Shown piece by piece: positions 1-64,000 of a DNA stretch of 64,000 bases. Position numbers and translations under genes: made by a program. Numbering within the stretch: the first letter of the stretch is position 1; every line of letters starts with the position of its first letter. Source of the DNA: Acidisoma cellulosilyticum (lineage in GTDB: Bacteria; Pseudomonadota; Alphaproteobacteria; Acetobacterales; Acetobacteraceae); the NCBI RefSeq assembly GCF_020621385.1, contig NZ_JAESVA010000006.1:186001-250000 (forward strand). Reading direction: 5' to 3'. The notes below the pieces were generated by a model. That model searched no databases. It was not told the origin of the DNA and saw only the letters and a program-made list of their open reading frames with translations.

Positions 1-2
1 CG

Positions 3-710
3 GTTGCGCTGATCACCCCTGGCGCGCGGGACAATGCCTGGCGCCGAAAGATGGGGCTGTCCGGACAATTTGTCTTCATGTATACGGGCACGCTCGCGCT
101 GAAGCATGATCCTCAATTGCTGCTCGCCTTGTGCGACGCTTATGCGCAGAATGAGGCGGTTCAAATTGTCGTCGTCGCGGCCGGGATCAATGCGCAGCGA
201 CTGGCTGAGCTGCAAAGGCAAAGCCCGCGCCGCAACCTGACCCTTCTGCCCCTGCAGCCTGCCGAGGAGCTGCCGGAGGTTCTCGCCACGGCCGATGTGC
301 TCTTGGCAATTCTTGAGGAGGATGCGGGGGAGTTTGCCGTTCCCTCCAAGCTTTTGAATTATCTTTGTGCGGGTAGACCGATCCTGCTCTCGGCACCCGG
401 CGATAATCTTGCGACGGTCATTATGGAAGAAAGCGGCGCCGGACTGACGGTGACACCGCAGGATGCAAGCGGCTTCCTGGAAAGCGCCCAGGCGCTTCAT
501 CGCGACGATGCCAGCCGTCAGCGATTCGGGCAATCCGGTCGCGCCTATGCGGAGCGGCATTTCGCCATTGAGGCGATCGCGCTGCGCTTTGACGGCATAA
601 TTCGCCAGACCCTGTCACCCGCGCCTTTCTCCGCGGCTTCGACCGCGCAGAGCGAGAGCCCTTCGCCCGGCCCAGGCGAAGATAGGGTTAAGGACTTAGT
701 CCAACCCTAA
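3..710 (+). CDS. GT4-type glycosyltransferase, C-terminal part (5' end outside window)
   Basis: The open frame runs in from the window edge (codon phase starts at base 3) and ends at TAA 708-710, so only about 235 C-terminal residues are present; the internal ATG at 51 is not the start. The segment is the nucleotide-sugar-binding half of a GT-B fold transferase. It has a YTGTL strand-turn near the start, a TADVLLAIL strand, and the EFAVPSKLLNYLCAGRP stretch, which is the GT4 donor-site region where family members keep an E-x7-E-like motif. It resembles the WcaI/WbuB-type transferases of exopolysaccharide and O-antigen clusters. The next genes (UbiA-like prenyltransferase, EmrE-like protein) fit a surface-glycan locus. 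Two back-to-back inverted repeats lie over the last codons. Sugar specificity cannot be read from the sequence. Confidence 0.85.
   Translation, partial: VALITPGARDNAWRRKMGLSGQFVFMYTGTLALKHDPQLLLALCDAYAQNEAVQIVVVAAGINAQRLAELQRQSPRRNLTLLPLQPAEELPEVLATADVLLAILEEDAGEFAVPSKLLNYLCAGRPILLSAPGDNLATVIMEESGAGLTVTPQDASGFLESAQALHRDDASRQRFGQSGRAYAERHFAIEAIALRFDGIIRQTLSPAPFSAASTAQSESPSPGPGEDRVKDLVQP
661..709 (+). terminator. two consecutive hairpins at the 3' end of the glycosyltransferase gene
   Basis: CTTCGCC (661-667) pairs with GGCGAAG (675-681) around a 7-nt loop. Immediately after it, TAGGGTTAAGGACT (683-696) pairs with AGTCCAACCCTA (698-709), with a 2-nt bulge. The second hairpin contains the stop codon. 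There is no clean U-run after either, so this may be a Rho-dependent end, a 3' stabiliser, or an attenuator before the next gene at 904. Confidence 0.4.
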
Positions 711-903
711 GTATCCTATCTTTATGATTAGATATTTCCCGGAAATTTTGAGTGCCAGACCGGAATATCGGGACAGAGTGATTATAGAATTTTTGTTTTG
801 AAATCGGCACATTTGTTCAAGACAGATGTCGGAACAAGCGCGGAGCCGGTCGCCGTCGCAGGATGGCCGCCGCGCTTACTGCCAAACAGGAGAATTCAGG
901 GCA

Positions 904-2427
904 ATGCTGGACTTGCCTGACGCTGCCGAAGGGGCAGCTTTGCCTGGCCAAAACACTCCCGCAACGCTCGCTTCATCACAGGGCTCGATCCCGCTTTGTG
1001 TCGATCTTGACGGGACTTTGGTGAGAACCGATCTGCTTGTCGAGGGCCTGGTGTCCACTCTGATGAACGGACAGACCTTCCAAAAACTGCCAAGCCTGCT
1101 CACGCCTGATCGCGCGCTGTTGAAGCGGCGTCTGGCAGAGTTGGAAAATGTCGATGTCACGATACTTCCCTATAATGAGGCCTTGCTCGCCTATCTGGCG
1201 GAGCAAAAATCGCTGGGCACTCGCTTGGTTCTGGTGACGGCGGCCGATGAGAGACTAGCCCGCGCCGTGGCCGAGCATCTGGGACTATTCGATCTCGTTC
1301 TAAGCTCGGATGGCAGGACCAATCTCAAAGGTGAAGCGAAGGCGCGGATTCTTGTCGATTATTTCGGCAAGGGCGGTTTCGACTATGCCGGCAATGATCG
1401 GGCCGATCTCGCGGTCTGGGCTCAGGCACGGCGCGCGCTCGTCGTCAATGCGGGTACCGCCGTCAAGGCGAAGGCCAAGGCCTTGCCGGGCAGCGATCTC
1501 CGATTTGCCGACCGCCCTTCTGTCTTTCGCTATGCTTTAAAGGCCATGCGGCCGCATCAATGGTGCAAGAACGTTCTCGTCTTCGTGCCGATGGTCATGG
1601 CGCATGCGGTGGAAGATCCGCTGACCTGGCTTCATGCCATTGCCATGTTCCTGTCCTTCTGCGCCACGGCGTCCTGTATCTATCTGCTGAACGATATCGC
1701 CGATCTATCCGCCGACCGCCGGCATCCGCGCAAATGCCGGCGTCCTTTCGCAAGCGGACGGCTCAGCCTGCCGACAGGGTTCATACTCGCAGCATTCTGC
1801 GGCATTACTGGCCTTTCTCTCGCTTTTTTAGTCGGAGGTGAGGCGGTTATTTTAATTTATGCTGCAATATCCATCGCCTATTCTTTGGCACTCAAGGAAT
1901 TCCCGATACTCGACGTCTTTCTATTGGCCACGCTTTACACCATCCGCATGCTGGGCGGCGGCGTCGCGACCGGATACGACGTCTCTCTCTGGCTTTTGGC
2001 CTTTTCGGGCTTTCTGTTCCTCTCCCTGGCACTGGTCAAGCGCGCCGGCGAGATGGAAGGCGTCCTGCGTCTGGGCGGGGCCGGAAAAGCCGCAAGGCGC
2101 GGCTATCTGTCCAGTGATTTGCAGATGCTGATCAGTTTCGGCTGCGCATCCTCCTTTGCCTCTAGCATCGTTCTGGCGCTTTTCGTCCGCAGCGATGAGG
2201 CCATGCTGCATTACGGAACGCCGCAACTGCTGTGGTTCATCATCCCGCTGACCTTGTTCTGGCAATGCCGCCTTTGGCTCTCCACCACGCGCGGCCATAT
2301 GCATGATGACCCGATCGTCTATGCGGCGCGTGACTGGGTTTCCTGGATCGTCATCGCGCTCGTGCTCCTCGTCGTCATCGGTGCGGCCCTCGGTCTGCCT
2401 CTGAACCGGCTGGGGATCGCACCCTGA
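904..2427 (+). CDS. HAD phosphatase-UbiA prenyltransferase fusion protein
   Basis: The N-terminal 200 residues form a haloacid-dehalogenase domain: the DxD nucleophile loop VDLDGTL sits at residues 34-36, followed by VLVTAA and a GNDRADL motif IV. The remaining 300 residues are a polytopic UbiA-family membrane domain with the Asp-rich prenyl-diphosphate site NDIADLSADRRHP starting near residue 263. Such fusions are known as UbiA family members resembling decaprenyl-phosphate phosphoribosyltransferase (arabinose donor synthesis) and occur in glycan loci, so a role in making or trimming a polyprenyl-linked sugar donor is plausible. I chose ATG 904 because AGGAG lies 11 nt upstream; ATG 826 is also in frame but has no ribosome-binding site and a low-complexity leader. 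The stop overlaps the next start (TGATG). Confidence 0.82.
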   Translation: MLDLPDAAEGAALPGQNTPATLASSQGSIPLCVDLDGTLVRTDLLVEGLVSTLMNGQTFQKLPSLLTPDRALLKRRLAELENVDVTILPYNEALLAYLAEQKSLGTRLVLVTAADERLARAVAEHLGLFDLVLSSDGRTNLKGEAKARILVDYFGKGGFDYAGNDRADLAVWAQARRALVVNAGTAVKAKAKALPGSDLRFADRPSVFRYALKAMRPHQWCKNVLVFVPMVMAHAVEDPLTWLHAIAMFLSFCATASCIYLLNDIADLSADRRHPRKCRRPFASGRLSLPTGFILAAFCGITGLSLAFLVGGEAVILIYAAISIAYSLALKEFPILDVFLLATLYTIRMLGGGVATGYDVSLWLLAFSGFLFLSLALVKRAGEMEGVLRLGGAGKAARRGYLSSDLQMLISFGCASSFASSIVLALFVRSDEAMLHYGTPQLLWFIIPLTLFWQCRLWLSTTRGHMHDDPIVYAARDWVSWIVIALVLLVVIGAALGLPLNRLGIAP

Positions 2428-2798
2428 TGACGCTCGGCACACTCGGCCTCATCCTGCTCAGCGTCTCCCTCTCGGCATTGGCGCAAGCCGCGTTCAAATT
2501 TGGCGTCGGCAGCGCCGGGCCGTCGGGCTTGGCCAAGGCCGGTCTTCTGACCTCCCTCAGCCAGACGCTCCTCACGCCCGGCGTCATACTCGGCCTGACG
2601 CTTTACGGCATCGGCACGCTGATTTGGCTTGGCGTATTGCGGCGTGTCGACCTGTCCCAGGCCTATCCCTTTATCGGCCTCGGCATCGCCCTGACCGCTT
2701 TTCTCGGCTTTGTCCTATTCGGCGAAAGTCTTAGCCCGCAAAAAATCCTCGGCACGCTGCTTGTCATCGGCGGCATCATCATCGTGGCTTGGGCCTAG
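2427..2798 (+). CDS. small multidrug resistance/EamA-like four-helix membrane protein
   Basis: A 123-residue, very hydrophobic protein with four predicted helices, the size and layout of EmrE/SugE and of the ArnE/ArnF flippase subunits. The SQAYPFIGLGIALT stretch followed by FGESLSPQK and a final GGIIIVAW helix is typical of the EamA/SMR half-unit (DMT superfamily). It starts inside the stop codon of the HAD-UbiA gene, implying translational coupling. That makes a lipid-linked sugar flippase role (as with ArnEF, which move undecaprenyl-phosphate-aminoarabinose) more likely than drug efflux. The pairing with a polyprenyl-phosphate enzyme is the main argument; the substrate is unknown. Confidence 0.75.
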   Translation: MTLGTLGLILLSVSLSALAQAAFKFGVGSAGPSGLAKAGLLTSLSQTLLTPGVILGLTLYGIGTLIWLGVLRRVDLSQAYPFIGLGIALTAFLGFVLFGESLSPQKILGTLLVIGGIIIVAWA

Positions 2799-2842
2799 CC
2801 CGAGCGCAGCTAGACCGGATGGTGACAGCACGCTAAAGCCCG

Positions 2843-2876
2843 GGAGGCAGGGGTTGTTCCTAAACGCCCTGCCTCC
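2843..2876 (+). terminator. terminator-like hairpin after the surface-glycan genes
   Basis: GGAGGCAGGG (2843-2852) is perfectly complementary to CCCTGCCTCC (2867-2876), with a 14-nt loop. It lies 45 nt past the stop of the EmrE-like gene. A U-tract is missing, so intrinsic termination is uncertain. Confidence 0.45.
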
Positions 2877-3215
2877 TCCGCTGCGATATCAAGCGGATCT
2901 GAACAATCCATCATTCCCTGCATAATTGCCCGGTTCATCCTGCTTGAACCGGCGCGGTCTGCGCCCTTGCCCTATTGGCAAGCCATGACAGGGGTAATCG
3001 ACAGGATCACCTATAAAAAGCGCTAAGCAACTTTCAGGGAAAAGCGCAATTTCCAGAAAAAGCTTAGTCTTGTTTTAGATCTGACGCAGCGACACGGAAA
3101 ATCGACCGGTTCCACCTATCTCTTTGGAAGGATTCTGGGCCTAGTTCCTTGGCTAGGCCTAAATCCTATGGTTGGGCTTCTCCAGCAAGTGACAATGCCA
3201 TCGGTAACGGTAAAG

Positions 3216-3254
3216 AAATGACATTTATTTTGTGATGACAAGGTAATGTCATTT
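3216..3254. promoter_or_regulatory. inverted repeat, candidate operator of the first LuxR-type gene
   Basis: AAATGACATT (3216-3225) and AATGTCATTT (3245-3254) are perfect reverse complements 29 bp apart start to start, and each arm is itself nearly palindromic. They lie 70-110 bp before the preferred start codon at 3325. The spacing (about three helical turns) suits a dimer-of-dimers regulator. Confidence 0.45.
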
Positions 3255-3324
3255 GTCCAAGATACTATCCAACGCACTCGGACAGAGTGAAATTCTAATC
3301 GATCATTATTCAGGAACAATAAGA

Positions 3325-4080
3325 ATGGATAATACGCCATTGGATGAGGAAGTTTCCGGAACCGAGCCCGATTCCTACCGAATAGGGTCAGCCGACAAGG
3401 CCAGCAATGCCAGCACTATATCGGTCGGCTGGATCGCGGATCCTTCCCTGACCAGAGACTGCCTGAAGGAGCTAATATCCCGGATCGACACAAGATTCGT
3501 TATAACAACCTTTGATTCGCCCCAAAACTTGCCTGACAAAGCACAAGGGCTCTTGGATCTTGTGGTCTATCACGCTCAGGGAGCCGATTCGATTGACTTG
3601 GAAGAATTGAGGACCTTGGTACTCAGCATTCCCCCTGCAATACCCCTCATCATCCTGTCCGATGCGGTTCGTCTGTCGATCGATGCCATAGCCGCGATCA
3701 TGCGACATAATGTATCCGGCTTCATCTACGCGCGTGAGACTTCCGTGAAGATGCTCCTATCCTCGCTCGCCTTCGTCAGATCGGGGGGGACCTTCATGCC
3801 AAAAGATTTTTTTGTTGCCGATACAAAGATAGAAAAACCCGATGGTACAAGGCCGCGGGAGCGACCGCTGCTGACACCCCGGGAAACAGAGGTTCTTGGG
3901 CTGATCAGACAAGGCAAGCCTAATAAGCTGATAGCGCATGCCCTGAACCTCAGCCCTTCGACCACTAAAATTCATGTCCGAAATGTCATGCACAAACTCG
4001 GCGCGACGAACCGCACCCAGGCTGCGATCGAGGCTTTGCGTTATCTGCGCATTGAGGTCGATCGGCAAAACGGCGGCTAA
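3325..4080 (+). CDS. NarL/LuxR-type regulator with receiver-like domain lacking the phospho-Asp
   Basis: 251 residues from ATG 3325, chosen because AGGA lies 9 nt upstream; the frame also opens at TTG 3253, but that codon falls inside the inverted repeat. Residues 30-165 look like a degenerate response-regulator receiver (VGWIADPSLTRD first strand, SGFIYARE near the end), but I see no Asp at the usual phosphorylation strand (LVVYHAQG). Residues 181-240 are a GerE/LuxR HTH: LTPRETEVLGLIRQGKPNKL with the recognition helix SPSTTKIHVRNVM. It is a paralogue of the gene at 4673; they share RQGKPNKLIAH and GATNRTQA. It probably acts as an orphan DNA-binding regulator of nearby surface genes, an inference from position only. 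Confidence 0.8.
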   Translation: MDNTPLDEEVSGTEPDSYRIGSADKASNASTISVGWIADPSLTRDCLKELISRIDTRFVITTFDSPQNLPDKAQGLLDLVVYHAQGADSIDLEELRTLVLSIPPAIPLIILSDAVRLSIDAIAAIMRHNVSGFIYARETSVKMLLSSLAFVRSGGTFMPKDFFVADTKIEKPDGTRPRERPLLTPRETEVLGLIRQGKPNKLIAHALNLSPSTTKIHVRNVMHKLGATNRTQAAIEALRYLRIEVDRQNGG

Positions 4081-4672
4081 ATCCAGTCAAGGCCAAGTCA
4101 AGGGCAGGTGGAGCCGATATCGCCTGCAGCAACCGGCCGTTCCCGTCACGGATTCACCCGAGGACAATGACAGAGCTCGGTCGTCTGCTCTGTCGCTTAA
4201 CGGCAAAGACCTGGTCTAAACGACGGCAAGCGACCGCCGCATGCCTTTCGCAGGACGATCGCGAGCCGATTTGTTCGCCGCCGCCGCCGGAGAGGCTTTC
4301 CGCCTTAGCCCAGATCGCTTGCAGCAAAGCCTTATCCTAATCCTGATCTGGCTTTGACGCCCAGGCGGCAAAACAATAAAAATTTCAACATCAGGGCGGG
4401 TTTTATCCCATCCGGCAGCGATATCACTTTGATTTTCCATCAAACGACCGATTGGCAACCGGTGATGCTAAAGGATTGCACGCGGCTATTCGCTTGATCA
4501 AATAAACATCCCGATGGTCGCTCTTAATTATTTAGCCTGAAATGCCGACTCCCGATGGTTGTACTTAACCTAAAATAAGTCTCTTTGGGCTTAATATTTT
4601 TATGCGAATTTCGGCCTTCACCTAATCCACTGATCGCTAAACGGCCTGAGCTCGACCCTCGGAGGATGTTTT
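4081..4672. other. 592-nt intergenic region between two LuxR-type genes
   Basis: No open frame here looks coding: the longest (minus strand, 4216-4458) has no ribosome-binding site and no family resemblance. Base composition becomes AT-richer from about 4470. The notable structure is a 19-nt direct repeat (4509-4527 and 4550-4568). A strong GGAGG (4661-4665) precedes the gene at 4673. I see no clear sigma70 pair. Confidence 0.6.
4509..4568. repeat. pair of 19-nt direct repeats, 41 bp apart, upstream of a LuxR-type gene
   Basis: TCCCGATGGTCGCTCTTAA (4509-4527) and TCCCGATGGTTGTACTTAA (4550-4568) match at 16 of 19 positions. The 41-bp period is four helical turns, so both copies face the same side of the DNA. 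A shorter relative, TCCTATGGTTGGGCTT, occurs at 3164-3179 before the first LuxR-type gene. Together they look like binding sites for a shared regulator. Confidence 0.45.
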
Positions 4673-5407
4673 ATGAATAATCTGTCGAACCGGCTAGCTG
4701 AGCAATCGCCAAGCTTAGTCCCTGAGAGCCTTACCAAAGACCAGGATAGCAGCCATCCGCTGACCAATATCGCATTAGTCGATGAATTGCCCTTGTTTCG
4801 TGGCGGCCTAAGCCAGGCCCTTCTGCAATCGCTGGGTCAGGGCGTTGCTATCCATCCTTTTCCGACGATCGAGGAAGCCGTGAGCTCGATCGGCACCGAA
4901 ACGCAACTCATCGTTTTGTTCTCCCATCACAAAACTGAACAGCTGACGAGAGACGCGATCAAGGCGATAGCGTCCCACTCCGTCCCTATTCTCGTTGTCT
5001 CGGATGAAAAATTGTCGGATCTGGTCCCGTTTTTTAGAGAGGTTCTGCAATTCGGCATCTGCGGATTTGTATCGACGGTGGAGTCCGAATTCAAAATGAT
5101 GCCTGCTGCGATATCCTTCGCCGCGACCGGTGGAACCTTTGTGCCGAAGGAATTCTACGCACAGGCCTCGGCGCAGCATAAGGAGCCGCGAAAAGCAGGG
5201 AAAACGATCGATCGCCTCACGGCTCGTCAGGCGGAGGTTTTTCAGTTGCTCAGGCAAGGCAAGCCAAACAAATTGATCGCCCATGAACTGCAGATGAGCC
5301 AATCGACGGTGAAGGTGCATGTCCGTGCCATTATGCAGACCATCGGCGCGACCAATCGCACGCAAGCGGTCTTCAAGGGGGAGCAGCCCCATCGTTCCAT
5401 CGCTTGA
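4673..5407 (+). CDS. NarL/LuxR-type regulator, paralogue of the preceding one
   Basis: 244 residues; ATG 4673 is well set 7 nt after GGAGG. After a 30-residue leader comes a receiver-like domain: IALVDELPLFRGGLSQAL matches the first strand and helix of NarL-type receivers (usually VDDHPLFR, here VDELPLFR with one acidic residue changed). The phospho-acceptor strand reads LIVLFSHH with no Asp, so phosphorylation is unlikely. The C-terminal GerE domain starts at LTARQAEVFQLLRQGK and has the helix SQSTVKVHVRAIM. It differs from its paralogue in a shorter C-terminus. The two are not overlapping and are probably separately transcribed, given the 592-nt gap. Confidence 0.8.
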   Translation: MNNLSNRLAEQSPSLVPESLTKDQDSSHPLTNIALVDELPLFRGGLSQALLQSLGQGVAIHPFPTIEEAVSSIGTETQLIVLFSHHKTEQLTRDAIKAIASHSVPILVVSDEKLSDLVPFFREVLQFGICGFVSTVESEFKMMPAAISFAATGGTFVPKEFYAQASAQHKEPRKAGKTIDRLTARQAEVFQLLRQGKPNKLIAHELQMSQSTVKVHVRAIMQTIGATNRTQAVFKGEQPHRSIA

Positions 5408-5807
5408 CCAGCCATAGTGTGGTGAAATCGATCAGCCGAATGCGGCCCATTCAGGCGGCGCGGGAAAAGCGCGCCAAACGGGCGGAAGCTGCCTCGACCT
5501 GAAAACCGTAGGGCGGAGGCACCTGTTCCGCCTCCCCTATCGCACAGGATTGACGCGATAGCCGTTACAGGCAGGCATCCTCAGCGCATGCGGCCCGCAA
5601 ATGTCGGCCCGATAGCCCAGCGGCCTTAGCCCCCTTCTCTCGATGGTCAAGGCAGCGCGCGGGGCCGGACGGACGCGCCAGGTCCCTCGCCACCGCCGGA
5701 ACGTCGATCGGAAGACGGTCGGCCAGCGGCACGCAAGATCCCGCAAAGCAGATGCAGTCAACGGATGCCGAATCGGATCAAATTCTTGTGGCTGGTATCA
5801 TTAATGA
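5408..5807. other. 400-nt intergenic region with hairpin and palindrome
   Basis: No supported gene; the minus-strand frame at 5537-5761 is Arg-rich and looks like an out-of-frame artefact of GC-rich DNA. A bulged hairpin (TAGGGCGGAGGC 5509-5520 with GCCTCCCCTA 5530-5539) may end the preceding transcript. The perfect 12-bp palindrome ATCATTAATGAT (5797-5808) sits right before, and partly over, the assigned start of the next regulator. Confidence 0.5.
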
Positions 5808-5808
5808 T
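5797..5808. promoter_or_regulatory. 12-bp perfect palindrome at the start of the third LuxR-type gene
   Basis: ATCATTAATGAT is followed at once by TGATCATTAT. The string GATCATTAT also occurs at about 3300-3309, just before the first LuxR-type gene. This suggests a shared operator, but the motif is short. Confidence 0.3.
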
Positions 5809-7061
5809 TGATCATTATAGATGCTCACGCGCCGCCGGCTCATCATCCGACGACAAGGCAAAAGGTAAAAGGCCGCTTGGATCCCTGGAGCTTGAAAGCG
5901 TCCGACGAACAGCCGGCGCAGCCGCGTTTGCAAACTTTGTCAACCTTGATCGGCGCTATTTACGACACGGTCATCAATCCCGATACTTGGTCGGATGTTC
6001 TCGCCGATATCACCGATTTCGTCGGTGCCGCGCGCGGCATCCTGATTCTCGAAGATGCGATTGAGACGACAAAAAGCGCTTTTTACATATCCTTTACGGA
6101 CCCGGACTGGGTCCGTAGCTATCTTGAAACCTATCTTCTGCTCAATCCCATGCGGCTCGCGACCTTCGGACAGGTCCAGGCCGGAAAGGTCATATTGACC
6201 TCGGACCTCATGGAGCCAGCGGAATATGCCAGAAGCCGCTTCGTCAAGGAATTTCTGTCGCAGCGCCAGATGGTTGATCTGGCGGTCGTGGTTCTGGAAG
6301 CGACAGCCACCACCATCACCGTGCTGTCCGTCGCGCGCAGCCGCCAACAAGGCATCGCGGACGAAGACGTCCGCCACAGGCTGGAGCTGATCGGGCCCCA
6401 TGTCCGCAGGGCTGCAACCATCGGCCGCAGTCTCAACCGGGAGAAGCTCGCGGCTTCGACATTGTCCGATACGCTCGACGCGTTGGACGGAGCGATTTTC
6501 CTGTTGGACGGTCAGGCTGCCGTTCTCCATAGCAATCGCGGGGCACAATCCTTGCTGGCCGATAGGCCCGACGCGGCCGCGATCATCGGCGGCAGGCTCC
6601 GCCCCGGCAATCTACAGGCGCGCGACCTTCTGGATCAGGTTCTGATACAGGCGGGCAATGGTGATGATGCGCTCGGCACTGATGGTATTTCCATCATTTT
6701 CGCCGCCGCCAAAGGAAAAACCCTGGTCGGCACCGTTATCTCGCTGGTGAACGGATCGCGGCAGACGATCGCCGGCCCCTATCGCGCCGTTGCAGCGCTC
6801 TTCGTTCGAGAGCTGCAATTCGATAGCCCGGCTTCCGCGACCGTGTTGAAATCGCATTACGGCTTGACCCCGCGTGAGATCGCGGTCGTGGCCGGCATCG
6901 TCGAATTCGGCGGCGTGCCGCAGATTGCCGCGGTCATGGGCCTGACCAGCGCCACCGTGCGTTCACATCTGAAATCAATCTTTCTCAAGACCGGCACAAG
7001 CCGCCAGGCTGACCTGGTCAAACTTGTTGCGGGCACAGCCAGCCCCTTTCGGCGTAGCTAG
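5808..7061 (+). CDS. LuxR-type HTH regulator with GAF/PAS-like sensory region
   Basis: Up to 417 residues. The C-terminal 65 residues are a GerE HTH (LTPREIAVVAGIVEFGG with recognition helix TSATVRSHLKSIFLKTG and SRQADLVKLV). The region before it holds two possible sensory folds: about residues 40-200 (IYDTVINPDTWSDVLADI, typical of the N-terminal domain of long LuxR-type regulators in alphaproteobacteria) and about 225-330 (TLDALDGAIFLLDGQAAVLHSNRGA, PAS-like). The start is uncertain: the frame opens at TTG 5808 and there is no in-frame ATG before the conserved region; later TTG codons (5898-5940) are alternatives. The cognate signal is unknown. It directly precedes the giant Hint-domain gene (209 nt away) and may control it. 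Confidence 0.75.
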   Translation: MIIIDAHAPPAHHPTTRQKVKGRLDPWSLKASDEQPAQPRLQTLSTLIGAIYDTVINPDTWSDVLADITDFVGAARGILILEDAIETTKSAFYISFTDPDWVRSYLETYLLLNPMRLATFGQVQAGKVILTSDLMEPAEYARSRFVKEFLSQRQMVDLAVVVLEATATTITVLSVARSRQQGIADEDVRHRLELIGPHVRRAATIGRSLNREKLAASTLSDTLDALDGAIFLLDGQAAVLHSNRGAQSLLADRPDAAAIIGGRLRPGNLQARDLLDQVLIQAGNGDDALGTDGISIIFAAAKGKTLVGTVISLVNGSRQTIAGPYRAVAALFVRELQFDSPASATVLKSHYGLTPREIAVVAGIVEFGGVPQIAAVMGLTSATVRSHLKSIFLKTGTSRQADLVKLVAGTASPFRRS

Positions 7062-7131
7062 AGCGCTGTTCCATCGCGCAAAGAGGCGCGGTGAGACGAT
7101 TTCAGGTCTTTGTCAGGCGCAAAAGCCGATC

Positions 7132-7147
7132 TCCCCCAATCGGGGGA
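7132..7147. promoter_or_regulatory. near-perfect 16-bp palindrome upstream of the Hint-protein gene
   Basis: TCCCCCAATCGGGGGA has one mismatch from perfect symmetry and lies 123 nt before the start at 7271. LuxR-type regulators bind such dyads, and three regulator genes of this family lie immediately upstream. It could equally be an mRNA hairpin of 6 bp. Confidence 0.35.
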
Positions 7148-7270
7148 TGTGCCCTTGGCTGGGCTATGCGTTTAGTGAAGCACAAGCAAGCCGGGACAGC
7201 GCAAACATCATGCGCACTCAATCCTCTGAGCCCGAACTGACGCAACCGCGCCTATGTCCGGAGAAATAAG

Positions 7271-10200
7271 ATGGACTCAAACGTCACCGGCAGCCCAGGC
7301 GCCAATGGCACGATTGGCACAGGCAACGGAGCGAGTGGGACCTCCGGCTTTGCGGGCGGCGATGCCAGCGCGACGGCCGCGGCGGCTGCGGATTCCACGA
7401 ATACGGCTGAGGCTCTAGGCGGCGACGGCGGTATCGGGGCCGGCGGTGCGGCCAATACCTTACCTGACCAGGACGGCGGCAGCGGCGGTGATGGTGGCGA
7501 CGGCGGCGATGCGACGGCGGCAAGCGAGGTCACGCATGCCGACACGGACGGCAACTCGGCCAAGGCGACCGCGACGGGTGGGGACGGTGGTAATGGCGGG
7601 GTGGGCGGCCTGCCTGCGGCGGCCAGTGGCGTCGGCGGTGACGGGGGCAGCGCCAGCGCCAGCGCGACAGCCAGCAACACGGCTGGAATTGCCTCGGCCA
7701 GCGCGACCGCGACCGGCGGCAGTGGCGGCGATTCCCAGTATGATACGCCGCTATATACCGACAACACCTATATCGGCATCGTCCATCCCGCCGGCAACGG
7801 CGCCAATGTCAGCGGCAGTACCGCGAGCGCCAGCGGCACCACCATGGCGACGGCGACGGTCACCCAGACGGGCGGCAGCGGCGGCGATGGCCCGGCCGGC
7901 GGGGATGGTGGGTCAAGCACCCTCACCGATGCCGTTTCGGGCAAGACCGACGATGGCAGTCTCAACCTCAACCAGACCGCGAATGGCGGGGGTGGCGGGT
8001 ATGGCGGTCCCTATGCCGGACCGGACACCGCGACCGGCGGCAATGCGACCTCCGACCTCACGCTCTCCGATACGTCGAGCAGCCAGGTCACGGTCGAACT
8101 CCACGCGACCGGGGGCGACGGCGGACCCGCGCTGCAACCGGCCGGCGGGTTGCTGACGGAAGGCAATGGCGGCCAAGGGGAAGCCAGCGGCACCATCACC
8201 GGCGCGGCCGATGTCTATGACGATGTTTTTGCGGCCGGCGGCTACGGCAATGCGCAGGGCGGCACGGCGACAGCCAGCGGCAACGGCACCGCCGGCACTT
8301 TGGCCAATGTCTATGTCACTGCGACCGGCGGCGGGGCCAATATCGCCGGCGGCGGCGCCAATGCCGTCGCCGTCGGAACCGGACCCACGGCCAATGTCAC
8401 GGCGCTCGCGACCGGCGGCACCGGGGAGGCGACCACCGGCAAAGCCACGGCCAAGGCGACGGGCATCGGGCCGAGCGGCTCCGCCAACGCCAGTGCCGGC
8501 GGCAGCTACGAAAACAATCTCGTCGGCACCGAGGAATTTCTCAACGCCGGAGCCGTCGCTGCGGTTCTGGGCAATGCCACCGCCTATGCCGCCCAATCCC
8601 AAGGCGACAAGCTGGGTGCTCTCGATACGACGGACCAGGCCGTCTCCATGGCGGTGCTCAATCCGACCGCCGCCAGCAATGGCACGGATTTCGGAACCGG
8701 CGATCAACTGCTGGTCGATATCGAGCAGGGCGCCGGCAATTATGCCAGCCTCAGCGGCGCGGTCACCAATATCGAGACATTGGCCGGACAACTCGATTTT
8801 TCTGCCGATCCGCTGGACAGCGACCTGCTGCTCGATCTCGCGGGCGCGACAATGGTCGGCACCGGGGTCACCGAGGTCGATTTGCACGTCCAGGTCGGCT
8901 TCGCCTCCCTGTATGAGAGTTTTGCCAGCGGCGCCGCGGCGCTCGCCTATTTCGACCATAATGTCATCAACCTCGGCAGCATCGGCGACCTGGAAGACAG
9001 CCCCGCCCAGCTCAACCAGACCCCCGTCTATGTCACCCTCTCCGTCACGGTGGATGCACCGGATTCCGGCTTCTATGCCAATAGCCAGATCGGTGTCGGC
9101 TCCACCGTCACCGGGCCGGATGTCTTCACGCAAACCGAAACCGCGGCAGGCGGCGACTATCTTTGGAGCGACGTCGCCAATTGGAGCCTTGGCCTGCCGA
9201 CGGCCGGCGCCTCCGTCGTCATGACGGGACAAGGCGTCGATGATATCGCCGGGCTCAGCCTCGCAAGCTTGAGCCTGTCTCCCGGCACCGCCAGTGCGGA
9301 CGGCGTGCTGACGGTGACGGACGGCCTGACGGTCGATGCCCTGACAATCGCCCATACCAGCGAGATCGACGTGACCGGCGGCACCGTGACGCTCGATAGC
9401 GTCGCCACCGTCTCGGGCAGCGGTATAGCGCCAACGCTCTATGCGATCGGTGCGGGGGCCGTGATCGAGGATGCGGACGCGACGCCCCCGGCGCTGGACT
9501 ATATCGCACAGGGCGGCGGCATGGTGCAGCTTGCCGCCGCGCCCAATGCCGCTTCGCAGCTTACCTATATCGGGGGCGGCATCTTTGCCCTGGCAGCGCC
9601 AGGTACGACGACCGACGCCCAATTGGCGTATCTCGGCAGCGGTGACGTGCTGGAACTGCCGGGCACAACCGTCTCCAATGTCGCCCTCGGCTCCGACAGC
9701 CTGAGCATCACCACCGATGCCGGGACCTTCGTTTTCAGCAACGTCACCTATGACGTCGGCGGTGTCGCAAGCTTCAGCGCCCGTCCTGACAGCAAGACGG
9801 GCCTGGAAGCGATCACCTTCTACAATCCCTCCGGCTATGCGCTTGCCGCCAATTCGCCCGGCACCCTGACCGTGGGTGGCGATACCATCGTCTCCGGCAG
9901 CACCTACGGCATCTCCAACGCAACCGATTTCGCCAATGGCTGGACCATTGTCCAGAACGGCACGGTGATCGGCGGTGTGGATGGCATTGCCAATCTCGGC
10001 ACGCTGGCGGGTGGCTGGGACATTGAGTCAAACGCAGCCTTGGACGGCACAGACGGCGACGGCATCGTCAATACCGGCAGCATCGCGGGCGGCTGGGACA
10101 TCAAGACCAACTCAGCCACGGACGGCGGAACGGACGGCATCGCCAATACCGGCACCGTCACAGGCGGCTGGGGCATCCAGACCAACGCAGTTCTGGACGG

Positions 10201-12130
10201 CGGAACTGACGGCATCGCCAATACCGGCAGCATCGCGGGTGGCTGGGACATCAAGACCAACTCAGCCACGGACGGCGGGACGGACGCCATCGCCAATACC
10301 GGCACCGTCGCGGGCGGCTGGGGCATCCAGACCAACGCGGTTCTGGACGGCGGCACCGACGGCATCGTCAATACCGGCACCGTCATCGGCGGCTGGGACA
10401 TCCAGACCAACGCGGCTGTGGATGGCGGCACGGACGGTATCCTCAATACCGGAAACGTCACCTCCGGCTGGGATATCCAGGTCAATGGCCCGTTCACCAG
10501 CAACAGCGATGGGACCGTTGATTCAGGCAGCGTCACCGGCGGCAAAATCGGTATCGAGGACAAGAACGGCGGCGGCATGGTCGTCAATGGCGGCAGCATT
10601 ACCGGCCAGACGGATAGCGGCATCGTCCTGTCGAACGGCGGCATTGTGAACAATACCGCCGGCGGCCTGATTTCGGGCCACAATGATGGCGTGGTGATCG
10701 GCGGCGGTGGCACCGTCACCAATGCCGGCACCATCGCCGCCACAGCAGGCGACGCCGTCGATTTTCTGGGCAAGGGCACAAACAAGCTCATCGTCCATCC
10801 GGGTGCGGTCTTCGTCGGTGCGGTGACGGCCGCATCCGGCGGCGACAACCTGCTGGAATTGGCGGATGGGCCCGATGCAGCGACAGCCGGAACGCTGTCC
10901 GGTTTGGGTGCAGGGTTTACCGGCTTCTCCGACATCACCGTCGATGCTGACGCGGACTGGGACCTGACCGGCAATACCTCTCTCGCGGAAGGCGCCAAGC
11001 TCTCCGACCTCGGCACCCTGACAGCGGAAGCCGGCTTCACCAATAACGGGCTGATCCTGACGGATCCCGCAACCCTTACCTTCGCGGGGGCCGTCACCGG
11101 CTCTGGCACGATCGATATCGGTGCCGGCAGTGACGTGACCTTTGACAATAGCGTCAGCAATAGCGAGACGGTTGCGTTTACAAGCAACACCGGCACGCTG
11201 ACGCTCGGCGACCTGTCGGCCTTTCATGCCGATAGCCTACCTGCCGCACCCGTCAGCGGTTTCGTCGCCGGCGATCAGGTGCAGGCGGCGGCACTGGTGG
11301 GCGCATCCGCCAGTTTCAGCAGTAGCGGCGGGGATGCCAAGCTCAGTTTCACGCATGACGGCAAGGCAATCGGCAGCCTCACCTTTAGCGGCGCCTATAC
11401 ATCGGAAACGCTTCTGTTCGACAGCACCACGGGCGCGGTCGACACGACAGCCACCGCCCCTTGCTTCGTCAAAGGCACACATATTCTCACCATCCGTGGC
11501 CCTGTCACGGTAGAGACGCTGCGGGTCGGTGATCACGTCCTGACCATCGAGGGGTCTGCCCGCCCCGTGCAATGGCTTGGCCGCCGCAGCATCGATTGCC
11601 GGCGGCATCCGACGCCGTCCAAAGTCAATCCTGTGCGGATCAAGGCCGGTGCCTTCGGCTCATCCTTGCCCGAGCGCGATCTTTACCTGTCGCCGGACCA
11701 CGCCGTCTTCGTGGAAGACGTGCTGATACCGGTGAAGCACCTCATCAACGACCGAACGATCTCTCAGGTGCAAGCGGATGTCGTCCGTTACTATCACGTC
11801 GAACTGCCGCGCCATGGCATCGTCCTGGCGGAAGGTCTGCCCACGGAAAGCTATCTCGATACCGGCGACCGCACCTCCTTCGTCGGTGGCGATGTGACGG
11901 CCCTTCATCCGGCCTGGGGGTCGGAGGCGATGGACGTTTCCCTTCTGATGGACGCCATCGGCTATGCCCCGCTGCGCGTCGCGGGCGACGAAGTCAATCG
12001 CGCGAAGGCGCTGCTGGCGGCCCAGGCGGCCTTCCTTGACACGGAACCGGGCCCCTTTGTGGCCGGCCCGTCAGGCCGCAACCCCTTCGCTTTCCTGACC
12101 GATCTGCTGCCAGTCGAACGGATCGAGTGA
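7271..12130 (+). CDS. giant glycine-rich repeat protein with C-terminal Hint (hedgehog/intein-type) domain
   Basis: 1619 residues; ATG 7271 follows GGAGAAA. Residues 1-420 are low-complexity Gly/Ala/Thr/Asn/Asp with many GGDGG and GGSGG runs. Residues 420-880 are mixed beta-rich sequence. Residues 881-1081 are eight tandem 25-residue units (pattern I-A-N-T-G-x-V-x-G-G-W). Residues 1081-1395 resemble autotransporter-passenger strand-turn repeats. At Cys1398 a Hint domain starts (PCFVKGTHILT, then GDHVLTIEG, VQWLGRRSID, LYLSPDHAVFVEDVLIPVKHLIN), ending with GLPTESYLDTGDR, a block common in Acetobacteraceae Hint_2 proteins. There is no N-terminal signal peptide, so Sec export is unlikely; type I secretion is possible but no exporter is in the window. 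Family knowledge suggests a secreted, self-cleaving surface protein. Its location after three regulators and glycan genes suggests a biofilm or adhesion role (inference). Confidence 0.85.
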   Translation: MDSNVTGSPGANGTIGTGNGASGTSGFAGGDASATAAAAADSTNTAEALGGDGGIGAGGAANTLPDQDGGSGGDGGDGGDATAASEVTHADTDGNSAKATATGGDGGNGGVGGLPAAASGVGGDGGSASASATASNTAGIASASATATGGSGGDSQYDTPLYTDNTYIGIVHPAGNGANVSGSTASASGTTMATATVTQTGGSGGDGPAGGDGGSSTLTDAVSGKTDDGSLNLNQTANGGGGGYGGPYAGPDTATGGNATSDLTLSDTSSSQVTVELHATGGDGGPALQPAGGLLTEGNGGQGEASGTITGAADVYDDVFAAGGYGNAQGGTATASGNGTAGTLANVYVTATGGGANIAGGGANAVAVGTGPTANVTALATGGTGEATTGKATAKATGIGPSGSANASAGGSYENNLVGTEEFLNAGAVAAVLGNATAYAAQSQGDKLGALDTTDQAVSMAVLNPTAASNGTDFGTGDQLLVDIEQGAGNYASLSGAVTNIETLAGQLDFSADPLDSDLLLDLAGATMVGTGVTEVDLHVQVGFASLYESFASGAAALAYFDHNVINLGSIGDLEDSPAQLNQTPVYVTLSVTVDAPDSGFYANSQIGVGSTVTGPDVFTQTETAAGGDYLWSDVANWSLGLPTAGASVVMTGQGVDDIAGLSLASLSLSPGTASADGVLTVTDGLTVDALTIAHTSEIDVTGGTVTLDSVATVSGSGIAPTLYAIGAGAVIEDADATPPALDYIAQGGGMVQLAAAPNAASQLTYIGGGIFALAAPGTTTDAQLAYLGSGDVLELPGTTVSNVALGSDSLSITTDAGTFVFSNVTYDVGGVASFSARPDSKTGLEAITFYNPSGYALAANSPGTLTVGGDTIVSGSTYGISNATDFANGWTIVQNGTVIGGVDGIANLGTLAGGWDIESNAALDGTDGDGIVNTGSIAGGWDIKTNSATDGGTDGIANTGTVTGGWGIQTNAVLDGGTDGIANTGSIAGGWDIKTNSATDGGTDAIANTGTVAGGWGIQTNAVLDGGTDGIVNTGTVIGGWDIQTNAAVDGGTDGILNTGNVTSGWDIQVNGPFTSNSDGTVDSGSVTGGKIGIEDKNGGGMVVNGGSITGQTDSGIVLSNGGIVNNTAGGLISGHNDGVVIGGGGTVTNAGTIAATAGDAVDFLGKGTNKLIVHPGAVFVGAVTAASGGDNLLELADGPDAATAGTLSGLGAGFTGFSDITVDADADWDLTGNTSLAEGAKLSDLGTLTAEAGFTNNGLILTDPATLTFAGAVTGSGTIDIGAGSDVTFDNSVSNSETVAFTSNTGTLTLGDLSAFHADSLPAAPVSGFVAGDQVQAAALVGASASFSSSGGDAKLSFTHDGKAIGSLTFSGAYTSETLLFDSTTGAVDTTATAPCFVKGTHILTIRGPVTVETLRVGDHVLTIEGSARPVQWLGRRSIDCRRHPTPSKVNPVRIKAGAFGSSLPERDLYLSPDHAVFVEDVLIPVKHLINDRTISQVQADVVRYYHVELPRHGIVLAEGLPTESYLDTGDRTSFVGGDVTALHPAWGSEAMDVSLLMDAIGYAPLRVAGDEVNRAKALLAAQAAFLDTEPGPFVAGPSGRNPFAFLTDLLPVERIE
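9911..10513 (+). repeat. eight tandem 75-bp coding repeats with a 150-bp higher-order duplication
   Basis: Units begin at 9911, 9986, 10064, 10139, 10214, 10289, 10364 and 10439; the second is 78 bp, the others 75 bp. Units 3+4 (10064-10213) and 5+6 (10214-10363) are nearly identical at DNA level, showing a recent 150-bp duplication. Each unit encodes one turn-like element with the core NTG-x-V-x-GGW. Confidence 0.9.
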
Positions 12131-12250
12131 AGTCGGCAGAACGAGACTGACGCGCCAATAGGCCAAAAAACCGTGCATTTGCAAGCGTATCCGCGGTGAA
12201 CCTGCGGGCCAGCCGCTGCTGCGACCTGCCCTCGGCCGTTATCATATCCA

Positions 12251-12290
12251 TATAATACTAAATAAAATAGCAATTTAAAAATTAAATTGC
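12251..12290 (+). promoter_or_regulatory. TATAAT box and AT-rich palindrome before the oxygenase operon
   Basis: TATAAT (12251-12256) is a consensus -10 without a good -35 at the right distance. Downstream, GCAATTTAA (12270-12278) is perfectly complementary to TTAAATTGC (12282-12290) with a 3-nt spacer. The dyad would fall at the start of the transcript, a usual place for a repressor site. The block is strikingly AT-rich compared with its surroundings. Confidence 0.5.
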
Positions 12291-12346
12291 CAACGAACGT
12301 ACAACTAGCCATTGTGCCGTTAATAGCGATTCACAAGGCTGAAACC

Positions 12347-13579
12347 ATGAGCAGCGCTCTGCGGACGGACGACAATCACGAGGCTGCGGTTTCAAGACCG
12401 GTGGCGCCGATCATTCGCGATGACGCCGAAGCGATACAGGTCGCCCGCGCCCTGGCACCGGATCTCGCCGCAGGCGCGATCGAGCGTGACCAGAAACGCA
12501 TCCTGCCGCGTGCGGAGCTGGATCTTTTCTCATCCTCCGGCCTCTGGGGCATCACCGTGCCGCGGGCCTATGGCGGCGCCGATGTTTCCTTCGCAACGCT
12601 GGCGGAAGTCATCGCCACCATCTCCGCCGCCGACCCCTCCATCGGGCAGATTCCGCAGAACCATTTTGGCGTCGTCGAAGCGCTGCGCGTGACCGCGAAT
12701 GAGGAGCAGAAGCGGCGCTTCTATCGGGGCGTTCTCGAAGGTCGACGCTTCGGCAATGCCTTTTCCGAATCCGGCAGCAAGCATGCCGGCATTTTCGATA
12801 CCAAGCTTGTGCGCGACGGTGAGATCTATCGCGTCACCGGCCAGAAATTCTACGCCACCGGCGCGCTATTTGCCGATATCATCCCCATCGCCGCGACGGC
12901 CGAAGACGGCAACGCCTATCTGGTCTTTGCCGATCCGAAAGCGCCCGGGCTGACCGTTACCGACAACTGGTCCGGTTTCGGCCAGCGCACCACGGCCAGC
13001 GGCGCTGTCACGCTCGATCATGTGGCGATTGCCGCGCGCGACGTCGTGCCAGCCTATCTCGGCTATGATCAGCCCTCCGCCAACGGCCCTGTCTCACAGA
13101 TCATCCAGGCGGCGGTCGATCTCGGCATCGCTCGCGCGGCGATCGCCGACACCATAGACTTCGTCCGCACGCGGTCCCGCCCTTGGGTCGATAGCGGCCG
13201 CGAAACGGCGGCCGAAGACCCCTATACCATTGCCGCTGTCGGTGATCTGGTCATTCGCCTGCATGCGGCCGAGGCCATTCTCGCCCTCGCCGGCACATCC
13301 GTTGATGCTGCGATCGCCGAAGCGACCGAACAGACCGTCGCCGCCGCGTCGCTGAAGGTCGCCGAAGCCAAGGTTCTCACGACGGAAATCGCTCTTCTCG
13401 CCGGCAATAAGCTGCATGAGTTGGCGGGCACCCGCTCCACCTTGCAGCAGCATGGGCTTGACCGGCATTGGCGCAATGCCCGTACCCATACGCTGCATGA
13501 TCCCGTGCGCTGGAAATTCGCCCTCATCGGCAACCACACCCTGAACGGCGTGCTGCCGCCGCGTCATCCCTGGAATTGA
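12347..13579 (+). CDS. SfnB-type acyl-CoA-dehydrogenase-fold flavin monooxygenase (first copy)
   Basis: 410 residues from ATG 12347 (the frame opens earlier at 12287, but that leader is not family-like). It has the acyl-CoA dehydrogenase fold of the SfnB/DszC group: helical N-terminus, GLWGITVPRAYGGADVS, SIGQIPQNHFGVVEAL, the flavin-site run GNAFSESGSKHAG, GQKFYATGALFAD, then the C-terminal helical domain ending HTLHDPVRWKF. SfnB of Pseudomonas takes part in dimethyl sulfone use under sulfur limitation; DszC oxidises dibenzothiophene with reduced flavin. It leads a long operon and is 17 nt from the NtaA-like gene. It is a close paralogue of the gene at 14981. No flavin reductase is encoded nearby. 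The true substrate is unknown. Confidence 0.85.
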   Translation: MSSALRTDDNHEAAVSRPVAPIIRDDAEAIQVARALAPDLAAGAIERDQKRILPRAELDLFSSSGLWGITVPRAYGGADVSFATLAEVIATISAADPSIGQIPQNHFGVVEALRVTANEEQKRRFYRGVLEGRRFGNAFSESGSKHAGIFDTKLVRDGEIYRVTGQKFYATGALFADIIPIAATAEDGNAYLVFADPKAPGLTVTDNWSGFGQRTTASGAVTLDHVAIAARDVVPAYLGYDQPSANGPVSQIIQAAVDLGIARAAIADTIDFVRTRSRPWVDSGRETAAEDPYTIAAVGDLVIRLHAAEAILALAGTSVDAAIAEATEQTVAAASLKVAEAKVLTTEIALLAGNKLHELAGTRSTLQQHGLDRHWRNARTHTLHDPVRWKFALIGNHTLNGVLPPRHPWN

Positions 13580-13595
13580 CGGCAGGATCACGCTC

Positions 13596-14984
13596 ATGAC
13601 GCGCCCTATCCTATTCAACGCTTTCGACATGAATTGCGTTGTCCACCAATCGCCCGGCCTGTGGCGGCATCCGCGTGACCGCGCCGATCGCTATTCCGAT
13701 CTCAGCTACTGGACCGATCTCGCCCGCATTCTGGAGCGCGGCAAGTTCGACGCCTTGTTCATGGCCGATGTGCTCGGCGTCTATGACGTCTATGGCGGCA
13801 ATACCGATCACGCCTTGCGGGAAGGCACCCAGGTGCCGCTGAACGACCCAATGTTGTCTGTCTCGGCCATGGCGGCGGTGACCGAGCATCTGGGATTCGG
13901 CGTCACCTGCACCCTCTCCTACGAACCGCCCTTCACCCTCGCGCGCCGCATTTCGACGCTCGATCATCTGACCAAGGGTCGCATCGGCTGGAACATCGTC
14001 ACCGGCTATCTGGACAGTGCCGCGCGCGGTGTCTCCGGCGCCGCCAGCCAGCCCAAGCATGACACGCGCTATCAGATCGCCGAAGAATATATGGAGCTTG
14101 TCTACAAGCTTTGGGAAGGTAGCTGGGAGGAAGGCGCGGTTCTGCGTGACCGCGACAGCGGGGTTTTCACCGATCCCGCCAAGGTCCATCGCATCCGGCA
14201 TGAGGGCGAATTCTTCAAGCTCGATGCCATTCACCTCAGCGAACCGTCGCCGCAACGCACGCCGGTTCTGTTCCAGGCCGGCACCTCAAGCAAAGGGCGG
14301 GATTTCGCCGCCCGGCAAGCCGAATGCGTCTTCATGGCCGCGCCCAGCAAGACCGTGGCGCGCGGCTATGTCGCTGATATCCGCAAGCGCGCGGCCGCCT
14401 ATGGCCGCGATCCCTATAGCATCAAGATCTTCAACCTCACCACGGCCATTGTCGGCGCAACGCCGGACGCCGCGCGCGAGAAACATGCCGACTATCGCAG
14501 CTATGTCAGCATCCCCGGCGCGCTGACCTTGCTCTCCGGTTGGACGGGCATCGACTTCTCGGCCTACGACCTCGATGAGCCTTTGCGCTATATCCGTAAT
14601 GAGGCAGTGCATTCAGCCGTGGAATCCTTCACGACGGCCGACCCTTCCCGCGTCTGGACGGTGCGGGAGGTCGCGGAATGGATCGGCATCGGCGGCTTCG
14701 GTCCGCTGCTGGTCGGCTCCGCCAGTGAGGTCGCGGATGAAATGGAATCCTGGGTGGCGGAAACCGATCTGGACGGTTTCAACCTCGCCTATGCCGTGAC
14801 CCCGGAAAGTTTTGTCGACATCGCAGATCTTCTGGTGCCGGAACTGCAGCGTCGCGGCCGCTACAAGACTGACTATGCGGCCGGCACGCTGCGCGAAAAG
14901 CTGTTTCCCGGCCATGGACCGCGACTGAGCGACACACACCCGGCCGCCCAATCCCGCAAGACCATCCTGAGGGCCGCAGAATGA
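13596..14984 (+). CDS. NtaA/SnaA/DszA-family FMN-dependent monooxygenase (first copy)
   Basis: 462 residues of the bacterial-luciferase-like (F420/FMN) TIM barrel, with all the landmarks of the NtaA/SnaA/SoxA(DszA) branch: LFNAFDMNCVVHQSPGLWRHP at the N-terminus, YWTDLARILERGKFDALFMADVLG, HLTKGRIGWNIVT and PVLFQAGTSSKGRDFAA. Family members use FMNH2 and oxygen to cleave C-S or C-N bonds (DszA on dibenzothiophene sulfone, NtaA on nitrilotriacetate). It lies between two SfnB-like genes and overlaps the second by 4 nt (ATGA), so the three are co-translated. The reaction order is probably S-oxidation by the SfnB type, then cleavage by this enzyme, by analogy with Dsz (inference). Confidence 0.88.
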   Translation: MTRPILFNAFDMNCVVHQSPGLWRHPRDRADRYSDLSYWTDLARILERGKFDALFMADVLGVYDVYGGNTDHALREGTQVPLNDPMLSVSAMAAVTEHLGFGVTCTLSYEPPFTLARRISTLDHLTKGRIGWNIVTGYLDSAARGVSGAASQPKHDTRYQIAEEYMELVYKLWEGSWEEGAVLRDRDSGVFTDPAKVHRIRHEGEFFKLDAIHLSEPSPQRTPVLFQAGTSSKGRDFAARQAECVFMAAPSKTVARGYVADIRKRAAAYGRDPYSIKIFNLTTAIVGATPDAAREKHADYRSYVSIPGALTLLSGWTGIDFSAYDLDEPLRYIRNEAVHSAVESFTTADPSRVWTVREVAEWIGIGGFGPLLVGSASEVADEMESWVAETDLDGFNLAYAVTPESFVDIADLLVPELQRRGRYKTDYAAGTLREKLFPGHGPRLSDTHPAAQSRKTILRAAE

Positions 14985-16189
14985 GCGCTGCTTTTGATCT
15001 GCGCGGGCAAACCGCCCGCATTCGCGACGGTGCTGAGGCGATCGCCGTGGCACACCGCCTGGCGGCGGCATTCGCACCCGGCGCGGCCGAGCGTGACCGC
15101 GACCGCCGCCTTCCGCATGCGGAGATGGACCGCTATTCGGAAAGCGGCCTTCTCGCCATCACCGTGCCGAAAGCCTATGGCGGCGCCGGCGTTTCCGCGG
15201 CAACCCTGGCGACGGTCACGGCTATCATCGCGGCCGCCGATGGCAGCATCGGCCAGATTCCGCAAAACCATTTCTTCGTCATCGAAGCCATCCGCCTCAC
15301 CGCGACCGAAGTGCAGAAACGCCATTGGTTCGAGCGCGTTCTGCAGGGCGAGCGCTTCGGCAATGCGTTGAGCGAAGCGGGCACGAAAACCGCCCATGAC
15401 TATGCAACCTTTCTGAAGCCTGACGCGCAAGACTTGCTCCGCCTCAATGGCCGCAAATTCTATTCGACCGGCGCTTTATTCGCGCATTGGGTGGCAGCCG
15501 TCGCCAAGGACAGGAATGACCGGCTGGTCTTCGCTTTCCTGAAACCCGACACGGCGGGCGTCACGCTGATCGATGACTGGTCCGGCTTCGGCCAGCGCAC
15601 CACCGGCAGCGGCACCACGATCTTCGAGAATGCGATTGTCGACCCCCTCGGCGTCATCCCCTACCAGAACGCCTTCGATCACCCGACCTCGATGGGACCT
15701 CTGGCGCAGATCATCCATGCGGCGGTCGATATCGGCATCGGCCGCGCGGCCTTGGCTGAGACGATCGACTTCGTGCAGCATCGCAGCCGGCCCTGGATCG
15801 ATAGCGGCAAGGAAACGGCGGCCGAAGATCCCTATACCATCGCACAGATCGGCGATTTGACCATCCGTCAGAATGCCGCCGAAGCCCTATTGGCGCGCGC
15901 CGGCCGCTATGTCGACGCGGCGGCCGAAACACCCACGGAGGAGACGGTGGCCGAGGCTTCGGTCGCCGTCGCCGAAGCCAAGGCGTTCGGGACAGAAGCG
16001 GCGTTGACGGCCGCCAATAAATTGCATGAACTGGCCGGCACGCGCTCGACCCTGGCCGCGCATAATCTCGACCGGCACTGGCGCAATGTCCGCGTCCATA
16101 CGCTGCATGATCCCGCGCGCTGGAAATATGCCGCCATCGGCAATTACTATCTGAACGGCATCAAGCCGCCGCGCCACGGAGCGATTTGA
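14981..16189 (+). CDS. SfnB-type acyl-CoA-dehydrogenase-fold flavin monooxygenase (second copy)
   Basis: 402 residues, clearly paralogous to the gene at 12347 (shared SIGQIPQNHF, DDWSGFGQRTT, DRHWRN, HTLHDPxRWK). The strand-helix landmarks GLLAITVPKAYGGAG and GRKFYSTGALFAHW are intact, and the flavin-site stretch reads GNALSEAGTKTAHD. It starts inside the stop of the NtaA-like gene and its own stop overlaps the start of the ABC ATPase, so oxygenases and importer are in one translationally coupled unit. Having two SfnB-like proteins around one NtaA-like protein suggests either a hetero-oligomer or two related substrates. Confidence 0.85.
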   Translation: MSAAFDLRGQTARIRDGAEAIAVAHRLAAAFAPGAAERDRDRRLPHAEMDRYSESGLLAITVPKAYGGAGVSAATLATVTAIIAAADGSIGQIPQNHFFVIEAIRLTATEVQKRHWFERVLQGERFGNALSEAGTKTAHDYATFLKPDAQDLLRLNGRKFYSTGALFAHWVAAVAKDRNDRLVFAFLKPDTAGVTLIDDWSGFGQRTTGSGTTIFENAIVDPLGVIPYQNAFDHPTSMGPLAQIIHAAVDIGIGRAALAETIDFVQHRSRPWIDSGKETAAEDPYTIAQIGDLTIRQNAAEALLARAGRYVDAAAETPTEETVAEASVAVAEAKAFGTEAALTAANKLHELAGTRSTLAAHNLDRHWRNVRVHTLHDPARWKYAAIGNYYLNGIKPPRHGAI

Positions 16190-17703
16190 TGGCGCAGCCT
16201 GCTCTGGCGCTCCGCGATCTGGTCAAGACCTTCGGCGCGACACGCGCGCTGGACAATGCCAATCTGGTCGTGGAACGCGGTGCCATCCATGGCCTTATCG
16301 GCCAGAACGGCGCTGGCAAATCGACCATCATCAAGATCCTGGGCGGGCTTTACAAAGCGGATAGCGGCTCAGTCACGATCGACGGCCAAACGCTGACCCA
16401 TGTCTCGCCAAGGGCGATCGAGCATCTCGGCATTCATATCATCCATCAGGAAGCGCTTCTGGTGCCCAGCTTCACGGTGGCGGAAGCGCTGTTTCTGGGC
16501 GCGGAACCCGGCATCGGTCCCTTGCTGTCCCGACGCACCATGCGCAAACGCGCCGAAGATATCATCGGCAGCTATTTCGACATGATGCTGCCACGCGACG
16601 CGCTGATTGGGGAATTGAGCGCCGCCCATCGGCAGATCGTGCAGATCACGCGCGCCTTGCTCAATCGCCCCGCCGTTCTGGTCTTCGATGAACCCACGGC
16701 CTCGCTGGTGCGGCGGGAAGCGCATCGGCTTTTCGGGCTTATCCGTCGCCTGCGCGATGAAGGCACATCGATCGTCTATATTTCGCACTACCTTGAGGAA
16801 GTGCAGGACCTTTGCGACAAGGTGACGGTCCTGCGCAACGGACGGGATGTCGCAACCTTGGACCCGCGCGACACGCCGCTGCAGGACATTGTCTCCCTCA
16901 TGATCAATCGCGAGATTGGCGACATGTTCCCCAAATCGGCGGTGCCGATCGGCAAACCTGCGCTCAGCGTCCAGGGTCTGACCCGGCGCGGCCATTTCAC
17001 GAATGTCGATTTCACGCTGCATGCGGGCGAGATTCTCGGCCTCACCGGTCTCGTCGGGTCCGGGGCCAAGGAAGTCCTCGCGGCCATCTTCGGCCTCGCA
17101 CCCGCCGACCAGGGCAGCATCACGACCCATGGCAAGCAAGGCGCCGTCGGCTCTCCCGCTGGCGCCATCCGCCGGGGCCTCGGGCTGGTGCCCGAAGACC
17201 GGCGCGGCCAGGGCATCGCGCTCGATATGTCGGTGCGCGAGAACACCACCCTTGCCAGTCTGGGGAAGCTCACCCGCTTCGGCTTCATCAGCCGGCGCCG
17301 CGAGGCTGAGACTGTGCGGCAGCTGATCGCGCGCCTCGGCATCAAAACGCCGGGGCCGGATGCGCGGGTGCGCGATCTCAGCGGCGGCAATCAGCAAAAG
17401 GTCGTGCTCGCCAAATGGCTGAGCGCCGCCTCCGATATTTACCTGCTCGACGAGCCGACGGTCGCGATCGACGTCGCGGCCAAGGTGGAGATCTATCGCC
17501 TCTTGGGTGATCTCGCGCAGCGCGGTGCCGCCGTGCTGATCCTCTCCTCCGATCTGTTGGAGTTGCAGGGCATCTGCGACCGTATCCTAGTCCTCCATCG
17601 CGGCCGCATCACCCATCGGCTGCGGCCGGCGGACACGACGCCGGAGGAGATTCTGGCGGCCGCCACCGGCGCTGCCGGCCTCGGTGAAAGCATCGCGGCA
17701 TGA
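16189..17703 (+). CDS. CUT2 (ribose-type) ABC importer ATPase, importer A
   Basis: 504 residues with two fused nucleotide-binding domains, the layout of RbsA/MglA. Domain 1 has Walker A GQNGAGKST, a degenerate signature LSAAHRQ, Walker B VLVFDEPTAS and YISHYLEEV. Domain 2 has the degenerate P-loop GLVGSGAKE usual for this family, LVPEDRRGQG, signature LSGGNQQK and DEPTVAIDV. I chose ATG 16189, which overlaps the stop of the SfnB-like gene; TTG 16186 is less likely. It is the first clear importer component in the operon. Coupling of a CUT2 importer to SfnB/NtaA oxygenases is unusual, because sulfonate systems normally use SsuABC-type importers. Confidence 0.93.
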   Translation: MAQPALALRDLVKTFGATRALDNANLVVERGAIHGLIGQNGAGKSTIIKILGGLYKADSGSVTIDGQTLTHVSPRAIEHLGIHIIHQEALLVPSFTVAEALFLGAEPGIGPLLSRRTMRKRAEDIIGSYFDMMLPRDALIGELSAAHRQIVQITRALLNRPAVLVFDEPTASLVRREAHRLFGLIRRLRDEGTSIVYISHYLEEVQDLCDKVTVLRNGRDVATLDPRDTPLQDIVSLMINREIGDMFPKSAVPIGKPALSVQGLTRRGHFTNVDFTLHAGEILGLTGLVGSGAKEVLAAIFGLAPADQGSITTHGKQGAVGSPAGAIRRGLGLVPEDRRGQGIALDMSVRENTTLASLGKLTRFGFISRRREAETVRQLIARLGIKTPGPDARVRDLSGGNQQKVVLAKWLSAASDIYLLDEPTVAIDVAAKVEIYRLLGDLAQRGAAVLILSSDLLELQGICDRILVLHRGRITHRLRPADTTPEEILAAATGAAGLGESIAA

Positions 17704-18737
17704 GCAGCAATGTCCTCGCCGATCAAGCGCCCGCTTTCACCGAACGCTCTGTCGATCTGGAAGATCGGGATATCAGACGCGCCCGCCGCCAAAGCCAGGT
17801 CATCCGGCTTGGCTCCATCGCCGCGCTGATCGCGGTCTTCGCCTATTTCAGCGCCGTCGCCCCTGGTTTTGCCAATCTCGGCAATATCGCGAATGTCATC
17901 GAGCAATCGGCCGTGCTGGCTTTGCTCGCCTTCGGTATGAGCATCGTCGTGCTCGGCGGTGGTGGGGATGTCATCCGCGGCGGTATCGATCTATCGCTCG
18001 GCGCTAATCTCGGCCTTTGCGTCGCGGTCTTTGCGGTCGCATCCAACGCCGGCTTCAGTGACTGGCTGGCGGTCGCGATTACCTTCGGCACCGGGGCCGC
18101 TGTCGGCTTGCTCAATGCAATCGCCGTCGTCGGGCTTGGCGTCCTGCCGCTTCTGGCGACCCTTGCGGTGATGAATATCTGCGCGGGCGCCGAACTCGTT
18201 CTCACTCAGAACACGGTGATATCGACCAATTCGCCGCTGCTCGGCTCTATCGTCGGCCTGTCCTGGCTGGGGCTTTCCGTCACCGACTGGGTTCTGGTCG
18301 CGGCCACGGTTGTGCTGATTGTCCTGGTGCAGGGCACGCGCTGGGGGTTGCGATTGCAAGCCGTGGGCGGCCAGCGCCAGGCCGCGCGTGCTGCCGGGCT
18401 CCGCGTGCAGGCCTATCTGGCCGGCACCTATGTCGCGGCGGGACTTCTGGCAGCCCTCGCCGCCATCCTGCAGGCGGCGCGGCTCAGCGGCAGTTCGCCG
18501 GGCTCGGGCGATATCCTGCTCTCGGTCGTGCTCACCAGTCTGATGAGCACCGTCTTTTCGCGGCGCCTGCTGCCCACCATCGGCGGCACGCTGCTCAGCG
18601 TGCTGTTTATCGGCAGCCTGATCAACGGCTTCCAGCTTCTCAACGTCTCCAGCTATTGGGTGAACGGCGTGCAGGGCGTGCTCATCCTGTTCGTCGTCGC
18701 CGTGCGATCGCTGTCCACCCGCCGTGGGGGCGCCTGA
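17700..18737 (+). CDS. CUT2 ABC importer permease 1, importer A
   Basis: 345 residues, about 8-10 membrane segments, BPD_transp_2 (RbsC) family. It carries the family marker GGIDLSLGANLGL after the third segment, preceded by an unusual glycine run GGGGDVIRGG, and a C-terminal LLPTIGGTLLSVLFIGSLINGF. A soluble leader of about 35 residues precedes the first helix. The start overlaps the ATPase stop (ATGA), and the next permease follows 1 nt after its stop, so importer A has two different permeases forming a heterodimeric channel. Confidence 0.92.
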   Translation: MSSNVLADQAPAFTERSVDLEDRDIRRARRQSQVIRLGSIAALIAVFAYFSAVAPGFANLGNIANVIEQSAVLALLAFGMSIVVLGGGGDVIRGGIDLSLGANLGLCVAVFAVASNAGFSDWLAVAITFGTGAAVGLLNAIAVVGLGVLPLLATLAVMNICAGAELVLTQNTVISTNSPLLGSIVGLSWLGLSVTDWVLVAATVVLIVLVQGTRWGLRLQAVGGQRQAARAAGLRVQAYLAGTYVAAGLLAALAAILQAARLSGSSPGSGDILLSVVLTSLMSTVFSRRLLPTIGGTLLSVLFIGSLINGFQLLNVSSYWVNGVQGVLILFVVAVRSLSTRRGGA

Positions 18738-18738
18738 C

Positions 18739-19722
18739 ATGTCGGCTTCCGTCCCTATGGGTCGCCCCATCGGCGCCCAGCTTGTCCGCGTCACCACGCC
18801 CGCCGCTCTCATCGCCCTTTTCCTGATCTTCGCGGCGATCTCACCGACTTTCCGCACGCCCGGCAATATCCTCCATATCCTGGTCAACAACTTCTCTCTC
18901 CCGGCCTTGGTCGCGCTGGGGATGACGCTGGTCATCTCTGCCGGTGGGATCGATTTGTCGGTCGGCGTCGCCGCAGATATCGCGGCCATGCTGGCCGTCA
19001 CATTGATGGAGCATGGCTCGGGGCTCGGCCTCAGCCTCATCGCCGGTATCGGCGGCGCACTCGTCGTCGGGCTGCTCGATGCCCTGCTCATCACAGTCTT
19101 CGGCATCAGCCCCTTTCTCGCGACGCTCGGCGTGCTTTTCATCGGCGAGAGCGTGCAGCAATTGGCGACCAACGGCGGCACACCTATCTACCTCGTCTCC
19201 AACTATCCTGCCGCTGGGCTGGACTATCTCGCCCATGGGCAGATCCTCGGCCTGCCGCTGACACTTTGGCTGGTCGCGCTCGCCGTCGTCCTGGTGCAGG
19301 TTCTGCTGAGCAGCACCGCCTTCGGCAGGCATTTGCGTGCTATCGGCGCCGAGCCCCGCGTCGCCTGGCATTCGGGCCTGCCGGTGCGGCGGACGACCTG
19401 GCTTGTCTATCTGCTATCGGCGCTGCTTTGCGGTCTCGCCGGTCTGCTGCTCTCGGCGACCGTCAAATCCTATGTGCCGCTATCGGGCAATGCCTTCATG
19501 CTGGACGCGATCGGCGCGGTCTTTGTCGGCACAACCATCAGCCGCGAGGCGCGGCCGAATGTGCTCGGCACGCTGCTCGGCGTCTTCTTCTTCGGCATGC
19601 TGCATAACGGCCTCCTCCTGATCGGCTGGAATTTCTACTGGCAGCAGGTCGCTATCGGCCTTCTGGTCTTCATCGTGCTCGGCATCAGTTTCCTGAGCCG
19701 GCGATTGCAGACCGCCGACTGA
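18739..19722 (+). CDS. CUT2 ABC importer permease 2, importer A
   Basis: 327 residues, RbsC family, with SAGGIDLSVGVAADIAAML and the terminal NVLGTLLGVFFFGMLHNGLLL. I take ATG 18739, one base after the previous stop; GTG 18724 in the same frame would overlap the upstream gene by 14 nt. It differs clearly from permease 1, so the pair looks like an RbsC-type heterodimer rather than a recent duplication. The binding-protein gene follows 31 nt later with its own AAGGA site. Confidence 0.92.
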   Translation: MSASVPMGRPIGAQLVRVTTPAALIALFLIFAAISPTFRTPGNILHILVNNFSLPALVALGMTLVISAGGIDLSVGVAADIAAMLAVTLMEHGSGLGLSLIAGIGGALVVGLLDALLITVFGISPFLATLGVLFIGESVQQLATNGGTPIYLVSNYPAAGLDYLAHGQILGLPLTLWLVALAVVLVQVLLSSTAFGRHLRAIGAEPRVAWHSGLPVRRTTWLVYLLSALLCGLAGLLLSATVKSYVPLSGNAFMLDAIGAVFVGTTISREARPNVLGTLLGVFFFGMLHNGLLLIGWNFYWQQVAIGLLVFIVLGISFLSRRLQTAD

Positions 19723-19753
19723 CTTTTCTTTCGTATAAGACAAGGATAAAACA

Positions 19754-20731
19754 ATGTCGTTTCGGAAACGCCTTCTGGCCGGGCTTGCGCTCACGCTCGG
19801 CCTCGGCTCCCTCGCGGTCTCGGCGGCCCAGGCACAGGACGCCCCTAGCCTGAAGGGCAAGCGCATCGGCATCACCGTCGCGGGCACCGAACATTACTGG
19901 GATCTGAAAGCCTATCAGGGCCAGATTGACGAGGTGAAGCGCCTCGGCGGTATCCCCATCGCCCTTGATGCCGGCCGCAACGACAGCCGCCAGATCGCCC
20001 AGATCCAGACCCTGATCGCGCAGAAGCCTGATGCCATCGTCGAGCAGCTTGGCAGCGCGCCGGTGCTGCAACCCTGGCTGAAGAAAATCCGCGCCGCCGG
20101 TATTCCGCTCTTTACGGTCGATACCATCTCGCCCTACAGCATCAACGACACCACCTCGGACAATTACAGCATCGGCGAGAAACTCGCTTTGCAACTCGCG
20201 AGTGACATCAAGGGACGCGGCAATATTCTCGTCTTCAACGGTTTCTACAGCGTGCCCGTCTGCGCCATTCGGTATGACGAGCTGAAGCTTGTGCTGCGCG
20301 CCTTCCCCGATATCCATATCATCCAGCCGGAACTGCGCGACGTCATTCCCAATACGGTGCAGAACGCCTATTCCCAGGTCACCGATATGCTGCAGAAATA
20401 TCCGAACAAGGGCGATATCGCAGCCATCTGGTCGGCTTGGGATGTGCCGCAGGTCGGCGCGACCCAGGCTGTCCTCGCCGCGCACCGGACCGAAGTGCGC
20501 ACCTATGGTGTCGACGGCAGCCCGGATGTCGTGAAGATGGTGGCCGATCCTGCCTCCCCGGCTTCCGCCGTCGCCGCCCAGCAGCCCTATCTCATCGGCA
20601 AGACGGCCATCGATACGGTTGCGCGCTATCTCGCCGGCGATCATGACCTGCCGCCCTATACCTTCTTGCCCGCCATTCTGGTGAACAAGCAGAACGCGGC
20701 CGATGCGGCCAAGGCACTGGGACAGTCCTGA
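19754..20731 (+). CDS. CUT2 periplasmic substrate-binding protein, importer A
   Basis: 325 residues: Sec signal peptide MSFRKRLLAGLALTLG... with probable cleavage after AQA (residue 27), then a type-1 periplasmic fold (Peripla_BP_4) opening RIGITVAGTEHYWDLKAYQGQIDEVKRLGG. The usual CUT2 opening has a Phe pair that stacks on a pyranose; here HYWD offers aromatic contacts. DAIVEQLGS, the AIWSAWDVPQVGA hinge and YGVDGSPDVVKM are recognisable. It is the last importer gene and is placed before the second pair of oxygenases. The ligand is presumably the compound attacked by those enzymes. Confidence 0.9.
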   Translation: MSFRKRLLAGLALTLGLGSLAVSAAQAQDAPSLKGKRIGITVAGTEHYWDLKAYQGQIDEVKRLGGIPIALDAGRNDSRQIAQIQTLIAQKPDAIVEQLGSAPVLQPWLKKIRAAGIPLFTVDTISPYSINDTTSDNYSIGEKLALQLASDIKGRGNILVFNGFYSVPVCAIRYDELKLVLRAFPDIHIIQPELRDVIPNTVQNAYSQVTDMLQKYPNKGDIAAIWSAWDVPQVGATQAVLAAHRTEVRTYGVDGSPDVVKMVADPASPASAVAAQQPYLIGKTAIDTVARYLAGDHDLPPYTFLPAILVNKQNAADAAKALGQS

Positions 20732-20764
20732 TCGCCCTCAATCCATTCCGCCCGGACCATCGCC

Positions 20765-22135
20765 ATGGCTAAGCCGCTGCGCCTCAACGCTTTCACCATG
20801 GCGACGCCGGATCATCTCTCGCCCGGCCTATGGCGGCATCCACGCAGCGATGCCGCCCGCTATCACCAACGCGGCTATTGGACGGAGCTTGCGCGCATTC
20901 TGGAGCGCGGGTTGTTCGATGGTCTGTTTATCGCCGATACTTTGGGCGTCAGCGATGTCTTCAAGGCCAGCCGGGATACGGCCCTGGCCGACGGGCTGCA
21001 TCTCCCCGTCAATGATCCGCTTCTCGCCGTCTCGGCGATGGCGGAGGTGACGGAGCATCTGGGTTTCGGCGTCACGGTCTCCATGACCTACGAACATCCC
21101 TTCCAGCTTGCCCGCCGGATGTCGACGCTCGACCATCTGACGGACGGCCGCATCGGCTGGAATATGGTCACTTCGGCACTGGACAGCGCGTCGCGCGCCT
21201 TCGGCCGCGCGGCGCAACTGCCCCATGATTCGCGCTATGACATGGCCGATGAATACGCGGCGCTTTGCTACAAGCTTTGGGAAGGTAGCTGGTCCGATCG
21301 CGCCGTCATCAATGATGCGGCCAGCGGCCGCTATGTCGATCCGGCCCAGGTGCGATCCATTCATCACGACGGCGCGCATTTCAAGCTGGACGCCATCCAT
21401 CTTTGCGAACCCTCCCCGCAACGGACGCCTGTCCTGTATCAGGCGGGTGCCTCGCCGCGCGGAAGGCGCTTCGGCGCGGAAAACGCAGAATGCATCTTCA
21501 TCGGTGCGCCCTCCAAACGCGTGCTCGGCACATTCGTGGCGGCCGTGCGGGACAGCATTCGCGCGGCCGGGCGCGACCCGCATGAGGTACTGATCTTTGC
21601 CGAACATACAGTGATCGTCGGCAAGACGGACCGGGAAGCGGCGGCCAAGGAAGCCGAGTATCGGCATTACTGCTCGGACGAAGCGGCACTCGCGCTGATG
21701 TCCGGATGGATCGGGACCGATCTCAGCCGCTACAAGCTGGACGATCCCTTTCACCATATCGACAGCAATGCCATCCGCACGGCCGTGGAAGCGATGAGTT
21801 CCGCCGATCCCGATCGCGTCTGGACCATTCGGGAAATCGCCGCCTGGTGCGGCATCGGCGGCCTCAGCCCGGTGACGACCGGCTCGGCCGAGCGTGTCGC
21901 CGATACCCTCATCGCCTGGACCGAGGAAACCGATATCGACGGTTTCAATCTCGCCCATGCCGTCACGCATGAAAACTTCCGGGATATCGCCGATCTTCTG
22001 GTGCCGGAATTGCAGCGCAGAGGCGTCTACAAACAGGCCTATGCGCCCGGTACCCTACGCCAGAAGCTGTTCGGCCGTGGCGACCGCTTGCCGTCGCATC
22101 ATCCCGCCGCCGCCCATCGCTGGCCAGCCGAATGA
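20765..22135 (+). CDS. NtaA/SnaA/DszA-family FMN-dependent monooxygenase (second copy)
   Basis: 456 residues, paralogue of the gene at 13596. It keeps LRLNAFTMATPDHLSPGLWRHP, YWTELARILERGLFDGLFIADTLG, DHLTDGRIGWNMVTS, YKLWEGSW and PVLYQAGASPRGRRF. The motif set is complete, so it should be active. It differs from the first copy in the substrate-facing loops, for example SVSMTYEHPFQLARR where the first has TLSYEPPFTLARR, arguing for a different oxidation step or ligand. It sits 33 nt after the binding protein and 61 nt before the DszC-like gene. Confidence 0.88.
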   Translation: MAKPLRLNAFTMATPDHLSPGLWRHPRSDAARYHQRGYWTELARILERGLFDGLFIADTLGVSDVFKASRDTALADGLHLPVNDPLLAVSAMAEVTEHLGFGVTVSMTYEHPFQLARRMSTLDHLTDGRIGWNMVTSALDSASRAFGRAAQLPHDSRYDMADEYAALCYKLWEGSWSDRAVINDAASGRYVDPAQVRSIHHDGAHFKLDAIHLCEPSPQRTPVLYQAGASPRGRRFGAENAECIFIGAPSKRVLGTFVAAVRDSIRAAGRDPHEVLIFAEHTVIVGKTDREAAAKEAEYRHYCSDEAALALMSGWIGTDLSRYKLDDPFHHIDSNAIRTAVEAMSSADPDRVWTIREIAAWCGIGGLSPVTTGSAERVADTLIAWTEETDIDGFNLAHAVTHENFRDIADLLVPELQRRGVYKQAYAPGTLRQKLFGRGDRLPSHHPAAAHRWPAE

Positions 22136-22196
22136 CAATTCAGATGATACCGCAACATTCTTCGGCACTCCCTTTGCCGGACAACAGGACAAACAG

Positions 22197-23441
22197 ATGA
22201 TGGCCTATGACCGTTCCAATCTCCCCGACGACGTCAAGCTGGGCTCCGGCTGGGGCAGTGCCGGCGATCCGGAATGGGACGGACTGACCAAGCGCTTCCG
22301 CCCGGTCTTCGCGCGCATTCGTGAAGACGCCGTCAAGCGCGAACTTGGCCGCGGCCTGCCGCATGACGAGATCGGCTGGCTGCGCGAAACGGGTTTCACC
22401 GCCATGCGCGTGCCGCAGGAGGCCGGCGGCCTCGGTGTCAGCCTGGTCAATTTCTTCGCGCTTCTGATCGATCTATCGGAGGCCGATTCCAATATCACCC
22501 AGGCGCTGCGCGCGCATTTCGGCTTCGTCGAGCATATTCGCACGGAAGCACCACCGGCGCGCCAGGCGCGATGGTTCGACCGGCTATTGCGGGGCGATGT
22601 CGTCGGCGCCGGCTGGTCCGAACTCGGCAACGCGAAACAGGCCGCCTTCTCGGCGGAACTCCGCCAGACGGCAGAAGGATGGCGGCTCAACGGTTCCAAA
22701 TTTTATACCACCGGCACGCTGTTTTCGGATTGGGTGCATGTCGGCGCCTCGGATAGTGAGGGCAATGGCGTCAGCGTCGTCGTCTCCCGCCATGCGCCGG
22801 GGGTGGAGGTATTGGACGACTGGAACGGCATGGGTCAGCGTCTCACCGCCAGCGGCACCACGCATTTCCGCGATGTGCCCGTGGAGGATTGCGAAATCGT
22901 GAGAGAGCGCGCGCCCTTCGGCTATTCCGAGGCCTTCTTTCAACTGGTGCATCTGGCGACGCTTGCCGGCATCGGCCGCGCCGCCGCCAGTGACACCGCA
23001 TCCATCCTGCGCATCCGCAAGCGGAGCTACAGCAATGCAACGACCGCTATGGCGCCGGAGGACCCTCAGCTGCTGCAGGTCGTGGGCCGCGTGCGGGCCC
23101 ATGCCTATGCCGCCGGCGCCATCGTTCACCACGCCGCGCGCGCCTTGGACAAGGCCGCCGCCATCGGCAATGATCAGGATCCGGCGCTGATCGCGGAGGC
23201 CGAGATCGAGATCTGGCAGGCGCAATCGGTCGTATCTCAGCTGATCATCGATGCCACGGCGTCCCTCTTCGATGCGCTCGGCGCCTCCGCCACGCTGCGC
23301 GACGCCGGACTTGATCGCTACTGGCGGAACGCCCGCACCATCAGCTCTCACAATCCGCGCGTCTATAAGGATCGCATCATCGGAGATTTTGCCGTCAACG
23401 GCCGCATTCCGCAGGGCCAATGGCGTATCGGGCAGGCATGA
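22197..23441 (+). CDS. DszC/acyl-CoA-dehydrogenase-like flavin monooxygenase (third copy)
   Basis: 414 residues from ATG 22197, placed 7 nt after AGGA; the frame extends upstream into the previous gene but that part is not coding. The protein has the SfnB/DszC fold (GFTAMRVPQEAGGLGVSL, NITQALRAHFGFVEHI, GSKFYTTGTLFSDW, DDWNGMGQRLTASGTT, LDRYWRNARTISSHNP) but is more divergent from the two SfnB-like copies than they are from each other. The C-terminal RNARTISSHNPRVYK matches the DszC/desulfurisation branch better. It is the last gene of the operon; a strong hairpin follows. Confidence 0.85.
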   Translation: MMAYDRSNLPDDVKLGSGWGSAGDPEWDGLTKRFRPVFARIREDAVKRELGRGLPHDEIGWLRETGFTAMRVPQEAGGLGVSLVNFFALLIDLSEADSNITQALRAHFGFVEHIRTEAPPARQARWFDRLLRGDVVGAGWSELGNAKQAAFSAELRQTAEGWRLNGSKFYTTGTLFSDWVHVGASDSEGNGVSVVVSRHAPGVEVLDDWNGMGQRLTASGTTHFRDVPVEDCEIVRERAPFGYSEAFFQLVHLATLAGIGRAAASDTASILRIRKRSYSNATTAMAPEDPQLLQVVGRVRAHAYAAGAIVHHAARALDKAAAIGNDQDPALIAEAEIEIWQAQSVVSQLIIDATASLFDALGASATLRDAGLDRYWRNARTISSHNPRVYKDRIIGDFAVNGRIPQGQWRIGQA

Positions 23442-23466
23442 AGCCGGTCCAAACCCGAGAGCAGAT

Positions 23467-23494
23467 CCCGGTCAGATGGAACCATCTGACCGGG
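23467..23494. terminator. strong bidirectional hairpin between convergent operons
   Basis: CCCGGTCAGATGG (23467-23479) and CCATCTGACCGGG (23482-23494) form a perfect 13-bp stem with a 2-nt central gap. It lies between the end of the oxygenase operon (23441) and the end of the hexuronate operon (23531, opposite strand). There is no U-run directly after it on the plus strand, but an AT-rich stretch starts about 15 nt on. Confidence 0.65.
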
Positions 23495-23530
23495 CCAGGA
23501 TGCTCGCAAAAACAATAATTTAAGGCGAAA

Positions 23531-24517
23531 TCACCACCGGGCGTGAACGTAAGGGCGAATGTCCGCGTCGTAGATCCCGCGCAAAGTCTCCATGACCTGA
23601 TCCGATAGCGGCGGCAGCGCGGCGGCCGCAGCGTTGGATTCCGCCTGCTCGGGATTGCGCGCACCCGGAATAACGACGGATACGGCCTCGAACATCAGGA
23701 TCCAGCGCAAGGCCAGACGCGCCATGGTCGTATCGTCACCCACCAGCGGACGGATTTTCTCGACCGCTTCCAGCCCGACCTCGTATGGCACGCCGGAGAA
23801 GGTCTCGCCGACATCGAAGGCTTCGCCGTGCCGGTTGAACTTTCTGTGGTCGGACTCCGCGAATGTCGTCTCTGCCTTGAACTTACCCGACAGCAATCCG
23901 CTCGCCAGCGGCACGCGCGCGACGATCGCGACATCATGCGCCCGCGCCTGATCGAACAGCAGCGCGATCGGCCTGCGGCGAAAGATATTGAAGATGATCT
24001 GGATACTGACGACACCGGGATAGTCCAAAGCCTTCAGCGCTTCCTCAACCCGCTCGACGCTCACGCCATAGTCGCGGATAAGCCCCAAAGCCTTGATCTC
24101 TTCCAGGGTCTCGAACACCTCGGGATGGTAATAGAGGTCGGTCGGCGGGCAATGCAGCTGCACGAGATCGAGCTGGTCCATCTCCAGATTTTTCCGGCTG
24201 CGGTCGATCCAGGCGAGAAGATTCGCACGGCTATAGCCCTCGACCGTCTGTGCCGGCAGCCGCCGGCCGGCCTTCGTCGCGACAAAGGGCCGCTCGCCGC
24301 CACGCTCCTTCAACACGCCGGCAATCAGCCTTTCCGAATGCCCGTCGCCATAGACATCGGCCGTGTCGAGGAAGGTGACACCGGAATCGAGTGCCGCGTG
24401 CAAAGCCTTGCGCGAGGCCGCATCATCGACATCGCCCCAACTGGCCCCGATGGCCCAGGCCCCGAACCCGATTTCGCCGACGGCTTTGCCGGTCTTGCCG
24501 AAGAGTCTCGTTTTCAT
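23531..24517 (-). CDS. aldo/keto reductase (operon B)
   Basis: 328 residues from the ATG at 24517 (GAGGG just upstream; the frame opens earlier at 24559). The AKR tetrad is visible: Asp51 and Tyr56 in FLDTADVYGDGHSE, Lys82 in VATKAG, His122 in LVQLHCPP. The C-terminal nucleotide site PGARNPEQAESNAAA indicates NADP/NAD binding. It is the last gene of a minus-strand operon with a CUT2 importer, KdgD and uronate dehydrogenase, so it probably reduces or oxidises an aldose or uronate feeding that route. The AKR12/YccK-like group often oxidises sugars at C1. It is not the same type as the second AKR at 29797. Confidence 0.85.
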   Translation of the reverse strand: MKTRLFGKTGKAVGEIGFGAWAIGASWGDVDDAASRKALHAALDSGVTFLDTADVYGDGHSERLIAGVLKERGGERPFVATKAGRRLPAQTVEGYSRANLLAWIDRSRKNLEMDQLDLVQLHCPPTDLYYHPEVFETLEEIKALGLIRDYGVSVERVEEALKALDYPGVVSIQIIFNIFRRRPIALLFDQARAHDVAIVARVPLASGLLSGKFKAETTFAESDHRKFNRHGEAFDVGETFSGVPYEVGLEAVEKIRPLVGDDTTMARLALRWILMFEAVSVVIPGARNPEQAESNAAAAALPPLSDQVMETLRGIYDADIRPYVHARW

Positions 24518-24644
24518 GTCGTCCCTCACGTTTCTACAGACATTCCGCCTGATCCGCACGGTATATCGCGTCGATCATTCTGGCCATTGTACGAACAGCG
24601 CCAGTTCGGACAGCGCCAATCCAATCACCCGATGCCGGGGTCCA

Positions 24645-24676
24645 ATGCCCGTCTTTAGAAATGCCCGTCTTCAGAA
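24645..24676. repeat. tandem 16-bp direct repeat at the end of the uronate dehydrogenase gene
   Basis: ATGCCCGTCTTTAGAA is followed by ATGCCCGTCTTCAGAA (one mismatch). The second copy contains the stop codon of the dehydrogenase gene (24671-24673, minus strand). A second degenerate duplication built on ACAGCGCCA occurs at about 24594-24620. The 153-nt gap between this gene and the aldo/keto reductase is otherwise featureless. Confidence 0.6.
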
Positions 24677-25504
24677 CAGATCCTTGGGCGGAAGACCATC
24701 CCTTGTATAGTCGACGGTCACGAAACGGCCGCCCTGCAGGCTTTCGGCGATCACATCCTGCGTGACGATCCCCTCCACTTGGTCGATGAACCCATCGGAA
24801 CTGTCCTTCGGCCGCCATCCGATGCGGACACGTCCATCATCCCGCCAGAAGCTGCGGCTGTTATCGGATGCGCCCCATATCACGGTGAACCCGACATGCT
24901 CGGCTTGCGCGCAGCACTGCATCAAGGCGATGAAATCGTCATGAGACAGCCAGGTCGACAAAAACCGGCGGTCTGTCGGCTCCGGCAGGGTAGACCCGAT
25001 CCGGACGACGACACTCTCAACCGCATGTTTTTCCCAATAGACCCGCGCGAGCATCTCGCCATAGGCTTTGGACAGGCCGTAATAGCCGTCCGGCCGCAAG
25101 ACGCAGTCCTGGTCCAGCGTCTCCGACCTGTCATAAAGTCCCACGACATGAACCGAAGACGGAAAGACCACCCTAGCGCGGTGCCGCCTTGCCGCCTCGT
25201 AGATATGGAACGTGCCGCGGTAGTTGGGACCCAGGATCTCCTCGAAGGACTGCTCGGTTGATATGCCGCCGTAGTGAAGGATCAGATCGCAGCCCGCCGC
25301 CGCGTCGATGACAGCGTCCTTGTCTTCCAGCGACATCTCGAAAAACCGGGCGCCACGCGGCAAAGCGTCCGGAAAGGGCCGGATATCGGTCATGCGCAGC
25401 TGCCAGCCGCAGGCGCTAAGGCGCTGCGCCAGCACGCGCCCCAATTGTCCCGCGGCGCCCGTCAATAATGCGATGGGTTGAGGATTATGCGCCATAGGCT
25501 TCAT
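24671..25504 (-). CDS. udh: uronate dehydrogenase (NAD-dependent)
   Basis: 277 residues of the extended-SDR type. The NAD loop TGAAGQLG is at residues 15-22 and the catalytic Tyr142-x3-Lys146 is in YYGLSKAYGE. The middle and end match the Agrobacterium Udh pattern closely as I remember it: HYGGIS..SFEEILGPNYRGTFHIYEAARRH, SSVHVVGLY, RIGSTLPEPTDRRFLSTWLSHDDF, and VIWGASDN. Udh oxidises galacturonate or glucuronate at C1 to the aldaro-lactone (EC 1.1.1.203). It lies 24 nt after KdgD, which acts later in the same oxidative route. A dedicated galactarate/glucarate dehydratase is not in the window. Confidence 0.85.
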   Translation of the reverse strand: MKPMAHNPQPIALLTGAAGQLGRVLAQRLSACGWQLRMTDIRPFPDALPRGARFFEMSLEDKDAVIDAAAGCDLILHYGGISTEQSFEEILGPNYRGTFHIYEAARRHRARVVFPSSVHVVGLYDRSETLDQDCVLRPDGYYGLSKAYGEMLARVYWEKHAVESVVVRIGSTLPEPTDRRFLSTWLSHDDFIALMQCCAQAEHVGFTVIWGASDNSRSFWRDDGRVRIGWRPKDSSDGFIDQVEGIVTQDVIAESLQGGRFVTVDYTRDGLPPKDLF

Positions 25505-25528
25505 CCGGCTTCGTTCGGTTGCATGGAC

Positions 25529-26467
25529 CTAAGCGACGGGCATGCCGCATTGCTCCATCAATAGGCGCAAAGACAATTCCTCATCAGCCGTCAGGTCAAG
25601 AAGTGGCGTCCGCACCGCGCCGCAATCGCTGCCGCCGATCCGCACGCCGGCCTTGACGATCGAGACCGCGTAGCCCGCGCGTCTGTTGCGGATCGCGAGA
25701 TAAGGGAGAAAAAACCGCCGCATCAGATCATCGACGACAGCCTGCTCGCCTGCGCGCCAGGCCTGAAAGAAGGCCAAAGCCGTCTCGGGCGCAAAATTAT
25801 AGATGGCGGAGGAATAGGTGGTGATGCCGGCATTCGGCGTCGCGCTGGCGTAAACCTCCGCCGTCGGCATGCCGCCGATGAAGATGAAGCGATCTTCCAG
25901 ACGGTAGCGCAGATTGACCAGCATCTCTGTCGCGCCAACGCCGTCCTTCACGCCGATCAGATTAGGACAGGTCTCCGCGACCGCCAGAAGGGTATCGGCG
26001 GCATAGATCGCATTGTCGCGGTTATAGGCGATGACACCGATCCCAACGGCCTTGCAGACTGCTTCCAGATGGCGCCGCAACCCCTCCTGCTCGGAATTCA
26101 CAAGGTAGGGCGGCAGCACAAGGATACCGTCCGCCCCCGCCGCCTCGGCTGCCTTGGCCAGGTCAACCGCCATATCCGTGCCATAGCCGACCCCGGCCAG
26201 CAGCGGCATATGGTCCGGCACTTCCTCGGCCGCAGCGCGCACCACGCTTTTGTATTCGTCGAACTTCAGGGAAAAGAACTCGCCCGTGCCTCCGGCGGCG
26301 AATAGCGCGACCGCCCCGGCCAGCCCCTGGCGCGACACATGCGCGCGGTAACCCGCCTCATGGAAAACGCCCGACGCGTCGAAATACGTGACCGGGAAGG
26401 AGAGCAGACCGCTCGTCACGCAGGTTGCTAAATCACTCGGAGAAAAGGCCACAGATCCGAACTCCAT
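25529..26467 (-). CDS. kdgD: 5-dehydro-4-deoxyglucarate dehydratase (decarboxylating)
   Basis: 312 residues, DHDPS/NAL family TIM barrel. The KdgD signature GLLSFPVTYFD is at residues 20-30. The Schiff-base lysine is Lys174 in IGVKDGVG, and Tyr148 in AYNRDN is the catalytic tyrosine. KdgD converts 5-keto-4-deoxyglucarate to alpha-ketoglutarate semialdehyde plus CO2 and water (EC 4.2.1.41), the penultimate step of the oxidative hexuronate/aldarate route to alpha-ketoglutarate. It stands between the importer genes and udh in one minus-strand operon. The semialdehyde dehydrogenase expected next is missing from the window. Confidence 0.92.
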   Translation of the reverse strand: MEFGSVAFSPSDLATCVTSGLLSFPVTYFDASGVFHEAGYRAHVSRQGLAGAVALFAAGGTGEFFSLKFDEYKSVVRAAAEEVPDHMPLLAGVGYGTDMAVDLAKAAEAAGADGILVLPPYLVNSEQEGLRRHLEAVCKAVGIGVIAYNRDNAIYAADTLLAVAETCPNLIGVKDGVGATEMLVNLRYRLEDRFIFIGGMPTAEVYASATPNAGITTYSSAIYNFAPETALAFFQAWRAGEQAVVDDLMRRFFLPYLAIRNRRAGYAVSIVKAGVRIGGSDCGAVRTPLLDLTADEELSLRLLMEQCGMPVA

Positions 26468-26530
26468 TCGAATGCCGTCCGGCGGGTGCCGTCCGGACGC
26501 ATCATGAACTTGGTGATGACAAAGGTTAGG

Positions 26531-27358
26531 TCAGGGCACAGCCGCCAAGGCGATCTCGGCATCCTCGGGACGCAAAAGCCTGCCGAGGCCGGATTTGACC
26601 GTCCGCGTCAATTCCTCCTCGGTGATGTCGGAGGTCGCGGCATCCAAAACGATCTCGCCGGAATGCAGAAAATTGATCCGGTCGCAAACTTCGAAGATCT
26701 GACTGTAGTTATGGACGATCAGGATGATCGAGACTTCCCGCTCCCGCCGCAGCTTCTGTACAAGCCCCAGGACATGCGCGCTTTCCCGCACGCCCAGCGC
26801 CGCCAGCGGCTCATCCAGGATCAGCACGCTCGGCGCGGAATAGATCGATCGCGCAACCGCCACGCATTGCCGCTGCCCGCCCGAAAGCCGGTCGACCGTG
26901 CTGTTCACGTTCGGAATATTGATGCCGAGCGTGCTAAGATATTCCTCCGCCATGCCACGCATCTTCTGGTTGTCCAGGAATTTCATCCCGAACATGCGCT
27001 TGCGATATTCCCGGCCGATGAACATGTTGTGGTAGATGCTGAGGTCACCGATCAAGGCAAGATCCTGATAGACCGTCTCGATCCCTTCGGACCGCGCGTC
27101 ACGCGGTGACTCAAAGCGAATGGGTTTGCCTTTGGACGTGATCGTACCGCTGTCCGGCTTGTGATATCCGGACAGCACTTTGATGAGGGTGGATTTCCCG
27201 GCCCCATTGTCGCCGACAAGGGCCAGAACCTCGCCCTTGCGCAGCTTGACGCTGACATCGACCAAGGCCGTGACCGCGCCGAAGCTTTTGCTGACATGCG
27301 ACATTTCCAGGACCACGGGCGCGTCGTCGCTTAGCCTTGGCGTGTTCATGTTTTGCAT
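26531..27358 (-). CDS. CUT2-type ABC importer ATPase, single-domain (importer B)
   Basis: 275 residues with one nucleotide-binding domain only, like FrcA rather than the double-domain RbsA. Walker A is GDNGAGKST, the signature is LSGGQRQCVAVARSIY, and Walker B is VLILDEPLAALG followed by the switch-His strand LIVHNYSQIFEV. The start overlaps the permease stop (TAATG). The single-domain form predicts a homodimeric ATPase, unlike the other five importers here. Operon context (KdgD, Udh) suggests a uronate or aldarate as cargo, although family members with known ligands take fructose, arabinose or xylose-like sugars. Confidence 0.92.
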   Translation of the reverse strand: MQNMNTPRLSDDAPVVLEMSHVSKSFGAVTALVDVSVKLRKGEVLALVGDNGAGKSTLIKVLSGYHKPDSGTITSKGKPIRFESPRDARSEGIETVYQDLALIGDLSIYHNMFIGREYRKRMFGMKFLDNQKMRGMAEEYLSTLGINIPNVNSTVDRLSGGQRQCVAVARSIYSAPSVLILDEPLAALGVRESAHVLGLVQKLRREREVSIILIVHNYSQIFEVCDRINFLHSGEIVLDAATSDITEEELTRTVKSGLGRLLRPEDAEIALAAVP

Positions 27359-28458
27359 TAGATCCGCCTCCGCGCGCGCAACCGGTTGACCTGCACGTTG
27401 AGTATCATCGCCCCAAGGATGGCGGCCCCGAGATAGATATCCGAGACCGTCGCCTGCGCGCCGACCATGACGAGCCCGTTATTGAGCGTCGCCACGACAA
27501 AGGCGCCGATCAATGCGCCCACGACTGTGCCGGAGCCACCGAGCAGCGACGTGCCGCCGATGACCGCCGCCGCAATCGCCTGCAGCGTCAGGAAGGGGCT
27601 ACCCGCCTGCGGATCGGCCGATGAGAACTGCACCGTGTTGATGATGCCCGCGAAAGCGGCCAGGCCGCCTGCGAGCATGAAATTGTAGATCTTGATACGG
27701 TCGGTTCTGACGCCGATCTCGCGCGCGCCGATGATATTGCTACCCGTCGCGATGGTGTGCAGGCCGAAGGTCGTCCGGTTGAGAACCAGGGCGATGACGA
27801 TGACGGCCGCCAAGGTCCAAAGGAAGGGCGTAAAGGCCGTCACCGCGTGCCAGGACAGCAGCGAGTCGTCCGGCTGAAACAGGTTCTGGCCGAACAGGGC
27901 GTTGAACGGCTCCTGGATCGGCGCGACGATAGGCTGGCTGTCATTGATCCAGACGACGATACCCTGGAACAGAAACAGCGTTCCGACCGTCGTGATCAGC
28001 GACGGCACGCGAAACCGGACCGTCACGACACCGTTCAGAACGCCCACCGCGACGCCCATGACAAGGCTGATGATCGCGGCCAAAGGCAGCGGCACACCCA
28101 GGGAATTCGCCATCAGCACCATGCTATACGGTGCGAGGGAAAAGACGCTGCTGACGGACAGATCGATCTCGCCGGTGATCATCAGCATCACCTCGGCGAT
28201 GGCGATCAAGCCAAGCCGGCCGGTGTCGCGCAGCACGACGCTCAGAAACTGCGACGTCAGAAACTGGTTGTCGCTGCCGATCTGAAAATAGATGACGAGT
28301 AGAACGGCCACCACCGCGATACTTGCCTCCCGGTAGCGGGAGAGCAGCGTCAGCGCCTTGTCCAGCGGCGTGGTCGGCCTTTGAAAGCCGACACTGCGCT
28401 TCCCCGCCGGGCTCAGCGCCCCGACCGGGTCATTCTTGATATTTGACACTATGCCCAC
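27358..28458 (-). CDS. CUT2 ABC importer permease, importer B
   Basis: 366 residues, RbsC/FrcC family, with MITGEIDLSVSSVFSLAPY in place of the usual GGIDLSVGS, and the GTSLLGGSGTVVGALIGAFVVATLNNGLVM C-terminal block. A 45-residue hydrophilic N-terminus precedes the first helix. The frame starts at GTG 28458 with AGGA very close upstream; GTG four codons in is an alternative with better spacing. Only one permease gene is present, so the channel is a homodimer. A stable hairpin separates it from the binding-protein gene. Confidence 0.9.
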   Translation of the reverse strand: MGIVSNIKNDPVGALSPAGKRSVGFQRPTTPLDKALTLLSRYREASIAVVAVLLVIYFQIGSDNQFLTSQFLSVVLRDTGRLGLIAIAEVMLMITGEIDLSVSSVFSLAPYSMVLMANSLGVPLPLAAIISLVMGVAVGVLNGVVTVRFRVPSLITTVGTLFLFQGIVVWINDSQPIVAPIQEPFNALFGQNLFQPDDSLLSWHAVTAFTPFLWTLAAVIVIALVLNRTTFGLHTIATGSNIIGAREIGVRTDRIKIYNFMLAGGLAAFAGIINTVQFSSADPQAGSPFLTLQAIAAAVIGGTSLLGGSGTVVGALIGAFVVATLNNGLVMVGAQATVSDIYLGAAILGAMILNVQVNRLRARRRI

Positions 28459-28504
28459 GGTCCTCGTTTCCTGATCATCACCGTGCTTACCTCAGTGATC
28501 GGCC

Positions 28505-28532
28505 GCCCCTCGCGATACTGGTGGCGAGGGGC
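28505..28532 (-). promoter_or_regulatory. intra-operon hairpin between binding-protein and permease genes
   Basis: GCCCCTCGC (28505-28513) pairs perfectly with GCGAGGGGC (28524-28532), 10-nt loop. It lies 30 nt past the binding-protein stop and 47 nt before the permease start. Such hairpins in importer operons usually protect the upstream message so that binding protein is made in excess, or cause partial termination. Confidence 0.6.
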
Positions 28533-28562
28533 GTCGCGACGTTTCCAGTCTTGGTCGAATAC

Positions 28563-29633
28563 TTAGACCGGCTCGGCGCGCGCCGTGCCCTCGAACCGAG
28601 ACTTGCCCAGATACTGGTCGATATTGTCTTTGGTCACATAGGCCTCGCTCGTATTGGTATCGGCGGTGCCGACCAATCCTTGCGACAACTTCCACATATA
28701 CATCTGCTGGACCGGCAGAAATCCCTGCAGATAGGCTTGCTGGTCGGTCGTGAAGGTCATGTCGCCGGATTTGATATAGCCCAGCGTCTGCGGGAAAAGA
28801 TCGAAACCCGCGACAATCACGCCCTTCTTGGCCAGACCGTACTGAGCCGAGACGAAGCCCGCCGCATAGGTGTCCGACCCACCCGTCGTGAAAATACCCG
28901 CGACATTCTTATGGCTGAGCACATAACTGCCGATGCGCGAAATCTCCGTGGCCGCATCAACACCGGTATTGATCACATCATAGGTCACCGGATTGCCGTT
29001 GTCCTTGATGCATTGGATATAGCCGTCCAGCCTCGGTTGCTCGTTCAAAGACCCCGGCATGCCGATAGACAGCATGACATGGCTGCCCTTCGGCACCATT
29101 TTCAGCCATTTCTCGGCGATATTGTACCCAGCCTGAAACAAGGGCTGCCCGATATAGGACAGACGCTTATTGGGGCTGCCCTTGGGCACATCGGCATTGA
29201 AGGCGACGACAGGAATGCCGGCCGCCGCCGCGCGTGCGGTTGCCGCATCAAACGCCGTCGGGTCGACCAGACATACAGCGATCCCGTCGGCCTTTTCGGC
29301 GATGGCCGTCTCCATCGCATTGACCATCTCAGACACGACATTGTTCTGAGAGCCGGTCCATTGGTAATGGCAGCCGAAAGCCGCACAAGCGTCCTGAATG
29401 CCATACTGCGCCGGGACAAAGAACTGGTCCAAGGTCACATGGCAAACGAAGACGAATTTATAGGGTTTCTTGGGCAAGCCGGGATAAGGGCCCGACTGCG
29501 CCAGAGCCCTGCCGGCGGCCCCCGCCATCCCGATCGTCCCGATCCCCGTCGCGGCCAATAGACGCGCGGCTGACCGCCGCCCCATGCCCCGCGCAACCGC
29601 CCGGCCTAAGCCAAGGTCGTCAATTTGATCCAC
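28563..29633 (-). CDS. CUT2 substrate-binding protein with Tat-like signal, importer B
   Basis: 356 residues from a GTG start preceded by GGGAGG at 5-nt spacing. The leader contains GRRSAARLLAATGIGTIG and ends AGRALAQ (about residue 46), a twin-arginine-type signal. The mature part is Peripla_BP_4: FVFVCHVTLDQFFVPAQYGIQDAC, DGIAVCLVDPTAF, GIPVVAFNAD, and IVAGFDLFPQTLGYI. The pattern resembles rhizobial binding proteins for sugars. It is the first gene of operon B and divergent from the aldo/keto reductase at 29797. Confidence 0.9.
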   Translation of the reverse strand: MDQIDDLGLGRAVARGMGRRSAARLLAATGIGTIGMAGAAGRALAQSGPYPGLPKKPYKFVFVCHVTLDQFFVPAQYGIQDACAAFGCHYQWTGSQNNVVSEMVNAMETAIAEKADGIAVCLVDPTAFDAATARAAAAGIPVVAFNADVPKGSPNKRLSYIGQPLFQAGYNIAEKWLKMVPKGSHVMLSIGMPGSLNEQPRLDGYIQCIKDNGNPVTYDVINTGVDAATEISRIGSYVLSHKNVAGIFTTGGSDTYAAGFVSAQYGLAKKGVIVAGFDLFPQTLGYIKSGDMTFTTDQQAYLQGFLPVQQMYMWKLSQGLVGTADTNTSEAYVTKDNIDQYLGKSRFEGTARAEPV

Positions 29634-29709
29634 ACGAGCCTCCCGTTTTGTTTTTTTTGCTTTGGAGCAAGAACCGGCACCGCCGCACCCTTGTGACCCT
29701 GTAGTCAGG

Positions 29710-29728
29710 TTACATTGTAATATGACAA
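29710..29728. promoter_or_regulatory. overlapping palindromes in the divergent promoter of operon B
   Basis: TTACATTGTAA (29710-29720) is a perfect 11-bp palindrome, and it overlaps TTGT-N6-ACAA (29715-29728). The site lies in the 163-bp gap between the divergent starts 29633 and 29797. FadR-type GntR proteins bind short GT...AC dyads, and the GntR gene at 30902 is the closest regulator, so it is the likely partner. Confidence 0.45.
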
Positions 29729-29796
29729 ATTTTCTGTCAATGTCTTTTCACGTCCGGCCCAAGGCCGGGCAAGCAGAGGGACAAGAGAACAAAAAA

Positions 29797-30846
29797 ATGA
29801 CAGATGCCTTTGCCACCCGCCGGATCGGGAAAACCAACCTCCATGTCACTGAGCTCGGAATAGGCGGCACGCCCTTCGGCAATATGTATCGGCCAATGGA
29901 GCCCAGGGATGTCACCGCCACCGTCGCGACCGCGATGGATGTCGGCATACGCTATTTCGACACGGCGCCCGTCTATGGGTTCGGCCTCAGCGAAACACGG
30001 CTCGGCGAAGGCATCCGCGATCTGCCGCGCCAGGATATCGTTGTGTCATCCAAGGTCGGCTACAGTCTGGTGCCCATCAGCCCGTCCGAACTCAAGCCGC
30101 AGCTTTGGGCCGAGCCCCCTGCGATGCGGGCGGATTTTGACTATACGCGCGATGCCGTGCTGCGCGGTGTCGAGGAAAGCCTCAAACGGCTCAAGACCCC
30201 TTATATCGACATGCTCGCGATCCATGATCCGGATGAGGCGGTCGATGTCGGCGCCGGTATCGATCCCTTCAGCAAAAGCCATTTCAAGGCGGCGATGGAC
30301 GGGGCCTTTCCCACCCTGGCCGAACTCCGCGCCCAGGGCGTCATCAAGGCGATCGGCGTCGGCATCAATCAGTGGCAGATGCTCTGCGATTTCGCTGAAG
30401 CCGGCGATTTCGATTATTTTCTGCTCGCAGGCCGCTATACCTTGCTTGATCAAGACTCCATGGACCGGCTGCTGCCGCTGTGTGAAAAGCGATCGATCAG
30501 CCTGATCGTCGGTGGTCCCTATAATTCGGGCATTCTCGCGACCGGCGCCATTCCGTCTGCGACCTATGATTATCGCCCCGCGAGCGATGCGATCAAAGAC
30601 AAGACCAAGGCCATCGAAGCCGTCTGCGGCCGGTATGGGATTCCTCTGCAAGCGGCGGCGCTGCAGTTTCCGCTTTTGAATCCCTTAGTCGCCAGCATCA
30701 TCCCGGGTGCCAGGTCGGTCGAGGAAGTGCGCGCCAATGCGCAATACGTGCGTCACCCGATCCCGCCGGACTTCTGGCTTGAACTCAAATCCGCAGGCTT
30801 GATCGACCCCAGATCCCCGGTCGCCAGATCTCCGGTCGGCGGATAA
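29797..30846 (+). CDS. aldo/keto reductase, aldose 1-dehydrogenase-like
   Basis: 349 residues from ATG 29797 (the longer frame from 29662 crosses the promoter region). The tetrad residues Asp55 and Tyr60 lie in YFDTAPVYGFGLSE, with Lys86 in VSSKVG and the His in LAIHDPDE. The sequence fits the L-fucose/D-threo-aldose 1-dehydrogenase and pyridoxal dehydrogenase branch (GTPFGNMYRPM, YDYRPA). Such enzymes oxidise free aldoses to lactones with NAD(P). It is divergent from the importer B operon and probably in one transcript with the GntR gene 55 nt downstream. The last codons hold a short duplication encoding RSPVARSPV. Confidence 0.85.
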   Translation: MTDAFATRRIGKTNLHVTELGIGGTPFGNMYRPMEPRDVTATVATAMDVGIRYFDTAPVYGFGLSETRLGEGIRDLPRQDIVVSSKVGYSLVPISPSELKPQLWAEPPAMRADFDYTRDAVLRGVEESLKRLKTPYIDMLAIHDPDEAVDVGAGIDPFSKSHFKAAMDGAFPTLAELRAQGVIKAIGVGINQWQMLCDFAEAGDFDYFLLAGRYTLLDQDSMDRLLPLCEKRSISLIVGGPYNSGILATGAIPSATYDYRPASDAIKDKTKAIEAVCGRYGIPLQAAALQFPLLNPLVASIIPGARSVEEVRANAQYVRHPIPPDFWLELKSAGLIDPRSPVARSPVGG

Positions 30847-30901
30847 AACTTGACAGGTCCAAGGCTAATCGGAAGACAAGAATCGCACCAAGGAACGGCT
30901 C

Positions 30902-31642
30902 ATGCCTCAGACCCCGGCTGAAGACCTGCGGATAGCCCCTTCCCCCACGCGGACCGCTCAGCTTGCTGAGCGGATCGGCCGGGATATCCGCGCCGGGCGT
31001 CTGCAGCCGAGCCAGAAGCTGCCGACGGAGCAGGAGCTGATCGCGCAATATCAGGTGAGCCGCACGGTCGTCCGAGAGGCCATGGCAACGCTCCGCACCG
31101 AAGGGCTTATCGTCAGCCGCCAGGGGGCCGGGGTCTTCGTGGCGGACCATACCGCCGCGCGGCCCTTCCGAATCGTCTCCGAGGAGCTGAAGTCGCTCGT
31201 CGAAATCGAGAATGTCCTGCAGCTGCGTCTCGCGGTCGAGGTCGAGGCCGCCGGGCTCGCGGCCGAGCGGCGTACCGACGAAGACATCGCCTTGATCGGA
31301 CGCGCGTTGGAGAGCATCGACGAGGCCATTGCGAGAGGTGCCTCAGCCGTCAAGGAGGATCTGGACTTCCACTGCGCCATCTCGGCCGCGACCGGTAATC
31401 CCTATTTCCAGCGCTTCATGCAGTTCCTGGGTCCCGTTATCATTCCGCGCCAAACCATTCGCGTCGGCCTTGAAACCGTCGAGGAGCGGCGATCCTATGT
31501 CAGCCAGGTCCAGAAGGAGCATCGCCAGCTTTTCGAGGCCGTCCGTCAGGGGGACAGCAAACTGGCGCGCCGCTGCGTGCGCACGCATCTGGAAGCCAGC
31601 CGCGATCGCTACCGGAAGCTGGCGGCCGGCCATCATCGCTGA
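30902..31642 (+). CDS. FadR-subfamily GntR transcriptional regulator (region B)
   Basis: 246 residues. N-terminal winged HTH: AERIGRDIRAGRLQPSQKLPTEQELIAQYQVSRTVVREAMATLRTEGLI. The C-terminal all-helical FCD ligand domain keeps the metal-site residues in DLDFHCAI, KEHRQLFEAV and RTHLEAS. AAGGAA precedes the ATG. It most likely controls the divergent operon B/AKR promoter in response to a sugar acid. It converges tail to tail with the SDR operon, only 11 nt apart. Confidence 0.9.
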   Translation: MPQTPAEDLRIAPSPTRTAQLAERIGRDIRAGRLQPSQKLPTEQELIAQYQVSRTVVREAMATLRTEGLIVSRQGAGVFVADHTAARPFRIVSEELKSLVEIENVLQLRLAVEVEAAGLAAERRTDEDIALIGRALESIDEAIARGASAVKEDLDFHCAISAATGNPYFQRFMQFLGPVIIPRQTIRVGLETVEERRSYVSQVQKEHRQLFEAVRQGDSKLARRCVRTHLEASRDRYRKLAAGHHR

Positions 31643-31653
31643 CACCCCCAGCG

Positions 31654-32436
31654 CTATTGCGCCAGGAATCCGCCATCGACCGCCAGGGTGTGCCCGGTAA
31701 TCATGCTTGCAGCCGGGCTGGCCAGAAAGGCGATGGCATGCGCCACATCCTCGGCTTCCGCCAGACGCCCGAGCGGCGTCACCTCCCGGATGCGGCGCAT
31801 CAGATCCGGGTTTTCCTCCAGCTGGCCGATGAAGGACGTGCGGGTCCAGGTCGGTGCCACGGCATTGACCCGAATGCCATACCCTGCCCATTCCACCGCC
31901 AAAGCGCGCGTCATATTCACGATCGCCCCCTTGGTCGTCTGGTAGGAGATATTGGGGTAAAGCCCGCCCCCTGACAGACCCATGATGGAGGCCGTGTTGA
32001 CGATGACGCCGCCAGCGCCGCGCTTCACCATCAGCCCGGCCGCCGCACGGGCGCACAGGAAGGCGCCGGTCATATTCACGGCGACCACGGCATCCCAATC
32101 GGCGATATCAAGCTCAAGGGACGGCCGACGGATGGCCCGGCCGGCATTATTGACCAGGATATCCAATTGCCCTTCCTCGGCCGCGATCGTCTCGAAGCCA
32201 GAGGTCACGCTGGCCTCAGATGCCACATCCAGGGTCAGCCCGCGCGCCAGCCCTGGGGCAAATTCCTGCGCTGCGGCGGCCGCCGCAGCGCCGTCGATAT
32301 CGGTCAGGATGACGCGGCAGCCCAGGGCGACCAGAAGCCTGGCAGTCGCCAGACCGATGCCCTGCGCCCCACCGGTAATCAGGGCAACCTTGCCATCGGC
32401 GCGGAAGGGCAGCAGGAGCGGATCCGGGCCTGTCAT
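31654..32436 (-). CDS. short-chain dehydrogenase/reductase (operon C, last gene)
   Basis: 260 residues, classical SDR. TGGAQGIG (21-28) binds NAD(P), followed by ILTDID (an Asp after the second strand, favouring NAD), NNAG (96-99), Ser150 and Tyr165-x3-Lys169. The Asn of the catalytic tetrad is present in AVNMTGAF. It overlaps the upstream SDR gene by 4 nt (ATGA). It probably oxidises a sugar, sugar alcohol or sugar acid imported by importer C. The next gene on the other strand is convergent. Confidence 0.88.
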   Translation of the reverse strand: MTGPDPLLLPFRADGKVALITGGAQGIGLATARLLVALGCRVILTDIDGAAAAAAAQEFAPGLARGLTLDVASEASVTSGFETIAAEEGQLDILVNNAGRAIRRPSLELDIADWDAVVAVNMTGAFLCARAAAGLMVKRGAGGVIVNTASIMGLSGGGLYPNISYQTTKGAIVNMTRALAVEWAGYGIRVNAVAPTWTRTSFIGQLEENPDLMRRIREVTPLGRLAEAEDVAHAIAFLASPAASMITGHTLAVDGGFLAQ

Positions 32437-33206
32437 TGCGCCAGATAACCGCCGTCCACCGGCAGCACCACCCCTGTGATGAAGGAGGCCTCGTCCGAGG
32501 CCAGGAACAGGATGGCGTTCGCCACCTCCACCGGCCGGCCGACACGCCCGATCGGGTGGCGGGATGTCACGCCCGCCACATATTCGTCCGACAGTTTCGC
32601 GAGCGCCGCCGTCGCGATGGTGCCCGGCGCGACGGCGTTCACGCGCACGCCCCGGGTCGCCAGTTCTACGGCCAGATGCTTGGTGATGCCCGAGGCCACG
32701 AATTTGGCCGGGCCATAGACCGCCTGCCCGCTCTGCCCGGCCTCGCCCGAAATCGAGGACAGACAGACAATGGCGCCGCCGCCGGATTGCAGCATGGCCT
32801 CGGCCGCATATTTGCAGGTCAAAAACATCCCGCGCCCGTCCACCGCCATGACGTGATCGAAATCAGCCGCCGTCGCCGTCAGCAGATCGAATTCGGGGAT
32901 GATCCCGGCATTCGCGACCAGGACATCGATGCGCCCGAAGGCGCTGACCGAGGCCGCCACCATCGCGCGCGCATCCGCGTCCTTGGACACATCGCCCACG
33001 ACGCTTTGGACATCGTTGCCGGCGGCGGCAATGATCTCTCGCAAAGCCTCCAGCCGCTCGGCCGCGATATCGTTGATGATGAGACGCGCGCCTTCCGCCG
33101 CGAATAGCAGCGCCGTCGCATAGCCGATGCCGTTGGATGCCCCGGTGATGAGGACGGCTTTGCCCTTCATACGGCCGAGGCCGGCGGGAATCGCTTGCGT
33201 GTTCAT
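32433..33206 (-). CDS. short-chain dehydrogenase/reductase with Asp in place of the tetrad Asn
   Basis: 257 residues, classical SDR with TGASNGIG (21-28), IINDI (NAD-type), VANAG (98-101), Ser150/Ser151 and Tyr164-x3-Lys168. Where most classical SDRs have VN-x-x-G with the tetrad Asn, this one has AVDGRGMFL, with Asp123 (GAC codon at 32840-32838). That change could alter proton relay or substrate choice. An AAAGG site precedes the ATG. It is 31 nt after the permease and coupled to the next SDR. Confidence 0.87.
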   Translation of the reverse strand: MNTQAIPAGLGRMKGKAVLITGASNGIGYATALLFAAEGARLIINDIAAERLEALREIIAAAGNDVQSVVGDVSKDADARAMVAASVSAFGRIDVLVANAGIIPEFDLLTATAADFDHVMAVDGRGMFLTCKYAAEAMLQSGGGAIVCLSSISGEAGQSGQAVYGPAKFVASGITKHLAVELATRGVRVNAVAPGTIATAALAKLSDEYVAGVTSRHPIGRVGRPVEVANAILFLASDEASFITGVVLPVDGGYLAQ

Positions 33207-33237
33207 GATAAGCCTTTCATTGCCGTGACGCTTAAGC

Positions 33238-34224
33238 TCAGGATTTGCGGCGCTTCTGGTTCAGACTGTCGATCAGAACCGCGCCGAAGATGACCGCGCC
33301 CTGAATGAACTGAACCCAGAAGGGCTGCACATTCTTCAGGGTCAGGCCGTTATTGATCAGTCCGATGATCAGCACGCCCAGCAGCGTGCCCAATATGCTG
33401 CCTTTGCCGCCGAACAGCGACGCGCCGCCGATGACGACGGCGGCAATGGCATTCAGCTCCAGCCCCACGGCCGCGATCGGCTGCGCGCTGTCCAGCCGGC
33501 CTGCCAGAATGACGCCGCCCAATCCGGCAAGCGCGCCCGAAATGATATAGACGATGGCCAGCGTGCGACCCACGGGAATGCCGGCCAGCCGCGCGGCCTC
33601 CCGATTGCCGCCGACGGCATAGACCTCGGCACCGAAGACCGTGCGCGCCAGCACCAATCCCGCGACCAGAAAGACGCCGAGCGTGATAAGCGCTGCCACC
33701 GGAAAGGGACCCAGATTGCCGCCGCCGATATTGTCGAAAGCATCGGGGAAGGAGAACAGCGTATTGCCGTTGGTCACGATGAAGGCGAGGCCGCGCGCCA
33801 TCGCCAAAACCGCCAGACTGACGATGAAGGGACTCATATTCAGGAATGTCACCGCAAAAGCGATGAACCCGCCGGATAAAGCGCCGATGCCGATACCGAC
33901 GATGATGGCCATGGGAACCGGCACATGCGCATTCAACGCCAGACCGGCCATGACCCCGGTAAAAGCGACGACGGAGCCGACCGAAAGATCGATGCCGCCC
34001 GTCACGATCACGAAAGTCTCGCCCACCGCGACGATGCCGATCAGCGAACTCGCGAGCAGGATCGACAGAATATTCGCCGACGTCAGAAAGGCCGGCGTCG
34101 TCAGCGCGAGATAGATCGAGATCGCGAGAAAGCCCACGACAATCGTAAGCTCATTAAGCGCGCGGGTGATGGACGCCAGTCCGAAACCGCGACGCTGAGG
34201 GGTTGAGGTTTGAGCGGATGCCAT
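33238..34224 (-). CDS. CUT2 ABC importer permease, importer C
   Basis: 328 residues, RbsC family. TGGIDLSVGSVVAFTGVMAG is the textbook family motif. GRTLAIVYIISGALAGLGGVILAGRLDSAQP and GGKGSILGTLLGVLIIGLINNGLTL follow in the usual order. It is very close to ribose/xylose-type permeases. One permease only. It follows the ATPase by 27 nt. Confidence 0.93.
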   Translation of the reverse strand: MASAQTSTPQRRGFGLASITRALNELTIVVGFLAISIYLALTTPAFLTSANILSILLASSLIGIVAVGETFVIVTGGIDLSVGSVVAFTGVMAGLALNAHVPVPMAIIVGIGIGALSGGFIAFAVTFLNMSPFIVSLAVLAMARGLAFIVTNGNTLFSFPDAFDNIGGGNLGPFPVAALITLGVFLVAGLVLARTVFGAEVYAVGGNREAARLAGIPVGRTLAIVYIISGALAGLGGVILAGRLDSAQPIAAVGLELNAIAAVVIGGASLFGGKGSILGTLLGVLIIGLINNGLTLKNVQPFWVQFIQGAVIFGAVLIDSLNQKRRKS

Positions 34225-34251
34225 CGGGAGCCTTCTATTCTGAACGTCTGA

Positions 34252-35739
34252 TTAACCGAGCGCCGCAAGCTGCATGACCCGCTCCTGGCTGAATTCGCTC
34301 CGTGGCAGGGCACCGGCAAGACGCCCTGCCCGCATCACAAGAATCCGGTCGCAAATCCCCAGCAGCTCGATCATGTCCGACGACACGACCAGGATCGCAC
34401 TGCCTTGCTCCGCCAAAGCATTGATCAGCCGATAGACCTCGACCTTGGCACCGACATCGATGCCGCGCGTCGGCTCGTCGAGCAGGAAGACGCGCGGATG
34501 GGTGGTCAAAGCACGACCCAGAACCACCTTCTGCTGATTGCCACCGGACAGGGATTGCACCACTTGCCGGGTATTCGGGGTTCGGATGCGAAGCTCCGCC
34601 ACCGTCTTATCGGCCAGGCGATCGATGCGCTTCGGCGCCAAGATGCTTCGGAACCAGGACAGTTTGCCGAGCGTCGACAAGGCAAGATTGCTGCGGATCG
34701 GGAAAGGCATCACCAACCCCTCCCCCTTCCGGTCTTCCGGCACGAAGGCGAGGCCGGCAGCGATCGCATCGCGCGGCGAGCGGATGCGGGCGTCTCGGGT
34801 GCCGACCCGCACACGGCCGCCGCTGCTCGCCAAAGCCCCGTAGATGGTCTTGAGGACCTCCGTGCGCCCAGCGCCGATAAGGCCGCCCAGGCCCACCACC
34901 TCCCCCGCGCGCACCGCGAAGGACACATCGCTGAAGGCCCCCGGTGCCGCCAGCCCTTCCACCTCAAGCAGAATATCGCCGACCACGGCATGCCGCTCGG
35001 GGAACAAGGCGTCGATCGGCCGGTTGACCATGGCCTGGATCAGGCTGGCCTCCGTCCAGTCGCCGACCGATCTGGTCTCCACCGCCATGCCGTCGCGCAG
35101 CACGGTGACGCGATTGCAAATCTCGAAGACTTCTTCAAGGTGATGACTGATGAAGACAAGACCGACGCCGGCGTCACGCAAAGCTTCGATGGTCGCGAAC
35201 AGAATGCGTTGCTCGGCGGTCGTGAGCGTTGCGGTCGGCTCGTCCATCACGATCACCCTGGCCGAGCGTGACAAGGCCCGGGCGATTTCCACCAGCTGCT
35301 GCTGAGCGATGCCAAGGTGACGCACCCGCGCCTGGGGCGAGACCGCCAGCCCGACCCGCTCCAGCAAGGTCTTGGCCTGGCGATTGAGCTGGGCCCGGCG
35401 CACCGCCCCCAAAGCCCCGCGCGGCAGATTGCCGAGGAAGATATTCTCGGCCACCGACCGATCCGGCACCAGGCTCAATTCCTGATGGATGACGATGATA
35501 CCGGCATCAAGCGCATCGCGCGGCCGATGCGGCGCGAAGGGCGCGCCTTCCAGTTGCATCTTGCCGGCATCCGGCGGAAAGACGCCGGCCAGGATCTTCA
35601 TCAAAGTGGATTTGCCGGCGCCGTTCTCACCGACGATGCCGAGCACCTCCCCCTTATCGAGGGAGATGCTGACATCGGACAGCGCTTTCACGCCCGGAAA
35701 TCCTTTGGAGATGGCTTGCATCTCCAGCAGATTTGCCAT
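34252..35739 (-). CDS. CUT2 ABC importer ATPase, double-domain, importer C
   Basis: 495 residues from ATG 35739 with GGGGA nine nt upstream (the frame opens at 35781, inside the binding-protein gene). Domain 1: GENGAGKST, LGIAQQQLVEIARAL, VIVMDEPTATL. Domain 2: GLIGAGRTEVL, FVPEDRKGEG, LSGGNQQK, VFLLDEPTRGIDVG. All motifs are standard RbsA/MglA type, so both catalytic and structural domains should be functional. Confidence 0.94.
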   Translation of the reverse strand: MANLLEMQAISKGFPGVKALSDVSISLDKGEVLGIVGENGAGKSTLMKILAGVFPPDAGKMQLEGAPFAPHRPRDALDAGIIVIHQELSLVPDRSVAENIFLGNLPRGALGAVRRAQLNRQAKTLLERVGLAVSPQARVRHLGIAQQQLVEIARALSRSARVIVMDEPTATLTTAEQRILFATIEALRDAGVGLVFISHHLEEVFEICNRVTVLRDGMAVETRSVGDWTEASLIQAMVNRPIDALFPERHAVVGDILLEVEGLAAPGAFSDVSFAVRAGEVVGLGGLIGAGRTEVLKTIYGALASSGGRVRVGTRDARIRSPRDAIAAGLAFVPEDRKGEGLVMPFPIRSNLALSTLGKLSWFRSILAPKRIDRLADKTVAELRIRTPNTRQVVQSLSGGNQQKVVLGRALTTHPRVFLLDEPTRGIDVGAKVEVYRLINALAEQGSAILVVSSDMIELLGICDRILVMRAGRLAGALPRSEFSQERVMQLAALG

Positions 35740-35756
35740 GGTCGATTGTCCCCGGA

Positions 35757-36773
35757 TTACTGGCTGACCTCGTCGCCCCAAAGCCCATAGGCCTTGGCGG
35801 CCGGGCTATCGATATTGGCCTTGGTCAGCAGCATATGCGGCCAGAACTGATGGGCCGGAATTTTGCTTTTGTCGCCGCTGAGATAAGCCTCGACATAGGC
35901 GACCGATTGCTTCGCCATGGTCAGCGGATTCTGCGACAAGGTGCCGTCCATCTGTCCGTTGCGGATGGCGCTCAGCGCTTGTTCCGTGCCGTCGATGCTG
36001 ATGATGATGATATGTTTGGGGCTGCCGATCGGCGCGAAGCGATTGGCCTGGCGGATGGCGCGGATGGCGCCAACGGCATTGTCGTCATTGCCGTTGAAGA
36101 TCGCGTCCATATCGCTATGCGCGGCCAGAAGCTGGGTCGTGATATTGAAACCCTTGTCGGCATCGAAATCGGCCGCCTGACGGGCGATCAACTTCAGATC
36201 GGGATTGTCCTTCTGCAGCGCCGCGAACTCGGTCGCGAAACCCTGCTCGCGCTCATCGCCCGCCGTCGTGCCAAGCAGGCCCTCAAGGTCCACAACATTG
36301 CCCTTGATCGACCCGTAGCGCTGCTTCAGTTGGGCGGCGATGAAATCCGCGCCTTCCTTGCCCAGTTCCACATTGTCTGTCTCAAGGAAATTGACCTGAC
36401 AGTCGCCGCAGGCAGCACCGCGGTCCAGCGTGAAGACCGGAATGCCTTTCTTATTCGCTTCCTTGACGACAGGCACAATGGAATTGGCATTGATCGGGTT
36501 CAGGATCAGTGCCGCGACATGCTGGTTGATCAGGTCGGTGACCTGATTGGTCTGGGTATTGGCGTCGCCATTGGCGCTGGTATTGATCAGGGTCAGATTG
36601 GGGTGCGCGCCAATGCCTTCCTTCACGCCCTTGGTCATGCCCTGGAAGAAGGGATTGGCGAGCGTCGCGACGCTCAGCCCGACGACATAATCGGCTGCCC
36701 GCACCGGCGAACTCGACCAGGCAAGGCAGGTTATCGCAATCGCGGTGGCGACAGTCCGTTTAACATTCGGCAT
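35757..36773 (-). CDS. CUT2 substrate-binding protein, importer C
   Basis: 338 residues: signal peptide MPNVKRTVATAIAITCLAW with cleavage after VRA (residue 26), then YVVGLSVATLANPFFQGMTKG, the classic ribose-binding-protein opening whose NPFF phenylalanines stack on the sugar ring. Further blocks are NQHVAALILNPINANSIVPVV, DNVELGKEGADF, IFNGNDDNAVGAIRAI and GTEQALSAI. A Cys pair in AACGDC is unusual and could form a disulfide in the periplasm. It sits between the SMP-30 gene and the ATPase. Confidence 0.93.
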   Translation of the reverse strand: MPNVKRTVATAIAITCLAWSSSPVRAADYVVGLSVATLANPFFQGMTKGVKEGIGAHPNLTLINTSANGDANTQTNQVTDLINQHVAALILNPINANSIVPVVKEANKKGIPVFTLDRGAACGDCQVNFLETDNVELGKEGADFIAAQLKQRYGSIKGNVVDLEGLLGTTAGDEREQGFATEFAALQKDNPDLKLIARQAADFDADKGFNITTQLLAAHSDMDAIFNGNDDNAVGAIRAIRQANRFAPIGSPKHIIIISIDGTEQALSAIRNGQMDGTLSQNPLTMAKQSVAYVEAYLSGDKSKIPAHQFWPHMLLTKANIDSPAAKAYGLWGDEVSQ

Positions 36774-36851
36774 GATTTTGACCCTCTTTTCTTATTATTT
36801 TTAACGAAGTCTTCCGCCGCCCCGAACCGGTTGAGGCAAAACGCTGGATGC

Positions 36852-37856
36852 TTAGCCTTTCCAGGCCGCGCCCGTCGTATTCAGATAAAGCGCATAGACG
36901 GACGTGCTGGCGGCCATGAAAAGCCGATGACCTTTTTTGCCACCGAAACAAAGATTGGCACAGGTTTCCGGCAAATGCACCTTGCCGATCAGATCGCCGT
37001 CCGGCGCGTAGCAGCGCACGCCGTCCTCCTGCGGGTCCGCCCAACCCATGCTGCACCAGACATTGCCGTCCGCATCCGTGCGCATGCCGTCCGTAAAGCC
37101 GGGCGCGAAATCCTCCGCGAAGACACGACCATGCGTCAGCCGCGTCCCCGCCACGTCAAAGACCCGGATATGGGCAGGACCGCCATGGGTAATGCCGCTG
37201 TCCACGACATAAAGCTTCGTCTCGTCAGGCGAAAACGCCAGACCGTTCGGGCGGCAGAAATCATCGGCGACAACAGCAGCCTCGCCGGTTTGCGGATCCA
37301 GCCGGTAGACGTGACGCGGCAACTCGGCCTCGGCGGTATGGCCCTCGTAAGGACCGTCGATCCCATAACCGGGATCGGTAAACCAGATGGCGCCGTCAGA
37401 TGTCACGACCAGATCATTCGGCCCGTTGAGCGGCTTGCCCTGATAGCGGTCGAGCAATACCGTGATGCTGCCGTCGACCTCTGTGCGGGTCACGCGACGC
37501 GAATCATGTTCGCAGGTGACAAGGCGCCCTTCGCGGTCGCTCGTATTGCCGTTGGCGAAATTGCTTTGGCCGCGAAAGACGCTGACATGCCCGTCATCTT
37601 CCAGCCAGCGCAGCATGCGGTTGTTCGGAATGTCGCTCCACAGAAGATAGCCGCCGGCGGGAAAATAGACCGGACCTTCCGCCCAGCGGAATCCCGTCGC
37701 GATGCGCTCGATTCCGGCATTGCCCTGCCGCGCCTTGAAGCGCGGGTCAAGCGCCTCGACACGGCTGTCCGGATAGCGGGTATCCTGCAAAGGGCCCAGC
37801 GGCAGTCGGGCATACTGCCCGAATGATTGCGATGATTCCGGCATCGGCTGTCTCAT
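36852..37856 (-). CDS. SMP-30/gluconolactonase-family lactonase (operon C)
   Basis: 334 residues, six-bladed propeller of the SGL (SMP-30/gluconolactonase) family. Metal-binding residues are visible: Glu60 in WAEGPVY, Asn147 in GPNDLVV, Asn204 in RPNGLAF and Asp219 in VVDSG. It hydrolyses a sugar lactone, the expected product of an aldose or uronate 1-dehydrogenase. The reading frame ends 78 nt before the importer C binding protein and starts 3 nt after the DenD stop, so it belongs to operon C. It is a distant paralogue of the gene at 59386. Confidence 0.9.
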   Translation of the reverse strand: MRQPMPESSQSFGQYARLPLGPLQDTRYPDSRVEALDPRFKARQGNAGIERIATGFRWAEGPVYFPAGGYLLWSDIPNNRMLRWLEDDGHVSVFRGQSNFANGNTSDREGRLVTCEHDSRRVTRTEVDGSITVLLDRYQGKPLNGPNDLVVTSDGAIWFTDPGYGIDGPYEGHTAEAELPRHVYRLDPQTGEAAVVADDFCRPNGLAFSPDETKLYVVDSGITHGGPAHIRVFDVAGTRLTHGRVFAEDFAPGFTDGMRTDADGNVWCSMGWADPQEDGVRCYAPDGDLIGKVHLPETCANLCFGGKKGHRLFMAASTSVYALYLNTTGAAWKG

Positions 37857-37859
37857 CCT

Positions 37860-38834
37860 TCAATGAAGTCCCATATGCCGCATGAAAGCGACGATGATGG
37901 ATCGCATATCGGCGTCATGCGTGAAGCCAAGGCTGTGCGCGCGCTCGGCCGAGAAATTCCCCGGCCAGGAATTGACGATCGCCTCGATCGCCGGATCGGG
38001 TTCCATACGCACGCGATCTGCCGCCGCATCCCCGCCCACGGACCGCAGCGCCTGCAGCATCTCTGTCACCGTCACCGACAGGCCTGGCATATTGATGACG
38101 CGATCGCTGCCGAGCAAGGCTCGCGGCAATTCATGCCCGTGCAAAAGATTAAGGATCGCCTGCTCCGGCGACATGATCCACAAAACCGTCTTCGGTGAGA
38201 CCGGGCAAATCGCCATATCGCCATTCAGCGGTTCACGGATGATGCCGCTTGCGAAGCTGGACGCCGCCGCATTGGGCTTGCCCGGCCGCACCACGATCGT
38301 CGGCATCCGCAGGCTCAACCCGTCGATATAACCGCGCCGCGAATAGTCCGACAGCAGCAGATCGTTGATCGCCTTCTGCGTGCCGTAGGAGCTTTGCGGC
38401 TTCCAGACATAACTATCCGGCACCGTCGCCGGCATGGCCCCGCCGAAGACCGCGACCGAGCTCGTCGTCATCAGCTTCGCCCCCGGCGCCGCATGGCGCA
38501 TGCGCTCCATGATCGCGCGGGTGGCATCGACGTTGATTGTCAGGCCAAGATCGAAATTCCGCTCTGCCTCGCCGGAAACGACCGCCGCCAGATGAAAGAC
38601 GCTGTCCGTATCCTGATCGATCAGGCACGCGACCGCGCCCGGGTCCGCAATGTCGCCCGTTACGGGCAAAACGCGGGAATCGCCGAAGGCATGCGCCTCC
38701 ATCTTGTCGAAGGCCAGAATCCTGGTCACCGGCGTCACGACGCCGGCGGCATTCGTCAGGCTTCCGCGCGCCAGAATGGCGGATATCAAACGTTGACCGA
38801 GGAAACCGGCGGCACCGGTTACGACAAGACGCAT
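37860..38834 (-). CDS. denD: D-erythronate dehydrogenase-type NAD-dependent epimerase/dehydrogenase (copy 1)
   Basis: 324 residues, extended SDR. NAD loop GAAGFLG (7-13), HLAAVVSGEAE (81-91), Ser125/126 in TTSSVAVFGG, Tyr150-x3-Lys154 in SSYGTQKAINDLLLSDYSRRG, then LRMPTIVVRPGKPNAAASSF. This block order is the hallmark of the DenD group, which oxidises D-erythronate at C2 (EC 1.1.1.410). It is the first gene of operon C, but the genes completing erythronate breakdown (OtnI, OtnK, OtnC) are in the neighbouring region D. A second, equally DenD-like gene at 57347 means one copy may act on another sugar acid. Confidence 0.78.
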   Translation of the reverse strand: MRLVVTGAAGFLGQRLISAILARGSLTNAAGVVTPVTRILAFDKMEAHAFGDSRVLPVTGDIADPGAVACLIDQDTDSVFHLAAVVSGEAERNFDLGLTINVDATRAIMERMRHAAPGAKLMTTSSVAVFGGAMPATVPDSYVWKPQSSYGTQKAINDLLLSDYSRRGYIDGLSLRMPTIVVRPGKPNAAASSFASGIIREPLNGDMAICPVSPKTVLWIMSPEQAILNLLHGHELPRALLGSDRVINMPGLSVTVTEMLQALRSVGGDAAADRVRMEPDPAIEAIVNSWPGNFSAERAHSLGFTHDADMRSIIVAFMRHMGLH

Positions 38835-38864
38835 CCTGGTTTCTTTCCTTCCCGATCTCCGTCG

Positions 38865-38890
38865 GGTAAAAGCTGTATGACACCTTTACC
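38865..38890. promoter_or_regulatory. dyad in the divergent promoter of operon C and its GntR gene
   Basis: GGTAAA (38865-38870) and TTTACC (38885-38890) flank TGT-ATG-ACA (38874-38882), the GT-N3-AC core seen in many FadR-type operators. It is 30-55 bp upstream of the denD start on the minus strand. The GntR gene at 39034 is divergent and the natural candidate regulator. Confidence 0.4.
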
Positions 38891-39033
38891 GGCTTGGCCG
38901 CGCGACGCAAGTCAAATTTTCGGTGCGCGCGATGGCCTCGGCGATCCTGCCTTTCCCCCTAGTTGTATCTCCGATGAAGACTGTATGCTGGCGCCCATCG
39001 TCGCCGTTGGACGGCAGAAGGATAGGCAGAGTC

Positions 39034-39774
39034 ATGGGGCCTCGCAGCCGGACGGATCAGCTGACCGAGGCTTTGCGCGCCCGCATCGGCCGGGGGATCT
39101 TTCCGGTCGGTTCGAAACTGCCGTCGGAACAGGCGATCGGCCTCAAATTCCAGGTCAGCCGCACGGTGGTGCGTGAGGCCGTGACGCGCCTGAAGGCTGA
39201 CGGCCTGGTCGAAACGCGCAAAGGGACCGCCGCGCGCGTCTGCGCAGTCAGCCCAAGCCTGGACAAGGGATTGTCGATGCCGCGCTCCATCGACGGGCTG
39301 CTCGGCTTTCTGGAAGTCCGGCGCCCGATCGAAGGGGAAATGGCCGCCCTCGCCGCCGAACGCCGTACCAAGGCGCAAAGTGCCGCGATCAAGAAGGCGC
39401 TTCTGGCCGTCGAGAAGGCGCGGAACGACGGCGTCGATGAAGACCTGGACTTCCATCTTTCCATTGGCCAGGCAACGTCCAATGCCTATTGGAACCAGTT
39501 CGTGCGCATATTCGCCGATCCGATGCGCACAGCCATCCGCCTGACGCGCGCCAATGAAGCAAGGCGTCTCGATTTCGCGTCCGCCGTCGCCGAGGAGCAT
39601 CGGCAGATTTATGACGCGATCGTCGCGCAAGACCCGCAAGCCGCCAGAACCGCCGCCTATCGTCATTTGGACAATGCGGCGACCAGGGTCTTGCTGGCGG
39701 ATCAGGAATTCTGGCAACAGGAAGGCCGCGTGCTCGCGGAAGACTGGGCCATGCAGGATAAGGTCCGATCGTAA
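39034..39774 (+). CDS. FadR-subfamily GntR transcriptional regulator (region C)
   Basis: 246 residues from ATG 39034 (AAGGA about 12 nt upstream; the frame opens at 38923 inside the promoter region). HTH: LRARIGRGIFPVGSKLPSEQAIGLKFQVSRTVVREAVTRLKADGLVETRKG. FCD domain with EDLDFHLSIG, AEEHRQIYDAI and YRHLDNA carrying the metal ligands. It is divergent from the denD-lactonase-importer C operon and converges with the DeoR gene, 16 nt apart. Confidence 0.9.
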   Translation: MGPRSRTDQLTEALRARIGRGIFPVGSKLPSEQAIGLKFQVSRTVVREAVTRLKADGLVETRKGTAARVCAVSPSLDKGLSMPRSIDGLLGFLEVRRPIEGEMAALAAERRTKAQSAAIKKALLAVEKARNDGVDEDLDFHLSIGQATSNAYWNQFVRIFADPMRTAIRLTRANEARRLDFASAVAEEHRQIYDAIVAQDPQAARTAAYRHLDNAATRVLLADQEFWQQEGRVLAEDWAMQDKVRS

Positions 39775-39790
39775 GCGCATGACCGTGACG

Positions 39791-40558
39791 TCACTCGGCG
39801 CGGATGACCTTGGCCCCGCTGCCCTCCAGCAGCCGGCATTGCATCGGGTCGGCCGCCGCATCCGTGATCAAGGTCCAGGGCCGGTCCAGGGGCGCCCAGA
39901 AAGGCTGCTTGGCCTGACCGAGCTTGCTGCTATCCGCCAGGACGACAATCTCGCTGGCCTGCGCCATCATCAGGGATTTCAGCGCCGTCTGCTCGGGCAT
40001 CGCTTCGCATAGGCCGCGCCCCGCGACGACGCCGTCAGCGCTGACAAAGCAAATATCGGCCGTCACCTGCCGCAAGGCCTGTTCGGCAACCGGGCCGGAG
40101 GTCGCCATGCTGATCGACCGCACGGCGCCGCCCAGAACCATGACCTCAATCTCGGCCATGCCGGCCAGCAAAGGCACCAGGGGCATATTATTGGTGATGA
40201 TCAGATGGCGGCGCTGGCGCAGCCCTTGCCCCATCGCCGCGACGGTCGAACCGCCGTCGAGGATCAGACGCTCACCGTCGCGCAAAAGCGCCAGTGCCGC
40301 CGCCGCGATCGCCGCTTTTGCGGACCGGTTGACCGCTCGTCTTGCCTGAAGGCTTTGTTCGACGTCCGTCACCGGGCCCGGCGTCAGGATCGCACCGCCA
40401 TAAGTGCGCGTCACTGCCTGACTGGCCGAGAGTTCCTGAAGATCGCGCCGGATGGTGGAAGCCGAAACGCCGAAGCTCGCGGCCAGACGATCGACATCGG
40501 CCTGCCCGTTCTTGACCTCGGCGAGAATAGCCTCCCGCCGGTTCCGGCTGCGCCGCAT
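39791..40558 (-). CDS. DeoR/GlpR-family transcriptional regulator (region D)
   Basis: 255 residues. N-terminal HTH RREAILAEVKNGQADVDRLAASFGVSASTIRRDLQELS with YGGA after it, then the DeoR-C sugar-phosphate sensor domain (ILDGGSTVAAMG, ITNNMPLV, VLGGAVR, CFVSADGV, VLADSSKLG). DeoR proteins respond to phosphorylated sugars, which fits its place as the last gene after two kinases and PdxA2 that make and use tetronate 4-phosphates. It starts 6 nt past the pdxA2 stop. Confidence 0.9.
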   Translation of the reverse strand: MRRSRNRREAILAEVKNGQADVDRLAASFGVSASTIRRDLQELSASQAVTRTYGGAILTPGPVTDVEQSLQARRAVNRSAKAAIAAAALALLRDGERLILDGGSTVAAMGQGLRQRRHLIITNNMPLVPLLAGMAEIEVMVLGGAVRSISMATSGPVAEQALRQVTADICFVSADGVVAGRGLCEAMPEQTALKSLMMAQASEIVVLADSSKLGQAKQPFWAPLDRPWTLITDAAADPMQCRLLEGSGAKVIRAE

Positions 40559-40564
40559 GGCCCG

Positions 40565-41575
40565 TCAGTGCCGCCTGGGTGCCAGGTCCACCGCCTGACG
40601 CAGCGCCTCGATCATGGACCCCTCATCGGCGATGCCCTTGCCCGCGATATCGAAGGCCGTGCCGTGATCGACCGAGGTACGGACCACGGGCAGGCCGATG
40701 GTGACATTCACGCCCGATTCCAGGCCCAGAACCTTGATCGGCCCATGACCCTGATCGTGATACATGGCGACCACCAGGTCATAATCCCCGCGCGCCGCCA
40801 GATAGAACAAGGTATCGGCCGGCAAGGGACCGGTGACGGTCCACCCCTTCGCCTGGCAGGCAAGGACGGCGGGAATGATCTTCTCCGCCTCCTCGCCCTG
40901 ACCGAACAGCCCGTTCTCACCGGCATGGGGATTGATGCCGCAAACGCCGATCCTAGGATTTTCAAAGCCGGCCTTCACCATCGTCTCATGCCCGCGCGCG
41001 ATGGTCCGCTCCACCAGACCAGGCTCTATCTTCCGGATGGCATCCATCAGGCCGATATGGGTCGTGACATGGATGACGCGCAGCTTGGGCGAGACCAGCA
41101 TCATGGAGACTTCCGGCGTATGCGTCAGCGCGGCCAGCAATTCGGTATGGCCGGGATATTTATGGCCGGCGGCATGCAGCGCCTCCTTGCTGAGCGGCGC
41201 GGTACAGATGGCATCGGCCTCTCCCGCCTCCACCAGCCGCGTGGCACGCTCGATATAGCGAAAGGCGCCCTCGCCGGAGATGGCGGAGAGTTTTCCGAAA
41301 GGATGACCGGCAGGGATAAGGCCAAGATCGATGCAATCGACCTCTCCGGGCGCGTAGCGGGCCTCGGCCGGGGTTGCGAGCGCATTGACCGTCAGACCGC
41401 TATGCACAACGGTGCCGGCCTCCCGCAGCCGCACCGCGTCACCGATCACCAGGGGCCGGCAAAGGTCCTGAACCTCTGACCTGGCCAAAGCCTTCATGAT
41501 CACTTCAGGACCGACGCCGGACGCGTCTCCCATGGTGATTGCAATGATGGGACGCGTCTTGGATGAACTGCTCAT
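40565..41575 (-). CDS. pdxA2: PdxA2-type 4-phospho-D-threonate/erythronate dehydrogenase
   Basis: 336 residues of the PdxA family: ITMGDASGVGPEVIMKAL (13-30), TAPLSKEALHAAG (125-137) and YPGHTELLA (140-148, metal His143), GINPHAGENGLFG and MYHDQGHGPIKVL. The housekeeping PdxA acts in vitamin B6 synthesis; the PdxA2 branch, found next to DUF1537 kinases, oxidises and decarboxylates 4-phospho-D-threonate or -erythronate to dihydroxyacetone phosphate. The 4-nt overlap with the DUF1537 kinase gene makes the catabolic role much more likely. Confidence 0.88.
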   Translation of the reverse strand: MSSSSKTRPIIAITMGDASGVGPEVIMKALARSEVQDLCRPLVIGDAVRLREAGTVVHSGLTVNALATPAEARYAPGEVDCIDLGLIPAGHPFGKLSAISGEGAFRYIERATRLVEAGEADAICTAPLSKEALHAAGHKYPGHTELLAALTHTPEVSMMLVSPKLRVIHVTTHIGLMDAIRKIEPGLVERTIARGHETMVKAGFENPRIGVCGINPHAGENGLFGQGEEAEKIIPAVLACQAKGWTVTGPLPADTLFYLAARGDYDLVVAMYHDQGHGPIKVLGLESGVNVTIGLPVVRTSVDHGTAFDIAGKGIADEGSMIEALRQAVDLAPRRH

Positions 41576-42864
41576 GATCCGTTCTCCCTTGGCCTTAACC
41601 GGCGCAAATGCATAAGGCAGCGATGCAAGGTCCCGGCATCGCCGAAGGCGCCGGCCTTGGTCACAACGGGGATCGTCAAAGCCCCGCGCGTCAGGCCCAG
41701 CGGAACGCCGGCCTCGATCTCCGCCACCAACCGGATGCCCGTCACCGACAGCGCATCCAGCAGCGCCAGCGCGGTTTCCCCGCCGGTCGCGAACAGCGCG
41801 CCGATATGCGGGGCCGCCGGTCGCAGAATCTCCCCCAGACGGCGCGCGAGGTCCGCGCCTTGCGCAAGATCGGCGTCACTGTCCGGCGCGATCGACACCA
41901 GCACGTCCTGATCCGCCTGCAGCGCATCGGCGATCTGGCGGCCAGCCGTCTGCCAGGCAGCGTCACCGGACCCGGCGCGCAAGGTCGTAGGCGTGATCGT
42001 GACAGCGATGACGGTCGCCTCGGCCGCCACCACGGCCGCGGCAGCGCGTGACGCCTCGGCAATGCTGCCGACCACGAACAGGATGCCGCCCTTCACGTCC
42101 AGAACCTCGGCCGAGGCCGGCGTGCTCTCGGCCCGCGCCAATGCCAGCGCCAGGCCGCCCGATCCGGTCCAGAACAGTTGCTCTGCCCAGGGCAGCGTCG
42201 CGCGCGCGATAAGATCCATATCGGCCGGTGTCGCGGCATCGCAGACCAAGGCATCCAAGCCGGCCGCGATGGCCTCGGGCAGCCGTTGCGCCAGGGCACC
42301 GTCCCGCAAAGCATCCAGGCTGAGATGCGCGACACGGAGGCCCTCGCCGGTCAACACCGATACAAGATTGGCGGTCGGATAGCTGTGATCGCGCGCCCAC
42401 AGGGCCGTGTCTTCCAAAGCCTGGCCCTGCAGGCGGATGCCACCGCCCTCCGTCGTGCGGCCGGTTTCAGGGAAGGCCGGCGCCACCACGGACAAGGCCC
42501 CTTGCCCTGCCTCCCGCAACAGCCGGACGGTCGCCGATAGCTCCGCCGCAGGTTGGCCGCGCAGCGTCGAGTCGATCTTCTTGAACAGGCGCAGACCCGG
42601 GGCATACCGGGCCTGCAGCAAACTGCGATGGCGCGCTGCTGCCTCCGTCGCGGTCAAGCGCCGACTATCCGCGTCGATCGCGACCACCGCCTCAGGCTCC
42701 ACGTCGACACCCCAACTGACCGAGGCCCGCCATCCATGCCGCACAAAGGCAATGGCGCTATCGGCGGCACCGGTCAGGTCATCCGCCAGGATCAGCCAGG
42801 ACGGTTGTGGCGTGCGAAGCGACAGAAGATCTCCCTCAGCAGGCCGTCGAACGGCACCGCTCAT
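41572..42864 (-). CDS. dtnK: DUF1537 four-carbon acid sugar kinase, DtnK-like
   Basis: 430 residues. N-terminal acid-sugar site ILADDLTGAADSAIAF (25-40) and FKKIDSTLRGQ; C-terminal ATP site FATGGETALALL and EIEAGVPLGL. The ADDLTGAAD form and the partner PdxA2 match D-threonate 4-kinase rather than OtnK. The annotated ATG (42864) has no ribosome-binding site and sits right behind a 14-bp palindrome. A GAGGGAG lies inside the frame (about 42828-42834), followed by an in-frame CTG, so the real start may be downstream. Specificity between D-threonate and D-erythronate cannot be settled by eye. Confidence 0.8.
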   Translation of the reverse strand: MSGAVRRPAEGDLLSLRTPQPSWLILADDLTGAADSAIAFVRHGWRASVSWGVDVEPEAVVAIDADSRRLTATEAAARHRSLLQARYAPGLRLFKKIDSTLRGQPAAELSATVRLLREAGQGALSVVAPAFPETGRTTEGGGIRLQGQALEDTALWARDHSYPTANLVSVLTGEGLRVAHLSLDALRDGALAQRLPEAIAAGLDALVCDAATPADMDLIARATLPWAEQLFWTGSGGLALALARAESTPASAEVLDVKGGILFVVGSIAEASRAAAAVVAAEATVIAVTITPTTLRAGSGDAAWQTAGRQIADALQADQDVLVSIAPDSDADLAQGADLARRLGEILRPAAPHIGALFATGGETALALLDALSVTGIRLVAEIEAGVPLGLTRGALTIPVVTKAGAFGDAGTLHRCLMHLRRLRPRENGS

Positions 42865-42872
42865 TTATGCGC

Positions 42873-42886
42873 GAATTGCGCAATTC
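42873..42886. promoter_or_regulatory. 14-bp perfect palindrome just before the DtnK-like gene
   Basis: GAATTGCGCAATTC ends about 9 nt before the annotated start codon (minus strand). It is in the only sizeable gap (89 nt) inside the ten-gene region D operon, suggesting an internal promoter with an operator, perhaps for the DeoR protein encoded two genes downstream. Confidence 0.45.
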
Positions 42887-42907
42887 ATACGCGGGAGATG
42901 GTCGGTT

Positions 42908-42949
42908 GGCCAGGGGATTTTTGCGCACATCGCGCAAAATCCCCTGGCC
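42908..42949 (-). terminator. long hairpin between the two DUF1537 kinase genes
   Basis: GGCCAGGGGATTTTTGCGC (42908-42926) pairs with GCGCAAAATCCCCTGGCC (42932-42949) over 18 bp with a single bulged base and 5-nt loop. It begins 4 nt past the OtnK stop. No U-run follows on the minus strand, so it may be a 3' stabiliser or a Rho-assisted terminator dividing the operon. TTTTGCGC/GCGCAAAA within it echoes the nearby palindrome. Confidence 0.6.
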
Positions 42950-42953
42950 GCGC

Positions 42954-44234
42954 TCAGTGCATGAGCGCTAAGGCATCCGTGAAGAAATCCGTGCCGCCGA
43001 AATTGCCCGACTTCAGCGCCATCAGCAGATCCGGTCCCTGCCCGGACATCGCCCGCAGCACCGGCACGCCCGGCGCAATCTCCGCACCAATGCGAAAGCC
43101 GGAAATGCTCAGCCGATCGACGACCGCGCCCGAGGTCTCGCCCCCGGCCACGATCAGGCGGCGCGTCCCGGCCTGAACCAGACCCTCCGCGATCGCGGCC
43201 ATCGCCTGTTCGATCCTGTGCCCCGTGCTCTCCGCGTCCGGCCGGGCGCGCATGGCCGCGACCTGATCCGGCGCAGCGCTGCTGGCGATCAGCAAGGGGC
43301 CGGCAGCGAGGCGCGGCTTAGCCCAGTCAAGGGCTGCCGCCACTTCCGCCTCGGCATCGGCCAGCAGACGCTCGGCATCCAGACGCAAGATCGGCCCTTG
43401 CCCGGCGAAGGCATCGATCTGCGCCAGCGTCGCGGCCGAGCAACTGCCGGCAAGGATGGCCGCCTGACCGCCGACCGGCGCCTCGGCTGCCGCCGCGCCT
43501 TCGGCTTTTGCCACTCTACCGCTTGCGATCAGGGCTGCGGCCAGGCCAAGACCCAGGCCCGAGGCACCGGTCGAGACCGTATAGCCAAGCGTCACGGCGC
43601 CGATCGTCAGCAGATGACGGTCGAACACGGCATCGACGATCGCCATGCCGAAGCCCTCCGCCTGCAACTGCGCCAGCTTGGCACGCAGGGCGTCGGGACC
43701 GGCATCGACGATCTGAAGCGGCACCAGGCCGATGCGGGTCGCGGTCTGCCGAGACAGAACGCGCATCAGATTGGCGTCATGCATCGGGTTAAGCGGATGG
43801 TCCTTCAGCGGGCTTTCATTCAGCGGCATGACGCCGACAAATAAATTGCCCTGAAAGACAGTGCGTCCCGTCCCCGGAAAAGCGGGTGTCACCACCACCA
43901 TCGGGCAAGCGCCGCTGTCGCGCAGCGCATCGGATACCGGCCCGATATTGCCGGCATCAGTCGAATCGAAGGTCGAGCAGATCTTGAACAGAACATGATC
44001 CGCGCCCTTTTGGCGCAGCCAGACTTCCGCCGCCTGCGAGGCCGCCACCGCCTCGGCCGCCGGGATGGAGCGGCTTTTCAATGCGACGACGACGGCATCG
44101 ACGCCCGAAAGATCGAAGGCGGCGGCGGGCAAGCCGATCGTCTGCACCGTCCGCAGCCCCTGGCGCGCCAGCGTATTGGCGAGGTCCGAGGCCCCCGTGT
44201 AATCGTCAGCGATACAGCCGAGAGCGAGGGTCAT
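42954..44234 (-). CDS. otnK: 3-oxo-tetronate kinase, DUF1537 family
   Basis: 426 residues from ATG 44234, which overlaps the OtnI stop (ATGA); the frame opens earlier at 44306. The N-terminus LGCIADDYTGASDLANTL (5-22) is the OtnK form of the acid-sugar site, followed by FKICSTFDSTDAGNIG, VTPAFPGTGRTVFQGNLFV and DSPLKDHP-like NESPLKDHPLNPM. The C-terminal nucleotide site is VAGGETSGAVVDRL and SGNFGGTDFF. OtnK phosphorylates 3-oxo-tetronate at O4 (EC 2.7.1.217). With LtnD and OtnI immediately upstream the assignment is firm. Confidence 0.93.
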   Translation of the reverse strand: MTLALGCIADDYTGASDLANTLARQGLRTVQTIGLPAAAFDLSGVDAVVVALKSRSIPAAEAVAASQAAEVWLRQKGADHVLFKICSTFDSTDAGNIGPVSDALRDSGACPMVVVTPAFPGTGRTVFQGNLFVGVMPLNESPLKDHPLNPMHDANLMRVLSRQTATRIGLVPLQIVDAGPDALRAKLAQLQAEGFGMAIVDAVFDRHLLTIGAVTLGYTVSTGASGLGLGLAAALIASGRVAKAEGAAAAEAPVGGQAAILAGSCSAATLAQIDAFAGQGPILRLDAERLLADAEAEVAAALDWAKPRLAAGPLLIASSAAPDQVAAMRARPDAESTGHRIEQAMAAIAEGLVQAGTRRLIVAGGETSGAVVDRLSISGFRIGAEIAPGVPVLRAMSGQGPDLLMALKSGNFGGTDFFTDALALMH

Positions 44235-45013
44235 GCGCTGATTCCACGGTAAGGTTTGAACCAGCCCAGGCCGTCGATCGTGGCGCCCGCCGGGCGATAC
44301 TCGCACCCGACGAAGCCTTCATAACCCAGGCGGTCAAGCTCGGCCAAAAGGAAGGGGTAATTGAGTTCCTCGGCGTCAGGCTCATGGCGTGAGGGCACGC
44401 TCGCGATCTGGATATGGCCGATCGTCGGCATCAAACGCCGCAGCGCCATGGTGACGTCGCCATGCATGATGGCGCGGTGATAGATGTCGAACTGCAGTTT
44501 CAGGTTGGGCAGCGCCAGTGCGGCGATCAGGTCTTCGGCCAACGCAAAATCATTGAGAAAATATCCCGGCATGTCGCGGCGGTTGATCGGCTCCAGCACC
44601 AGGGTCCGGCCAGCCGCGCCGACACGCTCCGCCGTCCAGGCGACAGCCTCGCGATAGGCGGCGGATGCGCGCGCATCGCCGGCCTCCGCGATTCCGGCCA
44701 TCAGATGCAAGCTGCGGCAGCCCGTGGCTTCGGCATAGATCAGCGCGGTCTCGACCCCGGCCTGCAATTCGCTGAAGCGTGACGGCAGCGCGGCCAGACC
44801 GCGTTCGCCCTTGCCCCAATCACCGGGCGGCAGGTTGAACAGCGCCTGTGTCAGCCCGTTGCGTTGCAGCTGGGCCGCGACGGCTTCGGGCGGATGCTCG
44901 TAGGGGAACAGGAACTCGACCGCCGAAAAACCCGCATCGGCTGCGGCCGCGAAACGATCCAGAAACGACCATTCCGTAAACATCATCGTCAGATTGGCGG
45001 CAAAATTCGGCAT
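44231..45013 (-). CDS. otnI: 2-oxo-tetronate isomerase (hydroxypyruvate-isomerase-like)
   Basis: 260 residues, xylose-isomerase-like TIM barrel. It opens with FAANLTMMFTEWSFLDRFAAAADAGFSAVEFLFPYE, the exact layout of OtnI/Hyi proteins. Metal/catalytic residues are in LVLEPINRRDMPGYFL (Glu), LKLQFDIYHRAIMHGD (Asp-His), HIQIASVPSRHEPD and GFVGCEYRPAG (Glu). OtnI interconverts 2-oxo- and 3-oxo-tetronate (EC 5.3.1.35). It is between ltnD (18 nt) and otnK (4-nt overlap). Confidence 0.93.
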   Translation of the reverse strand: MPNFAANLTMMFTEWSFLDRFAAAADAGFSAVEFLFPYEHPPEAVAAQLQRNGLTQALFNLPPGDWGKGERGLAALPSRFSELQAGVETALIYAEATGCRSLHLMAGIAEAGDARASAAYREAVAWTAERVGAAGRTLVLEPINRRDMPGYFLNDFALAEDLIAALALPNLKLQFDIYHRAIMHGDVTMALRRLMPTIGHIQIASVPSRHEPDAEELNYPFLLAELDRLGYEGFVGCEYRPAGATIDGLGWFKPYRGISA

Positions 45014-45030
45014 GCTGGCTTGTCCTATCC

Positions 45031-45942
45031 CTATGCGTCGCCCGGCAGGGGCGTGCCGGTGACGCGCCCGTATAGCCGCGCGACCGAGGCATCGTCATCG
45101 CGTCCCATGCCGCTGGCGGCGGTCATCATGAACATCTGCAGGGCGCTGCTCGCGATCGGCACCGGAAACTTCTCGGTGCGCGCCATGTCCATGATGATCC
45201 CAAGATCCTTGGTGAAGATCTCCACCGCGCTGCGCGGCGCATAATCGCCGTCCAGAACATGGGGCACCCGGTTCTCGAACATCCAGGAATTGCCGGCCGA
45301 GGCGGTGATGACCTCATAGACGCGACGGATGTCCAGACCCTGTTTGGCGGCGAAGGTAATCGCCTCGCAGGCGGCCGCGATATGAACGCCTGCGAGCAGC
45401 TGATTGATCATCTTGAAGGCAGCACCCGTGCCGGCGGAATCGCCGAGTTCATACAGCGTCGCTGCCATGGCATCCAACGCCGGCTTCGCCTTTTCGAAGG
45501 CGGTGGCGGAGCCTGACGCCAGGATGGTCAAGGCGCCTTCGGCCGCGCGCTGCGCGCCGCCGCTGATCGGCGCGTCAAGATAGTGGCGGCCCGTCGCCTC
45601 CACCCTTGCCGCCAGCCCGCGCGCCACATCGGGCGCCATGGTCGCGGCCGAGATGAAGACCGCATCCGCTGGCATTGTCTCGGCACAGCCGTCGGCCCCG
45701 AACAGCACGGCCTCGGTCTGCGCGGCATTGACGACGACGGAAATGACGATGGCGGAGCCTGCGGCCGCCTCCGCCGGTGTCGCGGCCACCCGTCCGCCTT
45801 CCGCCTGGAACCGGTCCCGCCCGGCCGCGGACACATCGCAGCCGACGACATCGAAGCCCGCGCGTTGCAAGGACAAAGCCATGCCGAAACCCATGGAGCC
45901 AAGACCGATAACGGTGATCTGCGGCTGTGCGGTGGAATTCAT
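45031..45942 (-). CDS. ltnD: L-threonate 2-dehydrogenase (beta-hydroxyacid dehydrogenase family)
   Basis: 303 residues. Rossmann loop GLGSMG (13-18), substrate site DAPISGG (123-129), catalytic Lys177 in GAAFKMINQLLAGVH. These match the 3-hydroxyisobutyrate/tartronate-semialdehyde dehydrogenase family; the otnI-otnK neighbourhood identifies it as LtnD (EC 1.1.1.411), giving 2-oxo-tetronate from L-threonate with NAD. It lies 42 nt after the second permease gene. Confidence 0.9.
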   Translation of the reverse strand: MNSTAQPQITVIGLGSMGFGMALSLQRAGFDVVGCDVSAAGRDRFQAEGGRVAATPAEAAAGSAIVISVVVNAAQTEAVLFGADGCAETMPADAVFISAATMAPDVARGLAARVEATGRHYLDAPISGGAQRAAEGALTILASGSATAFEKAKPALDAMAATLYELGDSAGTGAAFKMINQLLAGVHIAAACEAITFAAKQGLDIRRVYEVITASAGNSWMFENRVPHVLDGDYAPRSAVEIFTKDLGIIMDMARTEKFPVPIASSALQMFMMTAASGMGRDDDASVARLYGRVTGTPLPGDA

Positions 45943-45984
45943 GGATCAGTCGTCCTCAGTGGAAGGAATAGAAAGCCAGGGGCC

Positions 45985-46959
45985 TTACCGGCGGCTGCGC
46001 CCCAGGAACAGGAAGGCGAGCGCCAGAAGAATGGCACCGAAGACGATCTCGCGCTCGCCTTGCGATACGTTCAAGGTGATGAGCATCGCCTCCAGCAGGA
46101 TCACCGTCATCGCACCAGCGATACTGCCGCCGTAGCCGCCCTCCCCACCCGCCAGGCGACTGCCGCCGATCACGACCGCCGCGACCGGCGGCAAAAGATA
46201 GTCGTCACCCATACCAAGATAGGCCTGGGACGAGTAGCCGCTCAGCAGCAACCCCACCAATGCCGCCATCACGCCGCTGGTGATGAAGACGGCCGCATAG
46301 ACGCGCCCCAGTCTGATGCCGGAGACGAGCGCCACAAGTTCGTTGCTGCCGATCGCATAGACGGCTCTGCCGAACGGCGTAAACCGCAAGGCGCCAATGA
46401 CAATGACGGCGCAAACCGCCCAAAGCACGGCGGCCATCGGTATTTCGCCGACCATGCCGAGCGCCAGGAACTTTGCCGCCGGCGGCACGACGGTCGTGGG
46501 CGCGGCGGCATTCGTGTAGATCAGGGTCAAGCCCTGCAGCATCAGATTGATGCTAAGTGTCCAGATCAGCGAATTCACGCGCAGCACATAGACGCCGAGC
46601 ATGTTCACGAGACCGACCGCGACGCCGATGCCGATCGCCGCGCCGAAGGCGACCCATTCATGCGGATGCGCCGCATAGAGATTGGTCGCGAAAATGCCGG
46701 TCAGCGTGATGGTCCAAGGGATCGACAGATCGATATGGCCGATCAGGATGGCGAGGGTTTCGCCGATCGCGACGAGGCCGATGAAGGCCGCCTGGATCAA
46801 TTGCAGCCGGATGGTGTGCCAGGTCAGAAAATCCGCGCTGGCGATCACGCACAGCGCATAGACCACCGCCAGAATCAGCCAAGGCAGCGCCCCGCGCCGG
46901 ACCGCCGCGGATAGGCGGGGGCCCGACCGGCCCGGCTGCAGATCTGTCGTGGCACTCAT
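45985..46959 (-). CDS. CUT2 ABC importer permease 2, importer D
   Basis: 324 residues, RbsC family with the variant motif LIGHIDLSIPWTITLTG where most have GGIDLSVGS; the loss of both glycines and the SVG turn is noteworthy. GSRLAGGEGGYGGSIAGAMTVILLEAMLI is the C-terminal block. It overlaps permease 1 by 4 nt (ATGA). Two unlike permeases again indicate a heterodimeric channel, as in importer A. Confidence 0.9.
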   Translation of the reverse strand: MSATTDLQPGRSGPRLSAAVRRGALPWLILAVVYALCVIASADFLTWHTIRLQLIQAAFIGLVAIGETLAILIGHIDLSIPWTITLTGIFATNLYAAHPHEWVAFGAAIGIGVAVGLVNMLGVYVLRVNSLIWTLSINLMLQGLTLIYTNAAAPTTVVPPAAKFLALGMVGEIPMAAVLWAVCAVIVIGALRFTPFGRAVYAIGSNELVALVSGIRLGRVYAAVFITSGVMAALVGLLLSGYSSQAYLGMGDDYLLPPVAAVVIGGSRLAGGEGGYGGSIAGAMTVILLEAMLITLNVSQGEREIVFGAILLALAFLFLGRSRR

Positions 46960-47939
46960 GACTGGCTCCTGCCCAGCAAGCTCGTCCAGCTTTGCGCCCT
47001 TAACAGCCTTATGCCGGCCAGGCCGAGCACGAGGATCAGAATCCCGCCCTCGATGAAGTCCTGCCAGAAGGCCGAGATGCCGACGACGCTCAGCACATTC
47101 AGGATGATGGACAGCAGAATGGCGCCAAGGATCGGGCCGATCATGCTGCCGCGTCCGCCGGTCAGCGCCACGCCACCCAGCACGGCGGCGGCGAGCGAGT
47201 TCAGCGTATAGACATTGCCGATGCTGGGATCGCCGGACGTCGTCTCGGCCGCCAGAAACAGCCCCGCGATGGCCGCGAACAGACCCGCCAGCATATAGGC
47301 CGCCATGCCCACCCTGCGGACCGGAATGCCGGAGGCAAAGGCGCTGTCGGGATTGTCGCCATAGGCCAGGATGAAGCGCCCCAGGCGACTGCGGAAGACC
47401 GGCAGCCAGATGACGAGCACCGCGAGCAGCAGCAGCACGGCGGAAAACGGCAGCAGGCCCCAGTTTCCCGTCAGAAGATTGGCGAAACTATCCGGAATCG
47501 AGCCACCCGGTTGCGGGCGCAAAGTCAGCGATATGCCGGCATAGACGAAGGAGGTGCAGAAGGTCGCGATCAGCGGCGCCACGCGGCCGTAAGCGACGAC
47601 GACGCCGTTGATGGCGCCGGCCAGCACGCCGATCAGAAGCGAGGCGATGACCACCAGCACAATGCTCGTCGTCCCGTCACCCATGAAGGTCGCGGCGAAG
47701 CAATTGACCAGGCTGATTTCCGACCCGATCGACAGATCCAGCGCTCCGGTCATCAAAACCACGGTCTGCCCGAGTGCGGCGAGTGCCAGCGTCACGGATG
47801 CATTGGCCAGGCTCGCGATCCCGAAGGCGGATAAAATGGCCGGCTGATAGGCGGCATAAAGGGCGACCACGGCAATGACGCCGATGGCACAGCAAAGCGG
47901 GCCGATATGCTCGCCCAACCGATCGCGCATTTTGCTCAT
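46956..47939 (-). CDS. CUT2 ABC importer permease 1, importer D
   Basis: 327 residues from ATG 47939, which overlaps the ATPase stop by 4 nt; the frame extends to 48284 but that part is an artefact inside the ATPase gene. RbsC family with LMTGALDLSIGSEISLVNCFAATF, and GRGSMIGPILGAILLSIILNVLSVVGI near the end. Tetronate importers with two permeases are plausible given the operon, but ligand specificity resides in the binding protein. Confidence 0.92.
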   Translation of the reverse strand: MSKMRDRLGEHIGPLCCAIGVIAVVALYAAYQPAILSAFGIASLANASVTLALAALGQTVVLMTGALDLSIGSEISLVNCFAATFMGDGTTSIVLVVIASLLIGVLAGAINGVVVAYGRVAPLIATFCTSFVYAGISLTLRPQPGGSIPDSFANLLTGNWGLLPFSAVLLLLAVLVIWLPVFRSRLGRFILAYGDNPDSAFASGIPVRRVGMAAYMLAGLFAAIAGLFLAAETTSGDPSIGNVYTLNSLAAAVLGGVALTGGRGSMIGPILGAILLSIILNVLSVVGISAFWQDFIEGGILILVLGLAGIRLLRAQSWTSLLGRSQS

Positions 47940-49459
47940 GCCGCCACAGTCCCGGTATCGCGAAATGACAGAGCCAGAATGGATTCCTCGTTGATCTCCG
48001 CGCCCGAAACGGCGCCGGCGATCTTGCCGCCGCGAAAGACCAGAACGCGCGAGCACAGAATCGGAAACTCGACCATATCCGTTGAATACAAAATGATGCC
48101 TTTGCCTGCCGCCGCAAGGTCGCGGATTGTTGCGTAGATCGTCTCGCGAGCTCCGGCATCGACACCGCGGGTCGGATCGCAGAACAGATAGATGTCGCGC
48201 TCGAAGGCCAGCCATTTGGCGGCGATCACCTTCTGCTGATTGCCGCCGCTGAGACTGCCGAGCGGCGCATCGGCCGACGAGCATTTGATCGCCAATTGCC
48301 GGATCAGCGCGGAAACGACGGCCTTCTCTTGCCTGGAATCGAGGAACAGAAAGCGCCGCAGGCGATTGAGGATGGTGATCGTGACATTATGCGCGATCGG
48401 CAGAAACATGAATCCGCCCATGTTCTTGCGATCGTCGGGAATGAAGGCGAGCCCTGCCGCGATCGCCTGCAAGGGCCGTGACGCGCGACGGGCCTGCCCA
48501 CGAATGATGACATCGCCCCGCAACCCGCGACGGAAAAGCCCGAACAAAGCGAACAGCATGTCCTTCTGCCCTTGCCCTTCCAGACCGGCCAGACCCAGGA
48601 CTTCCCCCGGGCGCAGATCGAAGGACACCCCGTTCAGCCGGCCGTCCAGGCGCAGATCCGCCACCTGCAGGATGGGCGGCGTTGAGTCCGGCGGCGCCGG
48701 TGGCGGCGGCACCGCATGCAATTGCTGCTGCGTCTCCCCCAGCATCAATTCAAGCGCGCGCTCGCGCGTGAAGCTGTGGCGCGGAAACGCACCGACCTTG
48801 CGCCCGCTGCGCAGGATCGTGACGCTGTCGGCAATATCCTCGATCTCTTCCATGCGATGCGAGATGAAGATGATCGCCCGGCCTTTGGCACGCAGGCCCC
48901 GCACGACGGTCAGCAGACGATGCACATCGGTCAGGCCAAGGGCCGATGTCGGCTCGTCCAGAATCAGCACGCGCGGATCGAAGGACATGGCCTTCGCGAT
49001 TTCCACCAATTGGCGCTGCGCCAGGGACAAGGTCCCCACGCGCGCATCGGCCGCAATATCCGGCACGCCGATTTCGGCGAGCAGCGCTTCCGTGCGACGC
49101 AGACTGGCATCTTCCCGGATATGCCCGAAACGCCCGCGCTCCTCCCGGCCGATCAGCACGTTCTGCGCGACCGTCAAGCTGCCAAAGAGAGACAATTCCT
49201 GGTGCACGGTCGCGACACCGGCTTCGAAGGCCATGCGCGGCGAGGTCAGATGGCGTCCTTCGCCACCGATCGCGATGCTGCCGCCGTCGGGCAGGATATT
49301 GCCCGACAGCAGCTTCACGAGCGTACTTTTGCCGGCACCGTTCGCACCCAGAAGGGCCAGCACCTCGCCCGCAGCAAGGCTGAGGCTGACATCTTCCAGC
49401 GCAGTGATCCCACCATAGCGCTTGGTGAGATTTTCCGCCCGCAATACGGCATCCGGCAT
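47936..49459 (-). CDS. CUT2 ABC importer ATPase, double-domain, importer D
   Basis: 507 residues. Domain 1: GANGAGKST, LSLAQRQLVEIAKAM, VLILDEPTSALG, FISHRMEEIE. Domain 2: GLEGQGQKDML, FIPDDRKNMGGFM (usually VPEDR), LSGGNQQK, and a Walker B reading YLFCDPTRGVDAG in which the catalytic Glu region is CDP instead of DEP. A proline-rich linker (VPPPPAPPDSTPP) joins the domains. The altered second Walker B suggests that only the first site hydrolyses ATP. Confidence 0.93.
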   Translation of the reverse strand: MPDAVLRAENLTKRYGGITALEDVSLSLAAGEVLALLGANGAGKSTLVKLLSGNILPDGGSIAIGGEGRHLTSPRMAFEAGVATVHQELSLFGSLTVAQNVLIGREERGRFGHIREDASLRRTEALLAEIGVPDIAADARVGTLSLAQRQLVEIAKAMSFDPRVLILDEPTSALGLTDVHRLLTVVRGLRAKGRAIIFISHRMEEIEDIADSVTILRSGRKVGAFPRHSFTRERALELMLGETQQQLHAVPPPPAPPDSTPPILQVADLRLDGRLNGVSFDLRPGEVLGLAGLEGQGQKDMLFALFGLFRRGLRGDVIIRGQARRASRPLQAIAAGLAFIPDDRKNMGGFMFLPIAHNVTITILNRLRRFLFLDSRQEKAVVSALIRQLAIKCSSADAPLGSLSGGNQQKVIAAKWLAFERDIYLFCDPTRGVDAGARETIYATIRDLAAAGKGIILYSTDMVEFPILCSRVLVFRGGKIAGAVSGAEINEESILALSFRDTGTVAA

Positions 49460-49464
49460 CGTGA

Positions 49465-50568
49465 TTACTTCACAACGTCAGTGACGGGGATATGCACGCC
49501 GCATTGCGGAATGCTGATATTCGTCACGAAGCTGCCCGGCAGCTTGGGGAAGTAATCGACATCCGGCTTCATCTCATCCGTGGTCAAGGCCGTCAGCGGC
49601 ACATTGGCGCTTTGCGGCAAGGACTGGCCGGAGAGTGTCGCAATGGCCGCGCGGATCGCGACCGCCACCAGCGCCGGCGACTGACCGATCACCGTGGCGG
49701 GGATCTTGTTCTCCGTCGCCAGCATCATGAAGCCGTTATCGGACTCGCCCGTCATCGGCACCAAAGGCGCATGAACCTGCAGGATCGCCTGCAAAGCGCC
49801 CGTCGCCCCCTCGGTGCCCCAGACACCGCCGATATCATGATGCGTCGCCAGCGCATCCGCCGTCACTTTCTGATTTGTGCCGACATCCCAACCGCCATAG
49901 ACTTCGACAAGCTTCAGATCCGGATGGTCCTTGAACACGGATTTCGCGCCGTCGACCTGGTCGTTGTCGACGGTCGCGCCGGCAAGGCCGCGCACCATCA
50001 GGATGGTTTTATTGGCAGGCACCTGCTTGACCAGGAATTGCGCCCATTGACGGCCCATTTCGGTCTGGTCTTCGTTGACGTTGATCGCTTTCAGCGTGCC
50101 CACGGTATTGTCGAAGGCGACCACCACAATGCCCTGTTTCACGGCCTGGTTGATGACGCTGTCCAGCCCGGTGGGCGAGGCCGCATCGACCACGATGGCA
50201 TCGTAACCCGACAGGATCATGCTGCGGATCTGCGAAATCTGCTGCGATACGTCATTGCCGGAATTGAAGATCTTGAAGCTGGAAATATGCTGCGCGACGT
50301 CCGGCTGCTTGACATAGGCGCTGGCGATATTGAGCATTTCGGTGCGCCAGTTATTGCCGTACAGCGAATTGCTGAACGCAATCTTATACGGGCCGGCCTT
50401 GTGCTTGGCCGCCATCATCGGCGTATCGGCGGTCGCCTTCACGAAACACTGCGCAAGGCTGGCCGGATCGGTCAGGCTTTGCGCCCGAGCACTGCCGGCG
50501 GTCAGAAGTCCAGCCGCCGCCATCAAGGCAAAGGCGCTCAGGCCCAGAAGACCGTTTCTGTAGGACAT
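49465..50568 (-). CDS. CUT2 substrate-binding protein, importer D (candidate tetronate binder)
   Basis: 367 residues from ATG 50568 with GGGGAAAG upstream (frame opens at 50622 across the operator). Signal peptide MSYRNGLLGLSAFALMAAAG with cleavage after ARA (about residue 29). Mature Peripla_BP_4: YKIAFSNSLYGNNWRTEMLNIASAY, YDAIVVDAASPTGLDSVINQAV, VVVAFDNTVGTLKAINVNEDQTEMGRQWAQFL and GGVWGTEGATGALQAI. It is longer than most CUT2 binders, with an 80-residue C-terminal half rich in loops. As first gene of the ltnD-otnIK operon, its ligand is probably threonate or erythronate (inference). Confidence 0.9.
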   Translation of the reverse strand: MSYRNGLLGLSAFALMAAAGLLTAGSARAQSLTDPASLAQCFVKATADTPMMAAKHKAGPYKIAFSNSLYGNNWRTEMLNIASAYVKQPDVAQHISSFKIFNSGNDVSQQISQIRSMILSGYDAIVVDAASPTGLDSVINQAVKQGIVVVAFDNTVGTLKAINVNEDQTEMGRQWAQFLVKQVPANKTILMVRGLAGATVDNDQVDGAKSVFKDHPDLKLVEVYGGWDVGTNQKVTADALATHHDIGGVWGTEGATGALQAILQVHAPLVPMTGESDNGFMMLATENKIPATVIGQSPALVAVAIRAAIATLSGQSLPQSANVPLTALTTDEMKPDVDYFPKLPGSFVTNISIPQCGVHIPVTDVVK

Positions 50569-50620
50569 GTCTTTCCCCTGCGCCGTTCGTTTTCCTTGCC
50601 CCGAACCATCCGCGGCAACC

Positions 50621-50636
50621 ATGACAGCGCTGTCAT
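50621..50636. promoter_or_regulatory. perfect 16-bp LacI-type operator in the divergent promoter of region D
   Basis: ATGACAGCGCTGTCAT is a perfect palindrome with the central CG/GC step typical of LacI-family operators. It lies 53 bp upstream of the binding-protein start (50568, minus) and 75 bp upstream of the LacI start (50711, plus). Its position suits control of both directions by the LacI protein. Confidence 0.8.
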
Positions 50637-50710
50637 TGGAACCATGGCAAACTCTTCCCGGCCGGTCAAGATGCCTCTATCCGGTGTGGACGGGGCGGAG
50701 TTTCCGGAGC

Positions 50711-51748
50711 ATGACAGGGACTATGGATCACCCGACCACAGGGCGCAGCACCGCCCGGCGCACCACGCTCACCGAAGTCGCCCAGCAGGCCGGCGTCAGT
50801 GAGATCACCGTGTCGCGGGTGCTGCGCGACAGCGGGCCCATCGCGCCGGCCACGCGGGACCGCGTCATGGCGGCCGTCCGCGCGCTCGGCTATGTGCCGA
50901 ACCGCGTCGCCGGCACCCTTGCCTCCTCCGGCTCGAATCTCGTCGGCATCGTGCTGCCCTCGCTCGCCAATATCGTTTTCCCGGAAGTTCTGCGCGGCGC
51001 GGCCGGACCGCTGGCGACGATGGGCTATCAGCCCGTCATCGCCGTTACGGAATACGATATCGCGCGGGAAGAAACGCTCATCGAATCTCTGCTGTCCTGG
51101 CGGCCGGCCGGGCTGATCGTGACCGGGCTGGAACATACCCCGCGCGCCGAAGCCATGCTGCGCAATGCCGGCGTGCGCGTTGCGGAATTGATGGATAGCG
51201 ACGGTACCGGCATCGACATCATCGTCGGATTTTCGAATGCCGAGGCCGGGCGCATCGCTGCCCGTCACCTGCTGTCGCGCGGCTACCGCCGCTTCGGCTA
51301 TGTCGGCCATGGCGGGGGCGCCACCATCGGCGCCGATCTGCGCGCCGGCAAGCGCTGGACCGGCTTCACCACGACGCTGGCCGCCGCCGGGCATCCGCCG
51401 CTGGACAAGGAAATCGTCGACGCCCCGTCATCGATCGCCGCTGGCCGCTGCGGTTTGGCCGAACTCCTCGCGCGCTCGCCGCATCTCGACGCGATCTATT
51501 TCTCGAATGACGATATGGCGCTCGGCGGTTATTTCCACTGCCTCGCGAACGGCATTGCCGTGCCCGGTCAATTGGCCTTGTTCGGCCATAACGCGCTGGA
51601 CGTCGGCCAAGTCGCCCCGCAGCCGCTATCGACCGTTCGGACGGCCAGGCTGAAGATCGGCGAAATTGCGGCCAGGCTCGTCTGCGGCGATGCGCCCTCG
51701 CAAAAAGTCGATGTCGGCGTCGAACTGGTCGAAGGTGCGACCGCATAA
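50711..51748 (+). CDS. LacI-family transcriptional regulator (region D)
   Basis: 345 residues from ATG 50711 (GGAG 10 nt upstream); ATG 50723, four codons in, is an alternative. HTH: TTLTEVAQQAGVSEITVSRVLRDSGPIAPATRDRVMAAVRALGYVPNRVAGTLAS, with the hinge helix complete. The sugar-binding domain follows GntR/GalR-type LacI proteins (VGIVLPSLANIVFPEVLRG, GLIVTGLEHT, GYRRFGYVGHGG, DAIYFSNDDMALGGYFHC). It is divergent from the importer D operon and 28 nt before OtnC, so it likely represses both until a tetronate or related inducer is present. Confidence 0.92.
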   Translation: MTGTMDHPTTGRSTARRTTLTEVAQQAGVSEITVSRVLRDSGPIAPATRDRVMAAVRALGYVPNRVAGTLASSGSNLVGIVLPSLANIVFPEVLRGAAGPLATMGYQPVIAVTEYDIAREETLIESLLSWRPAGLIVTGLEHTPRAEAMLRNAGVRVAELMDSDGTGIDIIVGFSNAEAGRIAARHLLSRGYRRFGYVGHGGGATIGADLRAGKRWTGFTTTLAAAGHPPLDKEIVDAPSSIAAGRCGLAELLARSPHLDAIYFSNDDMALGGYFHCLANGIAVPGQLALFGHNALDVGQVAPQPLSTVRTARLKIGEIAARLVCGDAPSQKVDVGVELVEGATA

Positions 51749-51776
51749 TCCTCAACAGACACGACGGGAGACCGGC

Positions 51777-52469
51777 ATGACCGAATCCAAGCTGCGCGAG
51801 CAGATCTGCACTTTCGCGCGCTCCTTGTTCGAGCGCGGATTGACGCCCGGCTCCTCCGGCAATATCAGCGCGCGCCTGCCGGAAGGCGGCTGGCTGATGA
51901 CGCCCACCGATGCATCGATGGGCTTTCTCGACCCCGCGCGCATCTCGAAACTGGATGCGAATGCCGCATGGATCTCAGGCGACAAGCCGACCAAGGAGAT
52001 TCCGCTGCATACGGCGCTCTATGACACGCGCCACGGCGCCGGCGCGATTGTTCATCTGCATTCCACGCATTCCGTCGCCGTCTCCATGCTGCCGGAAATC
52101 GATCCCCGCGCCGTCCTGCCGCCGCTCACGCCCTATTACCTCATGCGCGTCGGGCAGACCGCCCTGGTGCCCTACCACCGGCCAGGGGACCCGCAGGTGG
52201 CATCGGCCATTCGCGGGCTCGCCGGAAAATACAGCGCCGTGCTGCTGGCCAATCATGGGCCCGTCGTCGCCGGCAAAAGCCTGGAAGCCGCCGTCTATGC
52301 CATGGAAGAATTGGAGGAGACCGCCAAGCTTTATCTTCTGCTGCGCGGCCTCAACCCACGCGCCTTGTCATCCGCGCAAATCCAGGACCTGGCCGGCACC
52401 TTCGGACTGGATCTGCATCGGGATCACGATGATCCCGATGACCATCACCACCAACCGCATCATCACTGA
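51777..52469 (+). CDS. otnC: 3-oxo-tetronate 4-phosphate decarboxylase, class II aldolase family
   Basis: 230 residues from ATG 51777 (GGGAG 6 nt upstream; the frame opens inside lacI). Class II aldolase/adducin fold: GLTPGSSGNISARLPEGGWLMTPT, Glu74 in KEIPLH, zinc ligands His93/His95 in HLHSTHS and His160 in ANHGPV. OtnC (YgbL) converts 3-oxo-tetronate 4-phosphate to dihydroxyacetone phosphate and CO2 (EC 4.1.1.104), completing the pathway begun by LtnD/DenD-OtnI-OtnK across the divergent promoter. The last 18 residues form an odd His/Asp-rich tail (seven His in the final eight to ten positions) that could bind extra metal. Confidence 0.9.
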   Translation: MTESKLREQICTFARSLFERGLTPGSSGNISARLPEGGWLMTPTDASMGFLDPARISKLDANAAWISGDKPTKEIPLHTALYDTRHGAGAIVHLHSTHSVAVSMLPEIDPRAVLPPLTPYYLMRVGQTALVPYHRPGDPQVASAIRGLAGKYSAVLLANHGPVVAGKSLEAAVYAMEELEETAKLYLLLRGLNPRALSSAQIQDLAGTFGLDLHRDHDDPDDHHHQPHHH

Positions 52470-52565
52470 CGCGCGCTTCGACGCATTCACACCAGACGGC
52501 GGCCGTCTGCCGCCGTCACGACCGCGATTTCAACGACGATATAGGGTGACCATACAAGCCTGCCC

Positions 52566-52604
52566 TTGACGCTGCTCTGCCCACTGGTATGGTACCCGAA
52601 CCAG
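52566..52604 (+). promoter_or_regulatory. sigma70-like promoter and overlapping dyad before importer E
   Basis: TTGACG (52566-52571) and TATGGT (52588-52593) are spaced by 16 bp. CTGGT (52584-52588) and ACCAG (52600-52604) form an inverted repeat across the -10 region with GGTACC inside. The position over the -10 fits repression, possibly by the GntR protein at 56588. Confidence 0.5.
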
Positions 52605-52649
52605 AAACAATAGCGAACGCCGGAAAGGCGTCGAAAAAGGGGAAACCGA

Positions 52650-53624
52650 ATGAAAAGGCGAGCGCTTCTTGCGGCGACTGCGTCCGCGGCGGCCATGGGT
52701 CTGCTGGATGTCGACAAAGTCTTCGCAGCCGACAAGCAGATCGTTTATCTGACGCCGGGTCTGGATCTGCCGTTCTGGCGGGCTGTCGCCAAAGGCGTCG
52801 GCGCCCATGCCAAGGCCGCCGGTTATGACTATAAGGTCTTCGACTCGCATAACAGCGCGCAGACGCAGTTGCAGAATGCGCAAGACGCCATCGCGCGCAA
52901 TGTCGCCGGCATCGTCATTTCGCCGACTGACAGTTCCACGGCGCCGAGCGTGCTGGCGCTCGCACAGCGCAACGGCATACCCGTCGTCATCTGCGATATC
53001 GGCACCAATGGCGGCGATTACGTGTCCTTCATCAAGTCCGACAATTACAAGGGCGCCTACGGGGTCGGTGCGGCCTTCGCCAAAGCGCTCATCGCCAAAG
53101 GCTATCAGAAAGATCCCTTCGGTCTGGTGACGATTTCGCTGGCCCGCAAGAACGGCCAGGACCGCACGAACGGATTTCGCGATGCCATGAAGGCGGCCGG
53201 TCTGGTCGATCAAGCCGCGTTGAAGCAGATGGCCTCCTACACGACCGACGAAACCTATAAATTCGTCCAGGACATGCTGACGGCGTCGCCCAACCTGCAT
53301 GGCATCTTCGTCGAAACCGATCAGCCGACGCTCGGCGCCATTCAGGCCCTCAAGGCCGCCAATCGTCAAAACGACGTGCTGGTCGCAAGCTTCGACGGCA
53401 TCCCGGAATTCATCGATCTGCTCAAAAGCGGACAGATCGTCGTGGCCGGCATGCAGCAGCCTTATCTGATGGGCAATCAGGCAGCGGATGCGCTTCTGTC
53501 GGCCCTGAAGGGCGGCAAGCCCGCGAAGGAAATCCTGGTGCCGATCATGATCGCCACGCATGAGAATATCGACAGTCTGGTGCCGGTCGCCAATAAGACC
53601 GTCTTCGCTTTGGGCGACGGCTGA
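52650..53624 (+). CDS. CUT2 substrate-binding protein with Tat-like signal, importer E
   Basis: 324 residues; AGGGGAAA precedes the ATG. The leader MKRRALLAATASAAAMG has the RR-x-x-LL form of a twin-arginine signal, cleaved near VFA-AD (residue 27). The mature part is Peripla_BP_4: IVYLTPGLDLPFWRAVAKGVGAHAKAAGYDY, GIVISPTDSSTAPSVLALAQ, IPVVICDIG and VASFDGIPEFIDLLKSGQI. PFW supplies the aromatic contact usual for sugar stacking. First gene of operon E. Confidence 0.92.
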   Translation: MKRRALLAATASAAAMGLLDVDKVFAADKQIVYLTPGLDLPFWRAVAKGVGAHAKAAGYDYKVFDSHNSAQTQLQNAQDAIARNVAGIVISPTDSSTAPSVLALAQRNGIPVVICDIGTNGGDYVSFIKSDNYKGAYGVGAAFAKALIAKGYQKDPFGLVTISLARKNGQDRTNGFRDAMKAAGLVDQAALKQMASYTTDETYKFVQDMLTASPNLHGIFVETDQPTLGAIQALKAANRQNDVLVASFDGIPEFIDLLKSGQIVVAGMQQPYLMGNQAADALLSALKGGKPAKEILVPIMIATHENIDSLVPVANKTVFALGDG

Positions 53625-53635
53625 CAGCGTCGACG

Positions 53636-55579
53636 ATGCCGTCAAGCCATGCCGCTGTGACCGGTCGTGCTGTGACAGCCGAACGGCTTGAGCCTGTTCT
53701 GACGGTGAGCGGCGCCGAAAAATCCTTCGGTGCCGCCCGCGCGCTCAGCAACGCGACTATCGCCCTGCGGCGCGGCGAAGTGCATGGGCTGCTCGGCGCC
53801 AACGGCGCCGGCAAGTCCACGCTTTCCCGCGTCATGTCCGGCCATATCCGGCCTGACAAGGGCAGCATCACCCTGGACGGCCAGGCATTGTCCTTGCGCA
53901 ATCCTCGTGCCGGGCTGGATGCGGGCATTGTCCTCGTCACGCAGGAAACCACGCTCGCGGCCGATCTGTCGGTCATGGAAAATATTTTCCTGGCCGATAT
54001 GGGCACGCCTGGTCGGCTGTCTTTTTCGACCTTGCGAAAAAATGGTCTCAGGATCCTGAATTTCCTCGGGCAAGGCGATTCGTTAAGACTAGATGACAAG
54101 GTGAACAGCCTTTCGATCGCGCAAAAGCAATTGGTCGAGATTGCGAAAGCCTTGGCCGTCAAAGCCAAAATCATCATCTTCGATGAGCCGACATCCTCGC
54201 TCAGCCCCAGCGAGGTCGACCGGCTGTTCAGCCTGTTCGACAGGCTTCGCTCCGAAGGCTGTGCGATCGTCTTCGTCTCTCATCGTCTGGAGGAAGTGTT
54301 TCGCATCACGGATTGCGTCACGGTGATGCGGGAAGGCCGATCCGTCGCCGAATCCGTCGCCACCGCGTCGCTCAGCCAAGCCGATCTCATTCGCCTCATG
54401 GTCGGGCAGGAACTCGGGTCGGTCTATGCGAACCGGGTCGCGGCCACCCACGACAAGGGCCTGTGCCGTCTGTCGGTCAGGAACCTGGCCGTTGATCCCA
54501 TCGTCAAGGACATCTCCTTCGATCTGCATCGGGGCGAAATTCTTGGCCTCGGCGGTCTGGTCGGCGCGGGCCGATCCGAAACGCTCGAAGCCATATTCGG
54601 ATTGCGCAAACGGCGCGCTGGCAGCATGCAACTCGACGGCTCGCCCTTCGCGCCCCGCACGCCGGCCCAGGCCATTCGCGCCGGCGTCGCTTTGGTGCCC
54701 GAGGATCGGCGCCATCAGGCCATCGCGCCGGATATGACGGTCGCCGAGAATCTGCTGCTCGGCCATCTTGCCGCATCGAAGGGTTTCCTCTGCGGCTATA
54801 AGCGCCGCAATGCCGAGATAGAGGCGTTGCTGGCTCTGCTGGAACTGCCCTTGTCGCGGCTGCGGGACGATAGCCTGCTGAACCTCTCCGGCGGCATGCA
54901 GCAGAAGATCATCATCGCCCGTTGGCTGCTGCTGAAGCCCAAGGTTCTCATGCTCGATGAGCCGACACGCGGGGTTGATATCGCGACGCGCGCCTCGATC
55001 TACAAGCTCCTGCGCAAGATCGCCGATGAAGGCGTCGCGGTTCTGGTCGTCTCCTCGGATTTCGAGGAATTGCTCGGCTTGTGCGAGCGGGTGATCGTCG
55101 TCAGCGACGGCCGCTCCACCGCCGATTTGCCGGCCGCGTCCCTGGTCGAGGAGACGCTGACCTTTCTGGCCGCGCCGCGCAGTTCCATGGCGCCTGTCCA
55201 GACCTTGTTGACCAGTCTGGCTGCCGCGTATGACGGGATGGCGTTCTGGGGTATTTTCGACCAGCAGCGTATCACGTTTCTGGCGACAGCCGCGGCCGCC
55301 CCGCCACCATGGTTGCGCGCCGGTCAGGTCGCCGAGGTCGATCGCTTGCCGATCGGCGCTTTGCTGCAGAACGGGCATAATAACGTCAGCAGCGACCAAA
55401 CCTATCAGATCCTGACGATGCCGCTGACAAATGAACGCGGCCATGAGAACGGCTTCATTGCGCTGGTCGTCTCGGCCAGTGCCGCACCGCTTCCCGCGCA
55501 GATCGTGCAACAGCGCGTGGTCGAAACCCTCGCGGCAGTTCCCTTGGCCCAAAGGGACGATATGGGAGACAGGCTATGA
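53636..55579 (+). CDS. CUT2 ABC importer ATPase with extra C-terminal domain, importer E
   Basis: 647 residues, about 140 longer than normal. Residues 20-511 are a standard RbsA-type double ATPase (GANGAGKST 54-62, LSIAQKQ 159-165, IIIFDEPTSS 179-188; second domain LSGGMQQK 417-424, VLMLDEPTRGVD 437-448). Residues 512-647 form an extension with alternating hydrophobic strands (FWGIFDQQRITFLATAAAA, WLRAGQVAEVDRLPIGALLQNG, YQILTMPLTNERGHENGFIALVVS) resembling a small GAF-like or IclR-type sensory fold. I cannot name the family. It may sense substrate or signal to gate transport. ATG 53636 lacks a clear ribosome-binding site and is 11 nt after the binding-protein stop. Confidence 0.88.
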   Translation: MPSSHAAVTGRAVTAERLEPVLTVSGAEKSFGAARALSNATIALRRGEVHGLLGANGAGKSTLSRVMSGHIRPDKGSITLDGQALSLRNPRAGLDAGIVLVTQETTLAADLSVMENIFLADMGTPGRLSFSTLRKNGLRILNFLGQGDSLRLDDKVNSLSIAQKQLVEIAKALAVKAKIIIFDEPTSSLSPSEVDRLFSLFDRLRSEGCAIVFVSHRLEEVFRITDCVTVMREGRSVAESVATASLSQADLIRLMVGQELGSVYANRVAATHDKGLCRLSVRNLAVDPIVKDISFDLHRGEILGLGGLVGAGRSETLEAIFGLRKRRAGSMQLDGSPFAPRTPAQAIRAGVALVPEDRRHQAIAPDMTVAENLLLGHLAASKGFLCGYKRRNAEIEALLALLELPLSRLRDDSLLNLSGGMQQKIIIARWLLLKPKVLMLDEPTRGVDIATRASIYKLLRKIADEGVAVLVVSSDFEELLGLCERVIVVSDGRSTADLPAASLVEETLTFLAAPRSSMAPVQTLLTSLAAAYDGMAFWGIFDQQRITFLATAAAAPPPWLRAGQVAEVDRLPIGALLQNGHNNVSSDQTYQILTMPLTNERGHENGFIALVVSASAAPLPAQIVQQRVVETLAAVPLAQRDDMGDRL

Positions 55580-56571
55580 GCGGCAATTCTCAATTGGCCT
55601 TGCCGCGTACAAAGCGCCGCTTGCCCGGCCAGATCGGTCGTTTCGTGATGGCGCGGCTTGAACTCAGAATGCTGGCATTGGCGATTTTCATCGCCGTCGT
55701 TTTGTCCCTCGCCTCGCCCTATTTTTTGACCGTCAAGAATCTGCTCAACCTTCTCGACCAATCCATCGTCATCGGCGTCGTCTCCATCGGCATGACCTTC
55801 GTCATTCTGACCGGCGGCATCGACCTGTCCGTGGGTTCGGTCGCGGGTGTCTCCGGCATTATCTTCGGCATGACCATTCCTGTGCTCGGACTGGCCGGTG
55901 CCGCCGTCGCGGCCCTGCTGACAGGAACCCTGGCGGGATTGATCTCCGGTGTGCTGATCGCGGAATTCGGTCTGGCGTCTTTCGTCGTGACGCTGGGCAT
56001 GATGGCGATCGGACGCAGCCTCGCCTATATCATATCCGGCGGCCAGGCGATTTCGAGTATTCCCTTTGTTCTGAACGCCTATGAATACGTCACCATACTC
56101 GGCATCCGGGCGAACGTCCTTGTCCTGCTCGTCGCCTATGCTCTGGCCTGGTTCTACTTGTCCTATACGAAGGGCGGAAGGACCATCTATGCCTTGGGCT
56201 CGAACCGCGAAGCCGCGCGTACCGCGGGCCTCAATATCCGTCTTTATGCGATCCTGCCTTATGTCATCTCCGGTTGCCTGGCGGCCTTTTCGATTATCCT
56301 GACCACCGGACAACTGCTATCCGTCGATCCGCTCGCCGGCAATCTCATGGAACTCGATTCCATCGCCGCCGTCGTCATCGGCGGCGCAAGCCTTTATGGC
56401 GGGCGCGGTTCCGTCATCGGCACGCTGCTCGGTGTTTTCATCATGGTGATGATCCGCAACGGACTGAACTTGCTGGGCGTCTCGCCCTTCTGGCAAGGCA
56501 CGGCGATCGGTATCATCATCATCACCGCCGTGTTGCTGGAACGTCTGCTGAGCGGCCGGCGGACAAGATGA
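55576..56571 (+). CDS. CUT2 ABC importer permease, importer E
   Basis: 331 residues, RbsC family, with ILTGGIDLSVGSVAGVSGIIFG and ASLYGGRGSVIGTLLGVFIMVMIRNGLNLLGV, both standard. The start overlaps the extended ATPase by 4 nt (ATGA), so the unusual C-terminal domain is genuinely in frame and not a readthrough into a separate gene. A single permease implies a homodimer. Confidence 0.93.
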   Translation: MSGNSQLALPRTKRRLPGQIGRFVMARLELRMLALAIFIAVVLSLASPYFLTVKNLLNLLDQSIVIGVVSIGMTFVILTGGIDLSVGSVAGVSGIIFGMTIPVLGLAGAAVAALLTGTLAGLISGVLIAEFGLASFVVTLGMMAIGRSLAYIISGGQAISSIPFVLNAYEYVTILGIRANVLVLLVAYALAWFYLSYTKGGRTIYALGSNREAARTAGLNIRLYAILPYVISGCLAAFSIILTTGQLLSVDPLAGNLMELDSIAAVVIGGASLYGGRGSVIGTLLGVFIMVMIRNGLNLLGVSPFWQGTAIGIIIITAVLLERLLSGRRTR

Positions 56572-56587
56572 TATCGGGACAAGCGCG

Positions 56588-57316
56588 ATGACAGTGGATC
56601 GGCCTCTCTCCGAGGTCAAAGTCGGTCTGACCAAGCGCACGATGCGGGAGCAGATCGCCGATAAGATCACCGCGATGATCGTCGCCGGCCTGCTGCGCCC
56701 GGACGATGAACTGCCAAGCGAGCGCGATCTGGCGGTGACTTTGGGCGTCAGTCGGGAAACGGTGCGCGGGGCCGTACAATGTCTGGCGGCGCTGGGCATG
56801 GTCGAAATCGCCCAGGGGTCGCGCAGCCGTGTCGTCGATATGGCGCGATGGGCCAAGCATCCACCGCGCGACGCCGATATTCAGCGTTACACGGCCTTGG
56901 AAGTGCATAATGCCCGTTGCCTTGTCGAAGTGGCGGGCGCGCGCACGGCAGCCTTATCGATCACGCCATCGGCTTTGGGCCGTCTGCACCAGCTTGTGCA
57001 ACAACAGAAGACGATGGTGGGTGATCCGGTCTCCTTCCAGATCTCCGACATGGAGTTTCACACCACCATCTACGAGGCCAGCAGCAACCGCCTTCTCACC
57101 GCTTTCCTGACGGATATCTATGGCTACGCACTCGATATGCGGCGGCGCGCCTTGCTGGTTCCACATGCGGTGCAGAAAAGCCTGAAGGATCATGAGGCTA
57201 TTCTATTCGCCATCGACCGGGGGGATGCGGACGGTGCCGCCGCCGCGATGTCCACCCATCTCGCCCGCGTTCACCGCACCACCCAGGCGTCCCGCCGCTT
57301 ATCGGCGACGCCCTAG
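56588..57316 (+). CDS. FadR-subfamily GntR transcriptional regulator (region E)
   Basis: 242 residues, 17 nt after the permease stop, so it is inside the operon it probably controls. HTH: MREQIADKITAMIVAGLLRPDDELPSERDLAVTLGVSRETVRGAVQCLAALGMVEIAQGSRSRV. FCD domain with ISDMEFHTTIYEAS, LKDHEAILFAI and STHLARVHR giving the Asp/His metal set. Its wing and first helices differ from the region B and C regulators. Confidence 0.9.
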   Translation: MTVDRPLSEVKVGLTKRTMREQIADKITAMIVAGLLRPDDELPSERDLAVTLGVSRETVRGAVQCLAALGMVEIAQGSRSRVVDMARWAKHPPRDADIQRYTALEVHNARCLVEVAGARTAALSITPSALGRLHQLVQQQKTMVGDPVSFQISDMEFHTTIYEASSNRLLTAFLTDIYGYALDMRRRALLVPHAVQKSLKDHEAILFAIDRGDADGAAAAMSTHLARVHRTTQASRRLSATP

Positions 57317-57346
57317 ACTGCTCAAGTTTGATGAGGAAATGCGCTT

Positions 57347-58342
57347 ATGCACGTTCTGATAATCGGTGCTGCCGGCATGCTCGGCCGCAAGCTCAGCGAA
57401 GGTCTGGTGTCGGACGGTAAGATCGGGGACCGCGCGATCAAGCGTCTGACCTTGGCTGATGCGATCGCACCCAAGGTTCCGCACGGTTTCACGGGCGATG
57501 CCGCCTGCGTCACGGTCGATCTCACCGCGCCGGATGCGGCGGCCAGCCTGCTGCACGCGAAGCCCGACGTGATTTTTCATCTGGCGGCCATCGTCTCCGG
57601 CGAAGCGGAAGTCGATTTCGAAAAGGGCTATGCGGTCAATCTTGACGGCACCCGCGCGCTGTTCGAGGAAATTCGCCTTGCCCAGAAGGACGGTCCCTGG
57701 AAGCCGCGCCTCGTCTTCGCCTCGTCCATTGCCGTCTTCGGCGGGGATATGCCGGATGTCATCGGCGACGATTATTTCCATACGCCTGAGACAAGCTATG
57801 GCACCCAGAAGGCCATTTGCGAGCTGCTGCTTGCGGATTATTCCCGGCGCGGCATTTTCGACGGCATCGCCATCCGCCTGCCGACCGTTTGCGTGCGCCC
57901 CGGTGCGCCGAACAAGGCCGCGTCGGGCTTCTTTTCCGGCATCATCCGGGAGCCGCTGGCCGGTCTCCCCGCCATCCTGCCGGTCAGCGACGATGTCCGC
58001 CACTGGATGGCCAGCCCACGCGCGACCGTCGCGTTTCTGATCCATGCGGCTGAGATCGATTTGTCATTGATGAAGAACCGCCGCTGCATCACGATGCCGG
58101 GAACCTCCGTCACCGTCAAAGAGCAGATCGATGCCCTGGTTCGCGTCGCCGGCACCAAACTGGCCGATCTGATCGAGCGGAAGCGCGATCCGGCGATCGA
58201 GCTGATCGTCAGCGGCTGGGCACGCGGCTTCAATCCGCAGCGCGCGGAAAGTCTCGGTTTCAAAGCCGATAAAGAATTCGATGACATCGTCCGGATTCAT
58301 ATCCAGGACGAATTGGGCGGCAAACTGCCGAATCTGGGGTGA
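57347..58342 (+). CDS. denD: D-erythronate dehydrogenase-type NAD-dependent enzyme (copy 2)
   Basis: 331 residues, extended SDR. GAAGMLG (7-13), FHLAAIVSGEAEVDFEKGYAVNLDGTR (78-103), Ser127 region FASSIAVFGG, Tyr151-x3-Lys155 in TSYGTQKAICELLLADYSRRG, RLPTVCVRPGAPNKAASGFFSGIIREPL. This is the better match of the two to the DenD pattern I know. Its partner is a TIM-barrel isomerase rather than OtnI, so it may act in a separate erythronate-like pathway. It overlaps no gene but lies 30 nt after gntR and 5 nt before the next start. Confidence 0.82.
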   Translation: MHVLIIGAAGMLGRKLSEGLVSDGKIGDRAIKRLTLADAIAPKVPHGFTGDAACVTVDLTAPDAAASLLHAKPDVIFHLAAIVSGEAEVDFEKGYAVNLDGTRALFEEIRLAQKDGPWKPRLVFASSIAVFGGDMPDVIGDDYFHTPETSYGTQKAICELLLADYSRRGIFDGIAIRLPTVCVRPGAPNKAASGFFSGIIREPLAGLPAILPVSDDVRHWMASPRATVAFLIHAAEIDLSLMKNRRCITMPGTSVTVKEQIDALVRVAGTKLADLIERKRDPAIELIVSGWARGFNPQRAESLGFKADKEFDDIVRIHIQDELGGKLPNLG

Positions 58343-58347
58343 ACAGC

Positions 58348-59310
58348 ATGTCCGGAACACAGCCTGTCAAGACTTGGACGCGGGATAACTGGCCGATCGC
58401 GGCAGCGATGATCCAATATCCCAATAGCCTTCCGGGTGGCGGATCCGTGCAGGATCAATCGGCCGAAGGCTGGGCCTCGACTTTGGAGGATATCGTCGAC
58501 GCCGGCTTCACGGATCTCGACCCGACCGATTCATGGCTGCGCCTGGCCGATCTTTCAAAATCGCGCCTGGACGAATTCATGGGCGTCGTGTCATCGCTTG
58601 GCCTGACAATTCCGGCGATTTCGACATCCCGCCGCAGCGTCATCGATCCGGACCAAGGTGACGCCTATCTGGACTATAGCCATAGGGTCATTGATACCGC
58701 TGCTGGTATCGGCGCGAAGGCCGTATCCTTCGGATTGTTCGGCCCGCTATCCCCGGCGCAAAAGCAGGTCCTGTGGTTTTGGACGAAACCCGGCGTGACC
58801 AACCCGGATGATCCCGCGACCTGGCAAAAGGCCGTGTCCCGTATCCGCGAGCTTGGCCGGCATGCGGCCGAGGTCGGGTTGGAAGTCTCGCTGGAAATGT
58901 ATGAGGATACTTATCTCGGCACGGCGGACAGCGCCGTCCGCTTCGTGACGGAGGTCGATTGCCCGGCTGTCGGTCTCAATCTCGACCTCGGCAACCTCAT
59001 CCGCCTGCATCGTCCGATCGAGCACTGGCAAACCATGCTGGAAAAGACCGTGCCTTTCGCCAAATACTGGCATGTCAAAAACTATATGCGCGATGAAGAC
59101 CCGGATTCCGGCAGCATTGTCACCATGCCGACGCCGATGGAGTCAGGCCTCATCAGCTATCGCGTTGCCATCAAAATGGCAATCGCTGCCGGTTTCAACA
59201 GCGCATTTCTCGTCGAACATTACGGCGGCGACGGCCTGAGCATATGCGCGCGCAATCGTGACTATCTGCGCAGCATTCTGCCGAAGGCGCGACTGGGTTT
59301 GACGCCATAA
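58348..59310 (+). CDS. xylose-isomerase-like TIM-barrel sugar isomerase/epimerase or decarboxylase
   Basis: 320 residues from ATG 58348 (GTG 58339 in frame is the alternative). The AP_endonuc_2/xylose-isomerase-like barrel is indicated by GWASTLEDIVDAGFTDLDPTDSW, GLEVSLEMYEDTYLGT (metal Glu), VGLNLDLGNLIRLHRPIE (Asp), YWHVKNYM (His) and FLVEHYGGDG (Glu). It is the last gene of operon E. By analogy with OtnI after DenD/LtnD it might isomerise the 2-oxo product of the adjacent DenD, or decarboxylate a 3-oxo acid as do related enzymes of branched sugar-acid routes. No closer assignment is possible. Confidence 0.8.
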   Translation: MSGTQPVKTWTRDNWPIAAAMIQYPNSLPGGGSVQDQSAEGWASTLEDIVDAGFTDLDPTDSWLRLADLSKSRLDEFMGVVSSLGLTIPAISTSRRSVIDPDQGDAYLDYSHRVIDTAAGIGAKAVSFGLFGPLSPAQKQVLWFWTKPGVTNPDDPATWQKAVSRIRELGRHAAEVGLEVSLEMYEDTYLGTADSAVRFVTEVDCPAVGLNLDLGNLIRLHRPIEHWQTMLEKTVPFAKYWHVKNYMRDEDPDSGSIVTMPTPMESGLISYRVAIKMAIAAGFNSAFLVEHYGGDGLSICARNRDYLRSILPKARLGLTP

Positions 59311-59314
59311 CAAC

Positions 59315-59364
59315 GACAGTACAGCGTCGGGCAGGCGGATGACCTTGCCCAACGCCGCCCTGTC
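59315..59364. terminator. imperfect nested hairpin between convergent operons E and F
   Basis: GACAG (59315-59319) and CTGTC (59360-59364) enclose GCGTCGGGCA (59324-59333) and TGCCCAACGC (59346-59355), which pair with one mismatch. It occupies the 75-nt gap between convergent genes ending at 59310 and 59386. A bidirectional terminator is the likely role. Confidence 0.45.
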
Positions 59365-59385
59365 ATTGGCCGATCGCGGCAATCC

Positions 59386-60294
59386 TCAGGGTCTCTGGAT
59401 GCCGATCGTATTGAGATAGACCGACTGCAGCTTGCTTTTGCCAGTGATAAACAGACGATTGCGTTTGGCACCGCCGAAGCAAAGATTGGCAACGACTTCA
59501 CCGGTCAGAATCTTGCCGAGCAAACGTCCGTCCTGACCATAGCAATGGACGCCGTCACCCGCGGCAACCCATAAATTGCCTCGCTCATCGATCCTCAGAC
59601 CGTCAGGCACGCCGGGATCGATCTCGGTAAAGATTGCGCCCCCCGACAGCGTACCATTCCGGTTGACCTGAAACTTGCGGATATGATGCGGGGCGTCCTG
59701 GTCATGCGACCTTCCGCTATCGGCTACGAAAAGCGCCGTCTCATCCGCCGAGAAAGCCAGCCCATTCGGTTTGACGAAATCATCCGCGACGATCGCGAGG
59801 TCCCCCGTGATCGGGTCAAGCCGAAAGACATGGCAACCGTCAAGCTCGCTTTCGGCTTTATGACCTTCGTAATCGGTCAATATCCCATAAGGGGGATCGG
59901 TAAACCAAATAGCGCCATCGCTCGTGACGACGACGTCGTTCGGGGAATTCAGCCGGCGGCCCTGAAAATTATCCGCCAGCACGGTGATGCTTCCGTCATA
60001 CTCCGTGCGCGTCACACGCCGCCCGCCATGCTCGCAGGTCAGCAGCCGCCCCTCCCGGTCGCGGGTATTGCCATTCGCAAAATTGGACGGCGAACGGAAC
60101 AGCGAGACCTGGCCGCTCGTCTCATCCCATTTCAGCATCCGGTCCTTGGGAATATCGCTGAACAGCAAAGCGCGATTATCGCCGAACCAGACAGGCCCCT
60201 CCCCCCAGGCCAGACCATCGGCCAGGATTTCAAGATCGCAAACCGGAATGATGTAGTCGGAGAAGGTCTTATCTTGAGTTTCGAAATAGGACAT
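59386..60294 (-). CDS. SMP-30/gluconolactonase-family lactonase (operon F)
   Basis: 302 residues, SGL propeller. Glu32 in WGEGPVWF, Asn119 in SPNDVVV, Asn177 in KPNGLAF and Asp192 in VADSG are the metal/catalytic positions; all are present. It shares the block RSPSNFANGNTRDREGRLLTCEHGGRRVTRTEYDGSI with the operon C lactonase, so the two are paralogues of different age. It is the last gene of operon F, 15 nt after the GntR gene. Confidence 0.9.
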   Translation of the reverse strand: MSYFETQDKTFSDYIIPVCDLEILADGLAWGEGPVWFGDNRALLFSDIPKDRMLKWDETSGQVSLFRSPSNFANGNTRDREGRLLTCEHGGRRVTRTEYDGSITVLADNFQGRRLNSPNDVVVTSDGAIWFTDPPYGILTDYEGHKAESELDGCHVFRLDPITGDLAIVADDFVKPNGLAFSADETALFVADSGRSHDQDAPHHIRKFQVNRNGTLSGGAIFTEIDPGVPDGLRIDERGNLWVAAGDGVHCYGQDGRLLGKILTGEVVANLCFGGAKRNRLFITGKSKLQSVYLNTIGIQRP

Positions 60295-60309
60295 TTTCTC
60301 TCTTTTTTC

Positions 60310-61029
60310 TTATTTAATGACAGTCCAATAGGTTTCCTCGACCTTCGAGAGATGCGCTGCCATCTCCTCCTCGGCACGGTCCGGGTCACGACGCTTGATC
60401 GCCGCGAATATCGCGCGATGCGCTTTGATGGCTGCCGCAAGCGCGATCGGATGGCTGAGGGAAATGCGCCGCTGCTCCTCCAGAAGTTCCAGAACAGCGT
60501 GATACAGCGCATCGACAAGGGGATTCTGAACGATGCTCATCAAGTGCGAATGAAAAGCATCATCGTGCAAGGCAAAGGCCGCCAGATCATTGGATTCGAC
60601 CTCACTGGCCGTAAGGATCTCCTCCAATTCCGCGATCTGTTCCGGTGTCGCCAATAGTGCCGCACGCCGCGCGACGGATGTCTCGACAAAGGCTCTGGTC
60701 TGCTGAAACAGGCGCACCCCATGCGGCCGGGACACCAGCATTTTTGCGGCGCCTGACAAAAGGTCGAGCAGCTCCTTCGGGTCAGGCTCCGTCACACGGG
60801 TGCGATCGCCGTTGGAAACGGCGAGCAGCCCCTTCTTGTTCAGCCAAAGCAAAGCCTCCCGCACCGCGGGCCGGCCCACGCCGTAATGGACCATGAGGTC
60901 GCGTTCGGAGGGCAAGGCCTCACCGATCGACAATTCGCCCGCCAGAATGCGGCGCTCGATATCCTGAGCGATCTGGTCCGACAGGCGATCCCGGCGGAGG
61001 GCTACGGCAGGCTTAGCAAAACTCGTCAA
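60310..61029 (-). CDS. FadR-subfamily GntR transcriptional regulator (region F)
   Basis: 239 residues. The frame starts at a TTG (61029) that overlaps the stop of the dehydrogenase gene (TTGA); no in-frame ATG or GTG is available before the HTH, so a rare TTG start with translational coupling is likely. HTH: LSDQIAQDIERRILAGELSIGEALPSERDLMVHYGVGRPAVREALLWLNKKGLL. FCD domain: LHDDAFHSHLMSIVQNPL, IKAHRAIFAAI and AAHLSKVEE. As an operon member it probably autoregulates operon F. Confidence 0.88.
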   Translation of the reverse strand: MTSFAKPAVALRRDRLSDQIAQDIERRILAGELSIGEALPSERDLMVHYGVGRPAVREALLWLNKKGLLAVSNGDRTRVTEPDPKELLDLLSGAAKMLVSRPHGVRLFQQTRAFVETSVARRAALLATPEQIAELEEILTASEVESNDLAAFALHDDAFHSHLMSIVQNPLVDALYHAVLELLEEQRRISLSHPIALAAAIKAHRAIFAAIKRRDPDRAEEEMAAHLSKVEETYWTVIK

Positions 61030-61928
61030 GTATTAAGTCCCTCGGCAATGGCACGCTTGGCACGGACGAGTTCCGCCAGGAACCCGTCGCGCCAGTATCG
61101 CCGGCTGGGCAGATCTGACAATGGCACCAAGGCCCGCATGTCTGCCTCGATACGCGCCACCAGGTCCGGCGACCATTCCCGTGGGTCCGCCTGTTCCTGC
61201 GCCAAACCGAAATACATCGGCCCAAGGTTCTGGCAATATTCCTTAATCCCCTGGGCAGCGTTCAGATCGATCGTCGCGAATGGGCCAAGGAAGCACCAGC
61301 GCAGGCCCAACCCTTCGGAAATCGCCAGATCAACATCGGTCGGGCTGCAGATGCCGTCCTCGACCAGGCGGAAGGCTTCGCCGAGCAGCGCGCTCTGCAG
61401 CCTGTTCACCACAAAACCGTTGATTTCCCGCGCCAGCGTGATCGGGCTTTGCCCCAGCGACCGCATCAGATCGCCGACGAAGGCGAGTGTCTCCGGGCTG
61501 GTCCAAGGGGCCGGAATCAGTTCCACGAGCGGGATGAGATGGGGCGGGTTGATGGGATGGGCCACCAGATAGCGCGCGCCATGGGTCAGCCCCTCGGTGA
61601 AGGCGGAAGCGGGCAGGCCCGAGGTCGAACTGGCGACGACGGTCGCCGGGCCGAGAAGCGCATCGATCTGGCGATAGAGCGCCTGCTTGATCGGCAAACG
61701 TTCCGGCGCGCTTTCCTGGACGTAATCCGCCCCCTTCAGCGCGGTTTCAAGGTCGGGCGCGATGCTGCAGCGCTTGGCGGCCTCGGCATCCGTCTTGCGC
61801 ACGAAATCGAGCGCGGCCTCCGCCGAGGCGGTCTGCGGATCATGGATGAGCACGTCATTGCCGGCTCTGGCGAAGACCACCGCCCATGACGAACCAACGA
61901 CGCCGCAACCCAGAATGGTCACTTTCAT
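61026..61928 (-). CDS. 3-hydroxyacyl-CoA-dehydrogenase-fold enzyme, L-gulonate 3-dehydrogenase-like
   Basis: 300 residues with AAAGGAG 7 nt before the ATG. NAD loop GCGVVGSSWA (7-16), YVQESAPERLPIKQALYRQID, ASSTSGLPAS (99-108) and AHPINPPHLIPLVELIPAP (123-141), the motif of the lambda-crystallin/L-gulonate 3-dehydrogenase and carnitine dehydrogenase group; NGFVVNRLQSALLGEAFRLVEDGICSPTDVD follows. Next to a lactonase and a CUT2 importer a sugar-acid substrate such as a gulonate or other aldonate is more likely than an acyl-CoA. The third-carbon oxidation product would be a beta-keto acid. Confidence 0.85.
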   Translation of the reverse strand: MKVTILGCGVVGSSWAVVFARAGNDVLIHDPQTASAEAALDFVRKTDAEAAKRCSIAPDLETALKGADYVQESAPERLPIKQALYRQIDALLGPATVVASSTSGLPASAFTEGLTHGARYLVAHPINPPHLIPLVELIPAPWTSPETLAFVGDLMRSLGQSPITLAREINGFVVNRLQSALLGEAFRLVEDGICSPTDVDLAISEGLGLRWCFLGPFATIDLNAAQGIKEYCQNLGPMYFGLAQEQADPREWSPDLVARIEADMRALVPLSDLPSRRYWRDGFLAELVRAKRAIAEGLNT

Positions 61929-61956
61929 AGTCTAACTCCTTTGCCCAGGCGGCCGA

Positions 61957-62988
61957 TCAATGGGCTGAGCTGTGAACGGCGGATTTGCGACGGCGCGCCG
62001 CGGCATAGACGGAAAGCGCCACTGCGACGACCAGGATTCCGCCATTGAACAAGTATTCGACGTAGAAGGCCGCGCCGAGTTGCTGAACGCCCGAAAACGA
62101 GAAGGCGAGGATGAGAATAGACAGCAAGGTGCCGCCGACATTGACCCGCCCCGGACGGATCGAGGTGGCCCCCAGCAGCGAGGCCGCGAAGGCCGGCAGC
62201 AGATATTCCGGCCCAACCGAGGGCGTGCCGGAGCGCAGGATCGCGCCGAGCATGATCCCCGCGAGAGCGCAGAGAAGACCGGAGGAGATGAAAGCGGCAT
62301 TGACGGCACGGCCGACATTGATACCGGACAGCTCCGCCGCGCGCGGATTGAAGCCGATGAAATACAGGCTGCGGCCCGCCGGGATACGCTCCAGCACAAT
62401 CCACAGAATGATGCCGACCAGCAGAACGATAATGGCCGGGAAAGGGATGCCGAAGATATCGCCGGCGACCGACAGATAGCCTGCGGGCAATTGCAAACCC
62501 GAAATCTGCATGCCTTGCGTATACCAGTTCGACAGGCCGTAGAGGAGCGAGCCGACGCCCATCGTCGCGATGAAGGAATCGATCTTGAACCGCGTCACAA
62601 GAAACCCGTTGATCGCACCGACGGCCGCGCCGACGGCGAGCACGATGATGGCCGACACCACCCAGGGCAATTGCTGATTGGCCTGCAGACCCACCATCAG
62701 GACCTGCGCCAGACCGACATGATAGCCGACCGAGAGATCAAACCGTCCCGTGGTCAGCGGCATCATCACGGCCAGGGCGAGCAAGGCGGTGACGGACTGG
62801 CTGGTCAGAAGATTGCCGATATTGGACCGGCTCAGATAAGTATCGGGGCGCATAAGGCCGAAAACGATCAGGACCAGGACGAAAATCACCGCAAGCCCAT
62901 AATTGGCGGCAAAATTGACCAGAACCTGTCTCTGCTTGGGCTGGGGCGCGGCGGTGCCGCGCTTCTCCACTATATCCTGACTGCTCAT
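61957..62988 (-). CDS. CUT2 ABC importer permease, importer F
   Basis: 343 residues, RbsC family. The usual GGIDLSVGS is MPLTTGRFDLSVGYHVGLAQVL, with Arg-Phe before DLSVG, like permeases of the YtfT/YjfF-type branch. GINVGRAVNAAFISSGLLCALAGIMLGAIL and GRVNVGGTLLSILILAFSFSGVQQLG close the protein. It is 30 nt after the ATPase. Operon F continues beyond the window, where a binding protein is expected. Confidence 0.92.
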   Translation of the reverse strand: MSSQDIVEKRGTAAPQPKQRQVLVNFAANYGLAVIFVLVLIVFGLMRPDTYLSRSNIGNLLTSQSVTALLALAVMMPLTTGRFDLSVGYHVGLAQVLMVGLQANQQLPWVVSAIIVLAVGAAVGAINGFLVTRFKIDSFIATMGVGSLLYGLSNWYTQGMQISGLQLPAGYLSVAGDIFGIPFPAIIVLLVGIILWIVLERIPAGRSLYFIGFNPRAAELSGINVGRAVNAAFISSGLLCALAGIMLGAILRSGTPSVGPEYLLPAFAASLLGATSIRPGRVNVGGTLLSILILAFSFSGVQQLGAAFYVEYLFNGGILVVAVALSVYAAARRRKSAVHSSAH

Positions 62989-63018
62989 GGCGCCTTCCTC
63001 GGCTTGAATAGCATAGAG

Positions 63019-64000
63019 CTAAATTGAGACGGCATGCCGACCGCCTTGCGACGAATGGGAAACAAGCTGGTCGAGCGTCAGCTCGGGCCCAGCGAGTTCG
63101 GAGATTTGGCGGCCGCGACTGACGATGATCGCGCGATCGCAGAGTGCCGCGACCTCCTCCAGGTCCGTTGATATGACAAGCATAGTCCGACCGCCGGCGG
63201 CATAACCCCGCAGGATCTTATGGATCGCAAGCTTGGCACCGATATCGACGCCGGAAGTGGGCTCTTCCAGAATGACCAGATCGCCCTGATCATTCAGCCA
63301 GCGTGCGAGGCAGGTCTTCTGCTGATTGCCGCCGGACAGCCAGTCGATCAGGCTCGCTTCTCTGCGCGGCCTGACGTCGAAACGGTCGATGATCTGGCGT
63401 GCTTCCTCCCGCTCCCGCGCGGGGGACGTCCAGCGCCACATCGAGCCGCCGCGGATACGCGGATTGACGAAGATATTCTCGACCAGATTCATGCCGGCAA
63501 AGGCACTCTCGGCGGAACGGTCTCCGGCCAGCAGGCGAATGCCAAATTCGATCGAATCTCCGATCGACCGTTTCTGCGGCAAGGGTTTGCCGTTCAGGAT
63601 GATCACGCCGGAGGTGATCGGTAGGGCGCCGAAAATGGCCCTGCCGATGGCTTCCTGGCCGCCGCCGCGCAGGCCGACCAGGCCAAGGATTTCTCCCGCC
63701 TGGGCTTCGAAACTGACCGGACCGCGACCGCCGATGGTCAGATCCCTGACCTCCAGCACGGCGCTGCCGCGCGTCTCCGCGCGGGGGTCCGCGCCGGACA
63801 GCTTCACCGGCGGCCGGCCCAGCATATGTTCAATCAAACCGTCGCCGGTCGCGCCGGCCATCGGCTCGGTCACGATATGACGACCGTTGCGGAAGACCGT
63901 GACCCGGTCAGCGAGACCGAAAAGCTCGTTCAACCTGTGCGAGACATAGATCATGCTCGTCCCGAGGCTGCGCAGCCTGCGCATCGCCTTGAAAAGCTGT
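63019..64000 (-). CDS. CUT2 ABC importer ATPase, importer F (5' part outside window)
   Basis: About 327 C-terminal residues are present; the frame is open to the window edge (QLFKAMRRLRSLGTSMIYVSHRLNELF), so the ATG at 63984 is internal. What remains is the end of domain 1 (YVSHRLNEL, VTVFRNGRHI) and all of domain 2: GLRGGGQEAIG, the LAGDRSAESAF stretch in place of VPEDR, LSGGNQQKTCLARWL and LVILEEPTSGVDIG (LEEP instead of LDEP). The LAGDR and LEEP variants set it apart from the other five ATPases here. Confidence 0.93.
   Translation of the reverse strand, partial: QLFKAMRRLRSLGTSMIYVSHRLNELFGLADRVTVFRNGRHIVTEPMAGATGDGLIEHMLGRPPVKLSGADPRAETRGSAVLEVRDLTIGGRGPVSFEAQAGEILGLVGLRGGGQEAIGRAIFGALPITSGVIILNGKPLPQKRSIGDSIEFGIRLLAGDRSAESAFAGMNLVENIFVNPRIRGGSMWRWTSPAREREEARQIIDRFDVRPRREASLIDWLSGGNQQKTCLARWLNDQGDLVILEEPTSGVDIGAKLAIHKILRGYAAGGRTMLVISTDLEEVAALCDRAIIVSRGRQISELAGPELTLDQLVSHSSQGGRHAVSI

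Follow-up and report, generated by a model that had tools for sequence, protein, structure and literature searches.

A CUT2-type importer encoded among SfnB- and NtaA/DmoA-family oxygenases in Acidisoma cellulosilyticum: a possible means of scavenging sulfur from a sugar-like compound

Within the stretch of 64,000 nucleotides of the Acidisoma cellulosilyticum genome analysed here (the window), an importer of the sugar type is encoded in one run with oxygenases of organosulfur families, which raises the question of what such a system takes in and to what end. To our knowledge, soil and plant bacteria have many SfnB/NtaA-type organosulfur oxygenases, most of them without a known substrate, and an importer dedicated to them gives a clue to the type of molecule they handle. 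In the reading preferred here, to which even odds (roughly 0.5) are given, the operon would serve sulfur scavenging, i.e., the import of a sugar-like thioether, the oxidation of its sulfur and the cleavage of the C-S bond, with reduced flavin coming from elsewhere.

Gene content and organisation of the run

Positions 12347-23441 are filled by nine intact ORFs, all on the + strand (Table 1), as an initial annotation had it, the interpretation of which is, as a whole, partly supported. Searches with Pfam and NCBIfam profiles identify two SfnB-family proteins, two NtaA/DmoA-family proteins, a CUT2 importer of four genes and a third protein of the acyl-CoA-dehydrogenase fold. All nine genes are present in A. 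silvae, and dN/dS values of 0.046-0.137 between the window and this species indicate purifying selection on each of them.

Table 1. Features of the nine-gene run and of the gap that precedes it (positions in the window)
Feature	Description	Position	Strand
Upstream gap	Putative promoter region	12131..12346	+
g1	SfnB-family oxidoreductase, acyl-CoA dehydrogenase fold family, 410 aa	12347..13579	+
g2	NtaA/DmoA-family FMN-dependent monooxygenase, 462 aa	13596..14984	+
g3	Second SfnB-family oxidoreductase, 402 aa	14981..16189	+
g4	CUT2 importer ATPase, two ABC domains, 505 aa from TTG	16186..17703	+
g5	CUT2 importer permease, 345 aa	17700..18737	+
g6	Second CUT2 permease, probable ATG start at 18739	18739..19722	+
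g7	Periplasmic binding protein SBP1, 325 aa	19754..20731	+
g8	Second NtaA/DmoA-family monooxygenase, 456 aa	20765..22135	+
g9	Acyl-CoA-dehydrogenase-fold family, monooxygenase-like, 414 aa	22197..23441	+

Overlapping stop and start codons had been said to couple the oxygenases to the importer, which holds at g3/g4, the sole junction where an overlap joins an oxygenase gene to an importer gene (4 nt with the TTG start, or 1 nt, TGATG, with an alternative ATG at 16189), but not at the other such junction, g7/g8, where a gap of 33 nt was found. Overlaps of 4 nt also occur at g2/g3 and g4/g5, and the other gaps measure 16 nt (g1/g2), 31 nt (g6/g7) and 61 nt (g8/g9). Translation of g6 probably starts not at a GTG at 18724 but at the ATG, which leaves 1 nt after g5, the arrangement seen in A. 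silvae L037. In the upstream gap, a promoter scan gave a sigma-70-like match on the + strand at 12239-12268, a match of sequence alone, while the alignment of the window with A. silvae and Acidisoma sp. L85 revealed no shared upstream regulatory site, this gap being poorly conserved. A scan of 12000-23800 gave no terminator-like match in any intergenic gap of the run, the eight matches obtained (7.6 expected by chance) all lying within genes.

Regarding the oxygenases, g1 and g3 exceed the cut-off of the SfnB equivalog TIGR04022 (616 and 607 bits, respectively, for a cut-off of 430.9) and have an HTLHDP motif in common; the A. silvae counterpart of g1 is 88% identical, and the solved protein nearest to g3 is DszC (198 bits). 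Both g2 and g8 pass the NtaA/DmoA subfamily model TIGR03860 (566 and 530 bits, cut-off 279.7) and find their nearest solved protein in DmoA (560 and 480 bits; 6AK1 for g2), which outranks LadA (477 and 450 bits), HcbA1, riboflavin lyase (291 and 276 bits) and DszA, whereas the SsuD models, with cut-offs of 510-518, give at most 66 bits for g2 and 60 bits for g8. The product of g9 stays below the SfnB cut-off (305 vs 430.9 bits), carries SSHNP at the site of HTLHDP in g1 and g3, and has as nearest solved protein a "probable monooxygenase" (8CDA, 135 bits). The DszC model NF043015 (cut-off 850 bits) is passed by none of g1 (219 bits), g3 (222 bits) and g9 (113 bits), and DszC was rejected as the identity of g9; as such, the family calls made earlier stand for SfnB, NtaA and CUT2 but not for the last gene.

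In line with what had been noted before, neither Pfam nor NCBIfam detects a flavin reductase or a regulator among the nine genes. Elsewhere in the genome, three PF01613 and seven PF03358 matches were computed, every one on other contigs, a PF03358 match not always corresponding to a flavin reductase; a gene for SsuD is likewise present on another contig.

The importer and its predicted ligand

A CUT2 sugar importer combines an ATPase with ABC domains in tandem, a pair of BPD_transp_2 permeases and a binding protein of the Peripla_BP_4 type, and the Pfam domains of g4-g7 together make up this set, namely PF00005 in two stretches of g4, PF02653 in g5 and in g6, and PF13407 in g7 (mean pLDDT of the predicted model, 88). 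The models scoring highest with g4 are of the AraG, XylG and RbsA type, and nine named sugar-permease models match g5, each under its cut-off; no equivalog of a named-sugar importer (RbsABC, AraFGH, XylFGH, or others) is passed, considering all models for g5-g7 and the best 25 of 189 for g4. Further CUT2-type importer genes are found elsewhere in the window.

The binding protein g7, or SBP1, is nearer 4WT7 (62% identity), its nearest solved relative by structure search, which holds allitol, and 3L49 (70%) than the 5-methylthioribose-binding protein 4RY8 (23%). Five polar contacts of 4WT7, as published for docked sorbitol and not for the allitol of the crystal, correspond to H47, R75, R173, D254 and Q276 of g7 with a constant offset of 14. 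These residues are identical in 87 out of 87 SBP1 rows (86 of them different), an identity partly to be expected since the set leans to close relatives. Given the kinship to 4WT7 and the constancy of the contact residues, the ligand of g7 is probably polyhydroxylated and that of the importer fairly likely sugar-like, which speaks for the sugar-like ligand predicted initially. Nothing in the SBP1 pocket points to sulfur, because the clade with a sugar/polyol operon shares its contact residues; a pocket specialised for sulfur was therefore rejected, oxygenase-linked and sugar-operon classes being alike.

SBP1 is scarce in neighbouring lineages, which counts against the reading preferred here. 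Among 299 genomes of the order, one close full-length match to SBP1 was found besides the window genome (G124, 77%), and another genome (G058) holds an SBP1 fragment with a stop; in 385 genomes of the class, the window genome alone passed at E 1e-40.

Recurrence of the pairing and its sulfur context

The relatives of SBP1 considered are the best 80 of at least 338, from a scan with two conserved peptide patterns. Loci were classed by genes matching SfnB/NtaA at 45% identity or more, or the aldolase/kinase references at 50% or more, with 40% coverage and within flanks of at most 10 kb (less at contig ends). The pairing noted at the outset recurs: 33 of these best 80 loci have SfnB and/or NtaA genes no more than 10 kb from SBP1, 24 of them with both kinds, and at 32 of the 33 the oxygenase gene closest to SBP1, be it of the SfnB, NtaA or g9 type, is about 4.1 kb away or less. 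Another 27 of the 80 loci, forming a single clade, exhibit an oxygenase-free aldolase/kinase sugar operon. The remaining 20 have neither set of reference genes, their neighbourhood being not necessarily empty and possibly holding sugar enzymes outside the reference set; they include L039, whose short contig carries a fragment of SfnB and which was treated as oxygenase-linked in the comparison of SBP1 rows. Within the same best 80, no sugar-operon aldolase or kinase occurs at the 33 oxygenase loci, nor any SfnB or NtaA gene at the 27 sugar-operon loci. The pairing recurs across several families with differing gene orders, the taxa given for MAG loci being subject to possible mis-binning, and SfnB and/or NtaA-family genes were found in 5 of the 11 plasmid neighbourhoods examined. 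In the window genome, the two other SfnB genes above cut-off adjoin other importers, namely MetQNI and one of the branched-chain type, the behaviour expected of exchangeable modules.

A sulfur role of the operon is likely, and its context has been strengthened relative to the initial annotation. Methionine-, sulfonate (Ssu)- or O-acetylhomoserine-sulfhydrylase (OAHS)-type genes are near 6 of the 33 oxygenase loci, 1 of the 27 sugar-operon loci and none of the 20 others (best 80 of at least 338); in the window itself, no other ORF matched the sulfur-gene reference set, a small set rather than a full annotation. Expression of sfnB and other genes responds to the sulfur source, with negative log2 values by RNA-seq and increases by RT-qPCR, i.e., in an inconsistent direction (PMC11852219), and the main text of a study of sulfur starvation in P. 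aeruginosa mentions neither "sfnB" nor "sugar" (PMC12581299).

A second CUT2 binding protein occurs at 20 of the same best 80 loci (17 of 33 oxygenase loci, 0 of 27 sugar-operon loci and 3 of 20 others), among them that of A. silvae but not that of the window genome. In both representatives searched, its top solved match is 4RY8 (209 and 176 bits), roughly one third of the residues being identical by eye. The thio-sugar ligand suggested earlier gains some support from these related loci, but not from the window genome, where a search at E 1e-20 found no binding protein like 4RY8; 5-methylthioribose is only a candidate ligand. It is excreted by E. coli devoid of the DHAP shunt (PMC10986504). 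Were the ligand such a thio-sugar, a metabolite discarded by some cells would supply others with sulfur, a route not described in the literature searched, which mostly leaves out subscription papers. The idea that missing methionine salvage forces the oxygenase route was rejected, MtnK being encoded on another contig of the window genome and found in 6 of 14 genomes tested; the window strain could thus use 5-methylthioribose by another route.

Proposed route, rival readings and known systems

In the sulfur-scavenging reading, for which we infer sulfur as the element sought and thioether chemistry as the means, the importer g4-g7 would take up an organosulfur compound that is polyhydroxylated and sugar-like; a thioether is most likely, e.g., 5-methylthioribose, a compound closely related to it or the corresponding sulfoxide. 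The SfnB-type g1 and g3 would oxidise the sulfur to a sulfoxide or sulfone, the NtaA/DmoA-type g2 and g8 would break the C-S bond, and the sulfinate or sulfenate set free may be oxidised by g9; sulfite would then be released by general enzymes, e.g., the SsuD encoded on another contig, and a flavin reductase, likewise encoded outside the run, would supply reduced FMN. CmoJ, which we take to be YtnJ, is presumably a family relative of g2. CmoO forms a sulfoxide of which CmoJ then cuts the C-S bond (PMC10863075), and acyl-CoA-dehydrogenase-fold oxygenases convert DMS to DMSO and DMSO2 with a single flavin reductase serving the whole pathway (PMC13352529). The latter study (PMC13352529), where SfnB is not mentioned, has DmoA oxidising DMS to DMSO, with no TIM-barrel (group C) enzyme of its screen oxidising DMS, so that kinship to DmoA does not imply C-S cleavage by g2 and g8.

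In the main rival reading, a plain polyol or sugar importer would instead be co-transcribed with general organosulfur oxygenases, the two having different substrates and at most a common regulation. This is rather doubtful, even though 4WT7 holds allitol, a sister clade within an aldolase/PfkB-kinase/SDR operon has identical contact residues, the window has other CUT2-type genes, and 20 of the best 80 loci (of at least 338) show no SfnB/NtaA: the pairing is met again in several families and in various gene orders, these clusters can include a second CUT2 importer, and the sugar-operon aldolase/kinase, as far as those references go, is confined to one clade and missing from all 33 oxygenase loci of the 80. 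That the oxygenases act on an N-, ribityl- or carbon-bearing substrate, as do the NTA, EDTA, riboflavin and alkane enzymes, with sulfur not sought, is quite improbable; the NtaA family is indeed functionally mixed and g2 and g8 also match LadA and riboflavin lyase, but both have as top match the dimethyl sulfide enzyme DmoA, two proteins exceed the SfnB equivalog cut-off and some related loci adjoin Met/Ssu/OAHS genes. Hardly more credit, and if anything less, is due to the desulfonation of a sulfosugar by other oxygenases than those of the sulfoquinovose monooxygenase pathway, which offers the precedent of an ABC importer accompanied by a monooxygenase that cleaves C-S oxygenolytically (PMC9594981), considering the low scores of g2 and g8 with the SsuD models and nine genes devoid of any glycosidase or sugar dehydrogenase.

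Since the pairing recurs in other soil and plant bacteria, the operon may represent a little-known means of scavenging sulfur from a sugar-like compound. A broader proposal, put forward tentatively and viewed as unlikely rather than probable, is that of a widespread O2-dependent desulfurisation of thio-sugars, where two CUT2 importers, with an allitol-type and a 5-methylthioribose-type binding protein, would pass on S-methyl thio-sugars released by other organisms to SfnB and NtaA/DmoA enzymes, bypassing both methionine salvage and the DHAP shunt; the window strain would have a reduced form with one importer.

As initially claimed, no described system with this layout, in which SfnB and NtaA genes accompany a CUT2 importer, was found in the literature searched, subscription papers being mostly uncovered. 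The 4WT7-type CUT2 importers of Rhizobiaceae and the aldolase/PfkB-kinase operon of Mesorhizobium and others have the same binding-protein family and contact residues, but the aldolase/kinase clade differs by its catabolic genes, with SfnB/NtaA absent nearby. Methionine salvage and the DHAP shunt share the candidate ligand, 4RY8 being a solved Peripla_BP_4-type 5-methylthioribose-binding protein, but proceed by kinase, isomerase, aldolase or further steps instead of flavin oxygenases. The importer of the CmoO/CmoJ system, for S-alkylcysteine salvage in Bacillus subtilis, is of the amino-acid type and not CUT2. This system resembles the proposed route in a sulfoxidation followed by C-S cleavage by a second flavoenzyme (PMC10863075), and differs in its amino-acid substrate and in acetylation and deacetylation steps. 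That known organosulfur systems use other importers, as had been stated, overlooks the sulfoquinovose monooxygenase (sulfo-ASMO) clusters, whose ABC importer carries a sulfosugar derivative; these are alike in their sugar-like organosulfur substrate, C-S cleaving flavin oxygenase and a flavin reductase sometimes encoded elsewhere, but rely on an SsuD-type oxygenase and a dehydrogenase, SfnB/NtaA being unmentioned in the portion available (PMC9594981), and the nine-gene run has no SsuD/SquD-type monooxygenase. Assimilation of DMS (Sfn/Msu, Dms1-3; DmoA) is alike in the succession of acyl-CoA-dehydrogenase- and TIM-barrel-fold oxygenases and has one common flavin reductase, according to PMC13352529, the main text of which does not contain "ABC transporter"; while that system acts on a small volatile substrate, the run described here includes its own CUT2 importer, and its likeness to Dms1-3 is at the level of the fold.

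Gene content, coupling and conservation of the run

The nine ORFs of the run (g1–g9), whose family assignments are concordant between Pfam and NCBIfam, comprise a CUT2 importer, i.e., g4–g7, with oxygenase-family genes on either side (see table). For both g2 (560 bits) and g8 (480 bits), the nearest solved protein is the dimethyl sulfide (DMS) monooxygenase DmoA, followed by LadA. The motif HTLHDP is present in g1 and g3, and SSHNP occupies the same place in g9; a similar motif in DszC aligns with the HTLHDP of g3, the histidines of which we take to be catalytic. The initial annotation had considered g9 as DszC-like, a designation abandoned here in view of a score of 113 bits against a DszC cut-off of 850.

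Features of the nine-gene run, its surroundings and the other importer-SfnB runs of the genome
Feature	Position	Direction	Family or score
Nine-gene run	12347-23441	+	
g1		+	SfnB; 616 bits (equivalog cut-off 430.9)
g2		+	NtaA/DmoA; TIGR03860, 566 bits (cut-off 279.7)
g3		+	SfnB; 607 bits (equivalog cut-off 430.9)
g4	16186-17703	+	CUT2 ATPase
g5, g6		+	CUT2 permeases (Pfam/NCBIfam)
g7 (SBP1)	19754-20731	+	Peripla_BP_4 binding protein
g8		+	NtaA/DmoA; TIGR03860, 530 bits (cut-off 279.7)
g9		+	Acyl-CoA-dehydrogenase-fold family; SfnB model 305 bits, below 430.9
Upstream neighbour	7271-12130		1619-aa repetitive Gly/Ala-rich protein, C-terminal Hint_2 domain
Further ATPase-/permease-like ORFs	26531-27358 (region to 28458), 33238-35781, 47936-49459, 53636-56571, 61957-63984		30-42% identical to g4 or g6
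MetQ-MetN-MetI-SfnB-NtaA	contig C7, L126 (G000:C7:200001-219000) 6939-13943	one direction	
Luciferase-like oxygenase, branched-chain-type importer (Peripla_BP_6), SfnB	contig C5, L128 (G000:C5:418001-434000) 2634-9966	one direction	

Overlaps of 4 nt join g2 to g3 and g4 to g5, while g3 and g4 overlap by 4 nt with a TTG start or by 1 nt with the ATG at 16189. Since g7/g8 and g8/g9 are separated by gaps of 33 and 61 nt, respectively, the proposed coupling of oxygenases to importer by overlap stands at g3/g4 but fails at g7/g8, i.e., it concerns one junction only. As previously remarked, neither a flavin reductase nor a regulator occurs among the nine genes; in the window genome (6.0 Mb, 59 contigs), 3 PF01613 and 7 PF03358 matches are all located on other contigs. 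Genes above cut-off in this genome amount to 1 SsuD, 4 SfnB and 14 NtaA/DmoA-family members. The further ATPase- and permease-like ORFs across the window suggest a sugar-import island.

In the nearest named relative, Acidisoma silvae (SBP1 94% identical), all nine genes are found in the same sequence, g8 being separated from g9 by a second SBP1-like gene. Acidisoma sp. L85 possesses g1–g7; within the stretch compared, g8 and g9 find no counterpart other than their paralogues g2 and g1. Values of dN/dS against A. silvae range from 0.046 to 0.137 across the nine genes, all of which are maintained by selection. SBP1 is uncommon in closer relatives: among 299 genomes of the order, G124 is the sole one apart from the window's own to contain a close full-length match (77%), and G058 contains a fragment bearing a stop; the remaining genomes give at most 32% identity among the matches listed.

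Recurrence of the importer-oxygenase association

Relatives of SBP1 were collected by a profile scan with one genome per species, the best 80 of at least 338 being retained, and loci were classified by fixed thresholds with a flank of 10 kb for SfnB and NtaA. Within these best 80, SfnB and/or NtaA genes lie at 10 kb or less from SBP1 in 33 loci (SfnB in 27, NtaA in 30, both in 24), sugar-operon genes (class II aldolase, PfkB kinase or both) are present in 27, and neither kind occurs in the other 20, oxygenase genes never co-occurring with the aldolase or kinase (0/80). Of the 33 oxygenase loci, 32 have an oxygenase gene of SfnB, NtaA or g9 type no farther than about 4.1 kb from SBP1, and 15 have one within 0.5 kb. 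Gene arrangement is variable, with oxygenases preceding the importer in the same direction in Verrucomicrobiota MAGs, following it in Pantoea and Erwinia, and divergent from it in Paraburkholderia. Plasmid neighbourhoods (flank of 8 or 12 kb) include SfnB and/or NtaA-family genes in 5/11 cases, namely in Pantoea, Shinella, Methylobacterium, Phyllobacterium and Sinorhizobium, three others being of the aldolase/kinase type and three of neither. In the SBP1 tree (87 rows), the aldolase/kinase type forms a single clade (100/100), and the oxygenase type is scattered over the rest, intermingled with unassociated loci.

The sugar operon, which recurs in L032, L033 and L145 as well as in the 27 loci, is ordered GntR-SDR-class II aldolase-SBP1-ATPase-permease-permease-PfkB kinase-SDR, and in many loci an acetoacetyl-CoA ligase and a thiolase adjoin it. 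Between the window and Pantoea (L031:11908-14407), SBP1 is 74% identical and the ATPase (g4) only 47%, the reverse of what is expected for ABC importers. In five Caballeronia/Burkholderia loci (L063, L067, L072, L078, L081), SBP1 lacks its own ATPase and permeases and sits beside a second CUT2 binding protein and SfnB.

Regarding the sulfur context, 6/33 oxygenase, 1/27 sugar-operon and 0/20 unassociated loci of the same best 80 have a neighbouring gene of the Met, Ssu or O-acetylhomoserine sulfhydrylase type. The clearest case is the Shinella plasmid, exhibiting SsuD, a further ABC importer, an O-acetylhomoserine sulfhydrylase-family gene, a methionine-type importer and then SfnB. The two other over-cut-off SfnB genes of the window genome each sit with another importer type (C7 and C5), an arrangement suggestive of a single oxygenase module whose importer can be swapped. 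On C7, two electron-transfer-flavoprotein genes follow in the same direction, a possible source of reductant for flavin enzymes.

Ligands of the two binding proteins

The predicted structure of SBP1 (mean pLDDT 88) best matches 4WT7 (62% identity), then 3L49 (70%). 4WT7 was crystallised with allitol, and its polar bonds to docked sorbitol involve H61, R89, R187, D268 and Q290 (PMC10318746, Table 2). At a constant offset of 14, the g7 equivalents are H47, R75, R173, D254 and Q276, invariant in 87/87 SBP1 rows irrespective of neighbourhood; on account of this match and these residues, the g7 ligand is likely polyhydroxylated. No sulfur signature was seen in the pocket across the 87 rows, the contact residues being the same in all neighbourhood classes, and this is the strongest point in favour of the importer carrying a plain polyol with the oxygenases acting on different molecules, a combination we regard as rather unlikely.

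The second CUT2 binding protein occurs in 20 of the best 80 of at least 338 loci (17/33 oxygenase, 3/20 unassociated and 0/27 sugar-operon loci) and on the Methylobacterium and Sinorhizobium plasmids, accompanied by its own permease in 19/22 cases and its own ATPase in 17/22 (at least 50% identity). A. silvae encodes this second binding protein (L037:14783-15868). There, the permease and binding protein of the second importer immediately precede g1, at the place of the window's Hint_2 protein, with another copy downstream of g9; this second binding protein was not found in the window genome. The two representatives searched, from L068 and A. silvae, have as best solved match 4RY8 (209 and 176 bits), entitled binding protein of a 5-methylthioribose transporter, and 5-methylthioribose or a relative is hence a candidate ligand of the cluster family, not of g7 as such. 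As E. coli is reported to excrete 5-methylthioribose when devoid of the DHAP shunt (PMC10986504), the compound is available in nature. The methionine salvage kinase MtnK, found in the window genome and in 6/14 genomes tested, counts against a need for an oxygenase route for this compound.

Putative pathway and known systems

For import coupled to organosulfur oxidation, we infer the step order, enzyme roles and substrate as follows: the ligand would be imported by g4–g7, S-oxidised by g1/g3 and cleaved at the C-S bond by g2/g8, g9 perhaps oxidising a sulfinate or sulfenate; SsuD encoded elsewhere in the genome would release sulfite and a reductase, also encoded elsewhere, would supply FMNH2. 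Among precedents, the acyl-CoA-dehydrogenase-fold oxygenases Dms1-3 convert DMS to DMSO and DMSO2, a single flavin reductase serving the pathway (PMC13352529). In Gordonia, a response to dibenzothiophene as the source of sulfur is reported for SfnB, for acyl-CoA dehydrogenases and for an NtaA/DmoA protein (PMC11852219), and CmoJ is an enzyme that breaks the C-S bond of a sulfoxide (PMC10863075). Weighing against the proposed division of labour, PMC13352529 describes DmoA as converting DMS to DMSO, reports activity on DMS for none of the TIM-barrel enzymes and leaves SfnB unmentioned.

The layout had been put forward as lacking a described counterpart, and indeed the literature searched yielded no description of SfnB and NtaA/DmoA enzymes associated with a CUT2 importer, or of the two-importer form. 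Ssu combines oxygenolytic scavenging of sulfur with an ABC importer of its own. Sulfoquinovose monooxygenase clusters are reported to do likewise (PMC9594981), and sulfur scavenging by oxygenases with a dedicated ABC importer is as such an already known kind of system.
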